The notes beneath the pieces were generated by a model that ran no database searches, had not been told where the DNA came from, and saw nothing but the letters and a program-made list of their open reading frames with translations. From NCBI GenBank assembly GCA_017305595.1, contig JAFKKL010000007.1, forward strand, positions 1-64,000: DNA of 64,000 bases, written 5' to 3'. Positions 1 through 64,000 of this stretch are shown here, one piece after another (position 1 is the first letter of the stretch; every line of letters begins with the position of its first letter). The position numbers and the translations under genes were made by a program. The stretch is from Hyphomicrobiales bacterium. GTDB taxonomy: Bacteria; Pseudomonadota; Alphaproteobacteria; Rhizobiales; Xanthobacteraceae.

Positions 1-1037
<1,037 letters not shown>

Positions 1038-1042
1038 TCGTC

Positions 1043-1128
1043 GTCGTGGCCGGACTTGTTCCGGCCATCCGCGCTTGAGGCGTGGCGGCGAAGATGACGT
1101 GGATGCCCGGCACAAGGCCGGGCATGAC
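1043..1128. repeat. Dispersed intergenic palindrome between atpA and atpG
   Basis: Two hairpin units. The first is GGCCGG/CCGGCC at 1048-1066. The second is ATGCCCGGC, loop ACAAG, GCCGGGCAT at 1103-1125. The element starts GTCGTGG and ends CATGAC. The same layout recurs at 25727, 28744, 34196, 43903 and 47125. It sits inside the atp operon and could affect mRNA stability. Confidence 0.7.
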
Positions 1129-1178
1129 GAAATAAGGGTTCGCGACACGGCCAGGCCGGTCGCAAGGGTGAGCTGAGA

Positions 1179-2060
1179 ATGGCTTCTCTAAAAGACATGC
1201 GTGTCCGCATCGCCTCGACCAAGGCGACGCAGAAGATCACCAAGGCCATGCAGATGGTGGCGGCGTCGAAGCTGCGCCGCGCGCAGAGCGCTGCGGAAGC
1301 CGCGCGGCCCTACGCCGAAAAGATGGATTCGGTGATTTCCAACATCGCCAGCGCCGCGACGGGGTCGCCCGGCGGTTCGCCGCTGCTGGTCGGCACCGGC
1401 AAGGATCAGGTGCATCTCTTGCTGGTATGCACCGGCGAGCGCGGCCTGTCCGGCGCGTTCAACTCGGCGATCGTTCGTCTCGCCCGCGAGAAGGCCTACG
1501 CCCTGATGAACCAGGGCAAGGACGTGAAGTTCTTCTGCGTCGGCCGCAAGGGTTACGAGCAGCTTCGCCGCACCTTCGACAAGCAGATCATCGGCAACGT
1601 CGAGCTGCGCTCGGTGCGCCAGCTCGGCTTCGTCAACGCCGAAGACGTCGCCAAGAAGGTGCTGGCGCTGTTCGACGCCGGCGAGTTCGATGTCTGCACG
1701 TTGTTCTATTCGCGCTTCCAGTCGGTGATCTCGCAGGTGCCGACCGCGCAGCAGGTGATTCCGCTGGAGGTCTCAAGCCCCGCCGCGAACGCCACCGCCG
1801 CCAAGACCTCTTACGAATACGAGCCGGAGGAAGACGAAATCCTCTCGGGCCTGTTGCCGCGCAATCTCGCGGTGCAGATCTTCCGCGCCCTGCTGGAGAA
1901 CAACGCTTCCTTCTACGGCGCGCAGATGACCGCGATGGACAACGCCACCCGCAACGCCGGCGAAATGATCCGCAAGCAGACCCTGATCTACAACCGCACC
2001 CGACAGGCGATGATTACGAAGGAACTGATCGAAATCATCTCCGGCGCCGAGGCGGTCTAA
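1179..2060 (+). CDS. atpG: F1 ATP synthase subunit gamma
   Basis: Central rotary shaft of F1, 293 aa, a normal length for bacterial gamma. The N-terminal helix ([20 protein letters not shown]) and the C-terminal helix ([21 protein letters not shown]) form the antiparallel coiled coil that enters the alpha/beta hexamer; both are well conserved. The middle Rossmann-like domain has the GLSGAFNS motif. The start is ATG at 1179 after a GGGTGAG-like site. It lies between atpA and atpD as in the usual alphaproteobacterial atpHAGDC order, although an ohr-like gene is inserted after it. Confidence 0.97.
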
Positions 2061-2077
2061 GTCGAAGGAGACGCAGC

Positions 2078-2482
2078 ATGGCTTATGTCACCAAGGCGAC
2101 GACCAAGGGCGGCCGCAACGGCCGCGCGATGCTCGACAATGGCGGCCTCGCGCTCGCCATGGGCCTGCCCAAGGAAATGGGCGGCGCGGGCGAAGGCCAC
2201 AATCCCGAGCAGTTGTTCGCGCTCGGCTGGTCGGCGTGCTTCGGTCAGGCGGTGCTCGCGCTCGCCAAGAAGCATGGTCTTGACGGTCAAGCCGCTGAAG
2301 TCGGCTGCAACGTCACCATCGACAAGGACGAAGTCAGCTTCGCGCTGAAGGCCGAACTCTCACTGCGCATTCCCGGCGCGGATAAGGAGAAGGTCAAGGC
2401 GCTGCTCGAAGACGCTCACAAGATCTGCCCGTATTCCCGGGCCACACGCAACAACGTGCCGGTGACGCTCAGCGTCCTCTGA
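2078..2482 (+). CDS. Ohr/OsmC-family organic hydroperoxide reductase inside the atp operon
   Basis: 134 aa OsmC-fold protein. These thiol peroxidases reduce organic or fatty-acid hydroperoxides through a Cys pair, with lipoyl proteins as the usual reductant of Ohr. Both active cysteines are visible: Cys54 in WSACFGQAV and Cys117 in HKICPYSRATRNN. Arg17 in NGRAMLDNGG matches the conserved Ohr arginine. The gene has its own site (GAAGGAG) 17 nt after the atpG stop, and atpD starts 28 nt after it, so co-transcription with the ATP synthase genes is very likely. The insertion is odd for an atp operon. Ohr and OsmC subtypes are hard to separate by eye. Confidence 0.88.
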   Translation: MAYVTKATTKGGRNGRAMLDNGGLALAMGLPKEMGGAGEGHNPEQLFALGWSACFGQAVLALAKKHGLDGQAAEVGCNVTIDKDEVSFALKAELSLRIPGADKEKVKALLEDAHKICPYSRATRNNVPVTLSVL

Positions 2483-2498
2483 CACGCGTATTCGTTAA

Positions 2499-3941
<1,443 letters not shown>

Positions 3942-3962
3942 GCCGACCTGCGAAGCTGTGCC

Positions 3963-4050
3963 GTCACCCTGAGGTGCGAGCGCAGCGAGCCTCGAAGGGT
4001 GGCTGCATGTCATCCTTCGAGGGCCGCAACAGCGGCCACCTCAGGATGAC
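3963..4050. repeat. Dispersed intergenic palindrome between atpD and atpC
   Basis: Long imperfect inverted repeat. CACCCTGAGGTG pairs with the later CACCTCAGGATG, and inner arms built on CCTTCGAGG-type segments also pair. The outer ends are GTCA and TGAC. This is a second sequence family with the same GTCA...TGAC ends as the other elements. It separates atpD from atpC within the operon. Confidence 0.65.
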
Positions 4051-4077
4051 GATTGTGCGTTTTGGCGAAGGCTGACC

Positions 4078-4488
4078 ATGGCTACCTTCCACTTTGATCT
4101 TGTCTCTCCTGAAAAGCTCGCCTTCTCCGGCGAGGTCGATCAGGTCGACGTGCCCGGCATCGAGGGCGATTTCGGCGTGCTCGCCGGCCACGCGCCGGTG
4201 GTTGCGGTGATCCGCCCGGGAATCCTCACGGTCATCACCGGTTCGACCCGGCAGAAGGTCATCGTGCTCGGCGGCCTGGCGGAAGTGTCGGAGAACGGCC
4301 TCACCGTGCTCGCCGATGTCGCCACGTCGCTGGAAGAACTCGATCGCGCCGCGTTCGCGAACCAGATCGAAGAGATGGAAGAGAAGCTGAAGAACGGCGA
4401 GCCCGGCCACGAGCTGGACCGCGAGATCGAGCGCCTCGATCACTTCAAGAGCATCCAGACCCAGCTCAATTCGACTGCGATGCACTAA
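4078..4488 (+). CDS. atpC: F1 ATP synthase subunit epsilon
   Basis: 136 aa epsilon subunit, part of the rotor stalk and an inhibitor of ATP hydrolysis. The N-terminal beta sandwich has the typical [20 protein letters not shown] and [15 protein letters not shown] segments. The C-terminal part is the expected helical hairpin ([19 protein letters not shown]). It is the last gene of the cluster and is followed by a strong hairpin at 4494. The repeat at 3963-4050 separates it from atpD. Confidence 0.96.
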
Positions 4489-4493
4489 CACGT

Positions 4494-4518
4494 TTGGCGC
4501 CGACGCGGTCGGCGCCAA
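4494..4518 (+). terminator. Hairpin at the end of the atp operon
   Basis: Perfect 11-bp stem TTGGCGCCGAC / GTCGGCGCCAA with a GCG loop, starting 6 nt after the atpC stop. There is no clear T tract after it, so the exact mode of termination is uncertain, but its place and strength fit transcript end or 3' end protection. Confidence 0.7.
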
Positions 4519-4628
4519 TTGCCCGGACCATCGACACAGCCTGGACATCGAGGGGGCGCGGGCAAGTCCGTCGGCCCCCTTAATCGTCTCTTGCAAAAAT
4601 CGCAGTCGGCGGTCATGAGAGGGCGTCC

Positions 4629-4718
4629 GGAGGGATGGCCGAGTGGCTTAAGGCGCACGCTTGGAAAGCGTGTGTGCGGGAAACCGTACCGTGGGTTCGA
4701 ATCCCACTCCCTCCGCCA
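4629..4718 (+). tRNA. tRNA-Ser(GGA)
   Basis: Class II tRNA. The acceptor stem GGAGGGA (4629-4635) pairs with TCCCTCC (4708-4714), followed by discriminator G and an encoded CCA. The anticodon loop is CTTGGAAA with anticodon GGA, which reads UCC and UCU. A long variable arm follows, and the T arm is GTGGG TTCGAAT CCCAC. All elements are intact. Confidence 0.96.
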
Positions 4719-4820
4719 CTTCAGAGTCGATGCGGGGAACACCGTTCCCACCGTGGCCCTCCCTTCGCAGTCACACACAAGCACCCTCGGTGGCGGGTTT
4801 TTACGCGCATGATGCGAATG

Positions 4821-6092
4821 TCATCTGTTTGCGCGACGTGCTGTGCACAGATCGAGACGTGCTTCCGGCGGTACCGTTTTATCTTGAGCCATTGGCAAGC
4901 GCAGCGTACCCGCCCAGACCAGCAAGGCGGCGGCGCTGAAGGTGGCTCCGAGCATCGACACGCCGGGCCATCCTGCCTGCGCATAGACCATCGTTGAGGC
5001 GATGGCTCCGATCCCGCTGCCGATCGAATAGAAGACCATATAGCCCCCGACGAGACGACTGCTTGCCGAGGGGTGACGGGCGAAGATGATGCTTTGATTG
5101 GTGACATGAACGGCCTGTACCGCGAGATCGAGCAGAACCACGCCAATCAGGAAAAGAGGCAGCGAAACCGGCAGCATCGCGATCAGTCCCCATGATGTCA
5201 GCAACAGCGCCAGCGACAGGCCGGTTGTCCATTGTCCGAAACCGCGATCCGCAAGCCGGCCTGCACCTGTTGCGGCAATTGCCCCCGCCATGCCGACCAG
5301 ACCGATCAACCCGATCTGGCTATGGGAGTAGGAAAACGGCGGTGTGCTGAGCGGCAGGACCAGCGCCGTCCAGAAGGCGCTTAACGTCGCAAAGATCAGC
5401 AGGGCCAGAAGGCCTCGCACAAATAATATCCTGTCGTGCAGGAATAGAATGGGGATCGAGCGCAGCGTAGCGGCGTAGCTTTCCGTGCTGTTCGGCGAAA
5501 GTTGATGTGGGAGAACGCGCATAAGCAGGCCGACCATTGCCGCCGTCAAAACGGCCGAGGTGAGATAGACCGTGCGCCATCCACCGAGATCGGCGAGCAA
5601 TCCGGCCATGAAGCGGGCGGCAAGGATGCCGATCACGACGCCGCTGGTCACCATGCCGACCGCCTTGCCGCGCTCGGCCGGCGTCGCCAGCGTCGCGGCA
5701 AAGGCGACCAGCACCTGCACCACGACGGCAAGCAGACCCATTGCGGCAAGGCTCGCGAACAGAATCGCTTCGGTGCGTGCGGTAGCAACGGCGACCAGCG
5801 CGACGATCGACAAAAGGCCTTGGCCGATGACGAGGCGGCGGCGGTCGATCAGATCGCCGAGCGGGACGATGAATATCAGCCCCAGCGCGTAGCCGACCTG
5901 CGTCAGCGTCACGACGAGACCGATCGTCGACGGTAAAATTCCGAAATCCTGCGCGATCGAATCAAGCAGCGGCTGGGCGTAGTAGATGTTTGCGACGTTG
6001 AGACCCGCGGTGACGGCAAAGATCAGTATGACGACCCTCGATAGTCCCTTGCCGGTGTCGTGCCGGGGCGCGCTTTCGTTTTCGTGCTGCAT
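4821..6092 (-). CDS. Major facilitator superfamily efflux transporter
   Basis: 423 aa, about 12 hydrophobic segments, in the MFS drug/sugar efflux group (YnfM/arabinose-efflux type). The first helix region has NVANIYYAQPLLDSIAQDFG, and loop 2-3 has the MFS signature GDLIDRRR. I place the start at ATG 6092 because GAGG lies 7 nt upstream; an ATG 15 nt further out has no site. It is divergent from an HxlR regulator, which suggests that the regulator controls it in response to an aromatic or electrophilic compound. The substrate is unknown. Confidence 0.88.
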   Translation of the reverse strand: MQHENESAPRHDTGKGLSRVVILIFAVTAGLNVANIYYAQPLLDSIAQDFGILPSTIGLVVTLTQVGYALGLIFIVPLGDLIDRRRLVIGQGLLSIVALVAVATARTEAILFASLAAMGLLAVVVQVLVAFAATLATPAERGKAVGMVTSGVVIGILAARFMAGLLADLGGWRTVYLTSAVLTAAMVGLLMRVLPHQLSPNSTESYAATLRSIPILFLHDRILFVRGLLALLIFATLSAFWTALVLPLSTPPFSYSHSQIGLIGLVGMAGAIAATGAGRLADRGFGQWTTGLSLALLLTSWGLIAMLPVSLPLFLIGVVLLDLAVQAVHVTNQSIIFARHPSASSRLVGGYMVFYSIGSGIGAIASTMVYAQAGWPGVSMLGATFSAAALLVWAGTLRLPMAQDKTVPPEARLDLCTARRANR

Positions 6093-6141
6093 GGTGTGGC
6101 CTCGCATCCGTCGGATATGATCTGGTTTTATATTGAGACCA

Positions 6142-6179
6142 CTTGTCCTGGTGCGATTCCAGTTCTATTTTAGGACCAG
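6142..6179. promoter_or_regulatory. Candidate operator between MFS and HxlR genes
   Basis: CTTGTCCT (6142-6149) and AGGACCAG (6172-6179) form an inverted pair with 7 of 8 positions matching. Their centres are 30 bp apart, near three helical turns. The place between the divergent genes fits a dimeric winged-helix regulator. Confidence 0.35.
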
Positions 6180-6203
6180 AGTCAGTCTTTGGAGATCGAC
6201 GGC

Positions 6204-6656
6204 ATGGTCAAGCGAGTCAGCCTGTGGGACGCCGGATGTCCGGTTGCGCGTGCGCTGGATGTCATCGGCGACTGGTGGGCGCTGCTCATCATCCGTGACG
6301 CCTTCGATGGCGTGCGACGCTTCGGCGACTTTCAGACGGGACTCGGCATCGCTAAAGGGATGCTGGCGACGCGGCTGCGTGATCTGACCGAGCGCGGCAT
6401 TCTGGAGACTGCGCCGGCGTCCGACGGCACCGCCTATCGCGAATACATTCTGACCGAGAAAGGCCGCGGCCTCTTCCTTGTGGTCGTCGCGTTGCGTCAA
6501 TGGGGCGAGGATTATCTCTATCGTCCGAACCAGCCGAAATCCGCGTTGCTGGAAACCGAAACCGGTGCACCCGTCGCCCGACTTCAATTGCGCGCGCAGA
6601 ACGGCAGGCCCCTGACATGGAGCGATACGCGCGTGAAGAAACCGGAAGGCCGCTGA
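6204..6656 (+). CDS. HxlR-family transcriptional regulator
   Basis: 150 aa winged-helix DNA-binding protein of the HxlR/DUF24 family. The signature is clear: GCPVARALDVIGDWWALLII with the early Cys (residue 12), RRFGDFQTGLGIAKGMLATRLRDL and the wing GILETAPASDGTAYREYILTEKGR. In some family members that N-terminal Cys senses electrophiles or oxidants. I chose ATG 6204, with GGAG 9 nt upstream, over a TTG 15 nt earlier. It is divergent from the MFS gene, which it probably represses or activates. Confidence 0.88.
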   Translation: MVKRVSLWDAGCPVARALDVIGDWWALLIIRDAFDGVRRFGDFQTGLGIAKGMLATRLRDLTERGILETAPASDGTAYREYILTEKGRGLFLVVVALRQWGEDYLYRPNQPKSALLETETGAPVARLQLRAQNGRPLTWSDTRVKKPEGR

Positions 6657-6727
6657 CCGGCGGCCGGCATGGTTCGGCCCCGCCCGCTCATTCGAATGCG
6701 CGCGCGGTTTGACCGACGCGGGCGCAT

Positions 6728-7474
6728 ATGGAACGTTCCTTTCGGGAAGTCACCAGAGCTGCGGAGACGCCGTTGCGCGGTATCGATTTCAGTTCGTGGC
6801 ATAGCCTGCTCCTGACCTTGCTCGGGCTGGCCTTATTCGCCGTCATCAGTATGGGAATCCGTCTGCTGATGATGTTCACGATCCAGCAACGCCGCGAGCG
6901 CATGAACCGCCAGATCAACGAGCGCCTGCGCACATTGATCGCCGCCTACAAGACCCTGGGTGGTTCGTTCACCGGCGATCTCGCGGTCGATCCGGCGCAT
7001 CTGCGCGATTTGCGTCAACGCAGCCCCACCACCGAACCGGACGCGGAACCGGATGACGCGAACGCTCTCGCCGGGGGCGAAACCGGCTCGGATCGCAAGC
7101 GCCGGATTCGCGATGCGGTCGAGGCGGCGCTGTCGGACATCATCCTGCTCGGGACGGAAGATCATGTCCGTCTGGCCGAGCGCGCCGTGCGCGAACTGAT
7201 CGCCGGCCGTCCAGTCCATATCAGCGAACTCGTGGTTTCGCTGCGCGACTTCATTCGCGAGGCGCTTGATCTTGCTCCGATCCCTTCCGATCTCGCGATC
7301 CCGATGCAGGGTCCGGCGCGCCCCTCCAGTGGCGGCGGTCGCGGCAAGGGCGAGGGAGGACTTAAGGGTTCGCGCGGCGGCGGTGGCGGCGGCATGGGCG
7401 CAGGGATGGGAATGGGTGGCGGCGGAATGGGAATGGGCGGCGACGGCTCAGCCCTGTCGGATCATCATCGATAG
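6728..7474 (+). CDS. Membrane-anchored protein with Gly/Met-rich tail, unknown
   Basis: 248 aa. I do not recognise a family. One strong membrane segment lies at about residues 24-50 and is followed by a basic stretch (QQRRERMNRQINERLR). A mostly helical soluble part (about 60-190) contains DAVEAALSDIILLGTEDHVRLAERAVRELIAG split over it. The last 55 residues are almost only Gly, Met, Ser and Ala, with GMGMGGGGMGMGG-type repeats. The Met-rich tail recalls copper(I)-binding low-complexity tails, but this is only a guess. The ribosome site is weak, so the start is not firm. Confidence 0.72.
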   Translation: MERSFREVTRAAETPLRGIDFSSWHSLLLTLLGLALFAVISMGIRLLMMFTIQQRRERMNRQINERLRTLIAAYKTLGGSFTGDLAVDPAHLRDLRQRSPTTEPDAEPDDANALAGGETGSDRKRRIRDAVEAALSDIILLGTEDHVRLAERAVRELIAGRPVHISELVVSLRDFIREALDLAPIPSDLAIPMQGPARPSSGGGRGKGEGGLKGSRGGGGGGMGAGMGMGGGGMGMGGDGSALSDHHR

Positions 7475-7536
7475 GGCCGGGTCGCACGGCGTAAGGTCAT
7501 GCGGGTCAGCAGCGGGAATTGAAAGGCCGTGAGCAG

Positions 7537-7956
7537 ATGAGCAAAACCCGCCCTCCACCGATGCCGGCCGATGTCGCTGCGGCCTTCGATGCGTTTCCGC
7601 CTGTGATCGGTCGCCGCCTGCGCGATATTCGCGGGCTGATTTTCAGAACGGCCGCGCTGACCGACGGCGTCGGGCCGCTCACCGAAACGCTGAAATGGAG
7701 CGAGCCAGCCTATCTCACCGAAGCGTCCGGCAGCGGCACCACGATCCGGCTGGGGTGGTTGCGTCTGTCCGAGGCGCATTGCGCGGTGCTGTTCAACTGC
7801 AAGACCACGTTGGTCGAAGCCTTTCGCGAGCGATTCCCGGATACGTTCACGTATCAAAAAAATCGCGCGCTCCTGCTGCATGCGGCGAAGCCGGTGCCCG
7901 AAACCGAGCTGTCGATCTGTCTCGGCATGGCGCTGACCTACAAAAAGCGACGCTGA
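7537..7956 (+). CDS. DUF1801-domain protein
   Basis: 139 aa. It resembles the DUF1801 (YdhG/YjhX-like) fold: an N-terminal helix (DVAAAFDAFPPVIGRRLRDIR), then ETLKWSEPAYLTE, a hallmark of the family, then a beta region with TIRLGWLRL and CAVLFNCKTTL. The function of this family is not established. ATG 7537 was chosen over an in-frame TTG at 7519. It lies between the Gly/Met-rich membrane protein and dsbB with no obvious link. Confidence 0.78.
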   Translation: MSKTRPPPMPADVAAAFDAFPPVIGRRLRDIRGLIFRTAALTDGVGPLTETLKWSEPAYLTEASGSGTTIRLGWLRLSEAHCAVLFNCKTTLVEAFRERFPDTFTYQKNRALLLHAAKPVPETELSICLGMALTYKKRR

Positions 7957-8037
7957 CCGGTCACCGTGCTGTGATGGCTGTCGTCTCGACAGCAGGCCGC
8001 GTGACGCGATACTTCGTCCGGACATCGAGAGGCTGTG

Positions 8038-8577
8038 ATGATGGTTTCGACCGCCAGACCCGGATTGCTATCGGACGCGACCCGCGCCGCGTCGCGCTAT
8101 GCGGCGTTGATCACCGCGATCGCCGCGCTGACGTTGGGAGGCGCGTGGTTCTTCCAACTGGTGCTCGGCCTGCAACCGTGCCCGCTCTGCCTCGAACAGC
8201 GCTACGCCTATTATCTTGCGATCCCGCTGGCGATCGTGGTGGCGGTCGCGGCGGCGCGCGATGCGCCGCGTTCGCTCATCTATGCAGGCCTATTCGCGCT
8301 GTTGCTGGCGGCGCTCGCCAACGCCGTGCTCGGCGGCTATCACGCGGGCGTCGAATGGAAATGGTGGCCGGGGCCGACCGATTGCAGCGGGCCGGTGGTC
8401 GATCTCGGCAAAGCGGGCGATCTGCTGTCGCGGCTCGATACCGTGAAAGTGGTTCGCTGCGACGAGGTGCAGTGGCGCTTCCTCGGTCTGTCGATGGCCG
8501 GCTACAACGTGCTGATCTCGCTGCTGATGGCGGCGTTGGCGCTGCTCGGCATCAAGCGGCTGTCGTGGCGCGCGTAG
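8038..8577 (+). CDS. DsbB-family disulfide bond formation protein
   Basis: 179 aa, four membrane helices. It reoxidises periplasmic DsbA-type thiol oxidases and passes electrons to quinone. The first redox pair is Cys48-Pro-Leu-Cys51 in LQPCPLCLEQR. The second pair in the periplasmic loop is Cys116 (PTDCSG) and Cys141 (VVRCDEVQW). The C-terminal LSMAGYNVLISL segment is typical of short alphaproteobacterial DsbB. GAGAGG precedes the GTG-ATG-ATG start cluster at 8035-8043; any of the three could be used. A DsbA-like partner is at 12103. Confidence 0.9.
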   Translation: MMVSTARPGLLSDATRAASRYAALITAIAALTLGGAWFFQLVLGLQPCPLCLEQRYAYYLAIPLAIVVAVAAARDAPRSLIYAGLFALLLAALANAVLGGYHAGVEWKWWPGPTDCSGPVVDLGKAGDLLSRLDTVKVVRCDEVQWRFLGLSMAGYNVLISLLMAALALLGIKRLSWRA

Positions 8578-8583
8578 CGCTCG

Positions 8584-9648
8584 TTAATCGTCGGCGTCAA
8601 CCTGCGGACGGTCGAACAGATGGACGATGCCGGGCGTGGCGACGCTGACGAAGACGAAGCGCGCCAGATGATGCGCGCCGACGAACACCGGATCGATGTG
8701 CAGTGTCAGCGCGAGCGCCAGCATCGCGTCCATCGCGCCGGGCGCGAACGCCACCACGATGTCGCTGAAACGCACCTCGGTCATCATGAAGATCGCCGCG
8801 ACGAACAGCGCCGAGATGGCGATGGCGACCGCGAACGAGCCCAGCGCCGCGCCGACATAACGGAGCACCGTGCGTGCCGAGATTTTCGCAAAGCGCGTGC
8901 CGATCAGCGCGCCGATGCCGATCAGCGCTGCGCCGCGCACCTCCGGCGGCAGGCCGCCTTCGATCACGCCTGAGCCGTGCAACAGCGCCGAGCCGAGCAT
9001 GGCGCCGAACATCCAGCTCGCCGTAAACCTGTTCAGCCGTAGCACCCACGCCGCAGCCACTGCGGCCGCGACCATCGCCGCCAGTTCGAGCGGCGAGGCG
9101 ACGGTCGGCTGCATCGCCGGCGGCGCCGGTGTGCTCAAGCCGCCGATCGCCAGCAGCAGCGGCAGCCCCGCCGTGAGAATAATGACGCGCATGGTCTGCA
9201 CCACGGCGATGCCGGCGACGTTGGCATTCTTCTCCGTCGCCAGCATGACGATCTGCGACAGCGCGCCGGGACTTCCCGCGAGTAGCGCCGAGGTGCGGTC
9301 CCAGGCGTGGACGCGTTGCAGGTAGATGCTGCTGCCAAGCGTGGCGCAGAAGGTGGCGAGCGCCAGCAGTGTGATTGTCAGCGGATAGGCGCTCATGTCG
9401 TGCAGCATCTGCCGCGACACCAGCGAGCCGAGCGAAATGCCGAGCAGCACGAGAATTGTTTGCGTCAGCAGCGGCGGCATGCCCAGCGGCCGCCCGGCAA
9501 ACGCCGCGATCGCCACCGTGATCATCGCACCGGAGATCAATCCCCCCGGCAGTTGCAGCCACGCGAACAGCAGACCGCCGCCGATGCCGAGCAGCAGGGT
9601 TTCGAGCGTGTGCAATAATGTCGATCGGCTGGGAAGGGTGAGACGCAT
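8584..9648 (-). CDS. AbrB-family membrane protein (putative transporter)
   Basis: 354 aa, about 10 membrane helices, with the duplicated AbrB architecture (PF05145, formerly mislabelled ammonia monooxygenase). Family hallmarks are LPGGLISGAMI near the N terminus, SPGALSQIVMLA in the middle, and FAPGAMDAMLALAL with the matching loop in the second half. The two pseudo-symmetric halves share the PGAL/PGAM loops. The substrate is unknown. It is convergent with dsbB, with only 6 nt between the ends. Confidence 0.85.
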   Translation of the reverse strand: MRLTLPSRSTLLHTLETLLLGIGGGLLFAWLQLPGGLISGAMITVAIAAFAGRPLGMPPLLTQTILVLLGISLGSLVSRQMLHDMSAYPLTITLLALATFCATLGSSIYLQRVHAWDRTSALLAGSPGALSQIVMLATEKNANVAGIAVVQTMRVIILTAGLPLLLAIGGLSTPAPPAMQPTVASPLELAAMVAAAVAAAWVLRLNRFTASWMFGAMLGSALLHGSGVIEGGLPPEVRGAALIGIGALIGTRFAKISARTVLRYVGAALGSFAVAIAISALFVAAIFMMTEVRFSDIVVAFAPGAMDAMLALALTLHIDPVFVGAHHLARFVFVSVATPGIVHLFDRPQVDADD

Positions 9649-9753
9649 GCGCCGCGATCTATCGCAAATCCCGCCGCCGTCGACAAATGCAGGAAAGTCA
9701 TATGGCGGGCCGGCCAGGGTATGGCTGGTGGAATGGTGAGCCGCGCCAAAATG

Positions 9754-9779
9754 GTCGTCCCCGCTTGTGCGGGGACGAC
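9754..9779. repeat. GTCGTCCCCGC palindrome
   Basis: Perfect 11-bp inverted repeat GTCGTCCCCGC / GCGGGGACGAC with loop TTGT. It lies just downstream of the PsiF-like gene on the minus strand, where it may end or stabilise the transcript. Its ends match the GTC...GAC style of the other dispersed elements. Confidence 0.7.
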
Positions 9780-9809
9780 GCTGACCTCATCCACATAAGA
9801 CGTTGCGAC

Positions 9810-10073
9810 TTACATCGCCTTGCCGCCGTTCTTCTTGCAGGTGGAGCGGAACTTGTGGCGCTCCTTGCCGTGCAGACCCTTGGCGTCAGCCTGCTTGGAG
9901 CATTCCAGCGACACGGCGCTGCGTTCAGTTTTGGCCTTCGGCGCGGTGGTGGTCGCCGGCGCGGTTTTCGCAGCGGGGGCGGTAGCGGGCGCCGTCGATT
10001 GGGCCGAAGCCGGTCCGGCAAGCAGCAAAGCGGCGACGGCGGTGGTGATCGCGAGGGACGTGAACTTGATCAT
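9810..10073 (-). CDS. PsiF-repeat small secreted protein
   Basis: 87 aa. A signal peptide (MIKFTSLAITTAVAALLLAGPASAQ) is followed by an Ala/Pro/Thr-rich linker and one PsiF repeat, with SLECSKQADAKGLHGKERHKFR and STCKKNGGK read together. The two Cys bracket the motif G-L-x-G-K-x-x-x-x-F-R. PsiF is named after a phosphate-starvation protein of E. coli; its function is unknown. Start at ATG 10073, because upstream in-frame codons do not encode a sensible leader. It is divergent from the next gene, which carries a similar Cys-bracketed motif. Confidence 0.85.
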   Translation of the reverse strand: MIKFTSLAITTAVAALLLAGPASAQSTAPATAPAAKTAPATTTAPKAKTERSAVSLECSKQADAKGLHGKERHKFRSTCKKNGGKAM

Positions 10074-10254
10074 GGTGTCACCTACGGGTTGGAGGGGGTT
10101 GGACGGTCGCGCCGCGATGCTGAATGGCCGATGAATAATTCCGGCCGGCAAGAAACATAAATTTGACCGGCCCCGCATGGTCGCCGTTGAAACGGATGTG
10201 GCCTGAGTTAGGATCGGTCGATTTCTTTTGGACGATGATCCGAGGAGAACAGCG

Positions 10255-10737
10255 ATGATCAATCACGTGAAGATGCTCTGTGCGGTGGCGGTCTCCGGCG
10301 TTGCGATGATGTCGGTGACATTGCCGGCGCACGCCCTGACGGCACAGGAATGCAGCGCCAAGTATCAGGCGGCGAAGACGGCCGGCACGCTCAACGGCCA
10401 GAAGTGGAATGACTTCCGCAAGACCCAATGCGCGACCGGCGCAACGGCAGCGGCTCCTGCCGCCGCGCCGGCGGCGACGCCTGCGCCTGCCCCGGCGCCC
10501 AGAACGGCGACGGCACCGAAGCCGGCCGCGGCACCTGCCGCTGTCGGCAATGCCGTCTTCCCCTCGGCGGTCAATCCGAAGTATTCCAAGGAATCCGCCG
10601 GCAAGGCGCGGATGCATACATGTGTCGATCAGTACAACGCCAACAAGGCCACCAATGCCAATGGCGGCCTGAAGTGGATTCAGAAGGGCGGCGGTTACTA
10701 CAGCGAATGCACCAAGCGCCTCAAGGGCGCAGCGTGA
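10255..10737 (+). CDS. Secreted Cys-pair protein with Ala/Pro linker, unknown
   Basis: 160 aa. Signal peptide to about residue 27 (VTLPAHA cleavage). A first Cys-bracketed block holds ECSAKYQAAK and LNGQKWNDFRKTQC. A linker rich in Ala and Pro follows (about residues 62-97), then a second block with HTCVDQYNANKA and YYSECTKRL. The first block resembles the PsiF repeat of the divergent neighbour (Cys ... L-x-G-x-x-W-x-x-F-R-x-x-Cys). GAGGAGA precedes ATG 10255. Function unknown, probably periplasmic. A strong hairpin follows. Confidence 0.85.
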   Translation: MINHVKMLCAVAVSGVAMMSVTLPAHALTAQECSAKYQAAKTAGTLNGQKWNDFRKTQCATGATAAAPAAAPAATPAPAPAPRTATAPKPAAAPAAVGNAVFPSAVNPKYSKESAGKARMHTCVDQYNANKATNANGGLKWIQKGGGYYSECTKRLKGAA

Positions 10738-10764
10738 TCCGTCGTATCATTCTGTAGTTGTTTG

Positions 10765-10798
10765 CAATCGCCTCGGCGCACCCGCGCCGGGGCGATTG
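10765..10798 (+). terminator. Hairpin after the secreted Cys-pair gene
   Basis: 14-bp stem CAATCGCCTCGGCG / CGCCGGGGCGATTG with one G-T wobble and a 6-nt loop, 28 nt after the stop. The following T content is weak. Confidence 0.7.
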
Positions 10799-10858
10799 TG
10801 ATTTGCAGTGAACCGATTTTCGCGATGCCGATGATCGAAAGTCGATGATAGTCAGGCA

Positions 10859-11248
10859 ATGATAGCAAGTCTTGGTCTGATCCTGCTGTGTCAGTTGCTC
10901 GGCGAGATCGTGGTCCGCAGCGTCAGTGCGCCGGTTCCCGGACCCGTCGTCGGCCTGATGATATTGCTGGTGCTGCTGCAAGGCCGCGACCGCATCGGAC
11001 TGTTGCGGCGCGGGCCGCTGGGCGACGGCGGTGTCGAAAGCGCGGCGAGCGGCATGCTCGCGCATCTGTCGCTGCTGTTCGTGCCGGCCGGTGTCGGCGT
11101 CGTGCAGCATCTCGATCTCGTGTCGTCGCACGGCGTTGCGATCTTCGTCATTCTCGCGCTGTCGGCGCTCGTGACGCTGGTGGTGACGGCGGTGACCTTC
11201 ATCGTCACCAGCAAGCTGCTCGAACGTTGGCGAGGGACGCCATCATGA
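10859..11248 (+). CDS. LrgA/CidA-family membrane protein
   Basis: 129 aa, four membrane helices, of the holin-like LrgA/CidA (YohJ) family. Typical parts are LLCQLLGEIVVRSVSAPVPGPVVGLMILL and MLAHLSLLFVPAGVGVVQHLDL, split over helices 1-3. Members work with an LrgB/CidB partner in murein hydrolase control, or in small-acid (acetate/pyruvate/glycolate) transport as shown for some relatives. The stop overlaps the lrgB start by 4 nt (ATGA), so the two are translationally coupled. Confidence 0.9.
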   Translation: MIASLGLILLCQLLGEIVVRSVSAPVPGPVVGLMILLVLLQGRDRIGLLRRGPLGDGGVESAASGMLAHLSLLFVPAGVGVVQHLDLVSSHGVAIFVILALSALVTLVVTAVTFIVTSKLLERWRGTPS

Positions 11249-11976
11249 CGAGCGCCTCGTCCGGCCCGTTCGCGCTGTGGGTCTATCTCTCGCAGACACC
11301 GCTGTTGTGGCTGACGCTGACGCTGCTGGTGTATGCGGCCGCCGATGCGGTGTCGGCGGCAACCGATCGCCACCCGCTCGCCAATCCGGTGCTGCATTCG
11401 GTGTGGGTGATCGGCGTCATCCTGCTGCTCACCGGCACGCCCTATCCGGAATATTTCAACGGCGCGCAGTTCGTGCATTTCGTGCTCGGCCCGGCGACGG
11501 TGGCGCTGGCCGTCCCGCTCTATGAAAACCGCAAGGTGGTATTGTCGGCGATAGTGCCGATGGCGGTCGCGGTCTTGGTCGGCGGCATCACGGCGATTGT
11601 CTCCATCGTGGTGCTGGCGCGGCTCGTTGGTCTGCCTTCCAATGTCGTGTTGGCGCTGGCGCCGAAGTCGGTAACGGCGGGCGTCGCCATGGGCATCAGC
11701 GAATCGCTCGGCGCCGATCCCTCGATCACCGCGGTCTGCGTGATGCTGACCGGGATCATGGGCGCGATCATTGTCACGCCGCTGATGAACCGCCTTCGCA
11801 TCACCGATTTTCGCGCGCGCGGCTTTGCGGCAGGATTGACCGCGCACGGCATCGGCACCGCGCGGGCGTTTCAGGTGGACACCGTCGCGGGCGTGTTCGC
11901 CGGCGTGGCGATGAGCCTGAACGCCCTGGTCACTTCGCTGATCGTGCCCGTGGCCGTCACCCTGCTGATGCGCTGA
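11245..11976 (+). CDS. LrgB/CidB-family membrane protein
   Basis: 243 aa, the LrgB (YohK) partner of the preceding LrgA. Conserved segments include EYFNGAQFVHFVLGPATVALAVPLY, LALAPKSVTAGVAMGISE and FAAGLTAHGIGTARAFQVD, each only partly quoted in order. The plant homologue is a fused LrgA-LrgB glycolate/glycerate transporter, so an organic acid transport role is as likely as murein hydrolase control. The start ATG 11245 overlaps the lrgA stop. Confidence 0.9.
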   Translation: MTSASSGPFALWVYLSQTPLLWLTLTLLVYAAADAVSAATDRHPLANPVLHSVWVIGVILLLTGTPYPEYFNGAQFVHFVLGPATVALAVPLYENRKVVLSAIVPMAVAVLVGGITAIVSIVVLARLVGLPSNVVLALAPKSVTAGVAMGISESLGADPSITAVCVMLTGIMGAIIVTPLMNRLRITDFRARGFAAGLTAHGIGTARAFQVDTVAGVFAGVAMSLNALVTSLIVPVAVTLLMR

Positions 11977-12102
11977 GCCTTGCAAGGGTGCGGCGGAATG
12001 CCAAAATTGTCATTTGCCCCGGCCTTGCTATGCTGATTGACAGGCTCGCGGTTCATGAGCGTATCCGGCACAACGCCGGTCCAGAGGAAGTTGGTCGAAG
12101 CG

Positions 12103-12792
12103 ATGTCCGTCAAGTTGCCGTCGATGCAGATTGCCACGCCGTCCGTCATCACCCGCCGCCACGCGCTCGGTGTGCTGGGCGGTGTCGCGGGGTTGCTTGG
12201 CGCAGGCGTTTCAGCATCGCGTGCTGCGACGGTCGATGCTTCTGACGACGTGTTGTCGGAAGGCGCGGTGCTGCGTGATCCGGATATCCCGGTGGCAGGC
12301 AACGCCAACGGCGACGTCACCATCGTCGAGTATTTCGATTACAATTGTCCGTACTGCCGCAAGCTCGCGCCGGAACTGGCGCAAGTGGTGTTCGACGACG
12401 GTAAGGTGCGGATGGTCTTCAAGGACTGGCCGATCCTCGGGCCGGTCTCGGTCTATGCGTCGAAGATGGCGCTTGCGACCAGGTATCAGGACAAGTTCGT
12501 CCAGGCGCACGAAGCGATGATGAACACCAGTTCGCGCATCACCGAATCGCGAATTCGCGAGATGCTCACCGAGGCCAAGATCGACGTCGACCGCGCCACG
12601 CGCGATCTCGAAACCCACGGCGCTGAAATTGACCGCGTGCTCAAGCGCAATGAGGAGCAGGCCAAGGCGTTCGGCTTCCGCGGCACGCCGTCGTTCATCG
12701 TCGGCAAGTTCCGGGTGCCCGGCATTCTGACCATGGCGCAGTTCGACCAGGCCATCGCCGACGCACGCAAGGCCGCCAAGGCGAAGAAGTAG
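12103..12792 (+). CDS. DsbA-family thiol:disulfide oxidoreductase
   Basis: 229 aa from ATG 12103. A twin-arginine-like leader (TRRHALGVLGGVAGLLGAGV) suggests export by Tat or Sec. The thioredoxin-fold domain has the redox motif Cys82-Pro-Tyr-Cys85 (FDYNCPYCRKLAPEL), the DsbA helical insert, and the cis-Pro loop RGTPSFIVGKF. It belongs with the Com1/BdbD-type DsbA proteins. The DsbB-like protein at 8038 could reoxidise it. The start is uncertain: a TTG at 12037 and ATG codons at 12055 and 12124 are alternatives, none with a clear site. Confidence 0.88.
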   Translation: MSVKLPSMQIATPSVITRRHALGVLGGVAGLLGAGVSASRAATVDASDDVLSEGAVLRDPDIPVAGNANGDVTIVEYFDYNCPYCRKLAPELAQVVFDDGKVRMVFKDWPILGPVSVYASKMALATRYQDKFVQAHEAMMNTSSRITESRIREMLTEAKIDVDRATRDLETHGAEIDRVLKRNEEQAKAFGFRGTPSFIVGKFRVPGILTMAQFDQAIADARKAAKAKK

Positions 12793-12897
12793 ACGCAAAG
12801 GCATTCGTGCGCAGGTTGTTTGTAATCCCCACGCGGGAATGTCATCTTGAGGTCTGGGTCGTAGAGTGGTACAGTTGCTCCGCACTGGGGTGACGAA

Positions 12898-13194
12898 ATG
12901 ATCGTCGGCTTTCGGGATGGCTGGCTGCGGGCTTTCTTCGTGGACGATGTCCGCTCCCGCAACATCCCGTCCGATCTCGAAGCCCGGTTGTTCCGCAAAC
13001 TCCAGATGATCGATGATGCCGTGACCGATCAGGACTTGCGCGTGCCGCCCAGCAATCATTTCGAAAAGCTACGCGGTCATCTGGCAGGCTTCCACGCGAT
13101 TCGCGTCAACCAGCAATGGCGATTGGTTTTCCGCTGGAATGGCGAGCGCGGCGAGGCGGACGGGATTTATCTGGACGATCACAGCTATCGATGA
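12898..13194 (+). CDS. HigB-type toxin of a HigBA module
   Basis: 98 aa RelE/HigB-superfamily toxin, expected to be a ribosome-dependent mRNA endonuclease. Family features are LFRKLQMIDDAVTDQDLRVPPSNHFEKL and the GFHAIRVNQQWRLVFRW core with the conserved basic residues at the end (DDHSYR), quoted in parts. Toxin-first order is the rule for higBA. The antitoxin gene starts 13 nt downstream. Confidence 0.9.
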   Translation: MIVGFRDGWLRAFFVDDVRSRNIPSDLEARLFRKLQMIDDAVTDQDLRVPPSNHFEKLRGHLAGFHAIRVNQQWRLVFRWNGERGEADGIYLDDHSYR

Positions 13195-13207
13195 GAGCGA
13201 GGCGAAC

Positions 13208-13516
13208 ATGCTGACCACCAAGCGCAAGCCGGCGACCGTCGGCGAAATCCTGACCGAGGAATTCATGCAGCCGATGGGTCTCACTCAAGGCGCGCTCGCA
13301 GAGGCGATGGGTGTTCAGCGCAAGCATGTCAACGAACTGTGCGGCAATCGCCGGAACGTAACCGCCGCAACCGCGCTCATTCTCGCGCGCGTGTTCGGCA
13401 ACAGTCCCGATTTCTGGCTCAACGTGCAGCGGCGTCATGATCTTTGGGAGGTGATGAACACTCCGAAAGAACGCGAACGCATCGAGCGCGCACGTCCGCT
13501 GAAGCGCGCGGCCTGA
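13208..13516 (+). CDS. HigA-type antitoxin
   Basis: 102 aa XRE-family helix-turn-helix protein, HigA type. It neutralises the HigB toxin and represses the operon. Features are PATVGEILTEEFMQPMGLTQ and the helix-turn-helix GALAEAMGVQRKHVNELCGN followed by FGNSPDFWLNVQRRHDLWEV. ATG 13208 has GAGG 6-7 nt upstream. The module lies directly beside tRNA-Leu, but no attachment repeat was seen. Confidence 0.9.
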   Translation: MLTTKRKPATVGEILTEEFMQPMGLTQGALAEAMGVQRKHVNELCGNRRNVTAATALILARVFGNSPDFWLNVQRRHDLWEVMNTPKERERIERARPLKRAA

Positions 13517-13586
13517 AGCCGCTATATGGGTGCTCTACCAGTCCGGAAACGCTGACCTGTCGTCGGCTGAGGTGTCTTGAGGGTTT

Positions 13587-13672
13587 TGGTGCGGGTGGAG
13601 GGACTCGAACCCCCAAGCCTTTTGGGCAACGCATTTTGAGTGCGCCGCGTCTACCAGTTCCGCCACACCCGC
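13587..13672 (-). tRNA. tRNA-Leu(CAA)
   Basis: Class II tRNA on the minus strand. The 5' acceptor GCGGGTG pairs with CACCCGC, then discriminator A and an encoded CCA (complement of 13587-13590). The anticodon loop is CTCAAAA with anticodon CAA, which reads UUG. The variable arm (TTGCCCAAAAGGC region) and the T loop GTTCGAGTC are intact. Confidence 0.95.
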
Positions 13673-13743
13673 TTCACCAAATGCCACGACCGAGCGCGGC
13701 GCACAGACCTATAAGGGGCCCCCAAACCGGTGGCAACCCATAA

Positions 13744-14409
13744 TCAGGCTTGGTCAAGATGCGCGAGACGGTCGGCTTCCGCGAGGTCGTCCGGCGTATT
13801 GGCGTTGAAGAACGGGTCGAACGGCGTCATCGGCCATTCCACGGTGGCGACAGGGTAGCGCGCCATCCAGCGGCCGACTGCACGGCAGCCTTCGTTGACC
13901 ACCGCTTCGCGTAGTGGCTCGCGCAGCGCCAGGCTCCACAGCGCGATGACGTGGTGGCTTTGGCCGCCGGAGGCCGCCACCGCCAGCGGCGTATCCTGCG
14001 TATGGCGGGCGTCATCCAGCCGGCTCACCAGATCTTTCGGCAGGAACGGGCAATCGGCGGCTGCACTAAGCATCCAGCGCGTCTGTGGCCGGTTTGCCGC
14101 CACCCAGTCCAGCCCCGCCAGAATGCCCGCCAGCGGGCCGGGGAAACCCTCCACGGCATCCGCGACCACCGGCAGCTTGAGGTCGGCAAAGCGCGCCGGA
14201 TCGCCGTTGGCATTGAGGATCAGGCCGTCGCATTGCGGGGCGAGGCGGGCGATGACGCGGGCCAGCATGCTTTGCCCGCCGATCGTCTGCATCGGTTTGT
14301 CGCCGCCGCCCATGCGGCGCGCCAGGCCGCCGGCCAGCAACACGCCGATGATGCTGTCCGCCTCTAGCGCCATCGCTTTGATTCCATCGAAACAGGCAAT
14401 CGGCCGCAT
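13744..14409 (-). CDS. mobA: Molybdenum cofactor guanylyltransferase
   Basis: 221 aa. Transfers GMP from GTP to Mo-molybdopterin, giving the MGD cofactor of DMSO-reductase-family enzymes such as formate dehydrogenase and nitrate reductase. The nucleotidyltransferase signature is clear ([20 protein letters not shown]), as are [27 protein letters not shown] and the [10 protein letters not shown] tail. The start may be ATG 14409 or ATG 14373 (MALEAD). It is divergent from moeA, which serves the same pathway. Confidence 0.93.
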
Positions 14410-14547
14410 GTCATCGCTGCTGCCACGCGTTATGATACCGCCGAACTGGTTCGGTCAGAAAGCTTTTCAGGTCCTGAAGTTGCTGGCCGCCGTCGGGTGC
14501 GAGGCAGCGATGGCTCGTGGTCTGATGGATTGCTGAAAAGCGAAACG

Positions 14548-15804
14548 ATGACCCAACTGTCGAACGATTGCTTTGCCTCGGGTCCGCCGGTGCTGTCGGT
14601 GGATGCGGCGGTGGCGCTGATCGCGGCGCGGGTCGGTGCGGTCGACGGGCTCGAGACCGTGCCGCTGCGCCGGGCGGACGGCCGCATCCTCGCCGCCGAT
14701 CTGGTCGCGCCATTGCCGCTGCCGCTGTTCACCAATTCGGCGGTGGACGGCTATGCCGTCGCCAGTGCCGATCTGCCAATGGACGTCGAGCGCGCGCTGC
14801 CCGTCAGCGGCCGTGTCGCCGCCGGCGCAGCGACGTTGCCGTCACTCGCGCCGGGGCATGCCGCGCGGATTTTCACCGGCGCGCCGCTCCCGGCTGGTGC
14901 CGATACGGTTTTCATGCAGGAGGACGTGCGGATCGATGCCGATGGCCGCGTCGTGCTGCCGCTGGGGCAGCATCCGGGCGCCAACGTCCGCCACGCCGGC
15001 GAGGACGTGGCGGCGGGCCGCGTGGTGCTGAAGGCCGGCGTTCGGCTACGGCCGCAGGACGTGGCGCTCGCGGCTGCACTCGGCCAGTCTGATCTTGCAG
15101 TGCGTCGTCGCATCCGCGTCGCGGTGGCGTCGACCGGCGACGAAGTCGTATCGCCCGGGTCGCCGCGCGGTCTCTCGCAACTGTTCGATTCCAACCGTTT
15201 CATGCTGATGGCGCTGCTGGAGCGGCTCGGCTGCGAGGTCGTCGATCTCGGCGTGCTGCCGGACAGTCGCGCGAAGGTTGCGGACAGTCTCAAAGCCGCG
15301 GCCGCCGGTCACGATCTCATCGTTACCTCCGGCGGCGTCTCCACCGGCGAGGAGGACCACGTCCGCGCCGGCATCGAGAGCGTCGGCCAACTGGTGCTGT
15401 GGCGGATGGCGATCAAGCCGGGACGTCCGGTTGCGATGGGCGTGATCGACGGCACCGCGCTGATCGGCTTGCCGGGCAATCCGGTCGCGAGTTTCGTCAC
15501 CTGTGCCCACGTGGTGCGGCCGACTGTGCTCTCGCTCGCGGGCGAGCTCCAGACCCGGACCATGGCGATGCCGGTGCGCGCCGCCTTCGCTCACGACAAG
15601 AAGTCCGGCCGCCGCGAATTCTTGCGCGCGAATTTGCGCCGCGCGGCCGACGGCGCGATTGAAGCTGTCAAGTTCGACAGGCAGGGCGCGGGAATGCTGT
15701 CGTCGCTGGTGGAAACCGATGGTCTGGTCGAACTCGCTGAGGACGTCACCCATGTCGCGCCGGGCGACAGTGTCGGCTTTCTGACCTATGGGGCACTGGA
15801 TTGA
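14548..15804 (+). CDS. moeA: Molybdopterin molybdenumtransferase
   Basis: 418 aa. Inserts molybdate into adenylylated molybdopterin. It carries the N-terminal domain with LFTNSAVDGYAVASADLP and the ARIFTGAPLPAGADTVFMQE region, then the MoCF domain with ASTGDEVVSPGS, TSGGVSTGEEDHV and GLPGNPVASFVT. Length and motifs are normal. ATG 14548 is preferred over in-frame upstream codons because homologues begin near it. The mobA gene is divergent, and a sulfur-carrier gene follows 43 nt downstream. Confidence 0.95.
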   Translation: MTQLSNDCFASGPPVLSVDAAVALIAARVGAVDGLETVPLRRADGRILAADLVAPLPLPLFTNSAVDGYAVASADLPMDVERALPVSGRVAAGAATLPSLAPGHAARIFTGAPLPAGADTVFMQEDVRIDADGRVVLPLGQHPGANVRHAGEDVAAGRVVLKAGVRLRPQDVALAAALGQSDLAVRRRIRVAVASTGDEVVSPGSPRGLSQLFDSNRFMLMALLERLGCEVVDLGVLPDSRAKVADSLKAAAAGHDLIVTSGGVSTGEEDHVRAGIESVGQLVLWRMAIKPGRPVAMGVIDGTALIGLPGNPVASFVTCAHVVRPTVLSLAGELQTRTMAMPVRAAFAHDKKSGRREFLRANLRRAADGAIEAVKFDRQGAGMLSSLVETDGLVELAEDVTHVAPGDSVGFLTYGALD

Positions 15805-15847
15805 GCCGCGGTTGACGCAGCCATTCCCCTTGGCCATTTTGCGCCGC

Positions 15848-16099
15848 ATGTCGCTGACCAAACTCGACCTGATCGGGCTGAAATGCCCGCAGCCGGTGCT
15901 GCGGACCCGCAAGGCGTTGAAGAGCCTTGCACCCGGCGACCGGCTCGAAGTGCATTGTTCCGATCCACTGGCGGCAATCGATATTCCGCACCTGATCGCG
16001 CAGACTGGCGATCGCGTCGAGACGATGCGGCGTCAGGAGGCGATCACGGTCTTTCTGATTGAGAAAAGCGGAGCGGCTGCGCCCCAGGATTGCGATTAA
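15848..16099 (+). CDS. TusA/SirA-family sulfur carrier protein
   Basis: 83 aa. A small sulfurtransferase carrying persulfide on the Cys of the CPxP motif (Cys13 in DLIGLKCPQPVLRTRKAL). The rest (APGDRLEVHCSDPLAAIDIP) fits the TusA fold. Relatives feed sulfur to tRNA thiolation, molybdenum cofactor or FdhD-dependent formate dehydrogenase maturation. The place just after moeA favours the molybdoenzyme role. The alternative ATG 15788 overlaps the moeA end and is less likely. Confidence 0.85.
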   Translation: MSLTKLDLIGLKCPQPVLRTRKALKSLAPGDRLEVHCSDPLAAIDIPHLIAQTGDRVETMRRQEAITVFLIEKSGAAAPQDCD

Positions 16100-16106
16100 G
16101 CCTGCC

Positions 16107-16517
16107 TCATGCCGCCGGTTGCGGCGGCCACGGCCGGTCGGGGCGATAGAAGATGCCCAGCTTGAGGCTTTCGGCGATGCGCTCGGCCCTGACGCGGAAG
16201 GCGGCGCTGATGTCGTCGTCGAACATCTCGTTGCAGGTCTGGTCGAACAGTTTCAACCACTGGCTGAACAGTTCCGGCGTGATGCCGGGCAGAACCATGT
16301 GCTTGATCAGCGGGTTCCCTTTGTATCGCCCGGTGGTGAGCATCACTGAGGACCAGAACGCGTACATCTTTTCGAGGTGAACCGGCCAATCGTGGATGGC
16401 CGCCTCGAAGATCGGCCCGAGTTCCTTGTCGACCCGCACCTTGCTATAGAACGCATCGACCAACTGACAAATGCTGTCCTCGGTAATGGAGGTGAGCTTT
16501 TCCATCGTGCACATCAT
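16107..16517 (-). CDS. Group III truncated haemoglobin
   Basis: About 136 aa. The fold matches TrHb3: ICQLVDAFYSKVRVDKELGPIF, the proximal histidine region GNPLIKHMVLPGITPELFSQWL, and the IFYRPDRPW tail. Group III globins bind O2 and NO; the best-studied one, Campylobacter Ctb, is NO-induced. The start is unclear between ATG 16517, 16514 and 16505. It is divergent from nsrR, an NO-sensing repressor, which is strong context for NO protection. It is convergent with the TusA-like gene, 7 nt apart. Confidence 0.9.
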   Translation of the reverse strand: MMCTMEKLTSITEDSICQLVDAFYSKVRVDKELGPIFEAAIHDWPVHLEKMYAFWSSVMLTTGRYKGNPLIKHMVLPGITPELFSQWLKLFDQTCNEMFDDDISAAFRVRAERIAESLKLGIFYRPDRPWPPQPAA

Positions 16518-16590
16518 CTCGCCGGCCGGAACGGAATCTTGATATAGGTCGAAATCACGCGTTGAGTACGACTTCGCTTGCGGAAAAGCA

Positions 16591-16608
16591 ATATCTTTCG
16601 TATATCTT
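16591..16608. promoter_or_regulatory. Candidate NsrR operator, direct repeat
   Basis: ATATCTT occurs at 16591-16597 and again at 16602-16608, one helical turn apart (11 bp). On the other strand this reads AAGATAT twice, close to the NsrR half-site AAGATGY. It lies between the haemoglobin and nsrR genes. Confidence 0.45.
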
Positions 16609-16635
16609 TTAGGACGATCTGCCGGGAGCCCGACG

Positions 16636-17091
16636 TTGCGCCTCACCGCTTACACCGACTATTCCATGCGCGTGCTGATGTACCTTGCGCTGAAGGAAGA
16701 CGGGCTCGCGACCATTTCCGAGATCGCCACCAGCTACTCGATCTCGAAGAACCACCTGATGAAGGTGGTGCATCAGCTCGGCGTCGCCGGTTATGTCGAG
16801 ACGGTGCGCGGTCGCGGTGGCGGATTGCGGCTGGCGAAACCGACCGAATCGATCGGGCTCGGCGAAGTGGTGCGCCGCACCGAGCCGGACTTCGCCATCG
16901 TTTCCTGCTTCAAGCCGATCGAGGAGCCATGTGCGATCCGGCCGTGTTGCGTGTTGAAGAACGCGTTCGAGAAAGCGCGCGATGCCTTCATCGAGGTGCT
17001 CGACGGTTACACCTTGAAGGACCTGATCGAGCCGCGCGGTCGCCTGATCCGCTTGCTCGACATCCGGCAGGGCACAGCGGCAGCGCCGTAG
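16636..17091 (+). CDS. nsrR: Rrf2-family NO-sensing repressor NsrR
   Basis: 151 aa Rrf2-family iron-sulfur regulator. The N terminus MRLTAYTDYSMRVLMYLA and the recognition region YSISKNHLMKVVHQLGVAGY match NsrR rather than IscR or RirA. Three or four Cys for a [Fe-S] cluster are present: Cys91, Cys99, Cys104 and Cys105. The gene begins with TTG at 16636 with GGGAG 7 nt upstream; the canonical N terminus supports this rare start. NsrR represses NO-detoxification genes until NO attacks the cluster. The divergent haemoglobin gene is the likely target. Confidence 0.88.
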   Translation: MRLTAYTDYSMRVLMYLALKEDGLATISEIATSYSISKNHLMKVVHQLGVAGYVETVRGRGGGLRLAKPTESIGLGEVVRRTEPDFAIVSCFKPIEEPCAIRPCCVLKNAFEKARDAFIEVLDGYTLKDLIEPRGRLIRLLDIRQGTAAAP

Positions 17092-17151
17092 CGTTCATCC
17101 AGAATGCCGCCACAGTATTGCCGCAAGAATCCCGCGCCTAAAAAGCCTGCT

Positions 17152-17601
17152 CTATCCCGCTTTCGCTTCCGCGAGTTGACGCCGCAGTTTGCGCAGTTCT
17201 TCGAACTGCTTGGTGACGTCACGCAAAATCGCAGCGGTGCCGGTCATGTTGCCCTGCGCATCCTTCAACATCACGATGGTGAACTCGACGGAGACGCGGC
17301 GTCCGTCCTTGCGCAATCCCGGCACCGCTAAGAGATCGGCTTCACCATAGCGGCTTTCGCCGGTCGCCATGGTGCGGTGATAACCGTCCCAATGACGCGC
17401 GCGCAGATTTTCCGGAATGATGATGTCGAGCGATTGTCCCATCGCCTCATTGCGCGTGAAGCCGAAGATGCGCGTCGCGCCGGGATTCCAGAACGTGATC
17501 ATGCCGTCGCGATCGGTGGCGATGATGGCGTCCGATGCGGTGGAGAGCACGGCCTCGGCCAATTCCGTCATGTTGGTCGGTACGGATGTCGGCGCGTGCA
17601 T
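17152..17601 (-). CDS. Single PAS-domain protein, possible haem sensor
   Basis: 149 aa, only one PAS domain (about residues 11-130) and a short charged helix. DAIIATDRDGMITFWNPGA, the LRARHWDGYHRTMATGE helix and LLAVPGLRKDGRRVSVEFTI are readable in order. His70 in ARHWDGYH sits where FixL keeps its haem-ligating His (RSRHDSY), so haem binding is possible. No output domain is present, so it would need a partner. Its neighbours are NsrR and a terminal oxidase subunit, which suits a gas-sensing role. Confidence 0.82.
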   Translation of the reverse strand: MHAPTSVPTNMTELAEAVLSTASDAIIATDRDGMITFWNPGATRIFGFTRNEAMGQSLDIIIPENLRARHWDGYHRTMATGESRYGEADLLAVPGLRKDGRRVSVEFTIVMLKDAQGNMTGTAAILRDVTKQFEELRKLRRQLAEAKAG

Positions 17602-17631
17602 AAGTGAGTCCTCATCGTCAGCAATGAAAAA

Positions 17632-17661
17632 GCGTCGATCCGATTGGTAGCGGATCGACGC
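17632..17661 (-). terminator. Rho-independent terminator of ctaD
   Basis: Perfect 11-bp stem GCGTCGATCCG / CGGATCGACGC with an 8-nt loop. On the minus strand it is followed by TTTTTCATT. It lies between the ctaD stop (17708) and the PAS gene start (17601), so the two minus-strand genes are probably separate units. Confidence 0.85.
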
Positions 17662-17707
17662 GTTCGTGTGGAGCCCGACGTTGGACGCAGTCGATCACTT
17701 CACCTGT

Positions 17708-19327
17708 TCACTTCACTTGCGGCAACGTCTCGTACTGATGGAATGGCGGCGGCGACGGCAAGGTCCATTCCAGTGTCGTCGCGCCGCTGCCCCATGGATT
17801 GTTGGTCGCGCGCTGCTTGCGAACCAGCGCATACGCCATCCCGATCAGGAAGACGAGGAAACCTATGCCTGAAATATACGCGCCGATGGATGAGACAAAA
17901 TTCCAGCCGGCGAATGCATCGGGATAGTCGGCATAGCGGCGCGGCATTCCCGACAGGCCGAGGAAGTGCATCGGGAAAAACGCCATGTTGACGCCGATGA
18001 AGGTCAGCCAGAAATGCAGCCGTCCCCATACTTCCGAACACATGTAGCCGGTAAACTTCGGGAACCAATAGTACCAGCCGGCGAAGATCGCGAACACCGC
18101 GCCGAGCGACAGCACGTAGTGGAAGTGTGCGACCACGTAATATGTATCCTGGAACGAACGGTCTGCGCCCGGATTGGCCAGCACCACGCCGGTGACGCCG
18201 CCGATGGTAAACACGAAGATGAAGCCGATCGCCCACAGCATTGCGGTGGTGAAGCGCACAGACCCGCCCCACATTGTCGCGATCCATGAGAAGATCTTTA
18301 CGCCGGTCGGCACCGCGATCACCATGCTGGCGGCCGCGAAGTAAGCTTGCGCGCTGCTCGACATGCCGACGGTGAACATGTGGTGCGCCCACACCACGAA
18401 GCCGATGAAGCCGATGGCGACCAACGCATAGACCATTCCGAGATAACCGAAGATCGGCTTGCGCGAGAAGGTCGCGATGACATGGCTGACGATGCCGAAG
18501 CCCGGCAGGATCATGATGTAGACTTCGGGGTGACCGAAGAACCAGAACAGATGCTGGTACAGCACCGGATCACCACCTGCGTCCGGCGAGAAGAAAGTAG
18601 TGCCGAAGTTGCGGTCGGTCAGCAGCATGGTGAGCGCGCCGGCCAGCACCGGCAACGACAGCAGCAGCAGGAATGCCGTCACCAGCACTGACCACACGAA
18701 CAGCGGCATCTTGTGCATCGTCATACCGGGTGCGCGCATGTTGAAGATGGTGGTGATGAAATTGATCGCGCCGAGGATCGACGATGCGCCGGCCAGATGC
18801 ATCGAGAGAATGACGAAGTCGACCGCCGGGCCAGGGTGCCCCGTAGTCGAGAGTGGTGCGTACAGCGTCCAGCCGGTGCCGGCGCCGTAGGAGCCCGGTT
18901 CTCCTTCGAAGAAAAGCGACGTGATCAGCAGCGCGAATGCGGCGACCAGCAGCCAGAACGAGATGTTGTTCATGCGCGGGAACGCCATGTCCGGCGCACC
19001 GATCATCAGCGGCACCATCCAGTTGCCGAAGCCGCCCATCAACGCAGGCATCAGCGTGAAGAAGATCATGATCAGGCCGTGGCCGGTCACGAACACATTG
19101 TAGGTGTGCGGATTGCTGAAAATCTCGAGGCCGGGATACTGCAGCTCCGCACGGATCGCGATGGAAAACAACGCGCCGACGAGGCCGGCGCAGATCGAGA
19201 ACACAAAGTACATCGTGCCGATGTCCTTGTGGTTCGTCGAGTAAACGTAGCGGCGCCAGCCGGTCGGGTGGTCGTGCGATGTGTCGTGGGATGAAGGATG
19301 GTCGGAAAGGGTTTCGGTCGTCGGCAT
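17708..19327 (-). CDS. ctaD: aa3-type cytochrome c oxidase subunit I (orphan)
   Basis: 539 aa, 12 membrane helices. The haem-copper core is complete: His83 ([10 protein letters not shown]) for haem a, [17 protein letters not shown] with the CuB His and cross-linked Tyr, WAHHMF, and [11 protein letters not shown] for haem a3/a. D-channel ([21 protein letters not shown], in two parts) and the Glu of GHPEV mark an A-type oxidase. ATG 19327 is preferred over a more distal codon. No subunit II or III or assembly gene is beside it, so it must pair with subunits encoded elsewhere or act as an alternative isoform. Confidence 0.95.
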
Positions 19328-19769
19328 GATCTCGCATCCACGGCGCACCGCCTCGTTCTCGCGAGCGGTGCCGCGGACGAGCCTTGTCACGGACATAGGT
19401 CCGTGATGTCGGGGCGTCAGGGGTGCAGCGATGAATGCAGGTGATAACAGCTAAATCGTCGCGAACGTAAATATTTGCGCGATCGAATCTTTAAGTAGCC
19501 TGTTGCCGCATGCACGATGCTTGCTGACGCTGCGGGTTGCCTCGTTGTTCGTCCCTGCACGTGCCAAAACTTGAATCAGCGGCATGGACAGAGCCGAGTG
19601 TCCGGCAGCTTCTGAACGCGCGTCACGTCGATGGGTTGTATTCAACCGGTGGCGTTCTGCAGCGTTGCTGCCGGAATTAGTTCTGGTCCTCTCATCGATA
19701 TTTACAAGCGAGAAATATCGAAGCCTCGCATCAACAACATTGCATTAAAGCTGCGATGTGAAAGCGCGT
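19328..19769. other. Non-coding region upstream of ctaD
   Basis: 442 bp between ctaD and the LysR gene with no credible gene. It should hold the ctaD promoter. I looked for an FNR/FixK box (TTGAT-N4-ATCAA) and saw none. An AT-rich perfect inverted repeat is at 19695-19721. Confidence 0.6.
19695..19721. repeat. AT-rich perfect inverted repeat
   Basis: TCGATATTT and AAATATCGA flank a 9-nt spacer. It lies 49 nt beyond the LysR stop. There is no T tract after it on the minus strand, so it may be a protein site or a weak hairpin. Confidence 0.4.
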
Positions 19770-20657
19770 TCACGTGGCCCGCGAAACGAGATCGGAATCC
19801 GCGCGTTCGCGCGCGTTGCGGCGCGCGACATCGTGCATCAGGGCAAGCGCGTTGCCAAATACGTCGGCGTCGTGCTCGGCCGGATAGATCACATATGCGG
19901 GAAGATAGAAGCTCGGCGCGCCGGCGATGGCGTGCAGCCTGCCAGCGTCGAGATGAGGCTGCACGATCCGTCGCGGAAAATATCCCGATCCGCCGTTATT
20001 TAAAACGTGCTGCAATCCGAGCCAGCCGATGTTGGCGGCGAGCGCCGCGCCGCCGAAGTTGGGAAAGGAGACGCTGTGACGCGCGTAGAATTCCGGCCCC
20101 CATTCGACGTAAACATAGTTCTCTCGCGGCTCGGGCGCGGCGTGCGGATCGGTCGATACCAGGATCAATTGTTCGTCGAACAATTTCTCGACCTTCAATC
20201 CAGGACGACTCTGCGGTGTGTAGAGAACGCCTATATCGATGCGGCCTTCGATCAGCCCGCGCATGATCTCCGGCTCCAGTCCGCTCTCGATGTGGATCGC
20301 CAATGTCGGGCGGTGCTCGCGCATCATCGGCAGCCAGTGCAGCAGGAATTCCTCCCACAGCCCGATCCGCCCGCCGATCGCCAGCGTGCCGCTGAAACCT
20401 TTCGGGATACCGACATCGTGGCGCGCCTGCTCCACGGTGCGCACTAGCGTGGCCGCATGGCGCTGAAACTGCCGTCCGGCGGCCGTCAGCGCGGTGCCGG
20501 CTTTGTTGCGGACGAACAGGGTACAGCCAAGGTAGCTTTCGAGCGCGTGAATGCGGGTGCTGACGGTGGATTGGCTGACATGCAGCCGTTCGGCCGCACT
20601 GACGAAATTCCCCGCTGCAACAACCGTCAGGAAGGTCCGCGCAAGTTCGGTGTCCAT
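19770..20657 (-). CDS. LysR-family transcriptional regulator
   Basis: 295 aa. N-terminal helix-turn-helix (ARTFLTVVAAGNFVSAAERL and HVSQSTVSTRIHALESYLG) and a periplasmic-binding-like effector domain (about 90-290). The target and ligand are unknown. It is divergent from the ECF sigma gene, 175 bp away, and an inverted repeat of LysR-box style (20711-20731) lies 54 bp from its start. Neither neighbour gives a clear function. Confidence 0.9.
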   Translation of the reverse strand: MDTELARTFLTVVAAGNFVSAAERLHVSQSTVSTRIHALESYLGCTLFVRNKAGTALTAAGRQFQRHAATLVRTVEQARHDVGIPKGFSGTLAIGGRIGLWEEFLLHWLPMMREHRPTLAIHIESGLEPEIMRGLIEGRIDIGVLYTPQSRPGLKVEKLFDEQLILVSTDPHAAPEPRENYVYVEWGPEFYARHSVSFPNFGGAALAANIGWLGLQHVLNNGGSGYFPRRIVQPHLDAGRLHAIAGAPSFYLPAYVIYPAEHDADVFGNALALMHDVARRNARERADSDLVSRAT

Positions 20658-20710
20658 GGTTAAGAATTGCTCATCGTATCGCGTATGTCGATATCAAGCG
20701 CCGTTGCATT

Positions 20711-20731
20711 TCGATTGTCAAAACCAATCGA
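20711..20731. promoter_or_regulatory. Candidate LysR operator
   Basis: Perfect inverted repeat TCGATTG / CAATCGA with a 7-nt spacer, containing ATTG-N7-CAAT, between the LysR and sigma-factor genes. Size and place fit LysR autoregulation. Confidence 0.35.
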
Positions 20732-20783
20732 CGTTGTAGCGTGATTTTGCCGCGATCCGCGATGGCGAAAATATCGCGATCCG

Positions 20784-20811
20784 GGAACCTTTTTCGGTCT
20801 CCGCCATCCAA
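20784..20811 (+). promoter_or_regulatory. ECF-type promoter of the sigma-factor gene
   Basis: GGAACCTT (20784-20791), 12 nt, then CCATCCAA (20804-20811). The same two boxes with identical spacing recur at 23861-23888 before the DUF4142 gene. A GGAAC -35 box is common to ECF promoters. The start codon is 21 nt downstream with AGGAGA between. Confidence 0.7.
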
Positions 20812-20832
20812 CGGGTGATCAGGAGATGGGTC

Positions 20833-21525
20833 ATGGAACAGGCACGGACGATTTCGAGCGATGAAGGCCGGCTGAACGACGCCGATCTGGTGCGGCGTTC
20901 GCTTGCCAGGGATGGCAGCGCCTTCCGCACCATCATGCAGACCCATAACCGACGGCTGTACCGGCTGGCGCGCGGCATCGTTCGCGACGACGCCGAGGCC
21001 GAGGACGTGGTGCAGGAAGCCTATGTGCGGGCCTTCACCCATCTCGCCGATTTCCGGGGCGACTCGTCGCTGGCGACGTGGCTGTCGCGGATCACCATCA
21101 ACGAAGCACTCGGGCGATTACGGTCCCAGCGCCCCACGATCGATCTGACGACGTTCGAGGTGCAGCGGACGCCCGCCGAGATCATCCAGTTTCCCCTCAC
21201 GTCCAAGGCCGACGATCCGGAACAAACCATGGCACAACGTCAGATCTTGCAACTCGTCGAGCAGGCCACGGACAAGTTGCCGGAAGTCTATCGCATCGTC
21301 TTCATCACCCGCGTCATCGAAGGCATGAGCGTCGAGGAGACCGCCGAGATACTTGGATTGCGGCCCGAGACGGTCAAGACCCGGCTGCATCGCGCGCGCC
21401 GCCTGGTGCGCGAGCAACTCGACAAGCAGATCGGTCCGGTGCTGATGGACGCCTTTCCGTTCGCCGGCCGGCGCTGCGAGCGCGTCACCAACACGGTGAT
21501 GCAGCGGCTGGGATTGCCGGACTGA
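20833..21525 (+). CDS. ECF-family RNA polymerase sigma factor
   Basis: 230 aa. Sigma2 domain at about 30-98 (AEAEDVVQEAYVRAFTHLADFRG and TWLSRITINEALGRLR) and sigma4 at about 140-195 (MSVEETAEILGLRPETVKTRLHRAR), both quoted in part. A C-terminal tail of about 35 residues has AGRRCERVTNTVMQRLGL with Cys215, which could bind metal or act as a redox switch. AGGAG precedes ATG 20833. No anti-sigma gene is adjacent. A promoter-like sequence upstream matches one before the DUF4142 gene, so autoregulation is likely. Confidence 0.92.
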   Translation: MEQARTISSDEGRLNDADLVRRSLARDGSAFRTIMQTHNRRLYRLARGIVRDDAEAEDVVQEAYVRAFTHLADFRGDSSLATWLSRITINEALGRLRSQRPTIDLTTFEVQRTPAEIIQFPLTSKADDPEQTMAQRQILQLVEQATDKLPEVYRIVFITRVIEGMSVEETAEILGLRPETVKTRLHRARRLVREQLDKQIGPVLMDAFPFAGRRCERVTNTVMQRLGLPD

Positions 21526-21597
21526 TTTGACCCGCCCTGTCGCCTGACGATCCTTCCGAACATCAGAATGCAGCCTTTGGTGCTGCTGGAGAGCTTC

Positions 21598-22218
21598 ATG
21601 AGTTCGAACATCCGCGCGGTTGAGAAGCTGGAGCCGTTGCCTGCGGAAGAGCCGCGCCCCAGCCGTGCCGAGGTCGAGGCGGCGGTGCGCACCATCATTC
21701 GCTGGACCGGTGACGATCCGGACCGCGAGGGCCTGCAGGATACGCCGGCGCGTGTGACGCGCGCCTTCGAGGAGTATTTCGGCGGCTACGCGCAGGACCC
21801 TTCGGAATTTCTCGAACGCACCTTCGAGGAGGTTGGCGGCTACGACGAGATGATTCTGCTGCGCGGCATCCGTTTCGAAAGCCATTGCGAGCACCACATG
21901 GCGCCGGTGATCGGGCAGGCCTGGGTCGGCTATGTGCCGAACGGGCGCGTGGTAGGTATCAGCAAGCTGGCGCGGGTGGTCGACGTGTTCGCGCGGCGGC
22001 TGCAAGTCCAGGAGAAGCTGACGGCGCAGATCGCTGACACCATCGACGACATCCTGAAACCAAAGGGTGTGGCGGTGGTTATCAAGGCCTCGCACCACTG
22101 CATGACGACGCGCGGCGTGCATAAGCCGGACACCGATCTCATCACCACTCGGATGATCGGGTGCTTCAAGGACAATGCGCAGATGCGTCAGGAGTTCTTG
22201 ATGGCGGTGAATTCCTGA
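21598..22218 (+). CDS. folE: GTP cyclohydrolase I
   Basis: 206 aa. Converts GTP to dihydroneopterin triphosphate, the first step of folate and pterin synthesis. The catalytic core is intact: TPARVTRAFEEYF, the zinc-binding ESHCEHHMAP, GISKLARVVDVFARRLQVQE and ASHHCMTTRGV. GGAGAG precedes ATG 21598. It lies between the sigma factor and the Rieske reductase, 72 nt after the former. Whether it is part of the same regulon is not shown by the sequence. Confidence 0.96.
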   Translation: MSSNIRAVEKLEPLPAEEPRPSRAEVEAAVRTIIRWTGDDPDREGLQDTPARVTRAFEEYFGGYAQDPSEFLERTFEEVGGYDEMILLRGIRFESHCEHHMAPVIGQAWVGYVPNGRVVGISKLARVVDVFARRLQVQEKLTAQIADTIDDILKPKGVAVVIKASHHCMTTRGVHKPDTDLITTRMIGCFKDNAQMRQEFLMAVNS

Positions 22219-22319
22219 GGTGATCTAAGGCCGGCGCCGACGAGCGCCACAACAAAGCCGGGGCTCGCGCCTGCTTGGTCAAAGGCATCCGCCGTCCGGC
22301 TGTTAGCTGGGAGAGTACG

Positions 22320-23843
22320 ATGTCACAGGATCAAGCCGCGCAGACCGGGCCGGACCTCACGCAGGGCGTGAAGCTTTCCGATTTCGAAAACGGCAAGCTG
22401 TCCGGCCATGTCGGCGATCAGGAGGTCCTGCTGGTGCAGTCCGGCGCGGATATCTTCGCCGTCGGCGCGCATTGCAGCCATTATCACGCGCCGCTGGCCG
22501 ATGGCCTCGTGGTCGGCGACACCGTTCGGTGTCCGTGGCATCACGCCTGCTTCAGCCTGCGCAGCGGCGAAGCGGTTCGCGCGCCGGCGTTCGATACGCT
22601 GACGGCTTGGCAGGTCGAACGCGACGGCGACCGCATCGTGGTGCGGAAGCAGATCGCGCCCGCAAGCAGCAAGCGCGAAACGTCCAAGGGTGAACCCGGG
22701 CAGATCGTCATCGTCGGTGGCGGCGCGGCGGGCTTTGCTGCCGCTGAAATGCTGCGCCGGAGAAAATTCGGCGGCCGCATCGTGATGCTCAGTCAGGACA
22801 CCGCGCCGCCGGTCGATCGTCCGAACCTGTCGAAGGACTATCTCGCCGGCAGTGCGCCGGAGGATTGGCTGCCGCTGCGTGGCGATGATTACTATCGCGA
22901 TACCAACATCGATCTGCGTCGCGATGCCGAGGTGGTGGCGATCGATCCCGCGAAACATCAAGTGAGATTGGCGGACGGTGAAGCCATTTCTTACGATCGC
23001 CTGCTGCTCGCCACCGGCGCGGAGCCGGTGCGGTTGCCGATTCCCGGCGCAGCTCCGTCACAGGTCCATGTCTTGCGTTCGCTCGGCGATTGCCAAGCCA
23101 TCATCAAGGCGGCCGATGGCGCCAGGCGGGCGCTGGTGATCGGCGCGAGTTTCATCGGACTCGAAGTCGCGGCCTCGCTCCGCGCACGCGAGATCGAGGT
23201 GCATGTCGTCGCGCCGGAGAAGCGGCCAATGGAACGCGTGCTCGGCGCCGAGATGGGCGATTTCGTCCGCGCATTGCATGAGGAGCACGGCGTGATCTTT
23301 CATCTTGAAGATTCTGTCGATCGTCTCGACGGCAAACGCGTGACGTTCAAGAGTGGCGGCACGCTCGAAGCAGATCTGATCGTTGCCGGTGTCGGCGTGC
23401 GCCCGCGTCTCGCATTGGCCGAAGGTGCTGGACTGACGCTCGATCGTGGTGTCGAAGTCGATGCCTATCTGCAAACCAGCGCGCCGGATATCTATGCGGT
23501 CGGCGACATCGCGCGCTGGCCCGATCCGCATAGCGGCACGAAGATTCGCGTCGAGCATTGGGTGGTAGCGGAACGACAAGGCCAGGTCGCCGCACTCAAC
23601 ATGATGGGTGAGCGCACGCCGTTCGATGCCGTGCCATTCTTCTGGAGTCAGCACTACGACGTGCCGATCAACTACGTCGGCCACGCCGAAGCGTGGGACG
23701 AGATTGTCGTCGACGGCAGCATCAAGGATCGCGATTGCGTGGTGCGCTACAAGCAAGGCGGACGTGTACTCGCGGTGGCGTCGATCTATCGCGATATCGC
23801 AAGTCTCGAAGCGGAATTGGCGATGGAGCGCGCGGACGCGTAA
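22320..23843 (+). CDS. Rieske-domain FAD/NAD(P)H reductase (AIFM3-like)
   Basis: 507 aa. The N-terminal Rieske [2Fe-2S] domain has Cys52-x-His54 (HCSHYHAPL) and Cys71-x2-His74 (RCPWHHACF). The ferredoxin-reductase-like part follows, with the FAD site IVIVGGGAAGFAAAE, the second dinucleotide site ALVIGASFIGLEVAASLR, and the FAD-contact motif IYAVGDIARW. It resembles AIFM3 and rubredoxin/ferredoxin reductases fused to their own Rieske centre. The electron acceptor is unknown; the downstream cupredoxin is a candidate only by proximity. GGGAGAG precedes ATG 22320. Confidence 0.92.
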   Translation: MSQDQAAQTGPDLTQGVKLSDFENGKLSGHVGDQEVLLVQSGADIFAVGAHCSHYHAPLADGLVVGDTVRCPWHHACFSLRSGEAVRAPAFDTLTAWQVERDGDRIVVRKQIAPASSKRETSKGEPGQIVIVGGGAAGFAAAEMLRRRKFGGRIVMLSQDTAPPVDRPNLSKDYLAGSAPEDWLPLRGDDYYRDTNIDLRRDAEVVAIDPAKHQVRLADGEAISYDRLLLATGAEPVRLPIPGAAPSQVHVLRSLGDCQAIIKAADGARRALVIGASFIGLEVAASLRAREIEVHVVAPEKRPMERVLGAEMGDFVRALHEEHGVIFHLEDSVDRLDGKRVTFKSGGTLEADLIVAGVGVRPRLALAEGAGLTLDRGVEVDAYLQTSAPDIYAVGDIARWPDPHSGTKIRVEHWVVAERQGQVAALNMMGERTPFDAVPFFWSQHYDVPINYVGHAEAWDEIVVDGSIKDRDCVVRYKQGGRVLAVASIYRDIASLEAELAMERADA

Positions 23844-23860
23844 CGCGCGCAAATATTTCT

Positions 23861-23888
23861 GGAACCTTACTGCGCGCGGCCCATCCAA
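23861..23888 (+). promoter_or_regulatory. ECF-type promoter of the DUF4142-cupredoxin genes
   Basis: GGAACCTT (23861-23868), 12 nt, CCATCCAA (23881-23888). Both boxes and the spacing equal those before the sigma-factor gene, while the spacers differ (TTTCGGTCTCCG against ACTGCGCGCGGC). This conservation points to one sigma factor reading both. Confidence 0.7.
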
Positions 23889-23949
23889 TCGGCATTCACA
23901 GCGTCACACAAGTTCGGCACCGCATTGGTGCCGGCGACAGGAGGACTCT

Positions 23950-24471
23950 ATGTTTGTTCGTTTGAGCACGGCCGTTGCCGTGATTTGTCTGCTTGGCACG
24001 CCGAGCTTCGCGCAGGGTGCGAAGCCGACCGATCCGCAGATCGCCCATATCGCCTACACCGCCGGCGTCATCGACGTGACCGCTGCGAAGCAAGCGATCA
24101 AGAAATCCAAGAACAAGGCGGTGGTCAGCTTCGCCAAGGACATGGTTCGCGACCACGAGGCCGTGAACAAGCAGGCGCTGGCGCTGGTCAAGAAGCTCAA
24201 GGTCACGCCGGAAGACAACGACACCAGCCGCACGCTGACGAAACAGGCTGCCGCGAAGCAAGCCGAACTGGCGAAGCTGAAAGGCGCGGCCTACGACAAG
24301 GCCTATGCCGCCAACGAAGTTGCCTACCACAAGGCCGTGATCGGCGCGCTGGAAACGCAATTGATTCCCGCGTCGTCCAATGCGGAACTCAAGGGCTTGC
24401 TGGAAACCGGCGTCAAGATCTTCCAGGGCCATCTCGAGCACGCCGAGCACGTCGCGGCTGAGTTGAAGTAA
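23950..24471 (+). CDS. DUF4142 secreted protein
   Basis: 173 aa. Signal peptide (VICLLGTPSFAQ end) then a ferritin-like helical DUF4142 domain: DPQIAHIAYTAGVIDVTAAK, SFAKDMVRDHEAVNKQALAL and HLEHAEHVAAELK. Many His, Asp and Glu residues lie on the helices, and a metal role has been suggested for the fold but is not proven. AGGAGG precedes ATG 23950. The cupredoxin gene starts 11 nt after the stop, so the two form an operon, probably read by the upstream ECF sigma factor. Confidence 0.9.
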   Translation: MFVRLSTAVAVICLLGTPSFAQGAKPTDPQIAHIAYTAGVIDVTAAKQAIKKSKNKAVVSFAKDMVRDHEAVNKQALALVKKLKVTPEDNDTSRTLTKQAAAKQAELAKLKGAAYDKAYAANEVAYHKAVIGALETQLIPASSNAELKGLLETGVKIFQGHLEHAEHVAAELK

Positions 24472-24482
24472 GGAGAGGTCGG

Positions 24483-24806
24483 ATGTTGCCGGGATTAAAA
24501 TTTGTCGCGGTTCTCGGTGTCGTGGTGGGCGCGATGGGTTCGATCCCGGCGCAGGCCGAGACCATTCGGGTCAATATCGATAAGCTGGTGTTCGCTCCCG
24601 CGAACATCAGCGCCAAGGTCGGCGACACCATTCAGTGGGTGAACGAGGATGTGCTGGCGCACACCGCGACCGTCAAGGGCGATTGGGATGTGATGATCCC
24701 GCCGAAGAAGACCGTCTCCTTCGTGCTCAAAAAAGCGGGTGACGTCGAATACTACTGCCGCTTCCATCCCAACATGAAGGGTCGGATCGCGATCGCGCCA
24801 AAGTAA
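24483..24806 (+). CDS. Secreted cupredoxin
   Basis: 107 aa. Signal peptide to about residue 25 (PAQA), then a small blue-copper domain with type 1 ligands His60 (LAHTATV), Cys92, His95 and Met98 (YYCRFHPNMKG). It is a pseudoazurin/amicyanin-like electron carrier in the periplasm. It is co-transcribed with DUF4142 and lies about 1.4 kb from the CopA copper ATPase gene. The partner is unknown. Confidence 0.92.
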   Translation: MLPGLKFVAVLGVVVGAMGSIPAQAETIRVNIDKLVFAPANISAKVGDTIQWVNEDVLAHTATVKGDWDVMIPPKKTVSFVLKKAGDVEYYCRFHPNMKGRIAIAPK

Positions 24807-24825
24807 TTACGGAGAGAAGCGCCGG

Positions 24826-25269
24826 CTATTTGGCGCGAGGCTTGGCCTTGGTGGCGGCTTTGGCGGTCGTCTTCGTGCTCGCCTTGGTATCCGCCTTGGT
24901 GGAGGAGCCGAGCAGAACATCCCGCAGCACGGTCGCGTGCAGATGCGGCGTGTCTCGCGCCGCGTAGATCAGGGTAATGGGGCCGGCTTGCGCGAGCTTG
25001 CGCAGCTCCTCGAGCTCGCTGTCTCTGTCTTTCAACTCGGCAAGATAGCGACGGCGAAATTCGTCCCAATGGTCGGGGTCGTGGTGAAACCACTTGCGCA
25101 GTTCGGTGCTGGGCGTGACGTCCTTCGCCCATTGGTCAATGGCGGCGGATTTCTTGGTGAGGCCGCGCGGCCACAACCTATCCACCAGCACACGGACGCC
25201 ATCTGCTTCGTCCGGCGGATCGTAAGCGCGTTTCAAGGCAATGTTGGCGGGCAGGGTTTTGGTGATCAT
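24826..25269 (-). CDS. DUF488-family protein
   Basis: 147 aa. A DUF488 (YeaO-like) domain at about 8-118: RVLVDRLWPRGLTKKSAAID, WFHHDPDHWDEFRRRYLAEL and TLIYAARDTPHLHATVL. The tail (about 122-147) is a low-complexity Lys/Ala/Thr stretch that may bind nucleic acid. The biochemical function of the family is not established. It is convergent with the cupredoxin gene, 19 nt apart. Confidence 0.88.
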   Translation of the reverse strand: MITKTLPANIALKRAYDPPDEADGVRVLVDRLWPRGLTKKSAAIDQWAKDVTPSTELRKWFHHDPDHWDEFRRRYLAELKDRDSELEELRKLAQAGPITLIYAARDTPHLHATVLRDVLLGSSTKADTKASTKTTAKAATKAKPRAK

Positions 25270-25284
25270 TGCTCCTGAAGTCTA

Positions 25285-25327
25285 CTCCTGGCGAGCCTGA
25301 CCGGCAACGAAGATTCCTCGCCAGGAG
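25285..25327. repeat. Perfect 11-bp inverted repeat upstream of DUF488
   Basis: CTCCTGGCGAG (25285-25295) and CTCGCCAGGAG (25317-25327) flank a 21-nt spacer. The element lies 15 nt upstream of the DUF488 start, so it may be an operator or a leader hairpin. Confidence 0.6.
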
Positions 25328-25475
25328 GTGATCACCCGAGTATTCGTCCCGCGACCGAACAATGTTATGAAGACGTCCAATGCGCTGAAGGGCTTGGAGC
25401 GAAGCCAGCTCGTGTCGTTGGTGCGCGTAGTGCGGCCCGACGACTGCGCGCGTGAGGTGTCACGGAGGAACGATC

Positions 25476-25697
25476 ATGGCGGTCGATCGGCTGATAGTGA
25501 TGGCCAACCAGATTGGCTCGTTCTTTGTCACTCAACCGCGCGCCAATGCGCCGGAGGCGATCGCCAATCACCTGCGAAAATTCTGGGATCCGCGCATGCG
25601 GAATGAAATCCAGGCCTATGAGCAGAACGGCGGTGCCGGGCTCGATCCGTCGGTGCGCGAAGCGGTGCGGCTGTTGGCGACGCCGCCGGGCAAGTGA
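25476..25697 (+). CDS. Formate dehydrogenase delta subunit (FdsD-like), orphan
   Basis: 73 aa. It matches the small delta subunit of soluble NAD-dependent molybdenum formate dehydrogenase: MANQIGSFF, IANHLRKFWDPRMRNEI and GLDPSVREAVRLL. In the usual fdsGBA-C-D operon this gene is last; here no fdsA, fdsB, fdsG or fdhD is adjacent. GGAGG lies 7 nt before ATG 25476. The large subunits must be elsewhere, or this is a stand-alone paralogue. Molybdenum cofactor genes are present in the same window at 13744-15804. Confidence 0.85.
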   Translation: MAVDRLIVMANQIGSFFVTQPRANAPEAIANHLRKFWDPRMRNEIQAYEQNGGAGLDPSVREAVRLLATPPGK

Positions 25698-25726
25698 TGT
25701 CACACTGTTTTTGATACGGAAACTTC

Positions 25727-25798
25727 GTCATGCCCGGACTTGATCCGGGCATCTATCTTTCGAGAGGGATGGATTGCCGGGTCGAGCCCGGCAATGAC
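25727..25798. repeat. Dispersed intergenic palindrome
   Basis: Two hairpins, ATGCCCGG/CCGGGCAT and TTGCCGGG/CCCGGCAA, with outer ends GTCAT and ATGAC. Same family as the element at 1043. Confidence 0.75.
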
Positions 25799-25825
25799 AG
25801 TGCAGAACGTGTCGGTCGGCCTCCT

Positions 25826-28363
<2,538 letters not shown>

Positions 28364-28387
28364 GATCGATCCGATCCGTGCTTGATT

Positions 28388-28410
28388 TATATACCCTATG
28401 GGGGTATATA
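28388..28410. promoter_or_regulatory. CsoR operator between copA and csoR
   Basis: Perfect 9-bp inverted repeat TATATACCC / GGGTATATA with a TATGG spacer. The G-tract core ATACCC...GGGTAT is the usual operator style of CsoR/RcnR-family repressors. It ends only 6 nt before the preferred csoR start. Confidence 0.85.
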
Positions 28411-28416
28411 TCCGGC

Positions 28417-28692
28417 ATGAGAACAGAGATCAAGGCCTCGGTGGCCAAACGCTTGAATCGCATCGAAGGACAGGTGCGTGGGTTGTCGCGCATGGTCGAG
28501 GACGACCGCTACTGTATCGATATCGTCACGCAGATATCGGCGGTGCGTGCGGCGCTGCGTCGTGTCGAGGAAGAGGTGTTGCGCGATCACGTCAGCCATT
28601 GCGTCGAGCACGCCATCAGTAGCGGCGACAAGGCCGATCAGCGCGCCAAGATTGCCGAGTTGATGGCGGTGATCGGGCGCGCCGAGCGCTGA
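28417..28692 (+). CDS. csoR: CsoR-family copper-sensing repressor
   Basis: 91 aa, all-helical. The Cu(I) ligand set of CsoR is present: Cys33 (DRYCIDI), His58 and Cys62 (RDHVSHC). The N-terminal [19 protein letters not shown] is the family signature. It represses copA until copper binds. No good ribosome site precedes ATG 28417, and the operator is directly upstream; a GTG at 28378 would place the operator inside the gene, which is unlikely. Confidence 0.92.
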
Positions 28693-28743
28693 GCGTAGTT
28701 GCGTGCCGTACGTCCTTCTGGTTTTGATAGGATTATCCGCCGT

Positions 28744-28853
28744 TGTGCGCGGATTTGATTCGCGCATCTATTTTTTCGGGAAAGATGGATTGCCGGGCCT
28801 TTGCCGCGCCGAAGGGGCTTCGGCCCCGCAGGCGGGTCAAGCCCGGCAATGAC
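28744..28853. repeat. Dispersed intergenic palindrome with UUCG hairpin insert
   Basis: Degenerate left arm (GTGCGCGGATTTGATTCGCGCAT), right arm TTGCCGGG...CCCGGCAATGAC, and between them a GGGGC-TTCG-GCCCC hairpin. Related to the element at 25727. Confidence 0.65.
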
Positions 28854-28860
28854 TTTGCTA

Positions 28861-28894
28861 AAAATGAAAACCCCGCGTGGATGAACGCGGGGTT
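28861..28894 (-). terminator. Rho-independent terminator of the liv operon
   Basis: Stem AACCCCGCG / CGCGGGGTT with an 8-nt loop, followed on the minus strand by TTTTCATTTTT. It lies 34 nt past the livF stop. Confidence 0.88.
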
Positions 28895-28928
28895 CGAGAA
28901 ATTGCGAATGCGGCGCGTGGCCGTGCGA

Positions 28929-29627
28929 TTAGACGCCGAGATAGCGCTGCAGGATTTCCGGCTGCGCCTTCAATTCCTTTGCCGGTCCTTCATGGACGAT
29001 ATGGCCGTTGTTGACGATGTAGACTCGGTCGGACAACGCCAGCGTCGCCGCGAGATTCTGTTCGACGAGCAGAATGGTCTGGCCGGCGGCGGCGAGTTCG
29101 CGGCAGGCGTTGACCAGATCGCGCACGATGACCGGGGCGAGACCTTCGAACGGTTCGTCCAGCAGGACGATCTTGGGATCGCGGATCAGCGCACGCGCGA
29201 TCGCCAGCATCTGCTGTTCGCCGCCCGACAGATCGGTGCCGCGGCTACCGCGCCGTTCCTTCAGGCGCGGGAACATGGTGTAGATGCGATCCAGCGACCA
29301 TTTGCTTTTGGCCGTCAGCCCCGCCAGCACCAGGTTCTCCTCGACATTGAGACTGCCGAAGACGCGCCGCTCCTCGTGGACCAACTGCATCCCACGCTGG
29401 GCGATCGTGTAGCTCGGCTTGCCGGCGATCTGTTCGCCGTCGAGCGTGATCGAGCCGGCGCGCGGCTTCACCACGCCCATCAGGCTTTTCAGCGTGGTGC
29501 TCTTGCCGGCGCCGTTGCGGCCGAGCAGCGCCACCACCTCGTTCTTTTCGACCTTGAGGCCGACGTCGAACAGGATGTGGGAGTCGCCGTAATACGAGTT
29601 CAGTCCGTTGACTTCGAGCAAGCTCAT
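28929..29627 (-). CDS. livF: Branched-chain amino acid-type ABC transporter ATPase LivF
   Basis: 232 aa ATPase of an HAAT-family importer. Walker A GRNGAGKST, signature DLSGGEQQMLAIARAL, Walker B KIVLLDEPFEGLAP, and the LivF-type RGMQLVHEERRVFGSLNVEENL. Its start overlaps the livMG stop by 4 nt (ATGA). The substrate could be branched-chain amino acids, amides or urea-like compounds, as this family is broad. Confidence 0.93.
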   Translation of the reverse strand: MSLLEVNGLNSYYGDSHILFDVGLKVEKNEVVALLGRNGAGKSTTLKSLMGVVKPRAGSITLDGEQIAGKPSYTIAQRGMQLVHEERRVFGSLNVEENLVLAGLTAKSKWSLDRIYTMFPRLKERRGSRGTDLSGGEQQMLAIARALIRDPKIVLLDEPFEGLAPVIVRDLVNACRELAAAGQTILLVEQNLAATLALSDRVYIVNNGHIVHEGPAKELKAQPEILQRYLGV

Positions 29628-31480
29628 TGTTCGAGCACTCCACCGAGATAGGCTTCCTGCACGATCGGGTTGCCTTTGATTTCTTCCGGGGTGCCTTCGA
29701 CCAGAAGGCGGCCCTCCTGCAGCACGGTGACCTTCTCGACCAGTTCGAACAGCGCGTCCATGTCATGATCGATGATGATCATGGTGCGGCCCTGACTGAT
29801 CGAGCGTAGCAGCTTGACGGTCTCGACGCGCTCGCGCGGGCTCATGCCGGCGAGCGGTTCGTCGAGCAGCAGCAGGCTCGGCGAGTTGGCCAGCGCGAGG
29901 CCGATCTCAAGGCGACGCTTCTCGCCGTAAGCGAGAACCGCAACCGGCGTGTCGGCGCGCGCGGTGAGATTGACCATCGCCAGCGTCTGATTGACCTGCT
30001 CGGTCACGCCCGGCACCTTGTCGATCCGCCGGAACATATCCAGCTTGAACTTGCCGCGGACCGCTGCAAGCACGGCGATGGTCACGTTTTCGCGAACCGT
30101 GAGGTTGCTGAAAAGCTGGTTGACCTGATAGCTCTTGGTCAGACCGAGCTGGCAAACATCGGTGACGCTCTGACCGGTGATGTCGTTACCCTCGAACACG
30201 ATCTTGCCGGAGGTCGGCGGCACTTCGCAGGTCAGCATCTTGAAGAACGTCGACTTGCCGGCGCCGTTCGGTCCGATGATGCCGCGCAACTCGCCGTGAT
30301 TGACCGTGAAGTTGATGTCGCTGTTGGCGGCGAGGCCGCCGTAGCGCTTGGTCAATCCGGTGGCTTGCAGGATCGGGCCCTGATAGCCGTCGCCCTCGCG
30401 AGCGCGAAGCGCCAGTTTCGGTGTGCTGGCTGTCGCGGATGAGGGTTCGAGTGTGCCGGCTGCGTCAGCCGCTTCCGCGGCCTCGGCGGCGGCTTCCCGG
30501 GCAGCCTTCTTGCCGGTCACCAGATCGTAGATATCGACGATACCGCCGATGATGCCGCGCCGCAGGAAGCAGACCAGCAGCACGAAGATCAGGCCCAGCA
30601 CCAGCTTCCAGGCGGCGCCGAGGCCCAGCGCCGCTTGCAGGAAGTCCTGCAGGAAGAGCCAGATCGTCGCGCCGAGCAGTGGGCCGAACAGCGTTCCGGT
30701 GCCGCCGATCGCGGACATCATCACCAGTTCGGCCGAGGTGTGAAACATGAAGGCGTCCGGCGGCATGAACGCCTGCATCACGCCAAGCAGGCCGCCGGCA
30801 AATCCGGCATAGGCTGCGGCAATCACGAAAGCCGTCAGCTTGTAGCCGTGGATGTTGTGGCCGACGGCGGAGGCTCGCAGCGGGTTATCGCGGATGGCGC
30901 GGAGCGCGGCGCCCACCGGCGAGCGAATGATGCGCAGGGCGACGACAATGCCGATGAAGTACCAGAAGGCAAGGAAGATGTAGAGCGACCAGCCGCTGGA
31001 GAAGGTGAACTTGGTAAAACCGAGATCGAAGGACGGGCTCGGCACGCCCGGCAGACCGTTCTCGCCACCAGTCCAATCCGCAAGCGGATTGAACTCGACG
31101 AAGTAGAACACCTCGCCGATCGCGACGGTGATCATTGCGAAATAGATGCCGGTGCGGCGAAGTGCGATCAGGCCGACCAAATAGCCGACCACCGCGGAAG
31201 CGATCATGCCGAGGAACAACGCGGTGACGACGTGCGGAAAACCCGCTTGCGTCAGCAGGTAGGCGGCGAAGAAGCCGCCGGTGCCATACAGTGCGGCTTG
31301 TCCGAACGACAACAGCCCGGTGAAGCCGAACAGGATATCGAAGCCGATACCGAACAGGCCCCAGACCAGGATGCGGTTGACCGTATTCGGCGCGAAGCCG
31401 AGATGCGGCAGGATGAAGGGTGCGAGGATCAGGCCGATGGCCGTCAGCGCTTCGACCAGATAGCGACGTTGATTGATCAT
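29624..31480 (-). CDS. Fused LivM permease-LivG ATPase
   Basis: 618 aa, two transporter parts in one chain. Residues 1-320 are a LivM permease with about 10 helices (GFDILFGFTGLLSFGQAALYG; ALRAIRDNPLRASAVGHN). A 45-residue Ala/Glu-rich linker (about 324-365) follows. Residues 368-618 are a LivG ATPase with Walker A GPNGAGKST (403-411), ABC signature region LAYGEKRRLEIGLALANSPS and Walker B LLLLDEPLAGMSP. Frame continuity is complete, so this is a real fusion rather than an annotation artefact. Its partners are livF, livH and the binding protein. Confidence 0.92.
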   Translation of the reverse strand: MINQRRYLVEALTAIGLILAPFILPHLGFAPNTVNRILVWGLFGIGFDILFGFTGLLSFGQAALYGTGGFFAAYLLTQAGFPHVVTALFLGMIASAVVGYLVGLIALRRTGIYFAMITVAIGEVFYFVEFNPLADWTGGENGLPGVPSPSFDLGFTKFTFSSGWSLYIFLAFWYFIGIVVALRIIRSPVGAALRAIRDNPLRASAVGHNIHGYKLTAFVIAAAYAGFAGGLLGVMQAFMPPDAFMFHTSAELVMMSAIGGTGTLFGPLLGATIWLFLQDFLQAALGLGAAWKLVLGLIFVLLVCFLRRGIIGGIVDIYDLVTGKKAAREAAAEAAEAADAAGTLEPSSATASTPKLALRAREGDGYQGPILQATGLTKRYGGLAANSDINFTVNHGELRGIIGPNGAGKSTFFKMLTCEVPPTSGKIVFEGNDITGQSVTDVCQLGLTKSYQVNQLFSNLTVRENVTIAVLAAVRGKFKLDMFRRIDKVPGVTEQVNQTLAMVNLTARADTPVAVLAYGEKRRLEIGLALANSPSLLLLDEPLAGMSPRERVETVKLLRSISQGRTMIIIDHDMDALFELVEKVTVLQEGRLLVEGTPEEIKGNPIVQEAYLGGVLEQ

Positions 31481-31492
31481 GATGTAACCGTT

Positions 31493-32368
31493 CTATCCGC
31501 GGCTCTGTGAGCCCATCAGCCCATGCGGCCGCAGCACCAGCACCAGTGTCATTGCGGCGAACAGCATGACGTAGGCATAGCCGGGATTGATCATTGAGGT
31601 GATGCTGATGATCTCGCCGGCGATCAGGCCGCCGATGATCGCGCCCGGAAATGAACCGACGCCGCCGATCACGACCACCACGAAGGTCTGCACCAGAATG
31701 GCATCGCCCATGTCGGGCGTCAGCGACACCACCGGCGCATTGACGATGCCGGCAAAGCCCGCCGCCATCGCGCCGATGCCGAACACGATCATGAACACAC
31801 GATAGACATTGATGCCGAGCGAGGACACCATCACCGAATCTTCGATACCGGCCCGAACGATCATGCCGATGCGGGTCTTGTACAGAACCAGGAAGAGAGC
31901 GAGCAGCGCCGCCGCGATAATGCCGACAAGGGCCAATCGATAGGTGGGGTAGAACATGAAACCGAGCGACGTAATGCCGGCCAGAACTTTCGGCGCGGGG
32001 ACCGTGAGTGACAGGCTGCCGAAGCCGAGACGGACCAGTTCGACCATGCACATGCCGATGCCGAAGGTCACCAGCAACTGATCTTCATCGGGGCGGTTGT
32101 AGAAGTGGCGGATAATCACCAGTTCCATTACCAGGCCGACCACCATCACGAAAAGCGATCCGAAGATAATCGCGATGATGAATGAATCCGTATAGGTGTA
32201 AGCGACATATCCGGCGTAGCCGCCGAGCATGAACATCGCGCCGTGCGCGAGGTTGAGAACGCCCAGCGTTCCATAAATGATCGTCAGGCCGGAGGAGATC
32301 AGCGCCAGCAGCGCGCCGAGCACCAACCCGTTGAACATTTGCGATACGAAATTGCCCCAGTTGATCAC
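31493..32368 (-). CDS. livH: Branched-chain amino acid-type ABC permease LivH
   Basis: 291 aa permease with about 8 helices: NGLVLGALLALISSGLTIIYG, LNLAHGAMFMLGGYAGYV and VVVIGGVGSFPGAIIGGLIAGE are typical. I place the start at GTG 32368, since GAGG lies 8 nt upstream and upstream in-frame codons encode no plausible leader. It follows the binding-protein gene, from which a strong terminator and a repeat element separate it. Confidence 0.92.
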   Translation of the reverse strand: MINWGNFVSQMFNGLVLGALLALISSGLTIIYGTLGVLNLAHGAMFMLGGYAGYVAYTYTDSFIIAIIFGSLFVMVVGLVMELVIIRHFYNRPDEDQLLVTFGIGMCMVELVRLGFGSLSLTVPAPKVLAGITSLGFMFYPTYRLALVGIIAAALLALFLVLYKTRIGMIVRAGIEDSVMVSSLGINVYRVFMIVFGIGAMAAGFAGIVNAPVVSLTPDMGDAILVQTFVVVVIGGVGSFPGAIIGGLIAGEIISITSMINPGYAYVMLFAAMTLVLVLRPHGLMGSQSRG

Positions 32369-32415
32369 CGTCGACCTCGCGCAGGGAATGAAGAAATAGC
32401 GCGTCCCGGCGAAAG

Positions 32416-32438
32416 ACCCTCGGGTCTTGCCCGAGGGT
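32416..32438. repeat. Intergenic palindrome upstream of livH
   Basis: ACCCTCGGG, loop TCTTG, CCCGAGGGT (perfect 9 bp), next to GCGTCCCGGCG. It looks like another dispersed element. It lies between the terminator at 32482 and livH. Confidence 0.55.
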
Positions 32439-32481
32439 GGAATCCGCACGCCGTGGAAAACGCGAATCAGTTCTAAAATTT

Positions 32482-32517
32482 CGGACGCGCGATCCGCTTG
32501 AACGGATCGCGCGTCCG
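32482..32517 (-). terminator. Strong hairpin between binding protein and livH
   Basis: Perfect 15-bp stem CGGACGCGCGATCCG / CGGATCGCGCGTCCG with a 6-nt loop, followed on the minus strand by AAATTTT. It lies 8 nt past the binding-protein stop and would lower transcription into the permease genes. Confidence 0.88.
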
Positions 32518-32524
32518 TCGACGA

Positions 32525-33886
32525 TCAGGTGTAGTCGCCGAGTTTGCAGCCGAACGCGTCGGGCTTCTGCATCAGACCGTCGCCGGGGACGATTTCGACG
32601 ACGTCGTAGAAATCTTCCTTGTTCTTCATGTCGGCAGGCTTCTTGCCCTTGACGATGATGACCGGACGCACGCACTGGTGGTCTTCGGGGCGATAGTGGA
32701 CATCGCCGAGCAGCGACGGGATCTTCTCGCCCTTTTCCCAGGTCTTGATGATGTCCGGCGGATAGAAGCTGCCGGTTTCCTCGACCATGCGAGCCCAGTG
32801 CACGAAGCTGACGTAGCCGTTCTGGGCACCCCATTCCGGTTGGTAGCCGTACTTCTTGTTGAACGCTTCGTTGAACATCTTGGCCAGCGGATACTTGTCT
32901 TCCACCGTCCACCAGTAGTCGGTGGCGCAGTAGACGTCGGCGAGCAGGCCGCCGCCGACTTCGCGGGCCAGGAACGGGATCTGGTACGGCACCGCCAGCT
33001 TCATCTTGTCGAAGATGCCGAACTGCTTGGCCTGCTGGATCGACAGCACGGCGTCGTGACCCCAGTTGACGTTGATCAGCACTTCGGCGCCGGAGTTGGC
33101 GACGTTGAGCAGATAGGACGAATAGTCCGGGGCGCCGAGCGGCGAGACCTGGTTGGTCACCGTGGTCCAGCCGGCGGTGGCGAGATAGTCCTGCATCGAC
33201 TTGGTGACGGTGTGGCCGTAGGTGTAGTCCGGCGTCAGGTAAGCGGCCTTCTTGTTCTTGCCGAAAGCTTTCACCAGCACCGGGCCGATCGCCGCGGCGG
33301 CGGTCTGACCGAAGAAGTTCTGACGGAAGCCGTAGCGCACGCAGTCCTTGCCGGTGGTGTCGTTGGAGCCGGAGATGCCGGCGACGTAGAGCACCTTCTC
33401 GCGCTGCGCGAGCTTGTTGAGCGCGACCGCGACGGCCGACGAGGTCGAGCCGGTCATCAGCACCACCTTGTTCTCGGTGATGAAGCGCTGCTCCGCTTGC
33501 ACGGCCTGATTCGGTTTCGCCGCGGAGTCGGCGACCACCAGCTTCACTTCCTTGCCGAGCACGCCGCCCTTCTTGCTCTTCGGCGACATCTTCTTGACCA
33601 GCTCATGCCCTTCGTTGAGGTGCTGAACCGCCAATTCCATGCCCTTGAGTTCGTCTTCGCCCTGCACGGCGTAAGAGCCGGTGCGCGGCACGGCAGCGCC
33701 GATGTAGATGGTATTGCCCGACGAGCCTGCCGGATAGGTCCCGATCGGCGGATGATCGGCCGCATAAACCGGCATCGAGAAACCGGGGATCAACACACCG
33801 CCCGCGAGGCCGGCGCCCGCTTGAAGCAGCGTGCGGCGCGAGACCGCCGCCTTGAATTCCTGATCGCCTGTTAAGCGCTTTACCAT
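32525..33886 (-). CDS. ABC transporter substrate-binding protein (HAAT family)
   Basis: 453 aa periplasmic binding protein of the Peripla_BP_6 type. A twin-arginine-like leader (SRRTLLQAGAGLAGGVLIPG) precedes the mature part. Typical segments are YIGAAVPRTGSYAVQGEDEL, LVVADSAAKPNQAVQAEQRFI and YLTPDYTYGHTVTKSMQDYL. GGAGG lies 7 nt before ATG 33886. It is larger than classical LivJ/LivK and closer to amide- or urea-type binding proteins. The ligand cannot be told from sequence. Confidence 0.92.
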   Translation of the reverse strand: MVKRLTGDQEFKAAVSRRTLLQAGAGLAGGVLIPGFSMPVYAADHPPIGTYPAGSSGNTIYIGAAVPRTGSYAVQGEDELKGMELAVQHLNEGHELVKKMSPKSKKGGVLGKEVKLVVADSAAKPNQAVQAEQRFITENKVVLMTGSTSSAVAVALNKLAQREKVLYVAGISGSNDTTGKDCVRYGFRQNFFGQTAAAAIGPVLVKAFGKNKKAAYLTPDYTYGHTVTKSMQDYLATAGWTTVTNQVSPLGAPDYSSYLLNVANSGAEVLINVNWGHDAVLSIQQAKQFGIFDKMKLAVPYQIPFLAREVGGGLLADVYCATDYWWTVEDKYPLAKMFNEAFNKKYGYQPEWGAQNGYVSFVHWARMVEETGSFYPPDIIKTWEKGEKIPSLLGDVHYRPEDHQCVRPVIIVKGKKPADMKNKEDFYDVVEIVPGDGLMQKPDAFGCKLGDYT

Positions 33887-34367
33887 GGGTCGTCCTCCGA
33901 AAATATCTTTGTTGACGTCTGCCGATTGCATGCAGTCAGCTCGAAATCAGAACGTCAGAAATCATAGATCGGCGTTGCCACTTTGATTTCCGTGGTTCTT
34001 GGCTCCTTGGAGCCGTTCCGGGAGCGTTCTGTCAATTTCACTTTGGTCGAAATCGCGCCGCGCGGATATTAGAACAATGACTAATAGGGCTTGCGGATCA
34101 GGAATTTAATTCTCGCGCGGTGGAGCGGACGCGCACTTGGGGAGCAACCATGTTTCGCGAAGGCGGAGTTGCGTGTTGACGGAAAGATGTAATCCGTCAT
34201 GCCCGGGCATAGCCGTTCGAAGAACGACGTCGCTTTCGCTCGCCGTGTCCCGGGCATCCACGTCTTGAAGTCTTCGCAAGGTTCGGAACGTGATGGCCGG
34301 GACGAGCCCGGCCGTGACGAGTCGCGGATTCGATTTGAACGAAACTGCTCTAGGATAAGGTCAAGCG
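33887..34367. other. Non-coding region between binding protein and hemE
   Basis: 481 bp with no credible gene. It must hold the promoter of the liv operon near 33900-34080. From 34196 to 34318 it holds a dispersed palindrome. I see no operator that I can name. Confidence 0.55.
34196..34318. repeat. Dispersed intergenic palindrome
   Basis: Left arm ATGCCCGGG...CCCGGGCAT with an internal insert, right arm GATGGCCGGG...CCCGGCCGTGAC. Outer ends are GTCAT and GTGAC. Same family as 43903. Confidence 0.7.
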
Positions 34368-35426
34368 TTATGCGCGCGAACGCACGCGCCGCAGCATCTG
34401 TTCGACATGCGCGATCGGCGTTTCCGGCGTGATGCCGTGGCCGAGATTGAAGATCAGTCGGCCATCGGCGTAGTTCGCCAGCACATCGTCGACCGCGCGG
34501 TCGAGCGTTTCGCCGCCAGCGATCAGCGCGAGCGGATCGAGATTGCCTTGCACCGCAACACGGTTCTGCACGTGATCACGGATCAGCTTCGGCTCCGCGG
34601 TCCAGTCGATGCTGACGGCATCGACGCCGGTTTGCGCGATATAGGACGGCAGTTGTGCGCCGGCGCCACGCGGAAAGCCGATGATCTTCGCATCGGGAAC
34701 CACCTTGCGAACGCCCTCGACGATGCGACACGTCGGCTCCACCGACCAGCGCTGAAATTCGCGCGGCGGCAGCACGCCGGCCCATGTGTCGAAGATTTGC
34801 AATGCGTTCGCGCCGGCGGCGAGTTGCTTGACGAGATAGCCGATCGAGGCCTCGACGAGTACGTCGATGATACGCGTGAACGCTTCGGGATGCCGATAGG
34901 CCAGCAGCCGCGCCGGCGCCTGATCCGGCGTGCCGCGTCCGGCGACCATGTAGGTCGCGACCGTCCATGGTGCGCCGCAAAACCCAATCAATGCAACCGA
35001 CGGATCGAGTTCGCGCCGCACCCGGCGCAACGCCTCGTAGACCGGTGCGAGTGTCGTATCGTCGGCTTGCGCTGCCAGCGTCGCGATCAATTCCGGCGTG
35101 TCGAGCGGATCGAGCCGCGGCCCTTCGCCGGCTTCAAAGCGAACGGAGCGGCCGAGCGCGTGCGGAATCACCAGGATGTCGGAGAAGATGATCGCTGCAT
35201 CGAACTTGAAGCGGCGGATCGGTTGCAGCGTCACTTCGGCGGCATAGTCCGGCGTAAAACAGAGATCGAGGAAACTGCCGGCCTTGGCGCGCAGCTCGCG
35301 ATACTCCGGCAGATAACGTCCCGCCTGCCGCATCATCCAGACCGGCGGCACGTCTTGGCGTTGGCCGCGCACCACCTCCATGAAAGGTTGCGTTTCGGAT
35401 GATGCGGTCGAAGACGAATTTGCCAA
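34368..35426 (-). CDS. hemE: Uroporphyrinogen decarboxylase
   Basis: 352 aa. Decarboxylates the four acetate arms of uroporphyrinogen III to give coproporphyrinogen III in haem and chlorophyll synthesis. The signature [20 protein letters not shown] is followed by [28 protein letters not shown] and [11 protein letters not shown]. The apparent start is TTG 35426 with AAGGA 8 nt upstream; the next in-frame ATG would remove 15 residues without harming the core. Confidence 0.95.
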
Positions 35427-35470
35427 GTCGGCGATCCTTGCGGCTCAGAGATGAAGTATCGGCGGTTACG

Positions 35471-37570
35471 CTAGCTCGCGTCGGTGGCGAGGCCGACCGC
35501 CCATAGCGCGAAGGCATAGACCACGGCAACCTCGTCGAGGCGGTCGAAGCGGCCCGACGCACCGCCATGGCCCGCGCCCATGTTGGTGCGCAACAGTATT
35601 GGCCCGCCGCCGTGCATGGTGGCGCGCAGCCGCGCGACCCACTTTGCAGGTTCCCAATAGGTGACGCGCGGATCGGTGAGGCCGCCCATCGCGAGGATCG
35701 CCGGATAGTCCTTCGCCGCGACATTCTCGTAAGGCGAGTAGGACAAGATGGAGCGGAACGCTGCCTCGTCGGTGACCGGGTTGCCCCACTCCGGCCATTC
35801 CGGTGGCGTCAGCGGCAGCGTGTCGTCGCGCATGGTGTTGAGCACGTCGACGAACGGCACTTCCGCGACGATGCCGGCGAACAGATCACCGGCGCGATTG
35901 GCGACCGCGCCCATCAGCATGCCGCCGGCGCTGCCGCCGTGGCCGACGATGCGCTTCGCGGACGTGTACCTCGCATCGATCAGCGCACGCGCGCTCGCGG
36001 CGAAATCGTCGAAGGTGTTCGGTTTCTTCTCGCGCTTGCCGTCGAGATACCAGCCCCAGCCCTTGTCGGAGCCGCCGCGAATATGCGCGATGGCGTAGAC
36101 AAAGCCGCGATCGACCAGCGACAGCCGGTTGGTGGAGAACGAGGCCGGGATGGCGTGGCCATAGGAGCCGTAGCCATACAGCAGCAGCGGCGCGCTGCCA
36201 TCGAGCTTGGTGTCCTTCCGATGCAGCAGCGATACCGGCACCTGCGCCCCGTCCTGCGCGGCCGCCATGATGCGCGTGGTGACGTAATCGGCCGGGCTGT
36301 GCCCGGAGGGAATGTCCTGTCGCTTGCGGAGCACGCGCTCACGGCTGACCATATCATAGTCGTAGACTTCCGACGGCGTGGTCATCGACGAATAGGAGAA
36401 GCGCAGGTTGGTGGTGTCGAACTCGTAGCCGCCATGGGTGTCGAGCGAATAGGCGGCTTCGTCGAAGGCGATGCTGTGTTCGCTGCCGTCAGTGAGATCG
36501 CGGATCACGATGCTCGGCAACGCATTGGCGCGTTCCAGCCGCACCAGATGCCGTGAATACAGTTCGAAGTCGATCAGGTAAACGCCGGGACGATACGCAA
36601 TCAGATCGCGCCAATTTTCGCGCGACGGCGATTGAAGCGGCGCGGTGACGATCTTGAAGTCGATAGCGTCATCGGCATTGGTGAGGATGAACAGTTCATC
36701 GCCGCGATCGCCGAGAGAATATTGCACGCCCTCCTCGCGCGCGGCGACCAGCCGGGGCGGGGCATCGGGATTGGCGAGATCAAGCAGCCATTGTTCGGAG
36801 GTTTCATGATCGCCGCCGGCGATCACGCCGAAACGGCCGCTGGCGCTCTCGTGAATGTGGGTGAACCAGCCGGAGTCCTTTTCCTCGTAGACGAGCTTGT
36901 CGTTCGCCTGCGGTGTGCCGAGCCGGTGCAGGAAGACCTGCATCGGCCGATGGTTGTCGTCGAGCTTGACGTAGAAGAAAGAGCGCGAGTCCTTGCACCA
37001 CACCACGCCGCCGTCGGTCTGCTCAAGAACGTCGGGGAGGTCCTGCCCGGTCGCCCAATCGCGCACGCGGATCGTAAAATATTCCGAGCCGCGCGTGTCG
37101 GCGCTCCATGCTTCCAGCTTATGGTCCCAGGAATGGCTGGCATCGCCGAAGTTGAAGTAATCGGTATCCTTCGCCAGCGCATCGCCGTCGAGGATGGTTT
37201 CCTCCTTGCCGCCGTCGCGTGGCGTGCGCACAAAGATCGCGTGCTGGCCGCCTTCGCGGTACTTGCGGAAATAAGCGAACGGCCCGTCCTTCGACGGCAC
37301 GCTGGAATCGTCTTCCTTGATACGGCCGCGCATTTCCTTGACGAGATGGCGTTGCAGGCTGGAGGTACCGCCCAGCACACTCTCGGTAAAGACGTTCTCG
37401 GCCTCGAGATAAGCGCGGATATCGGCCGGCAGCACGCTGGGATCGTGCAGCACCTCCTGCCAGTTGTCCGCCTTCAGCCATGCGTAGTCGTCGGTCAGCG
37501 TCGTGCCGTGCAGCGTGAAGGATTGCGGCCGCTTGTCTGCGACGGGAGCTTTGGTCGTGGTGTCGTTCAT
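35471..37570 (-). CDS. ptrB: Oligopeptidase B (S9 family serine peptidase)
   Basis: 699 aa. Cleaves small peptides after Arg or Lys. The N-terminal beta-propeller (about 1-420) covers the active site. The catalytic alpha/beta-hydrolase domain has the nucleophile motif GHGGSAGGMLMGAVANR, the catalytic Asp region GLTDPRVTYWEPAKW and the His in GAGHGGASGRFD. The start is not sure: ATG 37570 fits homologues (MNDTTTKAPVADKRP), while ATG 37591 overlaps the upstream stop and would allow coupling. Cytoplasmic, no leader. Confidence 0.93.
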   Translation of the reverse strand: MNDTTTKAPVADKRPQSFTLHGTTLTDDYAWLKADNWQEVLHDPSVLPADIRAYLEAENVFTESVLGGTSSLQRHLVKEMRGRIKEDDSSVPSKDGPFAYFRKYREGGQHAIFVRTPRDGGKEETILDGDALAKDTDYFNFGDASHSWDHKLEAWSADTRGSEYFTIRVRDWATGQDLPDVLEQTDGGVVWCKDSRSFFYVKLDDNHRPMQVFLHRLGTPQANDKLVYEEKDSGWFTHIHESASGRFGVIAGGDHETSEQWLLDLANPDAPPRLVAAREEGVQYSLGDRGDELFILTNADDAIDFKIVTAPLQSPSRENWRDLIAYRPGVYLIDFELYSRHLVRLERANALPSIVIRDLTDGSEHSIAFDEAAYSLDTHGGYEFDTTNLRFSYSSMTTPSEVYDYDMVSRERVLRKRQDIPSGHSPADYVTTRIMAAAQDGAQVPVSLLHRKDTKLDGSAPLLLYGYGSYGHAIPASFSTNRLSLVDRGFVYAIAHIRGGSDKGWGWYLDGKREKKPNTFDDFAASARALIDARYTSAKRIVGHGGSAGGMLMGAVANRAGDLFAGIVAEVPFVDVLNTMRDDTLPLTPPEWPEWGNPVTDEAAFRSILSYSPYENVAAKDYPAILAMGGLTDPRVTYWEPAKWVARLRATMHGGGPILLRTNMGAGHGGASGRFDRLDEVAVVYAFALWAVGLATDAS

Positions 37571-37587
37571 CGGATGCATTCGCCTGT

Positions 37588-38775
37588 TCATGCGCTGACG
37601 GCGTCGGCCAGCGAGCGGATCGCGGCGGTGGCGCCGCCTTCGCCGTGTGGAATGCGCAGCGCGCGCAACGCCATCTCCACCACCCCGAGCGTGCCGAGAA
37701 TCATCGGCGCGTTGACGTGGCCCATATGCGCGATGCGGAACGCCTTGCCAGACAGATCGCCAATGCCGGTGCCGAGCACGACGCCGCATTTACCCTTGCA
37801 ATAAGCCTGCAATGCGACCGGATCGTAACCGCTGTTGACGCGAACGGTGCTGACGGTGTCGGAGCGCTCGGTTGCGTCGAGGATATTGAACTCCAGCGCG
37901 CCATACTGCGCCCACGTTTCAACCGCGCTGCGCACCGCGCGTGCCAGCAGACGATGCCGCGTGAACGAGGCGTCGAGTCCTTCCGCGAACAGCATGTCGA
38001 ATGCTTTACGTAGCGCGAACAACAGATGCACCGGCGCGGTGCCGGCATATTTGCGATAGTGCTCGAGCCCTTCGCGTGCGGTCCAGTCCCAATAGGGCGT
38101 GCGCAGGTCGGCGTGGCGATGCCGTTCCAGCGCGCGGTCGTTGGCGGCGACGAAGGCGAGGCCGGGCGGCGTCATCAGGCCCTTCTGCGATCCCGACATC
38201 GCAACGTCGACGCCCCACGCGTCCATCTCGAACGGCATGCAGCCGAGCGAGGCGACGGTGTCCACCATGAAAAGCGCGTCGTGGCCCGCGGCCTTGATGG
38301 CGCGGCCAATAGCAGCGATGTCGTTGACGACGCCGGACGCGGTATCGACCTGCACCACGAGAACGGCCTTGATCTCGCCTTGCGTGTCCTGCCGCAACCG
38401 CGCCTCAACCTCGGCGGGCCGCACCGCGCGGCGCAGGTCGCCCTTGAGCACTTCGACCTCGACGCCGGTCGCGGCGGCGGCATCGCCCCAGCCGATAGCG
38501 AAACGGCCGCTTTCCAGCACCAGAATCTTGTCGCCGCGCGACAGCGTGTTGCTCAGCGTCGCTTCCCATGCGCCGTGGCCGTTGGCGATGTAGATGTAAG
38601 TGCGTCCGGTGGTGCGAAACAGCCGCTTGAGGTCGCCGAGCAACCCGTCAGTGAGTTGCACCATCTCGTCGGAATAGATGTCGAGCGCCGGGCGATGCAT
38701 CGCCTGCAGCACCTCGTCGGGCATCGTGGTGGGGCCGGGGATGGCGAGAAATTCCCGCCCCGCGCGAACGACCAT
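37588..38775 (-). CDS. Class V aminotransferase, alanine/serine-glyoxylate type
   Basis: 395 aa PLP enzyme. The lysine that binds PLP is Lys198 in VAMSGSQKGLM. REFLAIPGPTTMPDEVL at the N terminus and FMVDTVASLGCMPFEMDAWG are hallmarks of the serine-glyoxylate/alanine-glyoxylate/serine-pyruvate group used in glycine, serine and C1 metabolism. AAGGA lies upstream of ATG 38775. The gene end meets the possible ptrB start, so the two may be one transcript. Confidence 0.92.
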   Translation of the reverse strand: MVVRAGREFLAIPGPTTMPDEVLQAMHRPALDIYSDEMVQLTDGLLGDLKRLFRTTGRTYIYIANGHGAWEATLSNTLSRGDKILVLESGRFAIGWGDAAAATGVEVEVLKGDLRRAVRPAEVEARLRQDTQGEIKAVLVVQVDTASGVVNDIAAIGRAIKAAGHDALFMVDTVASLGCMPFEMDAWGVDVAMSGSQKGLMTPPGLAFVAANDRALERHRHADLRTPYWDWTAREGLEHYRKYAGTAPVHLLFALRKAFDMLFAEGLDASFTRHRLLARAVRSAVETWAQYGALEFNILDATERSDTVSTVRVNSGYDPVALQAYCKGKCGVVLGTGIGDLSGKAFRIAHMGHVNAPMILGTLGVVEMALRALRIPHGEGGATAAIRSLADAVSA

Positions 38776-38913
38776 CGTAGGACTTCCTTGTTGTTCTTGC
38801 AGTCCGCCCTGCTTGGCACGGCGGGCCCGCGAATTAAAGCCTTTCCGGTGAATGCCCGATATCGGACCGGGACATGGACACGGCGGGCGCGCAACTTATC
38901 GGCCCCGCGGCCA

Positions 38914-39699
38914 TTATTTGCGCAGCGTCTGGGCGATGGCCTGCCAGATATGGTCCTTGAGCTGGATCGCCAGGGGGCTGGCGATATCGGTTACCGGCGT
39001 GGCGTTTTTCCGGCAGTTCTCAACCAGTCGCAGTACCCAGACCTCGCCGTCGGTGTAGTAGGGATCGCCGCCGCCGTTGCGGCCGACCAGCGTCGGCCCG
39101 ACGCCGGTGACCTGATACTTCGCCGTCACCATGCCGGCGGCTTCGAGGTCGGTTGCAAGCGTGGCGCGCTCGGCGTCGATATCGGGCGCGATGTGATGGG
39201 TGACGGCGCCGGTATAGTGGCTGACACCGACGCCGCGGTCGAACGCCGCATCGCCGAGCCAGACCGGGCGATCCTCCACGCCGCGCTCCAGCACGCGCCA
39301 GAGCCGGACGTGGTGGCGCTGATCGGCGCTGCCGCCGACCTGCTTCTCGAAAGCCAGATCCTCGCGACGGCCGAGGTAATAGAGGTTGCTCACCGGCGCT
39401 TCGCGATAGGGCCGGCGGAAGATCACGCTGCCGGCGATGCCGATGCTGGAGCGGATCGAGATCGGCGCGGCGGGTGACCAGCCGGCCTCCTTCATCGCGC
39501 AGGCGATGTCGTCACGTGAACCGATCAGGCCGACATTGATCGGATCGCCGGGAATGCCCTGCGCGGTGCGCGTCACCATCGGCAGGCCGGCGAGGCCTCT
39601 CTGGTGTTCGTAATGCGTCCACAGAATCGGCAGCAGCATGTAGGCGATCAGTCCGTAGAGACTGAGCAACGCCAGTGTCAGCAGCACAGTCTGCCGCAT
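38914..39699 (-). CDS. LssY C-terminal domain protein, membrane anchored
   Basis: 261 aa. One N-terminal membrane helix (LTLALLSLYGLIAYMLLPIL) and a soluble domain resembling the LssY C-terminal domain: PINVGLIGSRDDIACAMKEAGW, the ISIRSSIGIAGSVIFRRPYREAPVS region, YYLGRREDLAFEKQVG and LWRVLERGVEDRPVWLGDAAFD, all partly quoted. LssY was named from a Legionella secretion locus; its function is unknown. It stands alone between the aminotransferase and the nuclease-like gene. Confidence 0.85.
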   Translation of the reverse strand: MRQTVLLTLALLSLYGLIAYMLLPILWTHYEHQRGLAGLPMVTRTAQGIPGDPINVGLIGSRDDIACAMKEAGWSPAAPISIRSSIGIAGSVIFRRPYREAPVSNLYYLGRREDLAFEKQVGGSADQRHHVRLWRVLERGVEDRPVWLGDAAFDRGVGVSHYTGAVTHHIAPDIDAERATLATDLEAAGMVTAKYQVTGVGPTLVGRNGGGDPYYTDGEVWVLRLVENCRKNATPVTDIASPLAIQLKDHIWQAIAQTLRK

Positions 39700-39808
39700 G
39701 CGTCGATGCCGGCGTCGCGGTCGTGGGGCGCCATTGGTGTTATCAGGGACGATCAGCTTGCCAGCCCGTTGTTGCGCGCCGTGATGCTGTCATGGCGGCG
39801 CGACGCTG

Positions 39809-40540
39809 TCACCGTCGCGTTTCGCGGCAGCCGGCGGCTTCGGCATCCTCCACCGAGCAGAACCAGCGCGTGCCCTTGCTGACCTTCATCTTGATCTGGG
39901 CGTACCAGCGACTGGTCGGGCGATGATAGATGCACTGGCCCGAGCGGTTGACGTTGCCTTTGATGCGACAGGCGGGCGATGGCGGCAGCGGGCCGGATGC
40001 CGACGCCAGCAGCAGCCGGCGGACGTTCTCTTTCGGCTTGGCCGCGCCGAGGATCGGTGCGTGCTTCTTGCGGACGCGCCAGTCCGCCGGCGCGAAGAAC
40101 GCGCCTTGCCACAGGCCGGCGTGGGCCGCTTGCGCCTGCTTCTGGTCGGCGTCGTAGGTGTGCGCGCCGCGAAACGCCAGCGCCCAGCCGTTGCTCACCA
40201 GCCACTTGTGAATGTCCTCGCCGTCGACGGTGCATTTCGCCAGCGTGCGCGCGCGGCGGTCGAGCCGCATCAGGTGGCAGGTCCACGGCTTGGTATCGAC
40301 AAAGCCCGCCAATGCATCGTGTGCGGCGATGCCGCATTTCCACGGCGCGCCCTTGGCGTCGAGGCACAGTTGCTGAAGCGCGGGCGCATCGACGCCCGCG
40401 AGCTTGATGCGGATGTTGTTGATGCTGATCTGATCGGCGGTCTGAATTTTTGGCACGCCGGTGATGTCCGCCGCGCGCGCGGTGACGGCCGATGCGAGCA
40501 GCACCAGCATTGCTGTGGCGAAGGAAATCGATTTCAACAT
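39809..40540 (-). CDS. Thermonuclease-like (SNase-fold) secreted protein
   Basis: 243 aa. Signal peptide to about residue 23 (SAVTARA), then an SNase-like domain (DQISINNIRIKLAGVDAPAL, RRARTLAKCTVDGEDIHKWL, NGWALAF). Residues that catalyse in staphylococcal nuclease look changed: Arg-35-like is Lys, and the DTPE glutamate is Ala in VDAPA; the third Arg is kept in RART. The C-terminal 55 residues are a Cys-containing domain (ACRIKGNVNRSGQCIYH; TRWFCSVEDAEAAGC) seen after SNase domains in related bacteria. The start is uncertain; ATG codons at 40576 and 40588 are alternatives. Confidence 0.82.
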   Translation of the reverse strand: MLKSISFATAMLVLLASAVTARAADITGVPKIQTADQISINNIRIKLAGVDAPALQQLCLDAKGAPWKCGIAAHDALAGFVDTKPWTCHLMRLDRRARTLAKCTVDGEDIHKWLVSNGWALAFRGAHTYDADQKQAQAAHAGLWQGAFFAPADWRVRKKHAPILGAAKPKENVRRLLLASASGPLPPSPACRIKGNVNRSGQCIYHRPTSRWYAQIKMKVSKGTRWFCSVEDAEAAGCRETRR

Positions 40541-40635
40541 CAACAAGATTCGCTCGCAGAGGTCATGCTGCGTCATTTTGTCGGCCATCGTGCGGTCGTG
40601 CAAGTCACAGGGTTAGCTCGCGATATTGGAATCGC

Positions 40636-42378
40636 TCACGAGATCGTCATCGCGCGCCGTGCCAGTGCGAGACCCATCAACACGAAGGCCGAGGTGACTT
40701 CCGGCCCGCCGACCAGGATGCGTGTCGGTGTTTTCATCTTGTTCCATTCATAGGCCCTGAACGGGCCACGCCGACCGCCTTCGCCACGCTGACGGATGAT
40801 GACATGGAGCGGAGTCGCGAACGCTGCACGCTCCGCCCCGAGATGCCCGAGCGCGATCAGCGCTAATGCCGCGTCGAACGGATTCATCTCGTGGGCGATC
40901 AGATCGTCGCGCACATAGGCGAGGACCTTTTCGCGAATGAACGCGAAGGCATCGTCCGGGTCGATGGCACGACGCGCGGCGTCCGGTAAGGCCATGAAGG
41001 CGGCGTAGCAGCGACCAAAATAGGCGCAATACAGTTCCGGCAGGTAATAGATGTGCGAGCGGGGGTTGGCGAACGCGCCGCTTTCCGCCAGCCTCCGCTG
41101 GAACGCGACGATGCCGTGGATCACCGCGAGTCGTGCCGGGGTCTCGACGATCTTCCAGCGCGCGCAGTTGCGGAACGAGACTTCGAGCACGTCGAGATTG
41201 AGCGTCGGATCGAGATCGTTGCCGTAGGGCCGCTCGCCTTTGAGGTTGTCGATCCACGTCACGATGCCGCCGCGATAATCGACGTGATCGTTCAGCGGCA
41301 CCGTGACCCGCGGTTCGTTGGCGCCGTGCGTCACCTGATAACCCGCATAGAAATCCACCAGCGGCTGGTCGAGCAGCGGATCGTCGCGTCCCGCCTGCAA
41401 CGCCGCCGAGAACGAGCAGGCCGTAGTGTCGCAGTCCGGCACGTAGATGCCGAAGCCGAGGTCCTGCTTGATCTGCGCGAAAAAGCGGCTGAAGCGCGGA
41501 TGCGGCGCCGGCGCCAACGCGGTGATGACGTCGAATGTTTTGCCGTCGCGCCCGTGCACGGTTTCGCGGCTGGGTCCCAGGCAGAATGTGGCCATCGCGT
41601 CGATGGCCGCACGTGCCGGCGTCTGTTCGTCAGGTGAAGCGAGACCAGTTTCTAGATAGCTCAGCAGCGCTTCGATGAAGAACGCGTCGTAATAGGCCGA
41701 GCGATGGCGAATCTGCACCGGCTCCCACATCGGTTCGGCGATGCCGGTCCATGGCGGATTGATCAACCGACCCGCCGGCGAGCGTGCGATGAACACCCGC
41801 GCCAGATTGAACAGCAGCGTCGAATTCTTGTAGCCGCGCGCATCGAGACCGGTCAGCGCCGCGAGGAAATCCGCGCCGCGTACATCCGGATCGCCGATCA
41901 GGTTGAAGGCGGCGTAGGTCGGCAGAAAGCCGTTCTTCGCATAGGAGCGTAGCAAATGTTGACCGCAGGTGCGGATCGTCGCGTCGATCTCGCTCATCGC
42001 CGGTGCGTCGCGCGGCGCGGCAAGCGGCTTGGGTTGCGGATGGCGAAGCTGCAGTGTGTCGACCAGTTCGGCCACCGGCTGGCCAATCGCGATCCAGTCG
42101 GGTTCGCTGTCGTCACGGGCGCGAGTCAGCGCCGCGCGCAGCGCGTTGAAGCGATCCTCATGGCGCAGTTCGGGCAAGCCCGCACGTCGCAGCAGCGGCC
42201 GCAATGCCGGATTGCTCAGCGCGGTCCGGTAGAACTTGGCGAGATGCGCGTCGCCCGGCGGCTGGCTGCCGCCCGTGCCGCGCAGCAGCGGATCGCACAC
42301 GTCGTAGAGGGAAGGGCCTTCCTTGCTGGCCGTGAGCGCGCGGAGGGTGGCGCCGGCGAAATACCGCACATCCGTCAA
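40636..42378 (-). CDS. Large alpha-helical protein, terpene-cyclase-toroid-like, unknown
   Basis: 580 aa if started at TTG 42378. I do not recognise a named family. The helical repeats, and the motif DCDTTACSF (315-323) at the place and style of the DxDDTA motif of class II terpene cyclases, suggest an alpha/alpha toroid; the fourth position is Thr instead of the catalytic Asp. Other readable parts are NSTLLFNLARVFIARSPAGR and GGPEVTSAFVLMGLALA near the end. No ATG exists near the 5' end. TTG 42378, GTG 42369 and a TTG at 42501 are possible starts. No isoprenoid genes are nearby. Confidence 0.72.
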   Translation of the reverse strand: MTDVRYFAGATLRALTASKEGPSLYDVCDPLLRGTGGSQPPGDAHLAKFYRTALSNPALRPLLRRAGLPELRHEDRFNALRAALTRARDDSEPDWIAIGQPVAELVDTLQLRHPQPKPLAAPRDAPAMSEIDATIRTCGQHLLRSYAKNGFLPTYAAFNLIGDPDVRGADFLAALTGLDARGYKNSTLLFNLARVFIARSPAGRLINPPWTGIAEPMWEPVQIRHRSAYYDAFFIEALLSYLETGLASPDEQTPARAAIDAMATFCLGPSRETVHGRDGKTFDVITALAPAPHPRFSRFFAQIKQDLGFGIYVPDCDTTACSFSAALQAGRDDPLLDQPLVDFYAGYQVTHGANEPRVTVPLNDHVDYRGGIVTWIDNLKGERPYGNDLDPTLNLDVLEVSFRNCARWKIVETPARLAVIHGIVAFQRRLAESGAFANPRSHIYYLPELYCAYFGRCYAAFMALPDAARRAIDPDDAFAFIREKVLAYVRDDLIAHEMNPFDAALALIALGHLGAERAAFATPLHVIIRQRGEGGRRGPFRAYEWNKMKTPTRILVGGPEVTSAFVLMGLALARRAMTIS

Positions 42379-42602
42379 TGGTTTCCGCCCCGCTGTCCGT
42401 GCCCGAATGTGCCGGCGCCGGTCGCCGGATGGCCCGCGCCCATGGCTCGCTCCTCGGCCCGCGCGCTCCGAGAGGCTGTCACGAAGCGGGCGGCATTTCA
42501 AATGTGACGTCGATCACTGTGGAGAAACGCAGCCGGGCGCATGGTGGGGACATTAAAAGCGGCCGGTCCAGCGGGACGGTCCATAAGCCCAGGGAGAGTG
42601 TC

Positions 42603-42845
42603 ATGTCGAAGATGTCCAGCAAGTTCAGCATCCGCACCGTGCTCACCAGCCTGGCGGTGGCCGGTTCCCTCACGATCTTCGCCCAGGCGGCAAACGCTTA
42701 CACCAGCGAACAGCGCATCGCCTGCACCCCGGACGCCTTTCGGCTGTGCAGCGGTGAAATCCCGAACGTCGAGGGCATCACGGCCTGCATGCGCAAGCAG
42801 AAGTCGAGCCTGAGTGCGGCCTGCAAGGCGGTGTTCGATAAATAA
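42603..42845 (+). CDS. Small secreted Cys-rich protein
   Basis: 80 aa. Signal peptide (LTSLAVAGSLTIFAQAANA), then a short domain with four Cys: ACTPDAFRLCSGEIPNVEGI, then CMRKQKSSLSAACKAVF. The Cys spacing (C-x7-C-x12-C-x10-C) matches a small Cys-rich family common in rhizobia whose function I do not know. GGGAGAG precedes ATG 42603. The first dead-caspase gene starts 162 nt downstream. Confidence 0.85.
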   Translation: MSKMSSKFSIRTVLTSLAVAGSLTIFAQAANAYTSEQRIACTPDAFRLCSGEIPNVEGITACMRKQKSSLSAACKAVFDK

Positions 42846-43007
42846 TTGATGTTGTCACGCAACTCTGGAGGACGGTAACGCTTTGTTATACCGCAGTGCC
42901 GCAAATCGAGCACAATTGGTCTGCAAGACCTCCGCGACCCTTATACCGATGCGAGTACCGGCGCGTGAGTGACGACGCGACGGATGACGACGGGACCCTG
43001 TACGGCC

Positions 43008-43877
43008 ATGAAAATACGGAATTTTCGCGTATCGCGCCGGACGGCCACCCTGTTTGCGGTCATGATCGGAACCCTGTCGCTGGCGATCGGCGCCCACGCC
43101 GCTTTGTACAAGCGCGCCGCCGATGCGACCAAGGCTGCCGCAGTTGCCCCCGTAGCGGTGAATGGCCCCACCAAGGTCGCACTGGTGATCGGCAACAGCC
43201 TTTATCCTGACGCGAACGCCCCGCTGGCCCAGCCGGCCAACGATGCCCGCGCTCTGGCTGCAACCTTGCAGCGGGATGGTTTCGACGTCGAAACGGTTGA
43301 AAATGCTGATAAAAGCGAGATGCACGGTGCTGTCGAGCGGCTCAAGGCGAAAATCCGCCCCGATTCGGTCGCGATGCTGTTTTTCTCCGGCTTTGGCGTG
43401 CAAGTTGGTCGCGAGAGCTACATGATCCCGGTCGATGCCGCGATCTGGAAGGCCTCCGACGTTCGCCGCGACGGCACCAGTATCGAGTCCGTGCTGGCGG
43501 CAATGAAAGAACGTGGTGCCCGCGCCAAGCTGGTAGTGGTCGATGCCTCGCGCCGTAATCCCTATGAGCGCCGGTTCCGATCCTATTCGCACGGGCTGGC
43601 CCCGATCAACGCGCCGGATAACGCGCTGGTGTTGTCTTCAGCGGCTCCGGGTCAAGTGGTCGATGACGGCAACGGTCAGAACAGCCCTGTGGTCGCGGAA
43701 CTGCTGAACAATCTGAAGTCGCCTTCCGCCGATGCCGCTACGGTTTTCAACAAGACCCGGACGGCGGTGTCGCAGGCGTCGAACGGCAAACAGGTCCCAT
43801 CGGTGTCGTCGTCCCTGCTCGACGACGTAAATTTCGGCGACACAAAGCCGGCCAATCTGGCCAAGGCCGGAAGCTGA
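43008..43877 (+). CDS. Caspase-fold protein with both catalytic residues lost (short form)
   Basis: 289 aa. An N-terminal signal or anchor segment (about 13-31) then a caspase-like (C14) fold: KVALVIGNSLYPDANAPLAQ, ANDARALAATLQRDGF, LFFSGFGVQVGRESYMIPVD, VVVDASRRNPYERRFRS. In active relatives the third block reads GHG and the fourth DACR. Here the catalytic His is Phe129 and the catalytic Cys is Ser181. It should therefore be a pseudo-protease, probably a binding or scaffold protein in the periplasm. A second copy with TPRs is at 54950. The start site has no strong ribosome site. Confidence 0.88.
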   Translation: MKIRNFRVSRRTATLFAVMIGTLSLAIGAHAALYKRAADATKAAAVAPVAVNGPTKVALVIGNSLYPDANAPLAQPANDARALAATLQRDGFDVETVENADKSEMHGAVERLKAKIRPDSVAMLFFSGFGVQVGRESYMIPVDAAIWKASDVRRDGTSIESVLAAMKERGARAKLVVVDASRRNPYERRFRSYSHGLAPINAPDNALVLSSAAPGQVVDDGNGQNSPVVAELLNNLKSPSADAATVFNKTRTAVSQASNGKQVPSVSSSLLDDVNFGDTKPANLAKAGS

Positions 43878-43902
43878 AGCGGGATACATTCAAATTCGAT
43901 CC

Positions 43903-43989
43903 GTCATCCCGGCGTTGTGCCAGGCATCCACGTCTTAGAGGTCGCTCAGTAAGAAAGGCGTGGATGGCCGGGACAAGCCCGGCCATGAC
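43903..43989. repeat. Dispersed intergenic palindrome
   Basis: Degenerate left arm (GTCATCCCGGCGTTGTGCCAGGCAT) and right arm GGCCGGGACAAGCCCGGCC, ends GTCAT and ATGAC. It lies between the convergent dead-caspase and adaptor genes. Confidence 0.7.
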
Positions 43990-44072
43990 ATGGTGATGTT
44001 CGACTTCAATCCGCATCGCTCTGAATTCCCGGCAAGACTGAGTTTGCAGCCAATTCGCAGCCGGTGATTTCG

Positions 44073-44978
44073 CTACTTCTTCGCGGCGTCGGCCATGATC
44101 GGCCGCACCGGGTCGCCTTCGCGCAGGAGGGCGCCGGCACGCGCTACCACCGTTTCGCCCGCGGACAGGCCCTCGCGGATTTCGACCCGCCCGCCCGACA
44201 TCAGGCCGGTTTCGACGCGTCGGGTTTCCACCCGGTCGCGCCGCACCACCTGCACCACGGTGCCGGCGCTGCTGTAGAGGATCGCGGTCAGCGGCACCGC
44301 AACGCCGCAGCTTTCCCCGGTCTTGATCGATGCCCGCCCCGACGCATTGACCAGCAGCGATCGCTTCGACGTCACCGCAATGAAGGCCGTGCCGAGCTGG
44401 CTGTTGGGATCGATGGTGGCGCCGATCTGCCGCACCTTGCCTTGAAGATCGTCGATGCCGCTGATCCTGATGGTCGCGGGCTGGTCGACCTTGAGCTTGG
44501 CGAGGTCGTGGGTCGACACCCGCACCGCGAGATCGAACTCGTTGCCGGTGATGATGTTGAACAGCGCCTCGCCCTTGCCGGATGCGATGGAGCCGACCAC
44601 GGCTGTCGATGCGCTGATCAGCCCGGCGGCCGGCGCCTGAACGGTGATCGCGTTGGTCTCGGACTGGCCGATCCTGGCCAGCGCCTGTCCGGCGGTGACG
44701 GTCTGCCCGATATCCACCAGCACCTCCTGCACCTTCAGGCCGGGGCGATCGGGTCGCACCGCGATCTCCTCGCGCGGAATCAGCAGGCCGAACGCGTCGA
44801 CGACATCGGAGAAGCATGACTTCGCGGTGGTCAGCACGGTCACCGCCGCGGCACTGGCCGGGGTCTCATTGGCGGCGAGAACGGACTGCGGCAAAACGCA
44901 CAGCGCGGCTGCGAGCAGCGTTCGGGCGGGACGGTTGAGCCATCCTCGGAACGGCAACAGCGCGGCAATGCATTTCAT
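44073..44978 (-). CDS. Short hairpin-less periplasmic adaptor (HlyD/RND type), orphan
   Basis: 301 aa. Signal region to about residue 36, then membrane-fusion-protein domains: two half-lipoyl segments (GLKVQEVLVDIGQTVTAGQ; ITVQAPAAGLISASTAV) joined by only about 6 residues, so the usual helical hairpin is missing. A barrel domain and a membrane-proximal domain follow. Cys55 (KSCFSDV) and Cys224 (ESCGVAVP) match cysteines in the adaptor at 53120. No pump gene is beside it. ATG 44978 is preferred to TTG 44981. Confidence 0.86.
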   Translation of the reverse strand: MKCIAALLPFRGWLNRPARTLLAAALCVLPQSVLAANETPASAAAVTVLTTAKSCFSDVVDAFGLLIPREEIAVRPDRPGLKVQEVLVDIGQTVTAGQALARIGQSETNAITVQAPAAGLISASTAVVGSIASGKGEALFNIITGNEFDLAVRVSTHDLAKLKVDQPATIRISGIDDLQGKVRQIGATIDPNSQLGTAFIAVTSKRSLLVNASGRASIKTGESCGVAVPLTAILYSSAGTVVQVVRRDRVETRRVETGLMSGGRVEIREGLSAGETVVARAGALLREGDPVRPIMADAAKK

Positions 44979-45092
44979 CAAAGGGATTCCGGTTGCAATG
45001 GAGTGGTCGTCGCTAAAGGAGACTATTGAAGCGGCGCGCCAGCGCCAAGGGGGGCACTCATGAGGTTTCGTCGATATCAGTGCGCGGCAAGT

Positions 45093-47036
45093 TCAGGAGG
45101 CGCGGGTGGAATGTTGGACCCCGACATCGGCCTCGGTTGATGGCGCACGCCAGCGCAGGATTTCCACCGCCGGAATCGGATGATGGAAACCCTTGAGGGT
45201 GAGCGGCGCCAGCGGTTTCGCCTCGACCAAGGTTTCCACCATGCCGTAGGCGCGCTGGCTGACGACGATCTGCCCGGCCTTGGCTTCGTCGGACAGGCGT
45301 GACGCCAGGTTGGTGACGCTGCCGATCGCCGCGTATTCCAGCCGCCGCTCGAATCCGATCTGCCCCAGCGTGGCGTAGCCTACCGCGATGCCGACGCCGA
45401 AGCCGAGGTTATGGCCGCGGCTGCGCCATTTGCGAGCCAGCACCTCGATGCTGTCGCGCATTTCGATCGCCATTCTGACGGCGCGCTCCGCATGATCGGC
45501 AAACTGCAGCGGCGCGTTGAACAGGATCATCACGCCGTCGCCGGCATAACGGTCGAGGGTGCCTTCGTAGCGGACGATCGATTCACCCAGCGCGGCATGA
45601 TACTCGCGCAGCACGTTCATCGCTTCTTCCGGCTCGGAGCTTTCGGTGAACGCGGTAAAGCCGCGCAGATCGCAGAACACCACCGTCACCTCGCGGCGAT
45701 GGCTGTTGAGCAGCGAATCGTGGCCGTCGGAGGAGGCGATGAGTTGCGCCACCTGCGGAGCGAGAAAACGCTCCAGCCGGCGGATGCGCTCGATTTCGCC
45801 GAGCTGCTTCTCGACGCGTTCCTCCAGCGAGCGATTCCAATGCTGCAACTGGTCGGTCTGCTCCTGCAATTTGTCGGCCTGGCGTTGCACGGTGTCGCGC
45901 GCCGTCGCCAGTTCGTCGACCGAGCGCGCCAGATCGCGGGTGCGTTCCGCGACCTTGGATTCCAGTCCCGCGTAGGTTTCCTGCAATTCCCCGGCCATGC
46001 TGTTGAACTGGTCGGCGAGTTCTTCCAGTTCGTCGGAGGTCTTCACCTCGATGCGATGATCGAAGTCGCCGGCGCCGAGTCGCCGCGCGCCGGAGCGCAG
46101 CGCGTTGATCGGCCCCACCATCCGGCGCGCCAGCAGGACGCCAGCGAGAATCGCGACCGCGAGGCCGAGCGCGGCGAGCGCCGCGATGCGCAGCAGCAGT
46201 GCGCGCGCCGGTGCCAGCGCCTGGCTGGTCGGCTGTTCGAACACCACGAACCAGCCGAGCTTGGGTACGCTTTGCGCGGCGGTGAGGACTGCGTGACCGT
46301 CTGGCGCGGTGCCGGCGTCGAGCGACGTGCTGTCGGGCTTCAGCAGCGCCGCGATCTGCGGCAGATTCGCCCAATCCTGTCCGATCAGGCGGCTCGCCCC
46401 GGAATGCGCTAGCACCCGGCCCGCGGGATCGACGATATAGGCGGTGGTGTGCTTGCCGATCTGCCCGGCTTCGACGAAGTCGCGAAGAAACCGCAGGTCG
46501 ATCTCGGCGACGGTGACGCCGGCGTCCCGGCCTGCATGCGCCACAGCGATCGACATGAAGGGCTGGCCGTTGCGGAAGATCGCCGGCGCAAACGCTGCAC
46601 CCTTAGCGACACCTTGCGTGAAGGCGGCATCGCGGGAGAAGTTCGCGCCGCTGTCGAGCGTCACCGCCGCTCGGGTCATGCGCAGCTGTTCGCGTCCCGC
46701 GCCGTCGAGTTTGAAGATCTGGCTCACCGAAGGCTGCTGGTTCAGCAATTGGACGTAGTCGGTTTGGCGCTGTTCGATGGTCGCGACGCTGGCGCGCGTC
46801 ACCCAACTCACCTGCCGTTCGAGATCCGACATCGATTGCGCGATGCGGTGCGCCACTGCTTCCGCCTTATCACTCATCGCTGCGGTGAGGTTGGCTCGCG
46901 TCTCGCGATAGATCATCCAGGTTTCGAGCGCGGCGTTGATCGCCAGCACGAACAGCACGAGGCCGACCAGCGACACGACGTACTTGGCGAACAGGCCGCC
47001 GCGCCGCCACCAGCCCTTGTCGTGTTGCCCGGCCAT
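45093..47036 (-). CDS. Membrane class III nucleotide cyclase with Cache and HAMP
   Basis: 647 aa from ATG 47036 (AGGA 5 nt upstream). Membrane helix about 18-38, a periplasmic Cache-type sensor (about 40-280), second helix about 283-304, HAMP (305-358), a coiled coil to about 425, and a class III cyclase domain. Metal-binding Asp456 (FCDLRGF) and Asp500 (YAGDGVM) and transition-state Asn576 and Arg580 (SVTNLASRL) are present. The Lys that usually reads adenine (DKFxGD) is Arg here, so ATP or GTP use is uncertain. A CRP-type regulator is 2.3 kb away on the other strand. Confidence 0.92.
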   Translation of the reverse strand: MAGQHDKGWWRRGGLFAKYVVSLVGLVLFVLAINAALETWMIYRETRANLTAAMSDKAEAVAHRIAQSMSDLERQVSWVTRASVATIEQRQTDYVQLLNQQPSVSQIFKLDGAGREQLRMTRAAVTLDSGANFSRDAAFTQGVAKGAAFAPAIFRNGQPFMSIAVAHAGRDAGVTVAEIDLRFLRDFVEAGQIGKHTTAYIVDPAGRVLAHSGASRLIGQDWANLPQIAALLKPDSTSLDAGTAPDGHAVLTAAQSVPKLGWFVVFEQPTSQALAPARALLLRIAALAALGLAVAILAGVLLARRMVGPINALRSGARRLGAGDFDHRIEVKTSDELEELADQFNSMAGELQETYAGLESKVAERTRDLARSVDELATARDTVQRQADKLQEQTDQLQHWNRSLEERVEKQLGEIERIRRLERFLAPQVAQLIASSDGHDSLLNSHRREVTVVFCDLRGFTAFTESSEPEEAMNVLREYHAALGESIVRYEGTLDRYAGDGVMILFNAPLQFADHAERAVRMAIEMRDSIEVLARKWRSRGHNLGFGVGIAVGYATLGQIGFERRLEYAAIGSVTNLASRLSDEAKAGQIVVSQRAYGMVETLVEAKPLAPLTLKGFHHPIPAVEILRWRAPSTEADVGVQHSTRAS

Positions 47037-47124
47037 TCCGTTCCTCATGCACGGGCGAAGCCCGATTGCCCCTGCGTCGTATCAAATCAGAAATATTATA
47101 TCCACGTCCGGCGGCATTTGGCTC

Positions 47125-47153
47125 GTCATGGCCGGGACAAGCCCGGGCATGAC
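47125..47153. repeat. Half-unit of the dispersed palindrome
   Basis: GTCATGGCCGGGACAAGC and GGGCATGAC form a single hairpin unit of the family with a 12-bp span. It lies between the cyclase start and the AsmA stop. Confidence 0.7.
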
Positions 47154-47188
47154 GGAGGAAATCTCAATTCATCGGCATTGGATGGCCG

Positions 47189-49072
47189 TCAGCGGCCGAA
47201 CAACTGCTTGAGAATGCCGTTGATAGCCGATGCGCCGTCGCTGTCGTCGGGCACATCCTGCCTGTCGGGGGCGGAGCGTGGTTGTGGCTGCGATCCGCCC
47301 AACCCCTGCCGGATCATGCCGCCCAACGTTTCACCGAGACTTTTGCCGGTCTTGGTATCGGTACCGAACAGGCCCTGGCCCAGTTCGCGCAAGCGCGCAT
47401 AGGCGGCATCGGGATTGTCGAGGATGCCGGCCATGTCCGGATAGATCTGCGGCGCGGCCCACGGCCCCTGGATCATCACCGGAATGCCCAGCCCGACCGG
47501 ATCGGCCGTACTGCCCTGACCCTCGAGCGACATCACCAGCTTGGGCTCGACCCGCAGCGCCAGCGCCTTGCCGCCGAGATCAACGGTGCCGGTGCCGCGC
47601 ATCCGCACCAGCGGGCCGATGAGCGTGAGATCGCCGGTCTCGGCCTTGCCCTGCGCGATGCGGAACGAGGCGCTGAGTTGCGACAGGTCGGTGGCCTGCA
47701 CCTCGTCGCTCTGCCAGCCGTTCAAGGTACCTGCGGTGAGCGAACGGATCATCTGCGCGATATTGATGCCGCGGATTTTCCCGTCGCGGAAATCTAGGAA
47801 GGCGGTGCCTTCGAGATTCGACATCATCGCGCGGGCATTGTTGCCGGACGACTGCACCGTGAACTTCGCTTGCAGTTTGCCTTCCAGCCGGTCGAAATCG
47901 GCAAGCCCGGACAACAGCGGCAACGCGCGGATGCCGGCGAGGTCGCCCTGCAAGGCGAGGCGCGGCGTCGCGCCCGATGCATCCAGCGTCAGCGTACCGT
48001 TGGCGAGGCCTTCATAGGCGCCGAGGTTCTCGACCTTTGCCGTGAGCGTGCCGCGATCGAGCGTCGCGCCGAACGCCAACGGTGCGATCTGAAGATCGCC
48101 GTAAGCAAGATGTGCGGCGGAGATACGCACGTCGGCATCGACATAGTTCAGGCCGCGAAGGTCGAACGGCGCATCGCTCCACGATGTCGCGGACACTTGC
48201 GTCGCGGCTTGCGCCGGCTTTCCGATGGCGAGCTCCTGAATATCGAGATCGAGTTTCACCAGTGGCTTGCTGGCGAGATCGACCGAGGCCCAGCCGGTGA
48301 ATGGTTTGCCGCCGAGTGTGCCGGTGCCGCCGTTGATCCGCACCATGGCGTCGGTGATGCGGACGTCGGCCTTGGCGGTCAGCGTCCCGGCCAGCAGGCT
48401 TGGCGCTTCGAACGTCAATTCCACCGGCACATTGCGGCGCGCGGCCGCATCGCCCGGCCGCGCCGCGCGGAGGTCGAGCTTGAGTGCGTGCGTGCCGCTT
48501 CGCGCGGTGGCGTTGATCGTGAGTTGGCGGTCCGCGCCGATGGCGGCGGTGGCATTGATCGCCTCGATACGATCCTCGACCTTGTCGCGCGGGTTGGCGA
48601 ACACCAGCGCGCCATCGTTGATGGTGATGCGATCGATCCGAATCTGTGCTGCGTCGGATGCGGAGGTCGGCGCGGCATCGTTGTTTGCCGATGCGGTTTT
48701 CGTCGCTGTGCGTTCGCGCAGCAACGGCAGGTAGGCGACCGGCTTTTCGAGTGCGAGGCCGGTGACGACCAGCTTGCCGGTTAGCAAACTTCCAAACGGC
48801 ATCTCCACACGCGCTTGCGCGATCTCGATGCGCTCGGCGTCACCAGTGCCGGCGTGCCGGTCCAGCGTGACGTCGTTCAGCGTGACATGGAAAGTCGGCC
48901 ACAAGGCGATGCGGGTGGTGCCGTCGATCTCGATCCGATAACCCGTCGCGCGTTCGACCCGCGCCTGGATCGCCGACGTCATCATTCCGGAGGGAATGCC
49001 GACCGCGAGAACGATCACGACGACGAGGACAACGGCCGCGATCACGGCGCCGACGAGTTTGACAATTTTCAT
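47189..49072 (-). CDS. AsmA-family protein
   Basis: 627 aa. An N-terminal membrane anchor (LVGAVIAAVVLVVVIVLAVG) and a long beta-rich periplasmic AsmA region: GYRIEIDGTTRIALWPTFHV, LNDVTL, then the C-terminal half with GTAFLDFRDGKIRGINIAQM, LTLIGPLVRMRGTGTVDLGG. AsmA-like proteins bridge inner and outer membranes and help lipid transport and outer-membrane biogenesis. ATG 49072 was chosen since the region before it is the intergenic promoter. It is divergent from the CRP-type regulator. Confidence 0.9.
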   Translation of the reverse strand: MKIVKLVGAVIAAVVLVVVIVLAVGIPSGMMTSAIQARVERATGYRIEIDGTTRIALWPTFHVTLNDVTLDRHAGTGDAERIEIAQARVEMPFGSLLTGKLVVTGLALEKPVAYLPLLRERTATKTASANNDAAPTSASDAAQIRIDRITINDGALVFANPRDKVEDRIEAINATAAIGADRQLTINATARSGTHALKLDLRAARPGDAAARRNVPVELTFEAPSLLAGTLTAKADVRITDAMVRINGGTGTLGGKPFTGWASVDLASKPLVKLDLDIQELAIGKPAQAATQVSATSWSDAPFDLRGLNYVDADVRISAAHLAYGDLQIAPLAFGATLDRGTLTAKVENLGAYEGLANGTLTLDASGATPRLALQGDLAGIRALPLLSGLADFDRLEGKLQAKFTVQSSGNNARAMMSNLEGTAFLDFRDGKIRGINIAQMIRSLTAGTLNGWQSDEVQATDLSQLSASFRIAQGKAETGDLTLIGPLVRMRGTGTVDLGGKALALRVEPKLVMSLEGQGSTADPVGLGIPVMIQGPWAAPQIYPDMAGILDNPDAAYARLRELGQGLFGTDTKTGKSLGETLGGMIRQGLGGSQPQPRSAPDRQDVPDDSDGASAINGILKQLFGR

Positions 49073-49216
49073 GCGGAAATCCGGCCTCGCGAAACATATG
49101 TCGGAACTTGAGATGTCGGCGCAGCCTGCCGTCGGGTTCAATGCGCGTCGAACACAACGCGCCAGCGCGACCGAATGTCCCGACAATGTAGGAATAGTGC
49201 AAAAGGGCTGCAAACC

Positions 49217-49234
49217 TGTGTGACCTGTGACACA
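49217..49234. promoter_or_regulatory. Candidate CRP/FNR-type operator
   Basis: TGTGTGACCTGTGACACA is palindromic at 7 of 9 paired positions and resembles the CRP half-site TGTGA. It lies 58 nt upstream of the CRP-type start and in the divergent asmA promoter region. Confidence 0.5.
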
Positions 49235-49292
49235 CTCGCGCAATTGATCAGCGGTAAGAGTCGCGCGGGTCTTGCATCGGAACAGGGGAGCA

Positions 49293-49967
49293 ATGAGCAA
49301 ACAGGTCGAATTTGCCGTCATTCTCAAGATGAATCCGATGTTCGCCGAACTGGGCGCGGCCGAGTTGCAACGCATCTCGGGCCTTTGTCACACGCAACAG
49401 CTCGCGGCCGGCGAGGTGTTGTTCCAGAAGGGCGACGACGGCGATGCGCTGTTCGGCGTGCGGCGCGGGCAGATCCGGATCGAAACAGGCGCATCCGACG
49501 GCGCACGGTTGACGCTCAATTTCCTCGGCCCGGGCGATCTGTTCGGTGAGGTCGCGGTGCTCGACGGCCAGAGCCGCACGGCGGATGCCACCGCCGGCGA
49601 GCCGACTGAGCTATTTGTGCTGCGGCGTGAGGACTTTCTCGCGCATCTGGAACGCGAACCGAAGGTCGCGGTGAAGCTGATCGAGTTGCTGTGCCAACGC
49701 ATCCGCTGGATGAGCGAGCGCATGGAGGAATCGGTGTTGCAGCCGCTGCCAGTGCGGCTGGCGCGGCGGCTCTGCGCATTGGCGTCCGATTTCGGCTCCG
49801 AGGTTCACATCTCGCAAGAGCAGCTCGGCGTGTTCGTCGGCGCGGCGCGCGAGAGCGTCAACCGTCAACTGCAGCAATGGCGCAAGGACGGCATCTTGGA
49901 CCTGCAACGCGGCCGCGTGTTGCTGCTCAACATGACCAAGCTCACGGCAGTGGCGCGGAACGATTAG
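49293..49967 (+). CDS. CRP/FNR-family transcription factor, probable cAMP-type
   Basis: 224 aa. A cyclic-nucleotide-binding domain (about 15-125) with phosphate-binding cassette FGEVAVLDGQSRTADA: Glu86 and Arg95 are kept, as in cAMP-binding members. The dimer helix is followed by a helix-turn-helix, ISQEQLGVFVGAARESVNRQ (173-192). It lacks the N-terminal Cys cluster of FNR. GGGGAGCA precedes ATG 49293. The nearby cyclase could supply its ligand. Confidence 0.92.
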   Translation: MSKQVEFAVILKMNPMFAELGAAELQRISGLCHTQQLAAGEVLFQKGDDGDALFGVRRGQIRIETGASDGARLTLNFLGPGDLFGEVAVLDGQSRTADATAGEPTELFVLRREDFLAHLEREPKVAVKLIELLCQRIRWMSERMEESVLQPLPVRLARRLCALASDFGSEVHISQEQLGVFVGAARESVNRQLQQWRKDGILDLQRGRVLLLNMTKLTAVARND

Positions 49968-50014
49968 GAGAGCTGGCTGCTTGCGCTTGTCGCACTGACG
50001 AAACGGAAGGCCGC

Positions 50015-53000
50015 TCACGTCGCCTGCTTGTGTTCGACTGCTGGCGGTTCGTCGTCGTGTTCGTCGCTCGATGAAATCACCTTGCGGCCGAGGCGCACGA
50101 AGAATTGGCCGACGTCGTCCATCAGCAAGAACATTGCCGGCACGAAGATCAGCGACAGCAGGGTCGAGAAGATCAGGCCTCCGATCACCGCCAGCGCCAT
50201 CGGCGAGCGGAATTCGCCTCCGGCGCCGAACGCGAGCGCGCTCGGCACCATGCCGGCGGCCATCGCGATGGTGGTCATGACGATAGGACGGGCGCGCTTC
50301 TGTCCCGCATCGATAATGGCGGCATCGCGCGCCATGCCGGCGCGGATCGATTCGATGGCGAATTCCACCAGCATGATGGCGTTCTTGGTGACGATGCCCA
50401 TCAACATCAGGATGCCGATCCACACCGGTGTGGTGAGCTGCTTGCCGGTGAGCAGTAGCGCCATGATCGCGCCGCCGATCGAGAGCGGCAGCGAGAACAG
50501 AATGGTGATCGGTTGCAGGAAGGTGCCGAACAGCAGCACCAGCACCGCATAGACCATCATCAGGCCGGCGCTGATCGCGGTGGCGAATCCGGCGGAGAGT
50601 TCGTTCAGGCTCTCGGCGTCGCCGGACTGGTTGACGCGCACGTTCTTCGGCAGGCTCTTCATCACCGGCAATTCGTAGATCGCCTTCAGCGCGTCGCCGA
50701 GGGCGGCGGTGCCGACCAGATCGGCGGCCACCGTCGCCTGCCGCTCGCGGTCGTAGCGATTGATGCTGGTGGGGCCCTGATCGAGCGTGACGTCAGCGAC
50801 GACGGAGAGTGGCACGCCGCCGCGGCCGCCGCCGAGCGGCACGCGCAGTTGTTCGAGCACGCTCAAATCGCCGCGCGCGCTGTCCTCGAGTTGTACGCGG
50901 ATCGGCACCTGGCGATCGCCGGCGTCGAACTTGGCGAGCGCCGGGCCGACGTCGCCGATGGTGGCGACGCGGATGGTTTCCGACAGGCTTTCGGTGGAGA
51001 CGCCGAGCCTTGCGGCGAGATCGGCGCGCGGCTGGATGCGCAGTTCGGGACGATCCAGCGCGGTTTCCGAGATCACGTTGGCGATCAGTGGAATCCGTTT
51101 CATCTGATTGGCGAGTTCGCTCGCCACGTTCGCGACGATGTTGCTGTCGGTGCCGGTCACCACCAGCGAGACGGCGCGCAGACCGTTCTCGTCGAGGAAC
51201 CAGTAGCGGATGTCGGGAACGCCCTCCAGCTCCTTGCCGATGGCGAGTTCAAGCTCGCGCTGGGTGATCTTGCGATCGCTCTTCGGCGTGTAGTTGATGA
51301 TCAGCGCGGCGCGGCGGACTTCGTAGGTGCCGGGCGGGACGTGGCCGCCGTCGACGAACACGCTCTTCACCTCGGGCCGCTTGCGCAGCCGCGCCACGAT
51401 GTCCTCGGTCACCTTCTCGGTGTAGGCGAGCTGCGAGCCCGGCGGCAATTCCATTGCCAAGAGGGATCGCGCGGTGTCCTGTGCCGGCAGGAAGCCTTGC
51501 GGCAACAGATGAATGCTCCAGATCGACGCGGCGAACACCGCGAAGCCGAAGATCACGGTGAGGATGTAATGCTTCACCGACCACGTCACGAGGCGTGTAT
51601 AGTTGCGCAGCACGCGGCCGGGCGGCGGGTCCTCATGCGCATGGTGCTTGAGGAAATACGCCGCAAGCACCGGCGTCACGAAGCGCGCCGCGAGCAGCGA
51701 GAAGAACACCTGCACCGACACCGTGATGCCGAACTGCTTGAAGAACTGCCCGGCGATGCCGGACATGAAGCTGGCGGGCGCGAAGATCGCGATGATGGTG
51801 AGGCTGATCGCGATCACCGCGAGACCGATTTCGTCGGCCGCCTCCAGCGCCGCGCGATAGGGCGATTTGCCCATGCGCATATGACGTACGATGTTCTCGA
51901 TTTCGACGATGGCGTCGTCCACCAGAATGCCGGTCGAGAGCGTGATGGCGAGGAACGAGACGAGATTCAGCGAGAATCCCAGCATGTCCATCGCCCAGAA
52001 CGCCGGAAAGATCGATAGTGGCAGCGAGATCGCGGCGATGATGGTGGCGCGGATGTCGCGCAGGAACAGAAATACCACGATTACCGCGAGGATTGCGCCC
52101 TCGAACAAGGTCGAGATCGCGGCCTCGTAGTTGCCCTTGGTAAAATCGACCGACGTATCGATCAACTTGAGATCGACGTCGGGATACGCGGCCTTCAGCG
52201 CTTCGATGCGCTTTTCCACGGCGGCGGCGACCACCACGTCGCTGGCGCCCTTGGAGCGCTTGATGCCGAGCGCTACCACCGGTTCGCCGTTGAAGCGCGC
52301 GAAGGTGCGGCGGTCGGCGATGGTGTCGGTGACGGTGCCGAGATCGTCGAGGCGCAGTTCGCCGCCGGCCGGCAAGCTGATCATCGTGCCGGCGAGATCC
52401 TGCAACGTCTTCGCGCCGGCGAGCGTGCGGATCGCCTGATCGTTCTTGCCGATTTCAGCGCGGCCCCCGGCGAGATCGACATTGGTGCCGCGCAGCCTTC
52501 GGCTGACATCGACCGCAGTGAGGCCGGCGGCCTGCAGGCGGTCTGGATCGAGTGAAACGAGGATCTCGCGCTCGACGCCGCCGATGCGTTCGACCTGCGC
52601 CACGCCGCGCACACCTTGCAGCGCGCGCTTCACCACGTCGTCGACGAAATACGACAATTGCTCCGGCGTTTTGCCGGGCGAGATCGCCGCGTAAGTAACG
52701 ATCGGCAGGCCGATGACGTCGACGCGCTGGATCAGCGGCTCGTTGACGTTCTGCGGCAGGTTGGCGCGGACCCGCGTCACCGCGTCCTTGATGTCGTTGA
52801 GCGCACGGTCGGTATTGGTTTCCAATGCGAACTGGATGGTGGTCACCGACAGGCCGTCGGTGATCGACGATGCGATATGGCGAACGCCCTCGACGCCGGA
52901 GACGCCGTCCTCGATGGTCTTGGTGACCTGCGCTTCCAGTTCGGCAGGCGCGGCGCCGAATTGCGACACCGCAACCGAGATCACCGGAATGTCGGCAGCC

Positions 53001-53119
53001 GGCAGCCGCGTCACCGCGAGCTTGGTGAAGCTGATCCAGCCCAGTGCCAGGAGGATGATGGAGAACAGCACCGACGGCAGCGGGTGGCGGATCGACCAGG
53101 CCGAAATATTCAAGGACAT
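50015..53119 (-). CDS. RND efflux permease (HAE1-like)
   Basis: 1034 aa, 12 membrane helices and two large periplasmic loops, of normal RND length. N terminus LPSVLFSIILLALGWISFTK; TM4 has the proton-relay Asp pair in GILVDDAIVEIENIVRHM; TM10 region has the conserved Lys-type segment MGIVTKNAIMLVEFAI. The Asp pair marks a proton-driven multidrug or lipid-type exporter, and the heavy-metal CusA signature is not seen. The adaptor stop abuts its start with no gap. No TolC-type gene is nearby. Confidence 0.93.
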   Translation of the reverse strand: MSLNISAWSIRHPLPSVLFSIILLALGWISFTKLAVTRLPAADIPVISVAVSQFGAAPAELEAQVTKTIEDGVSGVEGVRHIASSITDGLSVTTIQFALETNTDRALNDIKDAVTRVRANLPQNVNEPLIQRVDVIGLPIVTYAAISPGKTPEQLSYFVDDVVKRALQGVRGVAQVERIGGVEREILVSLDPDRLQAAGLTAVDVSRRLRGTNVDLAGGRAEIGKNDQAIRTLAGAKTLQDLAGTMISLPAGGELRLDDLGTVTDTIADRRTFARFNGEPVVALGIKRSKGASDVVVAAAVEKRIEALKAAYPDVDLKLIDTSVDFTKGNYEAAISTLFEGAILAVIVVFLFLRDIRATIIAAISLPLSIFPAFWAMDMLGFSLNLVSFLAITLSTGILVDDAIVEIENIVRHMRMGKSPYRAALEAADEIGLAVIAISLTIIAIFAPASFMSGIAGQFFKQFGITVSVQVFFSLLAARFVTPVLAAYFLKHHAHEDPPPGRVLRNYTRLVTWSVKHYILTVIFGFAVFAASIWSIHLLPQGFLPAQDTARSLLAMELPPGSQLAYTEKVTEDIVARLRKRPEVKSVFVDGGHVPPGTYEVRRAALIINYTPKSDRKITQRELELAIGKELEGVPDIRYWFLDENGLRAVSLVVTGTDSNIVANVASELANQMKRIPLIANVISETALDRPELRIQPRADLAARLGVSTESLSETIRVATIGDVGPALAKFDAGDRQVPIRVQLEDSARGDLSVLEQLRVPLGGGRGGVPLSVVADVTLDQGPTSINRYDRERQATVAADLVGTAALGDALKAIYELPVMKSLPKNVRVNQSGDAESLNELSAGFATAISAGLMMVYAVLVLLFGTFLQPITILFSLPLSIGGAIMALLLTGKQLTTPVWIGILMLMGIVTKNAIMLVEFAIESIRAGMARDAAIIDAGQKRARPIVMTTIAMAAGMVPSALAFGAGGEFRSPMALAVIGGLIFSTLLSLIFVPAMFLLMDDVGQFFVRLGRKVISSSDEHDDEPPAVEHKQAT

Positions 53120-54076
53120 TTATCGGCCTCGCAGGCGATCGGGGTCGTCGTTGAAGATGGGTTTGACGCGGTCGCCGTCATGCAGCGAGGTGCCGGCATC
53201 GGCGACCACGATCTCGTCGGTCTTGAGGCCTTCGAGAATTTCCACGGCGGTGTCGGAGTTCAGGCCGGTGCGCACCCGCCGCGTCTCGATGACGTCGCCG
53301 GCGACGACCTGAATCGTCGAATGGTCCACCGCCGAACGCGGGATCGACACGCCGCAGCTTCGCTTGGCATCGATACTGACGCGCGCGAACAGGCCGACCC
53401 GCAGCGGCGCGTTGCTGGTCAGCGCTACGCGGACGTGGCCGAGCTGGGTGCGCTGGTCGATCTGCGGATCAATCCGGCGGATGCGGCCGGCAAGATCAGG
53501 CTGGCCGTCGCGGCTGATGCGGGCGGTGGCGCCAACGGTCAGCTTCGGCATATGGAGGCCCGGCACCTCGACGTCGAATTCGAGAACGTTGTCGATCGCG
53601 ATGCGAAACATCGGCTCGGCCTGCGGCGAGGCCGGCGCGCCGACCATGGTGTGCACCTTGGTGATCAGGCCGGCGGCCGGCGCCTTCAAGATGATGGGAT
53701 TGCGCGAACTGCCGGCGGGCGAGGGCGTCAGCTTTGCCAACTCTTGATTGTCGGTGACGACATCGCCTTCATGCACGAGAAGATCGGTGACCTTCGAGCC
53801 TTCGGTGTCGACATTTACCACGGCTTCCTGCTTCGGCACCACGAAGCCGGTGACGCGGATCATGTCGGAAAAGCAGGCGTGCTTGGCTTTCACCACGCTG
53901 ACAGTGACGCCATTGTTGTTCGTTCCTTCGGCGGCACGGAGCGGCGTGATCATGGCGCCGCCGAGCAGCGCGGCGAGCGCGAAGGCACGGGGCAATGTGC
54001 CAAGTGTCGCCGACAGCCATCGTGGCGCTACGGCAATGTCTGACGCCACGGGCGGCTGACGGTTGGGCTCGATCAT
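53120..54076 (-). CDS. Short hairpin-less periplasmic adaptor of the RND pump
   Basis: 318 aa. Signal or anchor segment about 28-48, then half-lipoyl segments (GSKVTDLLVHEGDVVTDNQ; IILKAPAAGLITKVHT) joined by a loop of about 13 residues, so no coiled-coil hairpin. Barrel and membrane-proximal domains follow (RIRRIDPQIDQRTQLGHVRV; VEILEGLKTDEIVVADAGTS). Cys68 (HACFSDM) and Cys241 (RSCGVSIP) are shared with the paralogue at 44073. Its stop codon is immediately followed by the pump start codon. ATG 54076 is preferred to a GTG at 54133. Confidence 0.9.
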   Translation of the reverse strand: MIEPNRQPPVASDIAVAPRWLSATLGTLPRAFALAALLGGAMITPLRAAEGTNNNGVTVSVVKAKHACFSDMIRVTGFVVPKQEAVVNVDTEGSKVTDLLVHEGDVVTDNQELAKLTPSPAGSSRNPIILKAPAAGLITKVHTMVGAPASPQAEPMFRIAIDNVLEFDVEVPGLHMPKLTVGATARISRDGQPDLAGRIRRIDPQIDQRTQLGHVRVALTSNAPLRVGLFARVSIDAKRSCGVSIPRSAVDHSTIQVVAGDVIETRRVRTGLNSDTAVEILEGLKTDEIVVADAGTSLHDGDRVKPIFNDDPDRLRGR

Positions 54077-54153
54077 GAACGGCGTCGCTTGTCGATGAGA
54101 GGAATCCGTAGGGTGGTGCAGGGCGGTTGGCACAACGATGTTACTAGGAGATG

Positions 54154-54804
54154 TTACTTGGACGCCGTCTTGTTCTGCATGTTGACGATCTGCACGCGCC
54201 GGTTGGCGGCGTCGAGCGGCGCGTCCGGTTTCTTCAACCGGGTTTCGCCGTAGCCGACCGTGACCAGTTCGTCGCCCGCGATCCCGAATTTCTCGACCAG
54301 ATAGTGTTTCACGGCGTCGGCGCGTCGTTCCGACAGCGATTGATTGTAGCTGTCGCTGCCGACGGCGTCGGTGTAACCCGCGAGCAGGAAGGTCGAGCCT
54401 TTCAGGTCGGGATTGGTGAGCGCGCGTCCCAGTGCCTCGACCGCCGATTTAGCCTGCGCGCCGATGGTCGCCGAGTTGTAGTCGAAGTTGATTTCGAGAT
54501 CGATGCTCGGCCGCTGGTCGGCGATGGTTGCGATCTGCTGGCGCTCGCCGGTGGACAGCGAGCGCGTCGTGCGGTTGCGCACGGTGTCGATGAAGCGGGT
54601 GTCGGCGGGGTTCGTCGTAGCTTCGGGCGGCGGCGTCATCGACAGGCTGCGCGTCAGCGGCTTCTTCGGCGTCAACGCTTGCAGAATCTGCCCCTCGCTG
54701 ACCTCGCCGGCATTCGCCATGCCGCCGCTCATCGCCATCAGCACGCCAAGGACCAGAAGCGAACGGAGCGTGTCGCGACCGTGTCGTTTCGATGCGATTG
54801 CCAT
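54154..54804 (-). CDS. OmpA-family protein (upstream of the RND genes)
   Basis: 216 aa. Signal peptide (LLVLGVLMAMSGGMANA) then a linker with a twice-used RSLS motif and a C-terminal OmpA-like peptidoglycan-binding domain: IDLEINFDYNSATIGAQAKS, LLAGYTDAVGSDSYNQSLSE and RRADAVKHYLVEKFG. The peptidoglycan-contacting Asp and Arg of TDAVGS...RR are kept. ATG 54804 follows GGAGG with a long gap (about 10 nt). It is closely related to the OmpA protein at 56640, on the other side of the dead-caspase gene. Confidence 0.9.
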   Translation of the reverse strand: MAIASKRHGRDTLRSLLVLGVLMAMSGGMANAGEVSEGQILQALTPKKPLTRSLSMTPPPEATTNPADTRFIDTVRNRTTRSLSTGERQQIATIADQRPSIDLEINFDYNSATIGAQAKSAVEALGRALTNPDLKGSTFLLAGYTDAVGSDSYNQSLSERRADAVKHYLVEKFGIAGDELVTVGYGETRLKKPDAPLDAANRRVQIVNMQNKTASK

Positions 54805-54949
54805 GATGAAATTCCTCCGCTGCAATAAAGACGCTGGTTGGAGCCAACGATGGAAACAGTTGTCCGCGAGAGACCGGAAAGCCGGCCCCGGGTTTTTGAA
54901 ATCCGCGACGGAACGGCCGGTCATCCGGCCACGCTCCGCGCAATCAAAC

Positions 54950-56431
54950 TCAGTTTACGCCGTAGCCGGCGAATTCCTTGGCGATGTTGGGGTCCATCGC
55001 CTTGGCGTTGGTGATGTCGAGTTCGCCGGCCGCCGTCGCACCGCTACGCTGCTTGGCGAGGCCTCGGCCATAGAGCGACGACGTCAGCCGCGGATTGACC
55101 TTGAGCGCGGCGTCGAAGTCGACGATGGCGTCCTTGGCCTTGCCGCTCTTGAGATAAAGCAAACCGCGGCTGTCGAGCGCATCGACGAAGCCGGGACGCA
55201 GCCGCAGCGCTTCGTTGCAGTCATGAAGCGCGGTCGACAATTCACCGACGACGGTGCGGGTCCAGCAACGATTGTTGAGGGCCTCGACGTCCTTCGGGTT
55301 CAGTTTCAGCGTCTCATCGAAATCCTTGATGGCCGCGCTATAGGCGCCCTTGCTGGCATAGACCTGGCCGCGCCGGTACAGCGAATTGACGTCCTTCGGG
55401 TTGGCGGCGATCTTGGCGTTCAGCGCCGCGACCGTCGGTTCATGAGCCAGTGACGCGACGCTGGTTTCCGCCGGTTTGACTTCGACGGGCTTCGCTTCGA
55501 TGGGCTTGACCTCGATAGGCTTGGCTTCAACTGGCTTGGCCTCCGCTGGCTTCGCAGGCTCCGGCTGGGTGGCGACCGCCACCGGCTTCGCCGGTTCGGT
55601 CGTGGCTGGCGGCTGCGCCGCCGGTTTGACCTCGGAGACGAGCGGCTTCGGATCGAGCTTGGCGACCTTAGCGCCGGCGACGAAAGCGAAGTCTTCCGCC
55701 AGCGACGACGAGATCCACGGCACCTGCTCACTGCGCGAGGCGCGCGTCACGCCGACGCGGGTGCGGTTGAGCGTTTCCTCGGCGGTGAGATCGGGAACGC
55801 GGATTTCCTTAAGCAACTCGCCCACGAACAGGCTGCGCTCGGCACCGGAATCGCCGACCACCGAACTCAACGCCGCCGAATACATCACCAGCGAGCCGCT
55901 CGGCGCGATCACCGGCGCAAGGCCCGCCGAGAAACTGCGGAACCGGCGCTCGAACGGATTGCGGCGCGAAGCGTCGAGCAGCGCGATCTTCACCCCGGCG
56001 CCACGGCTGTTGATCTCGCCGAGAATGGTTTCGAGGCTGAAGCCGTCGCGGCGGACATCCGCCTCGGTCCAGATCTGCGCATCGACCGGCAGGATGTAAC
56101 TTTGCCGCGCCGACTGGATGCCGAAGCCGCTGAAGAAGATCAGCGCCGCGGTGCCCGGTTTGATCTGGCCATAGAATTTATCGAGGGCGCGACGCATGGC
56201 CTCGCCGGAAAGGTTCTCGCCGATCTCGACCTCGAAGCCATCGCGCTTCAATTCATCGGCGATGTCGCGGGCGTCGTTGATCGGCTCTTTCAGCGGCGTT
56301 TCGTTGTCGGGGTATTTGGCATTGCCGATGATCAGGGCCAGACGCTCGCCGTCGGCATGGGCCGCGACCACCGGAAGCAGCGGTGTCGCCAGCATCGACA
56401 GGGCAGCAAGTAGGGCAATGCGCAATTTCAT
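54950..56431 (-). CDS. Caspase-fold protein with both catalytic residues lost, plus TPR repeats
   Basis: 493 aa. Signal peptide (LLAALSMLATPLLPVVAAHA), a caspase-like domain (about 28-255), a Pro/Lys/Glu linker of imperfect K-P-[VI]-E-[AV] pentapeptides (about 275-325), and three to four TPRs (about 335-480). In the caspase part the catalytic His is Phe103 (FFSGFGIQ) and the catalytic Cys is Ser155 (LLDASRRNPFERRF). Both changes equal those in the paralogue at 43008, so loss of activity is ancestral to the pair. TPRs imply protein binding. ATG 56431 has a weak site. Confidence 0.9.
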   Translation of the reverse strand: MKLRIALLAALSMLATPLLPVVAAHADGERLALIIGNAKYPDNETPLKEPINDARDIADELKRDGFEVEIGENLSGEAMRRALDKFYGQIKPGTAALIFFSGFGIQSARQSYILPVDAQIWTEADVRRDGFSLETILGEINSRGAGVKIALLDASRRNPFERRFRSFSAGLAPVIAPSGSLVMYSAALSSVVGDSGAERSLFVGELLKEIRVPDLTAEETLNRTRVGVTRASRSEQVPWISSSLAEDFAFVAGAKVAKLDPKPLVSEVKPAAQPPATTEPAKPVAVATQPEPAKPAEAKPVEAKPIEVKPIEAKPVEVKPAETSVASLAHEPTVAALNAKIAANPKDVNSLYRRGQVYASKGAYSAAIKDFDETLKLNPKDVEALNNRCWTRTVVGELSTALHDCNEALRLRPGFVDALDSRGLLYLKSGKAKDAIVDFDAALKVNPRLTSSLYGRGLAKQRSGATAAGELDITNAKAMDPNIAKEFAGYGVN

Positions 56432-56639
56432 GAGGCGACGGTCCGCGGAAGAACGAAGGCAAACTGTATTCAGCAACAGGTCCACGACCGTACCCCACGG
56501 CATCGCATTTTCAAATAGGACCCCCTTGTTCGTGGAGGCTTCCGGCTGCACCGCGATGCTACGCATCACCCCCCGTGGCAACGAACCGCAGCGCGGGTGA
56601 GGGCCCGCGCTGCGTCTGGTGTGGAGAGCGAGCGGACGG

Positions 56640-57275
56640 CTACTTGGCCGCGTGCTCCTTCTCGGCCACGTTGACGATCTCGACACGGCGATTTTCCGCC
56701 GCAAAAGGCTCGGCTGAATTCTTCAGGCCGTCCTTGCCGTAGCCGGATGTCACCAGCAGGTCCGGCGAGACCTTGTAGTTGTCGACAAGGAAGCGCTTCA
56801 CCGTCTCCGCGCGGCGTTCCGACAGTTTCTGATTGTAGTCGTCGGCGCCCTTCGCGTCGGTATGGCCGCCCAGCATCACCACCGAGCCTTGTAATTCGGG
56901 ACTGGTGAGTGCCTTGCCGAGGCTGTTGAGCTGCGGCTCGGCGCGTGGCGTCAGGTCAGCCGAGTTGAAATCGAAGTTGATCTCGACGTCGATCTTCGGC
57001 CGCTTGGCCGCGATCTCGGCCATTTGTTCACGGTCGCCGAGCGACAGCGACCGGCTCTGCGCGCGCACACGCTGGATAAACGCGGTGTCAGCGTCGTTGA
57101 GGTGCGCGCGCGTCGATACGCTGAGGCTGCGGGTCCTCGGCTTCAGACCGTCGATGATCTGCTGCGTCGACAACTCGCCGGCCACGGCCGATTGCAGGAC
57201 GGGCGACACGACAAAGCCGCCAGTCAGCATTGCGAGGGCGAGGGTGGTGCCCAGATATGTCCGCCGGCTCATCAT
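56640..57275 (-). CDS. OmpA-family protein (upstream of the TPR dead caspase)
   Basis: 211 aa from ATG 57275, with GGAG 6 nt upstream. Signal peptide (TTLALAMLTGGFVVSPVLQS region), RSLS-containing linker, and an OmpA-like domain: IDVEINFDFNSADLTPRAEP, VMLGGHTDAKGADDYNQKLS and ERRAETVKRFLVDNYKVS. It should tie to peptidoglycan. Starts at 57281 and 57272 are also possible. The protein shares both the linker motif and domain with the OmpA protein at 54154, so the pair arose by local duplication. Confidence 0.9.
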   Translation of the reverse strand: MMSRRTYLGTTLALAMLTGGFVVSPVLQSAVAGELSTQQIIDGLKPRTRSLSVSTRAHLNDADTAFIQRVRAQSRSLSLGDREQMAEIAAKRPKIDVEINFDFNSADLTPRAEPQLNSLGKALTSPELQGSVVMLGGHTDAKGADDYNQKLSERRAETVKRFLVDNYKVSPDLLVTSGYGKDGLKNSAEPFAAENRRVEIVNVAEKEHAAK

Positions 57276-57525
57276 CTTCATCTCCGTTCGATTGTGAGTG
57301 CGATGGCTGCCACTCTAGTCCGCGCGCCGGCAGAGAATGTGATTATGATCACACAAGAAAGAAGTCTGCTTCTGCGGCGCGGGCTGCACCGCAGCCTGCA
57401 CGGATAGGACGCGATACGGATCGGCAAGGTTCAAAAGCGCAGCGATGGCATGTCATCCGCTACCTTTGACATTTGCGGCGCGGATGGTGTGAATGCGGGC
57501 AAGAAACGCAACCAGAGGACGACCC

Positions 57526-58335
57526 GTGTCACAGACTTACGAAATTTTCGCCATCCGCTACGCGACGATGTCGCCGCGCACGCCGCAGATGAATTTCCTC
57601 GCCCCCGATCCGCATGAGACCACGGCGTCCGATCTCGACTACTTCGTCTGGCTGATCCGCGGTGGCGGCCGCGACATTTTGGTGGACACGGGCTTCAACG
57701 AGGTCGCGGCGAAAGAGCGCAGCCGCAAGCTGACGGTCAATCCGGTCGATGCGCTGGCGGCATTCGGCGTCAAGGCCGACAGCATCGGCGATGTGGTGGT
57801 GACGCATCTGCACTACGACCATGCCGGCAATCTCGACCGCTTCCCCAACGCCCGGTTCCATTTGCAGGACCGCGAGATGAGCTACGCCACCGGGCGCTGC
57901 ATGTGCCACGGCATGTTGCGGCATCCGTTCTCGGTGGAAGACGTGACCTTGATGGTGCGTCACGTCTACAGCGAGCGCGTCACGTTCCATAAGGGCGAGG
58001 GTGAGATCGCGCCCGGCGTGACGCTGCACCATGTCGGTGGCCATTCCGACGGCTTGCAGATCGTCCGGGTGGCGACCGCGCGTGGGCCGGTGGTGCTGGC
58101 CTCCGACGCGGCGCATTATTATGCGAACCTGCATCGCCGCAGCCCGTTCCCGATCGTCTACAACGTCGGTGACATGGTGGAGGGCTGGGCCACCGCCGAA
58201 CGGCTGGCCGGGCATCCCGACCGCGTCATTCCGGGGCACGATCCGCTGGTCTGCGATATCTATCCGCGCGTCAGCGACAAGGCCGACGCCTTCGCGCTGC
58301 ACGTCGCGCCGTCAAGATCGTTCGCGAAGGCTTAG
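57526..58335 (+). CDS. Metallo-beta-lactamase-fold protein, N-acyl homoserine lactonase-like
   Basis: 269 aa from GTG 57526 (GAGG 7 nt upstream). The dizinc motif is complete: His94-x-His96-x-Asp98-His99 in THLHYDHAG, then HVGGHSDGLQ with a third His, SDAAHYY with the bridging Asp, and PGHDP. It resembles AiiA/AttM-type lactonases, but such relatives also act on other lactones or esters. It is followed by the convergent MarR gene with 4 nt overlap, at the left edge of an aromatic-catabolism cluster. Quorum quenching is not proven. Confidence 0.88.
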   Translation: MSQTYEIFAIRYATMSPRTPQMNFLAPDPHETTASDLDYFVWLIRGGGRDILVDTGFNEVAAKERSRKLTVNPVDALAAFGVKADSIGDVVVTHLHYDHAGNLDRFPNARFHLQDREMSYATGRCMCHGMLRHPFSVEDVTLMVRHVYSERVTFHKGEGEIAPGVTLHHVGGHSDGLQIVRVATARGPVVLASDAAHYYANLHRRSPFPIVYNVGDMVEGWATAERLAGHPDRVIPGHDPLVCDIYPRVSDKADAFALHVAPSRSFAKA

Positions 58336-58847
58336 TACGCCTCGACCTCGCTCATCGGGCGGCTGGCCTGCACCAGATCGAGGCTGTCCTCGATCTTGCC
58401 GAGCAGCCGCGCGAATTCCTTGCGCTCCTGCGCCGTCAGGCAGGAGAGGATTTCCTGTTCGCGGCGCAGCAGGCGCGGGATCAGTTCTTCGTAGAGCGCG
58501 TGGCCCTTGCGGGTCAGCGCGAGGCGGAACTCGCGGCGGTCCTCGGTGTTTTCCACGCGTTCGATCAGTTCGTGCTCCAGCAGGGACGTGACCGCGCGGC
58601 TGATGGTGGACTTATGCGTGCGGGTGCACTGCGCGATGTATTGCGCGCTGCACGCCTCGTTGCGGAAGCCGAGCGTCGCCATCACCCGCCATTCCGGAAT
58701 GTCGAGGCCATAACGCGCGCGATATTCGCTCGACAGCGCGGCGGAGACCTCGGCGCCGAGCCGGTTCAGCCGGAACGGCACGAACTTGAACAGGTCGAGC
58801 TTGGCCAAGAACGGCTCCAAAGTTTCGGTTGACGAACGGGGCGGCAA
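58332..58847 (-). CDS. MarR-family transcriptional regulator
   Basis: About 171 aa if begun at TTG 58847. Winged-helix core: YGLDIPEWRVMATLGFRNEA, TRTHKSTISRAVTSLLEHEL, IERVENTEDRREFRLALTRKG. Such regulators often control aromatic degradation and sense the substrate. It is divergent from the FAD monooxygenase, and a palindrome at 58856-58877 lies between. A TTG at 58898 is an outer option, but it would put the palindrome in the coding region. No ATG exists near the 5' end. Confidence 0.87.
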   Translation of the reverse strand: MPPRSSTETLEPFLAKLDLFKFVPFRLNRLGAEVSAALSSEYRARYGLDIPEWRVMATLGFRNEACSAQYIAQCTRTHKSTISRAVTSLLEHELIERVENTEDRREFRLALTRKGHALYEELIPRLLRREQEILSCLTAQERKEFARLLGKIEDSLDLVQASRPMSEVEAY

Positions 58848-58855
58848 AGCGTTTA

Positions 58856-58877
58856 GATAGTTGCAAGTGAGACTATC
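58856..58877. promoter_or_regulatory. Candidate MarR operator
   Basis: GATAGT and ACTATC (perfect 6 bp) flank a 10-nt spacer, total 22 bp, between the MarR and monooxygenase genes. The length fits a MarR dimer. Confidence 0.45.
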
Positions 58878-58972
58878 TCGCGATTGGGATCGGAGCAACA
58901 GCCAATTCGGGCAGGGCGGCGGTTTCGGCCGGCGCTCCGGTGGATTGGCCTCGAGGGCGTGTACGGACCGGC

Positions 58973-60583
58973 ATGACGCACCACATCACCCAATTCGGCT
59001 ATCGCCGCCATCCGGATCAGGACCGCGCGGCGACGGATGCCGCGCATCATCCCGTCGTGGTCGTGGGCGCGGGACCTGTCGGGCTGTCGCTGGCGATCGA
59101 TCTGGCGCAGCGCGGGGAGCCGGTTGTGCTGATCGACGATGCCGACCGTATCGGCGAAGGCTCGCGCGCCATCTGTTTCTCCAAACGCTCGCTGGAATAC
59201 TGGGATCGCCTCGGCGTCGGTCAGCGCATGGTCGACAAGGGCGTGGTGTGGAGCGTCGGCAAGATTTTTCACGGTGACCAGCAGCTCTATCAGTTCAATC
59301 TGCTGCCGGAAGACGGCCACAAGATGCCGGCCTTCATCAACTTGCAGCAGTATTACGCCGAAGCCTATCTGGTCGATCTGATCCGCGATCTCCCGGCAGT
59401 CGATCTGCGCTGGCGTAACAAGGTGACCGCGCTGGAGCAGCGCAACGATCACGTATTGCTCACCATCGAGACGCCGGATGGTCCTTATCGCCTCGCCGCC
59501 AACTATGTGGTCGCCGCTGACGGCGCGCGCTCGTCACTGCGCGGCATGGTGGGTGCGGATTTTCACGGTCAGGTGTTCGAGGATCAATTCCTGATCGCCG
59601 ACGTGAAAATGACCGCGGAGTTTCCCACCGAGCGCTGGTTCTGGTTCGATCCGCCGTTCCATGCCGGCCGTTCGGCGCTGCTGCATCGCCAGCCCGACGA
59701 TGTCTGGCGCATCGATCTTCAACTGAGCCCCGAGCACGACGCGACGGTGGAGCGTCGGCCCGAGAACGTGCGGCCGCGCATCGCGCGGATGCTGGGACAT
59801 GACCAGTTCGATTTCGAATGGGTCTCGGTCTACAAATTCCAGTGCCGCCGCATGGATCGCTTCGTTCACGGCCGCGTGCTGTTCGCTGGCGATTCCGCGC
59901 ATCAGGTGTCGCCGTTCGGCGCGCGCGGCGCCAATTCCGGGCTTGAAGACGCGGAAAACCTCGCGTGGAAGCTGGCGCGCGTGCTCAAGGGCACCTCGCC
60001 CGAGGCATTGCTGGAAAGCTATCACATCGAGCGCAGTTTCGCCGCCGATGAGAACATTCGCGAATCGACGCGCTCGACCGATTTCATGGCGCCGGCAACG
60101 AAGCAGGAGGCGCGGCTGCGACAGGCGGTGCTGTCGCTCGCCAAGGACACCGAGTTCGGCAAACGCATGATCAATGGTGGGCGGCTGTCGGTGCCGTCGC
60201 GCTACGAGACGCCGCTGTCGACGCCGGATGCCGACGCCTGGAGCGGCGGCCCGGTGCCGGGGACCTCGATGCCGGATGCTCCGCTCAAGACGCGCGAAGG
60301 TGGCGACAAGTTTCTCACCGAGGCATTCACCGCGCTCGGCAAGGAATTCACTCTGATGCAGTTCGCCAATAGCGGCGCGACGACCTTGCCCCAGGCCGTG
60401 AAAGAGATCCGGATCGGCGGCGATGGTTTCAATGACGACGCCGGCACCGCGCAAGCGCGTTACGACGCGCAGCCCGGCACCGCCTATCTGCTGCGGCCCG
60501 ACGGCTATGTCGCCGCGCGCTTCCGCACGCCGACCCGCGACGCCGTCGAAGCCGCGATGAACCGCGCCTGCGCGATCAGTTGA
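58973..60583 (+). CDS. FAD-dependent aromatic monooxygenase (group A)
   Basis: 536 aa. FAD site VVVVGAGPVGLSLAIDLAQ, DG motif VVAADGARSSLRG, GD motif VLFAGDSAHQVSPFGARGAN. It belongs with MhpA/PheA-type single-component hydroxylases that ring-hydroxylate phenolic acids with NAD(P)H and O2. The cluster holds hmgA and fahA, so a role leading to homogentisate or in a side branch is likely, but the substrate is unknown. ATG 58973 is preferred to one at 58940. The DUF2783 gene starts 8 nt past its stop. Confidence 0.92.
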   Translation: MTHHITQFGYRRHPDQDRAATDAAHHPVVVVGAGPVGLSLAIDLAQRGEPVVLIDDADRIGEGSRAICFSKRSLEYWDRLGVGQRMVDKGVVWSVGKIFHGDQQLYQFNLLPEDGHKMPAFINLQQYYAEAYLVDLIRDLPAVDLRWRNKVTALEQRNDHVLLTIETPDGPYRLAANYVVAADGARSSLRGMVGADFHGQVFEDQFLIADVKMTAEFPTERWFWFDPPFHAGRSALLHRQPDDVWRIDLQLSPEHDATVERRPENVRPRIARMLGHDQFDFEWVSVYKFQCRRMDRFVHGRVLFAGDSAHQVSPFGARGANSGLEDAENLAWKLARVLKGTSPEALLESYHIERSFAADENIRESTRSTDFMAPATKQEARLRQAVLSLAKDTEFGKRMINGGRLSVPSRYETPLSTPDADAWSGGPVPGTSMPDAPLKTREGGDKFLTEAFTALGKEFTLMQFANSGATTLPQAVKEIRIGGDGFNDDAGTAQARYDAQPGTAYLLRPDGYVAARFRTPTRDAVEAAMNRACAIS

Positions 60584-60591
60584 GGGATATG

Positions 60592-60813
60592 ATGCCGTTA
60601 TCGACCGCTTCGAATTTCGCCAAGCCCGACGACGCGTTCCGCGCCATCGTCGAGGCGCATCGCGGCCTCGACGAGGAACAGAGCGCCGCGTTCGACGCCG
60701 CGCTGGTGCTGATCCTCGCCAATCACATCGGCGATATCGACGTGCTGCGCGAAGCGGTTGAACTCGGCAGGCGGCGCATCGTCGCGGACGTGCAATCGCA
60801 ACACAAATCGTAA
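60592..60813 (+). CDS. DUF2783 small protein
   Basis: 73 aa, helical: SNFAKPDDAFRAIVEAHRGL, DEEQSAAFDAALVLILANHI and GDIDVLREAVELGRR. DUF2783 proteins often sit next to FAD-dependent aromatic monooxygenases, which is also the case here, and could be a helper subunit. That role is inference. GAGGG gives better spacing to ATG 60592 than to 60589. Confidence 0.85.
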   Translation: MPLSTASNFAKPDDAFRAIVEAHRGLDEEQSAAFDAALVLILANHIGDIDVLREAVELGRRRIVADVQSQHKS

Positions 60814-60843
60814 CTGAAGAGCGAACGAGAGAGTTTGAACGAT

Positions 60844-61794
60844 ATGGCTAAAGGTTTCGCGTCCACCACCGACATGGCCGAGAAGAAGGTCACCTTCTCC
60901 GAGATCGGCACCGATCTGTATGCCTTCACCGCCGAGGGCGATCCGAACTCCGCGGTGATTGTCGGCGACGACGGCTGCATCGTGTTCGACGCTCAGGCGA
61001 CGCCGGCGATGGCCAACAAGGTGATCGAGCGCGTCAAGACCGTCACCGACAAGCCGATCAAGTATGTCGTGCTGTCGCATTACCACGCGGTGCGTGTGCT
61101 TGGTGCGTCGGCCTATCACGCGCAGGGCATCATCGCCTCGCAGGAGACGTATCGCCTGGTTGAGGAGCGCGGCCAGCAGGATTGGGATTCCGAATACGGC
61201 CGCTTCCCGCGCCTGTTCCAGGATGCCGCCAGCATTCCCGGCCTGACCTGGCCGACGCTGACCTTCGAGGGCGAAATGTCGATCTATCTCGGCAAGCGCG
61301 AGGTGCGGCTGATGCAACTCGGCGCCGGCCACACCTCCGGCGATATCGTCGCCTGGGTGCCGGATGCGGAGGTGATGTTCTCCGGCGACCTGATCGAATA
61401 TCACTCCGCTTGCTACTGCGGGGACGCGCATTTGCGCGAGTGGCCGATGACCTTGAACGAGATCCGCGAGTTCAACCCGAAGGCGATCGCGCCGGGCCGT
61501 GGCGACGCGCTGAAGGGCCTTGAAACGACGCGAGAAGCCATCGCCATGACGCGCGATTTCGTCTCGACGCTCTACGGCGCGGCGGAAATCTCCGTCGCCA
61601 AGGGCCGCACCCTCAAGGAAACGATGGCGGCGACCCGCGAGGTGATGGACCCGAAGTTTTCAAGCTTCGCGATCTACGAACACTGCCTGCCGTTCAACGT
61701 CTCGCGCGCTTTCGACGAGGCGTCGGGCATCGACGATCCGGTGATCTGGACCGACAAGCGCGACCGCGAAATGTGGGCCGCGCTGCAAGGCTGA
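60844..61794 (+). CDS. Metallo-beta-lactamase-fold protein with altered metal site
   Basis: 316 aa. The fold is clear, but the metal motif is altered: the usual HxHxDH reads His79-Tyr-His81-Ala-Val83-Arg84 (LSHYHAVRVLG), and the usual PGHG reads PGRG with Arg219. His163 (GAGHTSGD) and Asp182 (FSGDLIEY) are kept. It may bind one metal only or none. It lies between DUF2783 and hmgA in the same direction, so a role in homogentisate or related catabolism is probable but unknown. A TTG at 60835 is an alternative start. Confidence 0.87.
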   Translation: MAKGFASTTDMAEKKVTFSEIGTDLYAFTAEGDPNSAVIVGDDGCIVFDAQATPAMANKVIERVKTVTDKPIKYVVLSHYHAVRVLGASAYHAQGIIASQETYRLVEERGQQDWDSEYGRFPRLFQDAASIPGLTWPTLTFEGEMSIYLGKREVRLMQLGAGHTSGDIVAWVPDAEVMFSGDLIEYHSACYCGDAHLREWPMTLNEIREFNPKAIAPGRGDALKGLETTREAIAMTRDFVSTLYGAAEISVAKGRTLKETMAATREVMDPKFSSFAIYEHCLPFNVSRAFDEASGIDDPVIWTDKRDREMWAALQG

Positions 61795-61801
61795 CGTATT
61801 C

Positions 61802-61883
61802 GTCATTGCGAGGAGCGAGAGCGACGAAGCAATCCAGAAGCCACACGTGAAGAGCTGGATTGCTTTGCTGCGCTCGCAATGAC
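61802..61883. repeat. Dispersed intergenic palindrome
   Basis: GTCATTGCGAGGAGCGAG...GAAGCAATCCAG pairs with CTGGATTGCTTTGCTGCG and CTCGCAATGAC. A further sequence family with the GTCAT/ATGAC ends. It lies just upstream of hmgA. Confidence 0.75.
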
Positions 61884-61927
61884 GTTCAGAGCGATTTTGA
61901 AATCTCGCGAGCCAATGGGAGAGTGAG

Positions 61928-63274
61928 ATGAACATCAACACCGCACCCAACAGTTTGAAACAGGGCACCGCCGGCGTGACGCCGGGTTATATGTCCGGCT
62001 TCGGCAACAGTTTTGAGACCGAGGCTTTGCCCGGCGCGTTGCCGATCGGCCGCAACTCGCCGCAACGCTGCGCTTACGGGCTCTATGCCGAGCAGTTGTC
62101 GGGCTCGCCCTTCACTGCGCCGCGCGGCTCGAACGAGCGCTCGTGGCTCTATCGCATTCGTCCGTCGGTGAAGCACTCCGGCCGCTTCACCAAAATCGAT
62201 CCGATGCTGTGGCGCACCGCGCCGTGCTTCGAAGACGACATGCCGATCTCCCAGTTGCGCTGGGACCCGACGCCGATGCCGATGGAGGAATTGACCTTCG
62301 TGCAGGGCGTGCAGACCATGACCACGGCGGGCGATGCCAACACCCAGGCCGGCATGGCGGCGCATGTCTATCTCATCACCAGGTCGATGGTGGATCAGCA
62401 CTTCTACAATGCCGACGGCGAGATGATGTTCGTGGCGCAGCAGGGCGATCTGCGCTTCGTCACCGAATTCGGCCGTATCGACATCGAGCCCGGCGAGATC
62501 GCGGTGATCCCGCGTGGCGTCAAATTCCGCGTCGAGATTCCGAACGGCCCGGCGCGCGGCTATCTGTGCGAGAACTACGGCGGCGCCTTCACCTTGCCGG
62601 AGCGCGGGCCGATCGGCGCAAACTGTCTCGCCAATTCGCGCGACTTCCTCACGCCGGTCGCGGCCTATGAGGACAAGGACACGCCGACCGAGCTTTACGT
62701 GAAGTGGGGCGGCGCGCTCTACATGACCAGGCTGCCGCATTCGCCCATCGACGTGGTGGCGTGGCACGGCAACTACGCGCCGTACAAATACGACCTGCGC
62801 ACCTTCTCGCCGATCGGCGCCATCGGCTTCGATCATCCCGATCCGTCGATCTTCACGGTCTTGACCTCGCCGTCGGAAACCGCCGGAACCGCCAATATCG
62901 ATTTCGTCATCTTCCCGGAGCGCTGGATGGTGGCGGAGAATACCTTCCGGCCGCCGTGGTATCACATGAACATCATGAGCGAGTTCATGGGCCTGATCTA
63001 CGGCGTCTACGACGCCAAGCCGCAGGGTTTTGTGCCGGGCGGCATCAGCCTGCACAACCAGATGCTGCCGCATGGGCCGGACCGCGAGGCGTTCGATCAC
63101 GCCTCCAACGGCGAGTTGAAGCCGGTCAAGCTCACCGGCACGATGGCCTTCATGTTCGAAACCCGCTTCCCCCAGCGCGTCACCAAGCACGCGGCGACCT
63201 CCGGCACCTTGCAGGACAACTACGCCGACTGCTGGAACGGGCTGGAAAAGAAGTTCGATCCGAACAAGCCGTAG
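61928..63274 (+). CDS. hmgA: Homogentisate 1,2-dioxygenase
   Basis: 448 aa. Opens the ring of homogentisate to maleylacetoacetate in tyrosine and phenylalanine breakdown, using Fe(II) and O2. Typical parts are [62 protein letters not shown] and [15 protein letters not shown], which contain the iron-binding His and Glu residues. GGGAGAGTG precedes ATG 61928. fahA follows after a 130-bp palindromic element. Confidence 0.96.
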
Positions 63275-63283
63275 CTCTTGTTT

Positions 63284-63413
63284 CCCTCTCCCCTTGCGGG
63301 AGAGGGTGCCCGAACGAAGTGAGGGCGGGTGAGGGGTAGCCTTCGCCAAGCCACGACCCCTCACCCGGTTTCTCACTCCGTTCGAAACCACCCTCTCCCG
63401 CAAGGGGAGAGGG
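63284..63413. repeat. 130-bp palindromic element between hmgA and fahA
   Basis: The outer 23 bp (63284-63306 and 63391-63413) are exact reverse complements, built on CCCTCTCCC and GGGAGAGGG. Inner arms with GGGTGAGGGGT and ACCCCTCACCC also pair. It could fold into one long stem in the transcript and lower fahA expression. Confidence 0.8.
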
Positions 63414-63447
63414 TATGTCCGTTTCCTGTCAAAGGCCGCTCAGCACC

Positions 63448-64000
63448 ATGTCCCACCCCAACGATCCGAAGCTGAAATCCTTTATCGATGTCGCGGCTGA
63501 CTCGGATTTTCCGATTCAGAACCTGCCCTACGGCGTATTCTCGACGCCGACTTCGGCGCAAAAGCGCGTCGGCGTCGCCATCGGCGAGTTCGTGCTCGAT
63601 CTCGCGGCACTGGAATCCGAAGGATTGTTGAAGGTGGGGGAAGGCGTGTTCGCGCAGGGCGGGCTCAACGCCTTCATGGCGCTCGGCCCGAAAACATGGA
63701 CCGCCACGCGGGCGCGGATCAGCGAGTTGCTGCGCCACGACACCGCGACGCTGCGCGACAACGCCGCCTTGCGCAAGCGCGCGCTGCTGCCTCGCAACGA
63801 GGTGCAGTTGCACATGCCGTTCGCGGTGGCGGGCTACACCGATTTTTATTCGTCGAAGGAACACGCCACCAATGTCGGCATCATGTTTCGCGGCAAGGAC
63901 AATGCCTTGCAGCCGAACTGGCTGCATATCCCGATCGCCTATAACGGCCGCGCCTCCACCGTCGTCGTCAGCGGCACGCCGATCATCCGGCCGCAAGGGC
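63448..64000 (+). CDS. fahA: Fumarylacetoacetase, 3'-truncated
   Basis: First 184 codons; the rest is outside the window. Hydrolyses fumarylacetoacetate to fumarate and acetoacetate, the last step after hmgA. N-terminal SH3-like domain (FPIQNLPYGVFSTPTSAQKR, VGVAIGEFVLDLAAL) and the start of the catalytic domain with AGYTDFYSSKEHATNVGIMF, the metal-binding Asp region, then LPNW-like text LQPNWLHIPIAYNGRAST. ATG 63448 begins the typical N terminus. Confidence 0.94.
   Translation, partial: MSHPNDPKLKSFIDVAADSDFPIQNLPYGVFSTPTSAQKRVGVAIGEFVLDLAALESEGLLKVGEGVFAQGGLNAFMALGPKTWTATRARISELLRHDTATLRDNAALRKRALLPRNEVQLHMPFAVAGYTDFYSSKEHATNVGIMFRGKDNALQPNWLHIPIAYNGRASTVVVSGTPIIRPQG

Follow-up and report, generated by a model that had tools for sequence, protein, structure and literature searches.

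Genes of the locus

The window, a 64,000-nucleotide stretch of contig JAFKKL010000007.1 from a Hyphomicrobiales bacterium, carries two genes for caspase-fold proteins. Genes for an RND permease, two periplasmic adaptors, two OmpA-like proteins and an AsmA-like protein lie between or beside them.

43008..43877, plus strand: short pseudocaspase (CASPs), 289 aa, without TPR; PF00656 (E 2.4e-38) is the only family matched
43392..43394, plus strand: codon of Phe129 in the short form, the former catalytic His
43548..43550, plus strand: codon of Ser181 in the short form, the former catalytic Cys
44073..44981, minus strand: MFPa, second hairpin-less adaptor, convergent with the short pseudocaspase; TIGR01730, E 2.6e-30
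47189..49075, minus strand: AsmA-like protein, a recurrent pump neighbour; NF008091, E 5e-27, below the curated cut-off
50015..53119, minus strand: RND permease, MdtB/MdtC-like HAE1 type, adjoining MFPb; NF033617, E 3.9e-211, below the curated cut-off
53120..54133, minus strand: MFPb, hairpin-less RND periplasmic adaptor; TIGR01730, E 2.8e-28, above the cut-off
54154..54924, minus strand: OmpA-like protein 2, 25 bp after CASPtpr; PF00691, E 7.4e-21
54950..56431, minus strand: long pseudocaspase (CASPtpr), 493 aa; PF00656, E 1e-33, and TPR_1, E 2.8e-20
55967..55969, minus strand: codon of Ser155 in the long form, the former catalytic Cys
56123..56125, minus strand: codon of Phe103 in the long form, the former catalytic His
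56640..57281, minus strand: OmpA-like protein 1, 208 bp upstream of CASPtpr; PF00691, E 8e-20

CASPtpr is encoded on the minus strand and therefore starts at 56431. It consists of a signal-like N-terminus, a caspase domain (about residues 28-250), a Pro/Lys/Glu linker and TPRs (about 330-490). The whole caspase domain was matched in both proteins, with the 233-position PF00656 (Peptidase_C14) profile covered from 2 to 231 in the short form and from 2 to 232 in the long form. The KPVEA linker and TPRs that the initial annotation had assigned to one copy are real features of the long form, as seen in its sequence and the TPR_1 match. In a structure prediction of CASPtpr the TPR part reached pLDDT values mostly above 90, and the caspase domain was poorly modelled. 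Export of both proteins, as had been proposed, is predicted from N-termini resembling signal peptides, recognised by eye in the two window proteins and also in orthologues of the long form.

The initial annotation passed over the gene context, which holds most of the functional information. The best solved relative of the RND permease was MdtB (9lyq). MFPa and MFPb are 40% identical over 267 residues, and an MFPa-type gene lies directly after the RND gene in L078, L080, L094 (Tardiphaga) and L069 (labelled Bradyrhizobium sp. NFR13). Co-duplication of a pseudocaspase and an adaptor into two pairs was not supported, because genomes G079, G018 and G160 have MFPa-like genes and a single listed pseudocaspase each. 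The two OmpA-like proteins share 52% identity over 183 residues; OmpA-like protein 1 is confined to part of the family and lies upstream of CASPtpr in 3 of 65 named loci. Of the 58 named loci spanning 16 kb or more, 43 contained the AsmA-like gene, which also lay near the pump in L142, L143, L149 and L150. No outer membrane channel gene was found among the scanned window neighbours, and a promoter scan gave nothing above chance.

Loss of the catalytic dyad and conservation of the fold

The double catalytic loss described earlier was found again in both proteins, with SGFG and DASRRNP placing Phe129/Ser181 in the short form and Phe103/Ser155 in the long form. When the clade profile was aligned to the solved MALT1 paracaspase, an aromatic residue fell on the GHG histidine and Ser on the Cys. 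The His-Cys dyad of active orthocaspases is thus replaced by Phe and Ser in both window caspase domains. An active His/Cys pair elsewhere in the fold is also excluded, since Cys is absent from the whole of the short protein, and both Cys and His from the caspase domain of the long form. Across the clade, Cys is absent from 50 of 51 caspase domains. These missing residues support the view that both proteins are pseudo-proteases, which would have lost proteolytic activity.

The suggestion that the dead fold is under selection was borne out by dN/dS values of 0.04-0.10 for both proteins (linker excluded). Within the long form, the caspase domain gave 0.042-0.091, the TPRs 0.047-0.088 and the linker 0.176-0.263; the short form gave 0.073-0.099 (6 pairs). 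Pseudogene drift was rejected because these values are far below 1. Two acidic positions, which we take to be those of the S1 pocket in MALT1, were Asp in 51/51 and 50/51 clade members. The kept acidic positions and the TPRs are consistent with a putative role as binding modules.

In the tree, both window proteins fell into a single clade of 51 pseudo forms (support 100/99). The dyad loss was therefore one inherited event, ancestral to the clade, and convergent losses were rejected. The initial annotation had raised how widely the two motifs are fixed. The Cys site was Ser or Ala in all 51 members (Ser 41, Ala 10), but SGFG was not fixed: the His site was mostly Phe or Tyr, and Phe, Tyr, Val or Ile in 50/51. 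The short-form orthologue of the sister genome G003, 92% identical, has Tyr there. Short Phe-Ser forms also occurred in G004, G012 and G026, judged by frame length only.

Beyond the two window proteins, the genome encodes five others that match PF00656: four keep His-Cys, and the fifth (L006, Tyr-Leu) is a pseudo form that falls outside the clade. The order was searched in 297 genomes, and matches from beyond the window's family came from 29 of them. Two of these matches were strong, both from one other family (G366, G408), and the other 27 were weaker. Eight of the weaker matches were fetched (L160-L167); seven had the Cys motif DACR, and the motif search gave no match in L165. A comparison aimed at relaxed constraint in pump-less genomes, post hoc and confounded by sampling, counted how often each of the 51 members departs from conserved columns; the three pseudocaspases of these genomes came 3rd, 4th and tied 5th-7th.

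Association with an RND pump

The CASPtpr gene heads a tight same-strand row with the OmpA, MFPb and RND genes, and the four followed one another in this order in all 65 named loci for which 6.6 kb or more of downstream sequence was available. Among 198 genomes of the family, 69 had the pseudocaspase and 66 the pump, counted at an identity of at least 64%, a cut-off chosen once a gap in the identities from 59% to 64% had become apparent. Both were present in 66 genomes and neither in 129; the pseudocaspase stood alone in three and the pump in none (Fisher 1.6e-49, a value that ignores relatedness among genomes). Of 67 such pumps, 57 had a clade pseudocaspase no more than 10 kb away. The pumps formed one clade (support 100/100).

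The linkage is partly plain synteny. The row might be only the ordinary gene order of one bacterial family, with the pseudocaspase doing an unrelated envelope job, as an unrelated metallo-beta-lactamase-fold neighbour was likewise kept in 64/65 named loci. Pseudocaspases are also retained without a close pump in G123 (one contig, judged 100% complete; best RND 32% identical), which keeps its OmpA-like gene as well, and in G110, which has two of them. Against this, none of 14 divergent loci had the metallo-beta-lactamase-fold neighbour, and the pump and the adaptor were each still present in 10 of the 14. Pump and adaptor likewise remain in L158 and L159, which come from a different family within the order. 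In genera g1, g3, g9 and g11, the genomes without the pump also lacked the pseudocaspase (G002, G009, G015, G017). We therefore regard synteny as a rather unlikely explanation of the whole pattern. Over all 22 fetched divergent or extra-copy loci, several of them short contigs, the pump was on the stretch in 10. Extra pseudocaspase copies lay away from the pump in G031 and G094 (L157, L168), and in genus g10 the two genes were on different contigs.

A second alternative casts the pseudocaspase as a regulator of an active orthocaspase (a decoy, an inhibitor or a substrate receptor), its adjacency to the pump being secondary. A seemingly active His-Cys caspase of about 740 aa, with a weak peptidoglycan-binding match, adjoins the long form in G005 (L040), G012 (L049), G014 (L044) and G018 (L056), and lies within about 4 kb of it in G105, G174, G160 and G083. 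Other His-Cys caspases adjoin a pseudocaspase in G123 and G011. However, the gene for the 740-aa type is missing from the window row, just one of the 65 named loci had it upstream of CASPtpr, and the pseudocaspase is tracked by the pump, not by the active caspase. Nor did these neighbouring active caspases branch as sister to the pseudo clade in the tree. This regulatory role is, in our judgement, distinctly improbable. A tandem origin from the adjacent active caspase was likewise unsupported, as the latter branches elsewhere.

The frequent Ser at the Cys site might indicate a new hydrolase or other enzyme activity, but the Ala of ten members and the Phe, Tyr, Val or Ile at the His site make this very improbable. 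Photosynthesis, proposed in 2019 for pseudo-orthocaspases, with pseudo forms reported from orders containing phototrophs (PMC6426788, as far as its available text goes), is hardly credible here: the reaction centre gene (PF00124) was present in 3/16 clade-carrying genomes (61 searched), 6/9 genomes with it lacked the clade by match score, and it was not found in the window's own genome (94% complete). An anti-phage defence role was not adopted, the matches to PADLOC models of defence-associated caspases being weak and partial (30 and 19 bits, profile positions 5-130 and 5-143 of 453).

The α-hairpin of RND adaptors docks to TolC-type outer membrane channels. In 97 of 98 distinct adaptors from pseudocaspase loci, the hairpin site held a spacer of 5-33 residues, and in the remaining one a Pro/Ala-rich spacer of 70; in the nearest MFPb orthologues it was 10 residues. 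Related pumps below 60% identity, with no adjoining pseudocaspase, had adaptor inserts of 103-107 residues in 31/32 and 79 in one. G011 has both kinds. Each of two pumps there lies beside a pseudocaspase and has adaptors lacking the hairpin; the adaptor of a third pump (59% identity) carries a hairpin insert of 103 residues, and the 11-kb locus of this pump contains no caspase gene. Among solved structures, the adaptor profile came nearest to chain 6vej, which we take to be a TriA-TriB fusion. The TriA and TriB adaptors have hairpins. MFPb could be aligned to BesA (PDB 4kks) without a gap where the hairpin would sit; the structure model of MFPb was poor. Compared with tripartite RND pumps of the MdtABC/AcrAB kind, the window has the permease and lacks the hairpin-bearing adaptor.

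Proposed function and comparison with known systems

The pseudocaspase genes travel with the hairpin-less-adaptor pump, which suggests that the dead caspases serve this pump. We lean, by a little, toward the reading that the two paralogous non-catalytic periplasmic caspase-fold proteins are protein-binding parts or partners of one RND export system. The caspase domain would still bind a segment of a partner without cutting it, perhaps through the kept acidic pocket, the TPRs may bind a second partner, and the OmpA-like protein would anchor the assembly to peptidoglycan. The AsmA-like neighbour hints that the cargo is an envelope component rather than a drug. That the dead caspase takes the place of the missing hairpin is speculation. 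A fuller version, in which the pump clade lost the adaptor hairpin and the dead TPR-caspase and the OmpA-like anchor became structural parts of a differently built trans-envelope conduit, seems doubtful at present. The link to one RND pump makes the function of a dead caspase directly testable in workable soil bacteria (Bradyrhizobium, Tardiphaga).

The protein kind itself is already known. Phe-Ser pseudo-orthocaspases with TPRs were described in Rhizobiales by Klemencic et al. in 2019 (PMC6426788), and CASPtpr, with its Phe-Ser dyad and TPRs, belongs to this type. That account, as available, agrees with ours in the dyad substitutions (Phe-Ser, Tyr-Ser), the bacterial order and the position of the TPRs, which follow the caspase domain of the Phe-Ser type. 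It gives Phe-Ser forms as consistently TPR-bearing, whereas the window also holds a short Phe-Ser form without TPR. For alphaproteobacterial pseudo-orthocaspases, its available text offers counts and a hypothesis and no tested function. Its main text uses none of the words "operon", "neighbor", "RND" and "efflux". Our literature searches, judged mostly from listings and covering few subscription journals, did not return the pseudocaspase-pump context. Asplund-Samuelsson et al. (2012, PMC3501461) counted 14 predicted metacaspase operons with OmpA domains; an RND pump, part of the row described here, is not named in the operon section of that paper.

Among known pumps, TriABC-OpmH of Pseudomonas aeruginosa has one RND permease and two adaptor genes, as here (PMC8277102, available text). 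It differs in that our second adaptor adjoins the pump in some lineages only and our permease is closest to MdtB. The literature available to us describes hairpin-less adaptors for BesA of Borrelia and for putative relatives from spirochetes, and nowhere else. BesABC of Borrelia burgdorferi is likewise an RND pump with a hairpin-less adaptor, BesA having a nine-residue loop at the site. However, an outer membrane channel gene is part of besCAB itself, and the available part of that article (PMC3807786) mentions no partner of the pseudocaspase, TPR or OmpA kind. Its authors could not exclude a compensating, unidentified factor. The pseudocaspase-pump link bears on the same question of how a pump with a hairpin-less adaptor reaches the outer membrane.

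Catalytic sites, family history and selection

The two Peptidase_C14 proteins of the window each carried replacements of both catalytic residues, His to Phe and Cys to Ser, as the initial annotation had claimed.

43008-43877, + strand, short Peptidase_C14 protein (short form): Phe129 at the His site, Ser181 at the Cys site
54950-56431, - strand, long Peptidase_C14 protein with TPRs (long form): Phe103 at the His site, Ser155 at the Cys site

Alignment of a 29-sequence profile agreed, placing the Phe and Ser sites of the clade described below on the GHG and MCR motifs of solved MALT1. The short protein had no Cys in its whole sequence, and the long protein had no His in its caspase domain and Cys only at 389 and 405, both in the TPR part; therefore, no alternative active His/Cys pair was present elsewhere in either fold. 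Residues 389 and 405 were invariant among 34 aligned long forms.

In a tree of 81 distinct caspase domains from fetched loci, 51 pseudo forms, including both window proteins, formed a single clade (support 100/99). Their Cys site held Ser (41) or Ala (10), and their His site held Phe (26), Tyr (22), Val (1), Ile (1) or His (1). The sole His belonged to L052, from genome G016, in which Cys was replaced by Ala. Away from the His site, the clade was marked by an invariant Trp and by D-A-[SA]-R-R-N-P-[FY]-E, with few departures. The SGFG motif singled out initially was not fixed across the clade. The tree implied several switches between Phe and Tyr, even between sister species; the short forms of this genome and its sister G003 were 92% identical and differed at this residue (Phe versus Tyr). 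Two acidic positions, which we take to line the Arg pocket in MALT1, were kept in 51 and 50 of the 51 members. The divergence of short and long forms is later than the loss of the dyad. The genome encoded seven PF00656 proteins: the two window forms, four with His-Cys, and one Tyr-Leu pseudo form (L006, contig C39), which fell outside the clade and adjoined an active-looking caspase (L003).

The dead fold was held to be under selection, and the substitution rates bore this out. Nei-Gojobori dN/dS values for pairs within the genus (6 pairs for each form) were 0.073-0.099 for the short form, 0.042-0.091 for the long-form caspase domain and 0.047-0.088 for its TPRs. The linker gave 0.176-0.263, a rough estimate with dS up to 1.9; elsewhere dS was 0.17-0.87. 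For comparison, the values were 0.032 for the RND gene and 0.106 for an active caspase domain (1 pair each), 0.12-0.19 for adaptors and 0.10-0.26 for OmpA-like proteins.

Association with one type of RND pump

Behind the long form on the minus strand came an OmpA-like gene after 25 bp, an RND adaptor (MFPb, 53120-54133) after a further 20 bp, and an RND permease directly adjoining the adaptor. We scanned named genomes and took the best 80 of 290 stretches encoding relatives; most were from Bradyrhizobium, the others from Tardiphaga, Nitrobacter and uncultured members. Among these 80, 65 extended at least 6.6 kb downstream, and a strict check found the four-gene order identical in all 65, with the RND frame split in one (L121). 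A metallo-beta-lactamase-fold neighbour was also kept in 64 of the 65, so synteny alone accounts for part of this conservation. In 14 divergent loci of our own selection, this neighbour was never kept, while 10 had the pump, 10 the adaptor and 7 the OmpA-like gene. Adding eight more divergent, extra-copy or short-contig loci with no pump on the stretch (L052, L053, L139, L140, L147, L151, L157 and L168) brought the pump to 10 of 22. The four-gene row was also present in G366 and G408, which belong to a different family of the order.

An AsmA-like gene was found in 43 of 58 named loci of at least 16 kb. An active-looking His-Cys caspase, absent from the window row, adjoined the long form in several lineages and lay upstream of it in 1 of the 65 loci. 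A Crp/Fnr-type regulator (49272-49967, + strand), convergent with the RND gene, was 85-97% identical in the named loci holding it, more conserved than the adaptors.

Co-occurrence was examined in 198 genomes of the family, with clade pseudocaspases accepted at E up to 1e-48 and pumps at 64% identity or more to that of the window, a line placed in an empty gap between 59% and 64%. The pseudocaspase was found in 69 genomes and the pump in 66; both occurred in 66, the pump alone in none, and neither in 129 (Fisher's test 1.6e-49, although the genomes are related). In genera g1, g3, g9 and g11, the genomes missing one of the two (G002, G009, G015 and G017) were missing the other as well. The exceptions with a pseudocaspase were G006, where the adaptor reached the contig end, the draft genome G110, and G123, whose single contig kept the pseudocaspase and OmpA-like gene and had a best RND match of 32% identity. 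Among 67 such pumps, a clade pseudocaspase was no more than 10 kb away from 57 and 16 kb away from one; the contigs of the other nine carried none.

A second adaptor (MFPa, 44073-44981, - strand), 40% identical to MFPb, was convergent with the short form. In four loci, three from Tardiphaga and one labelled Bradyrhizobium sp. NFR13, it directly followed the RND gene, as if two adaptors served a single pump. A 621-aa protein (40636-42501, - strand), with no match in Pfam, NCBIfam or PADLOC, adjoined the short form in many fetched loci, and also occurred close to the pump in L155 and to a pseudocaspase in L153. Just upstream of the short form, and in the same place in some related genomes, lay a small protein, secreted-looking and containing several Cys (42600-42845, + strand; no Pfam match at 0.01).

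Adaptors and their hairpins

MFPb matched MexJ significantly from the second lipoyl half onward only. It aligned without a gap at the hairpin site with BesA, in which a nine-residue loop replaces the hairpin according to PMC3807786. The spacer between lipoyl halves, measured by local alignment, was 5-33 residues in 97 of 98 distinct adaptors from clade-pseudocaspase loci, the sole exception (L057) having a Pro/Ala-rich spacer of 70. Five further adaptors (L152, L154, two in L155, and L158), whose pseudocaspase was on another contig or was overlooked by the motif search, had spacers of 6-19. The comparison set comprised all 33 listed pumps below 60% identity, none with a caspase domain in its locus. 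Its adaptors, measurable in 32 (the L210 contig was cut), had spacers of 103-107 in 31 cases and 79 in one (L178). Genome G011 provided an internal control, with two pumps beside pseudocaspases (spacers 25 and 70) and a third without (103). A tree of 36 pumps grouped the pseudocaspase-associated ones into one clade (100/100). Hairpin loss and association with the pseudocaspase thus map to a single branch among the pumps.

Four sister hairpins inspected had an R..L..S-like tip, presumably with the spacing of the RLS motif. This motif is named in PMC8277102. Cys occurred twice in both MFPb and MFPa, once within CFSD and once within SCG; both residues were invariant in 16 aligned MFPb sequences, and perhaps they form a disulfide.

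Interpretation and relation to known pseudo-orthocaspases

Taken together, the observations support a non-catalytic, probably periplasmic protein that selection has maintained and that is linked to a single type of pump. It may bind parts of the pump, and might help in bridging to the outer membrane where the hairpins that dock to the channel are absent. Predicted structures did not help the interpretation, as the long-form caspase domain and MFPb were both poorly modelled. The association with a pump was not found in the literature searched.

A role in photosynthesis is proposed for pseudo-orthocaspases in PMC6426788. Among 61 genomes, a reaction-centre gene was present in 3 of the 16 carrying the clade, and the clade was absent by match score in 6 of the 9 with such a gene. 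The window proteins are of an already known kind. PMC6426788 counts 582 pseudo-orthocaspases in Alphaproteobacteria, of which 561 are from Rhizobiales; the most frequent dyads are Tyr-Ser, Tyr-Ala and Phe-Ser, and TPRs are a consistent feature of the Phe-Ser group. The long form of the window, with Phe-Ser and TPRs, is a member of that group as described there.
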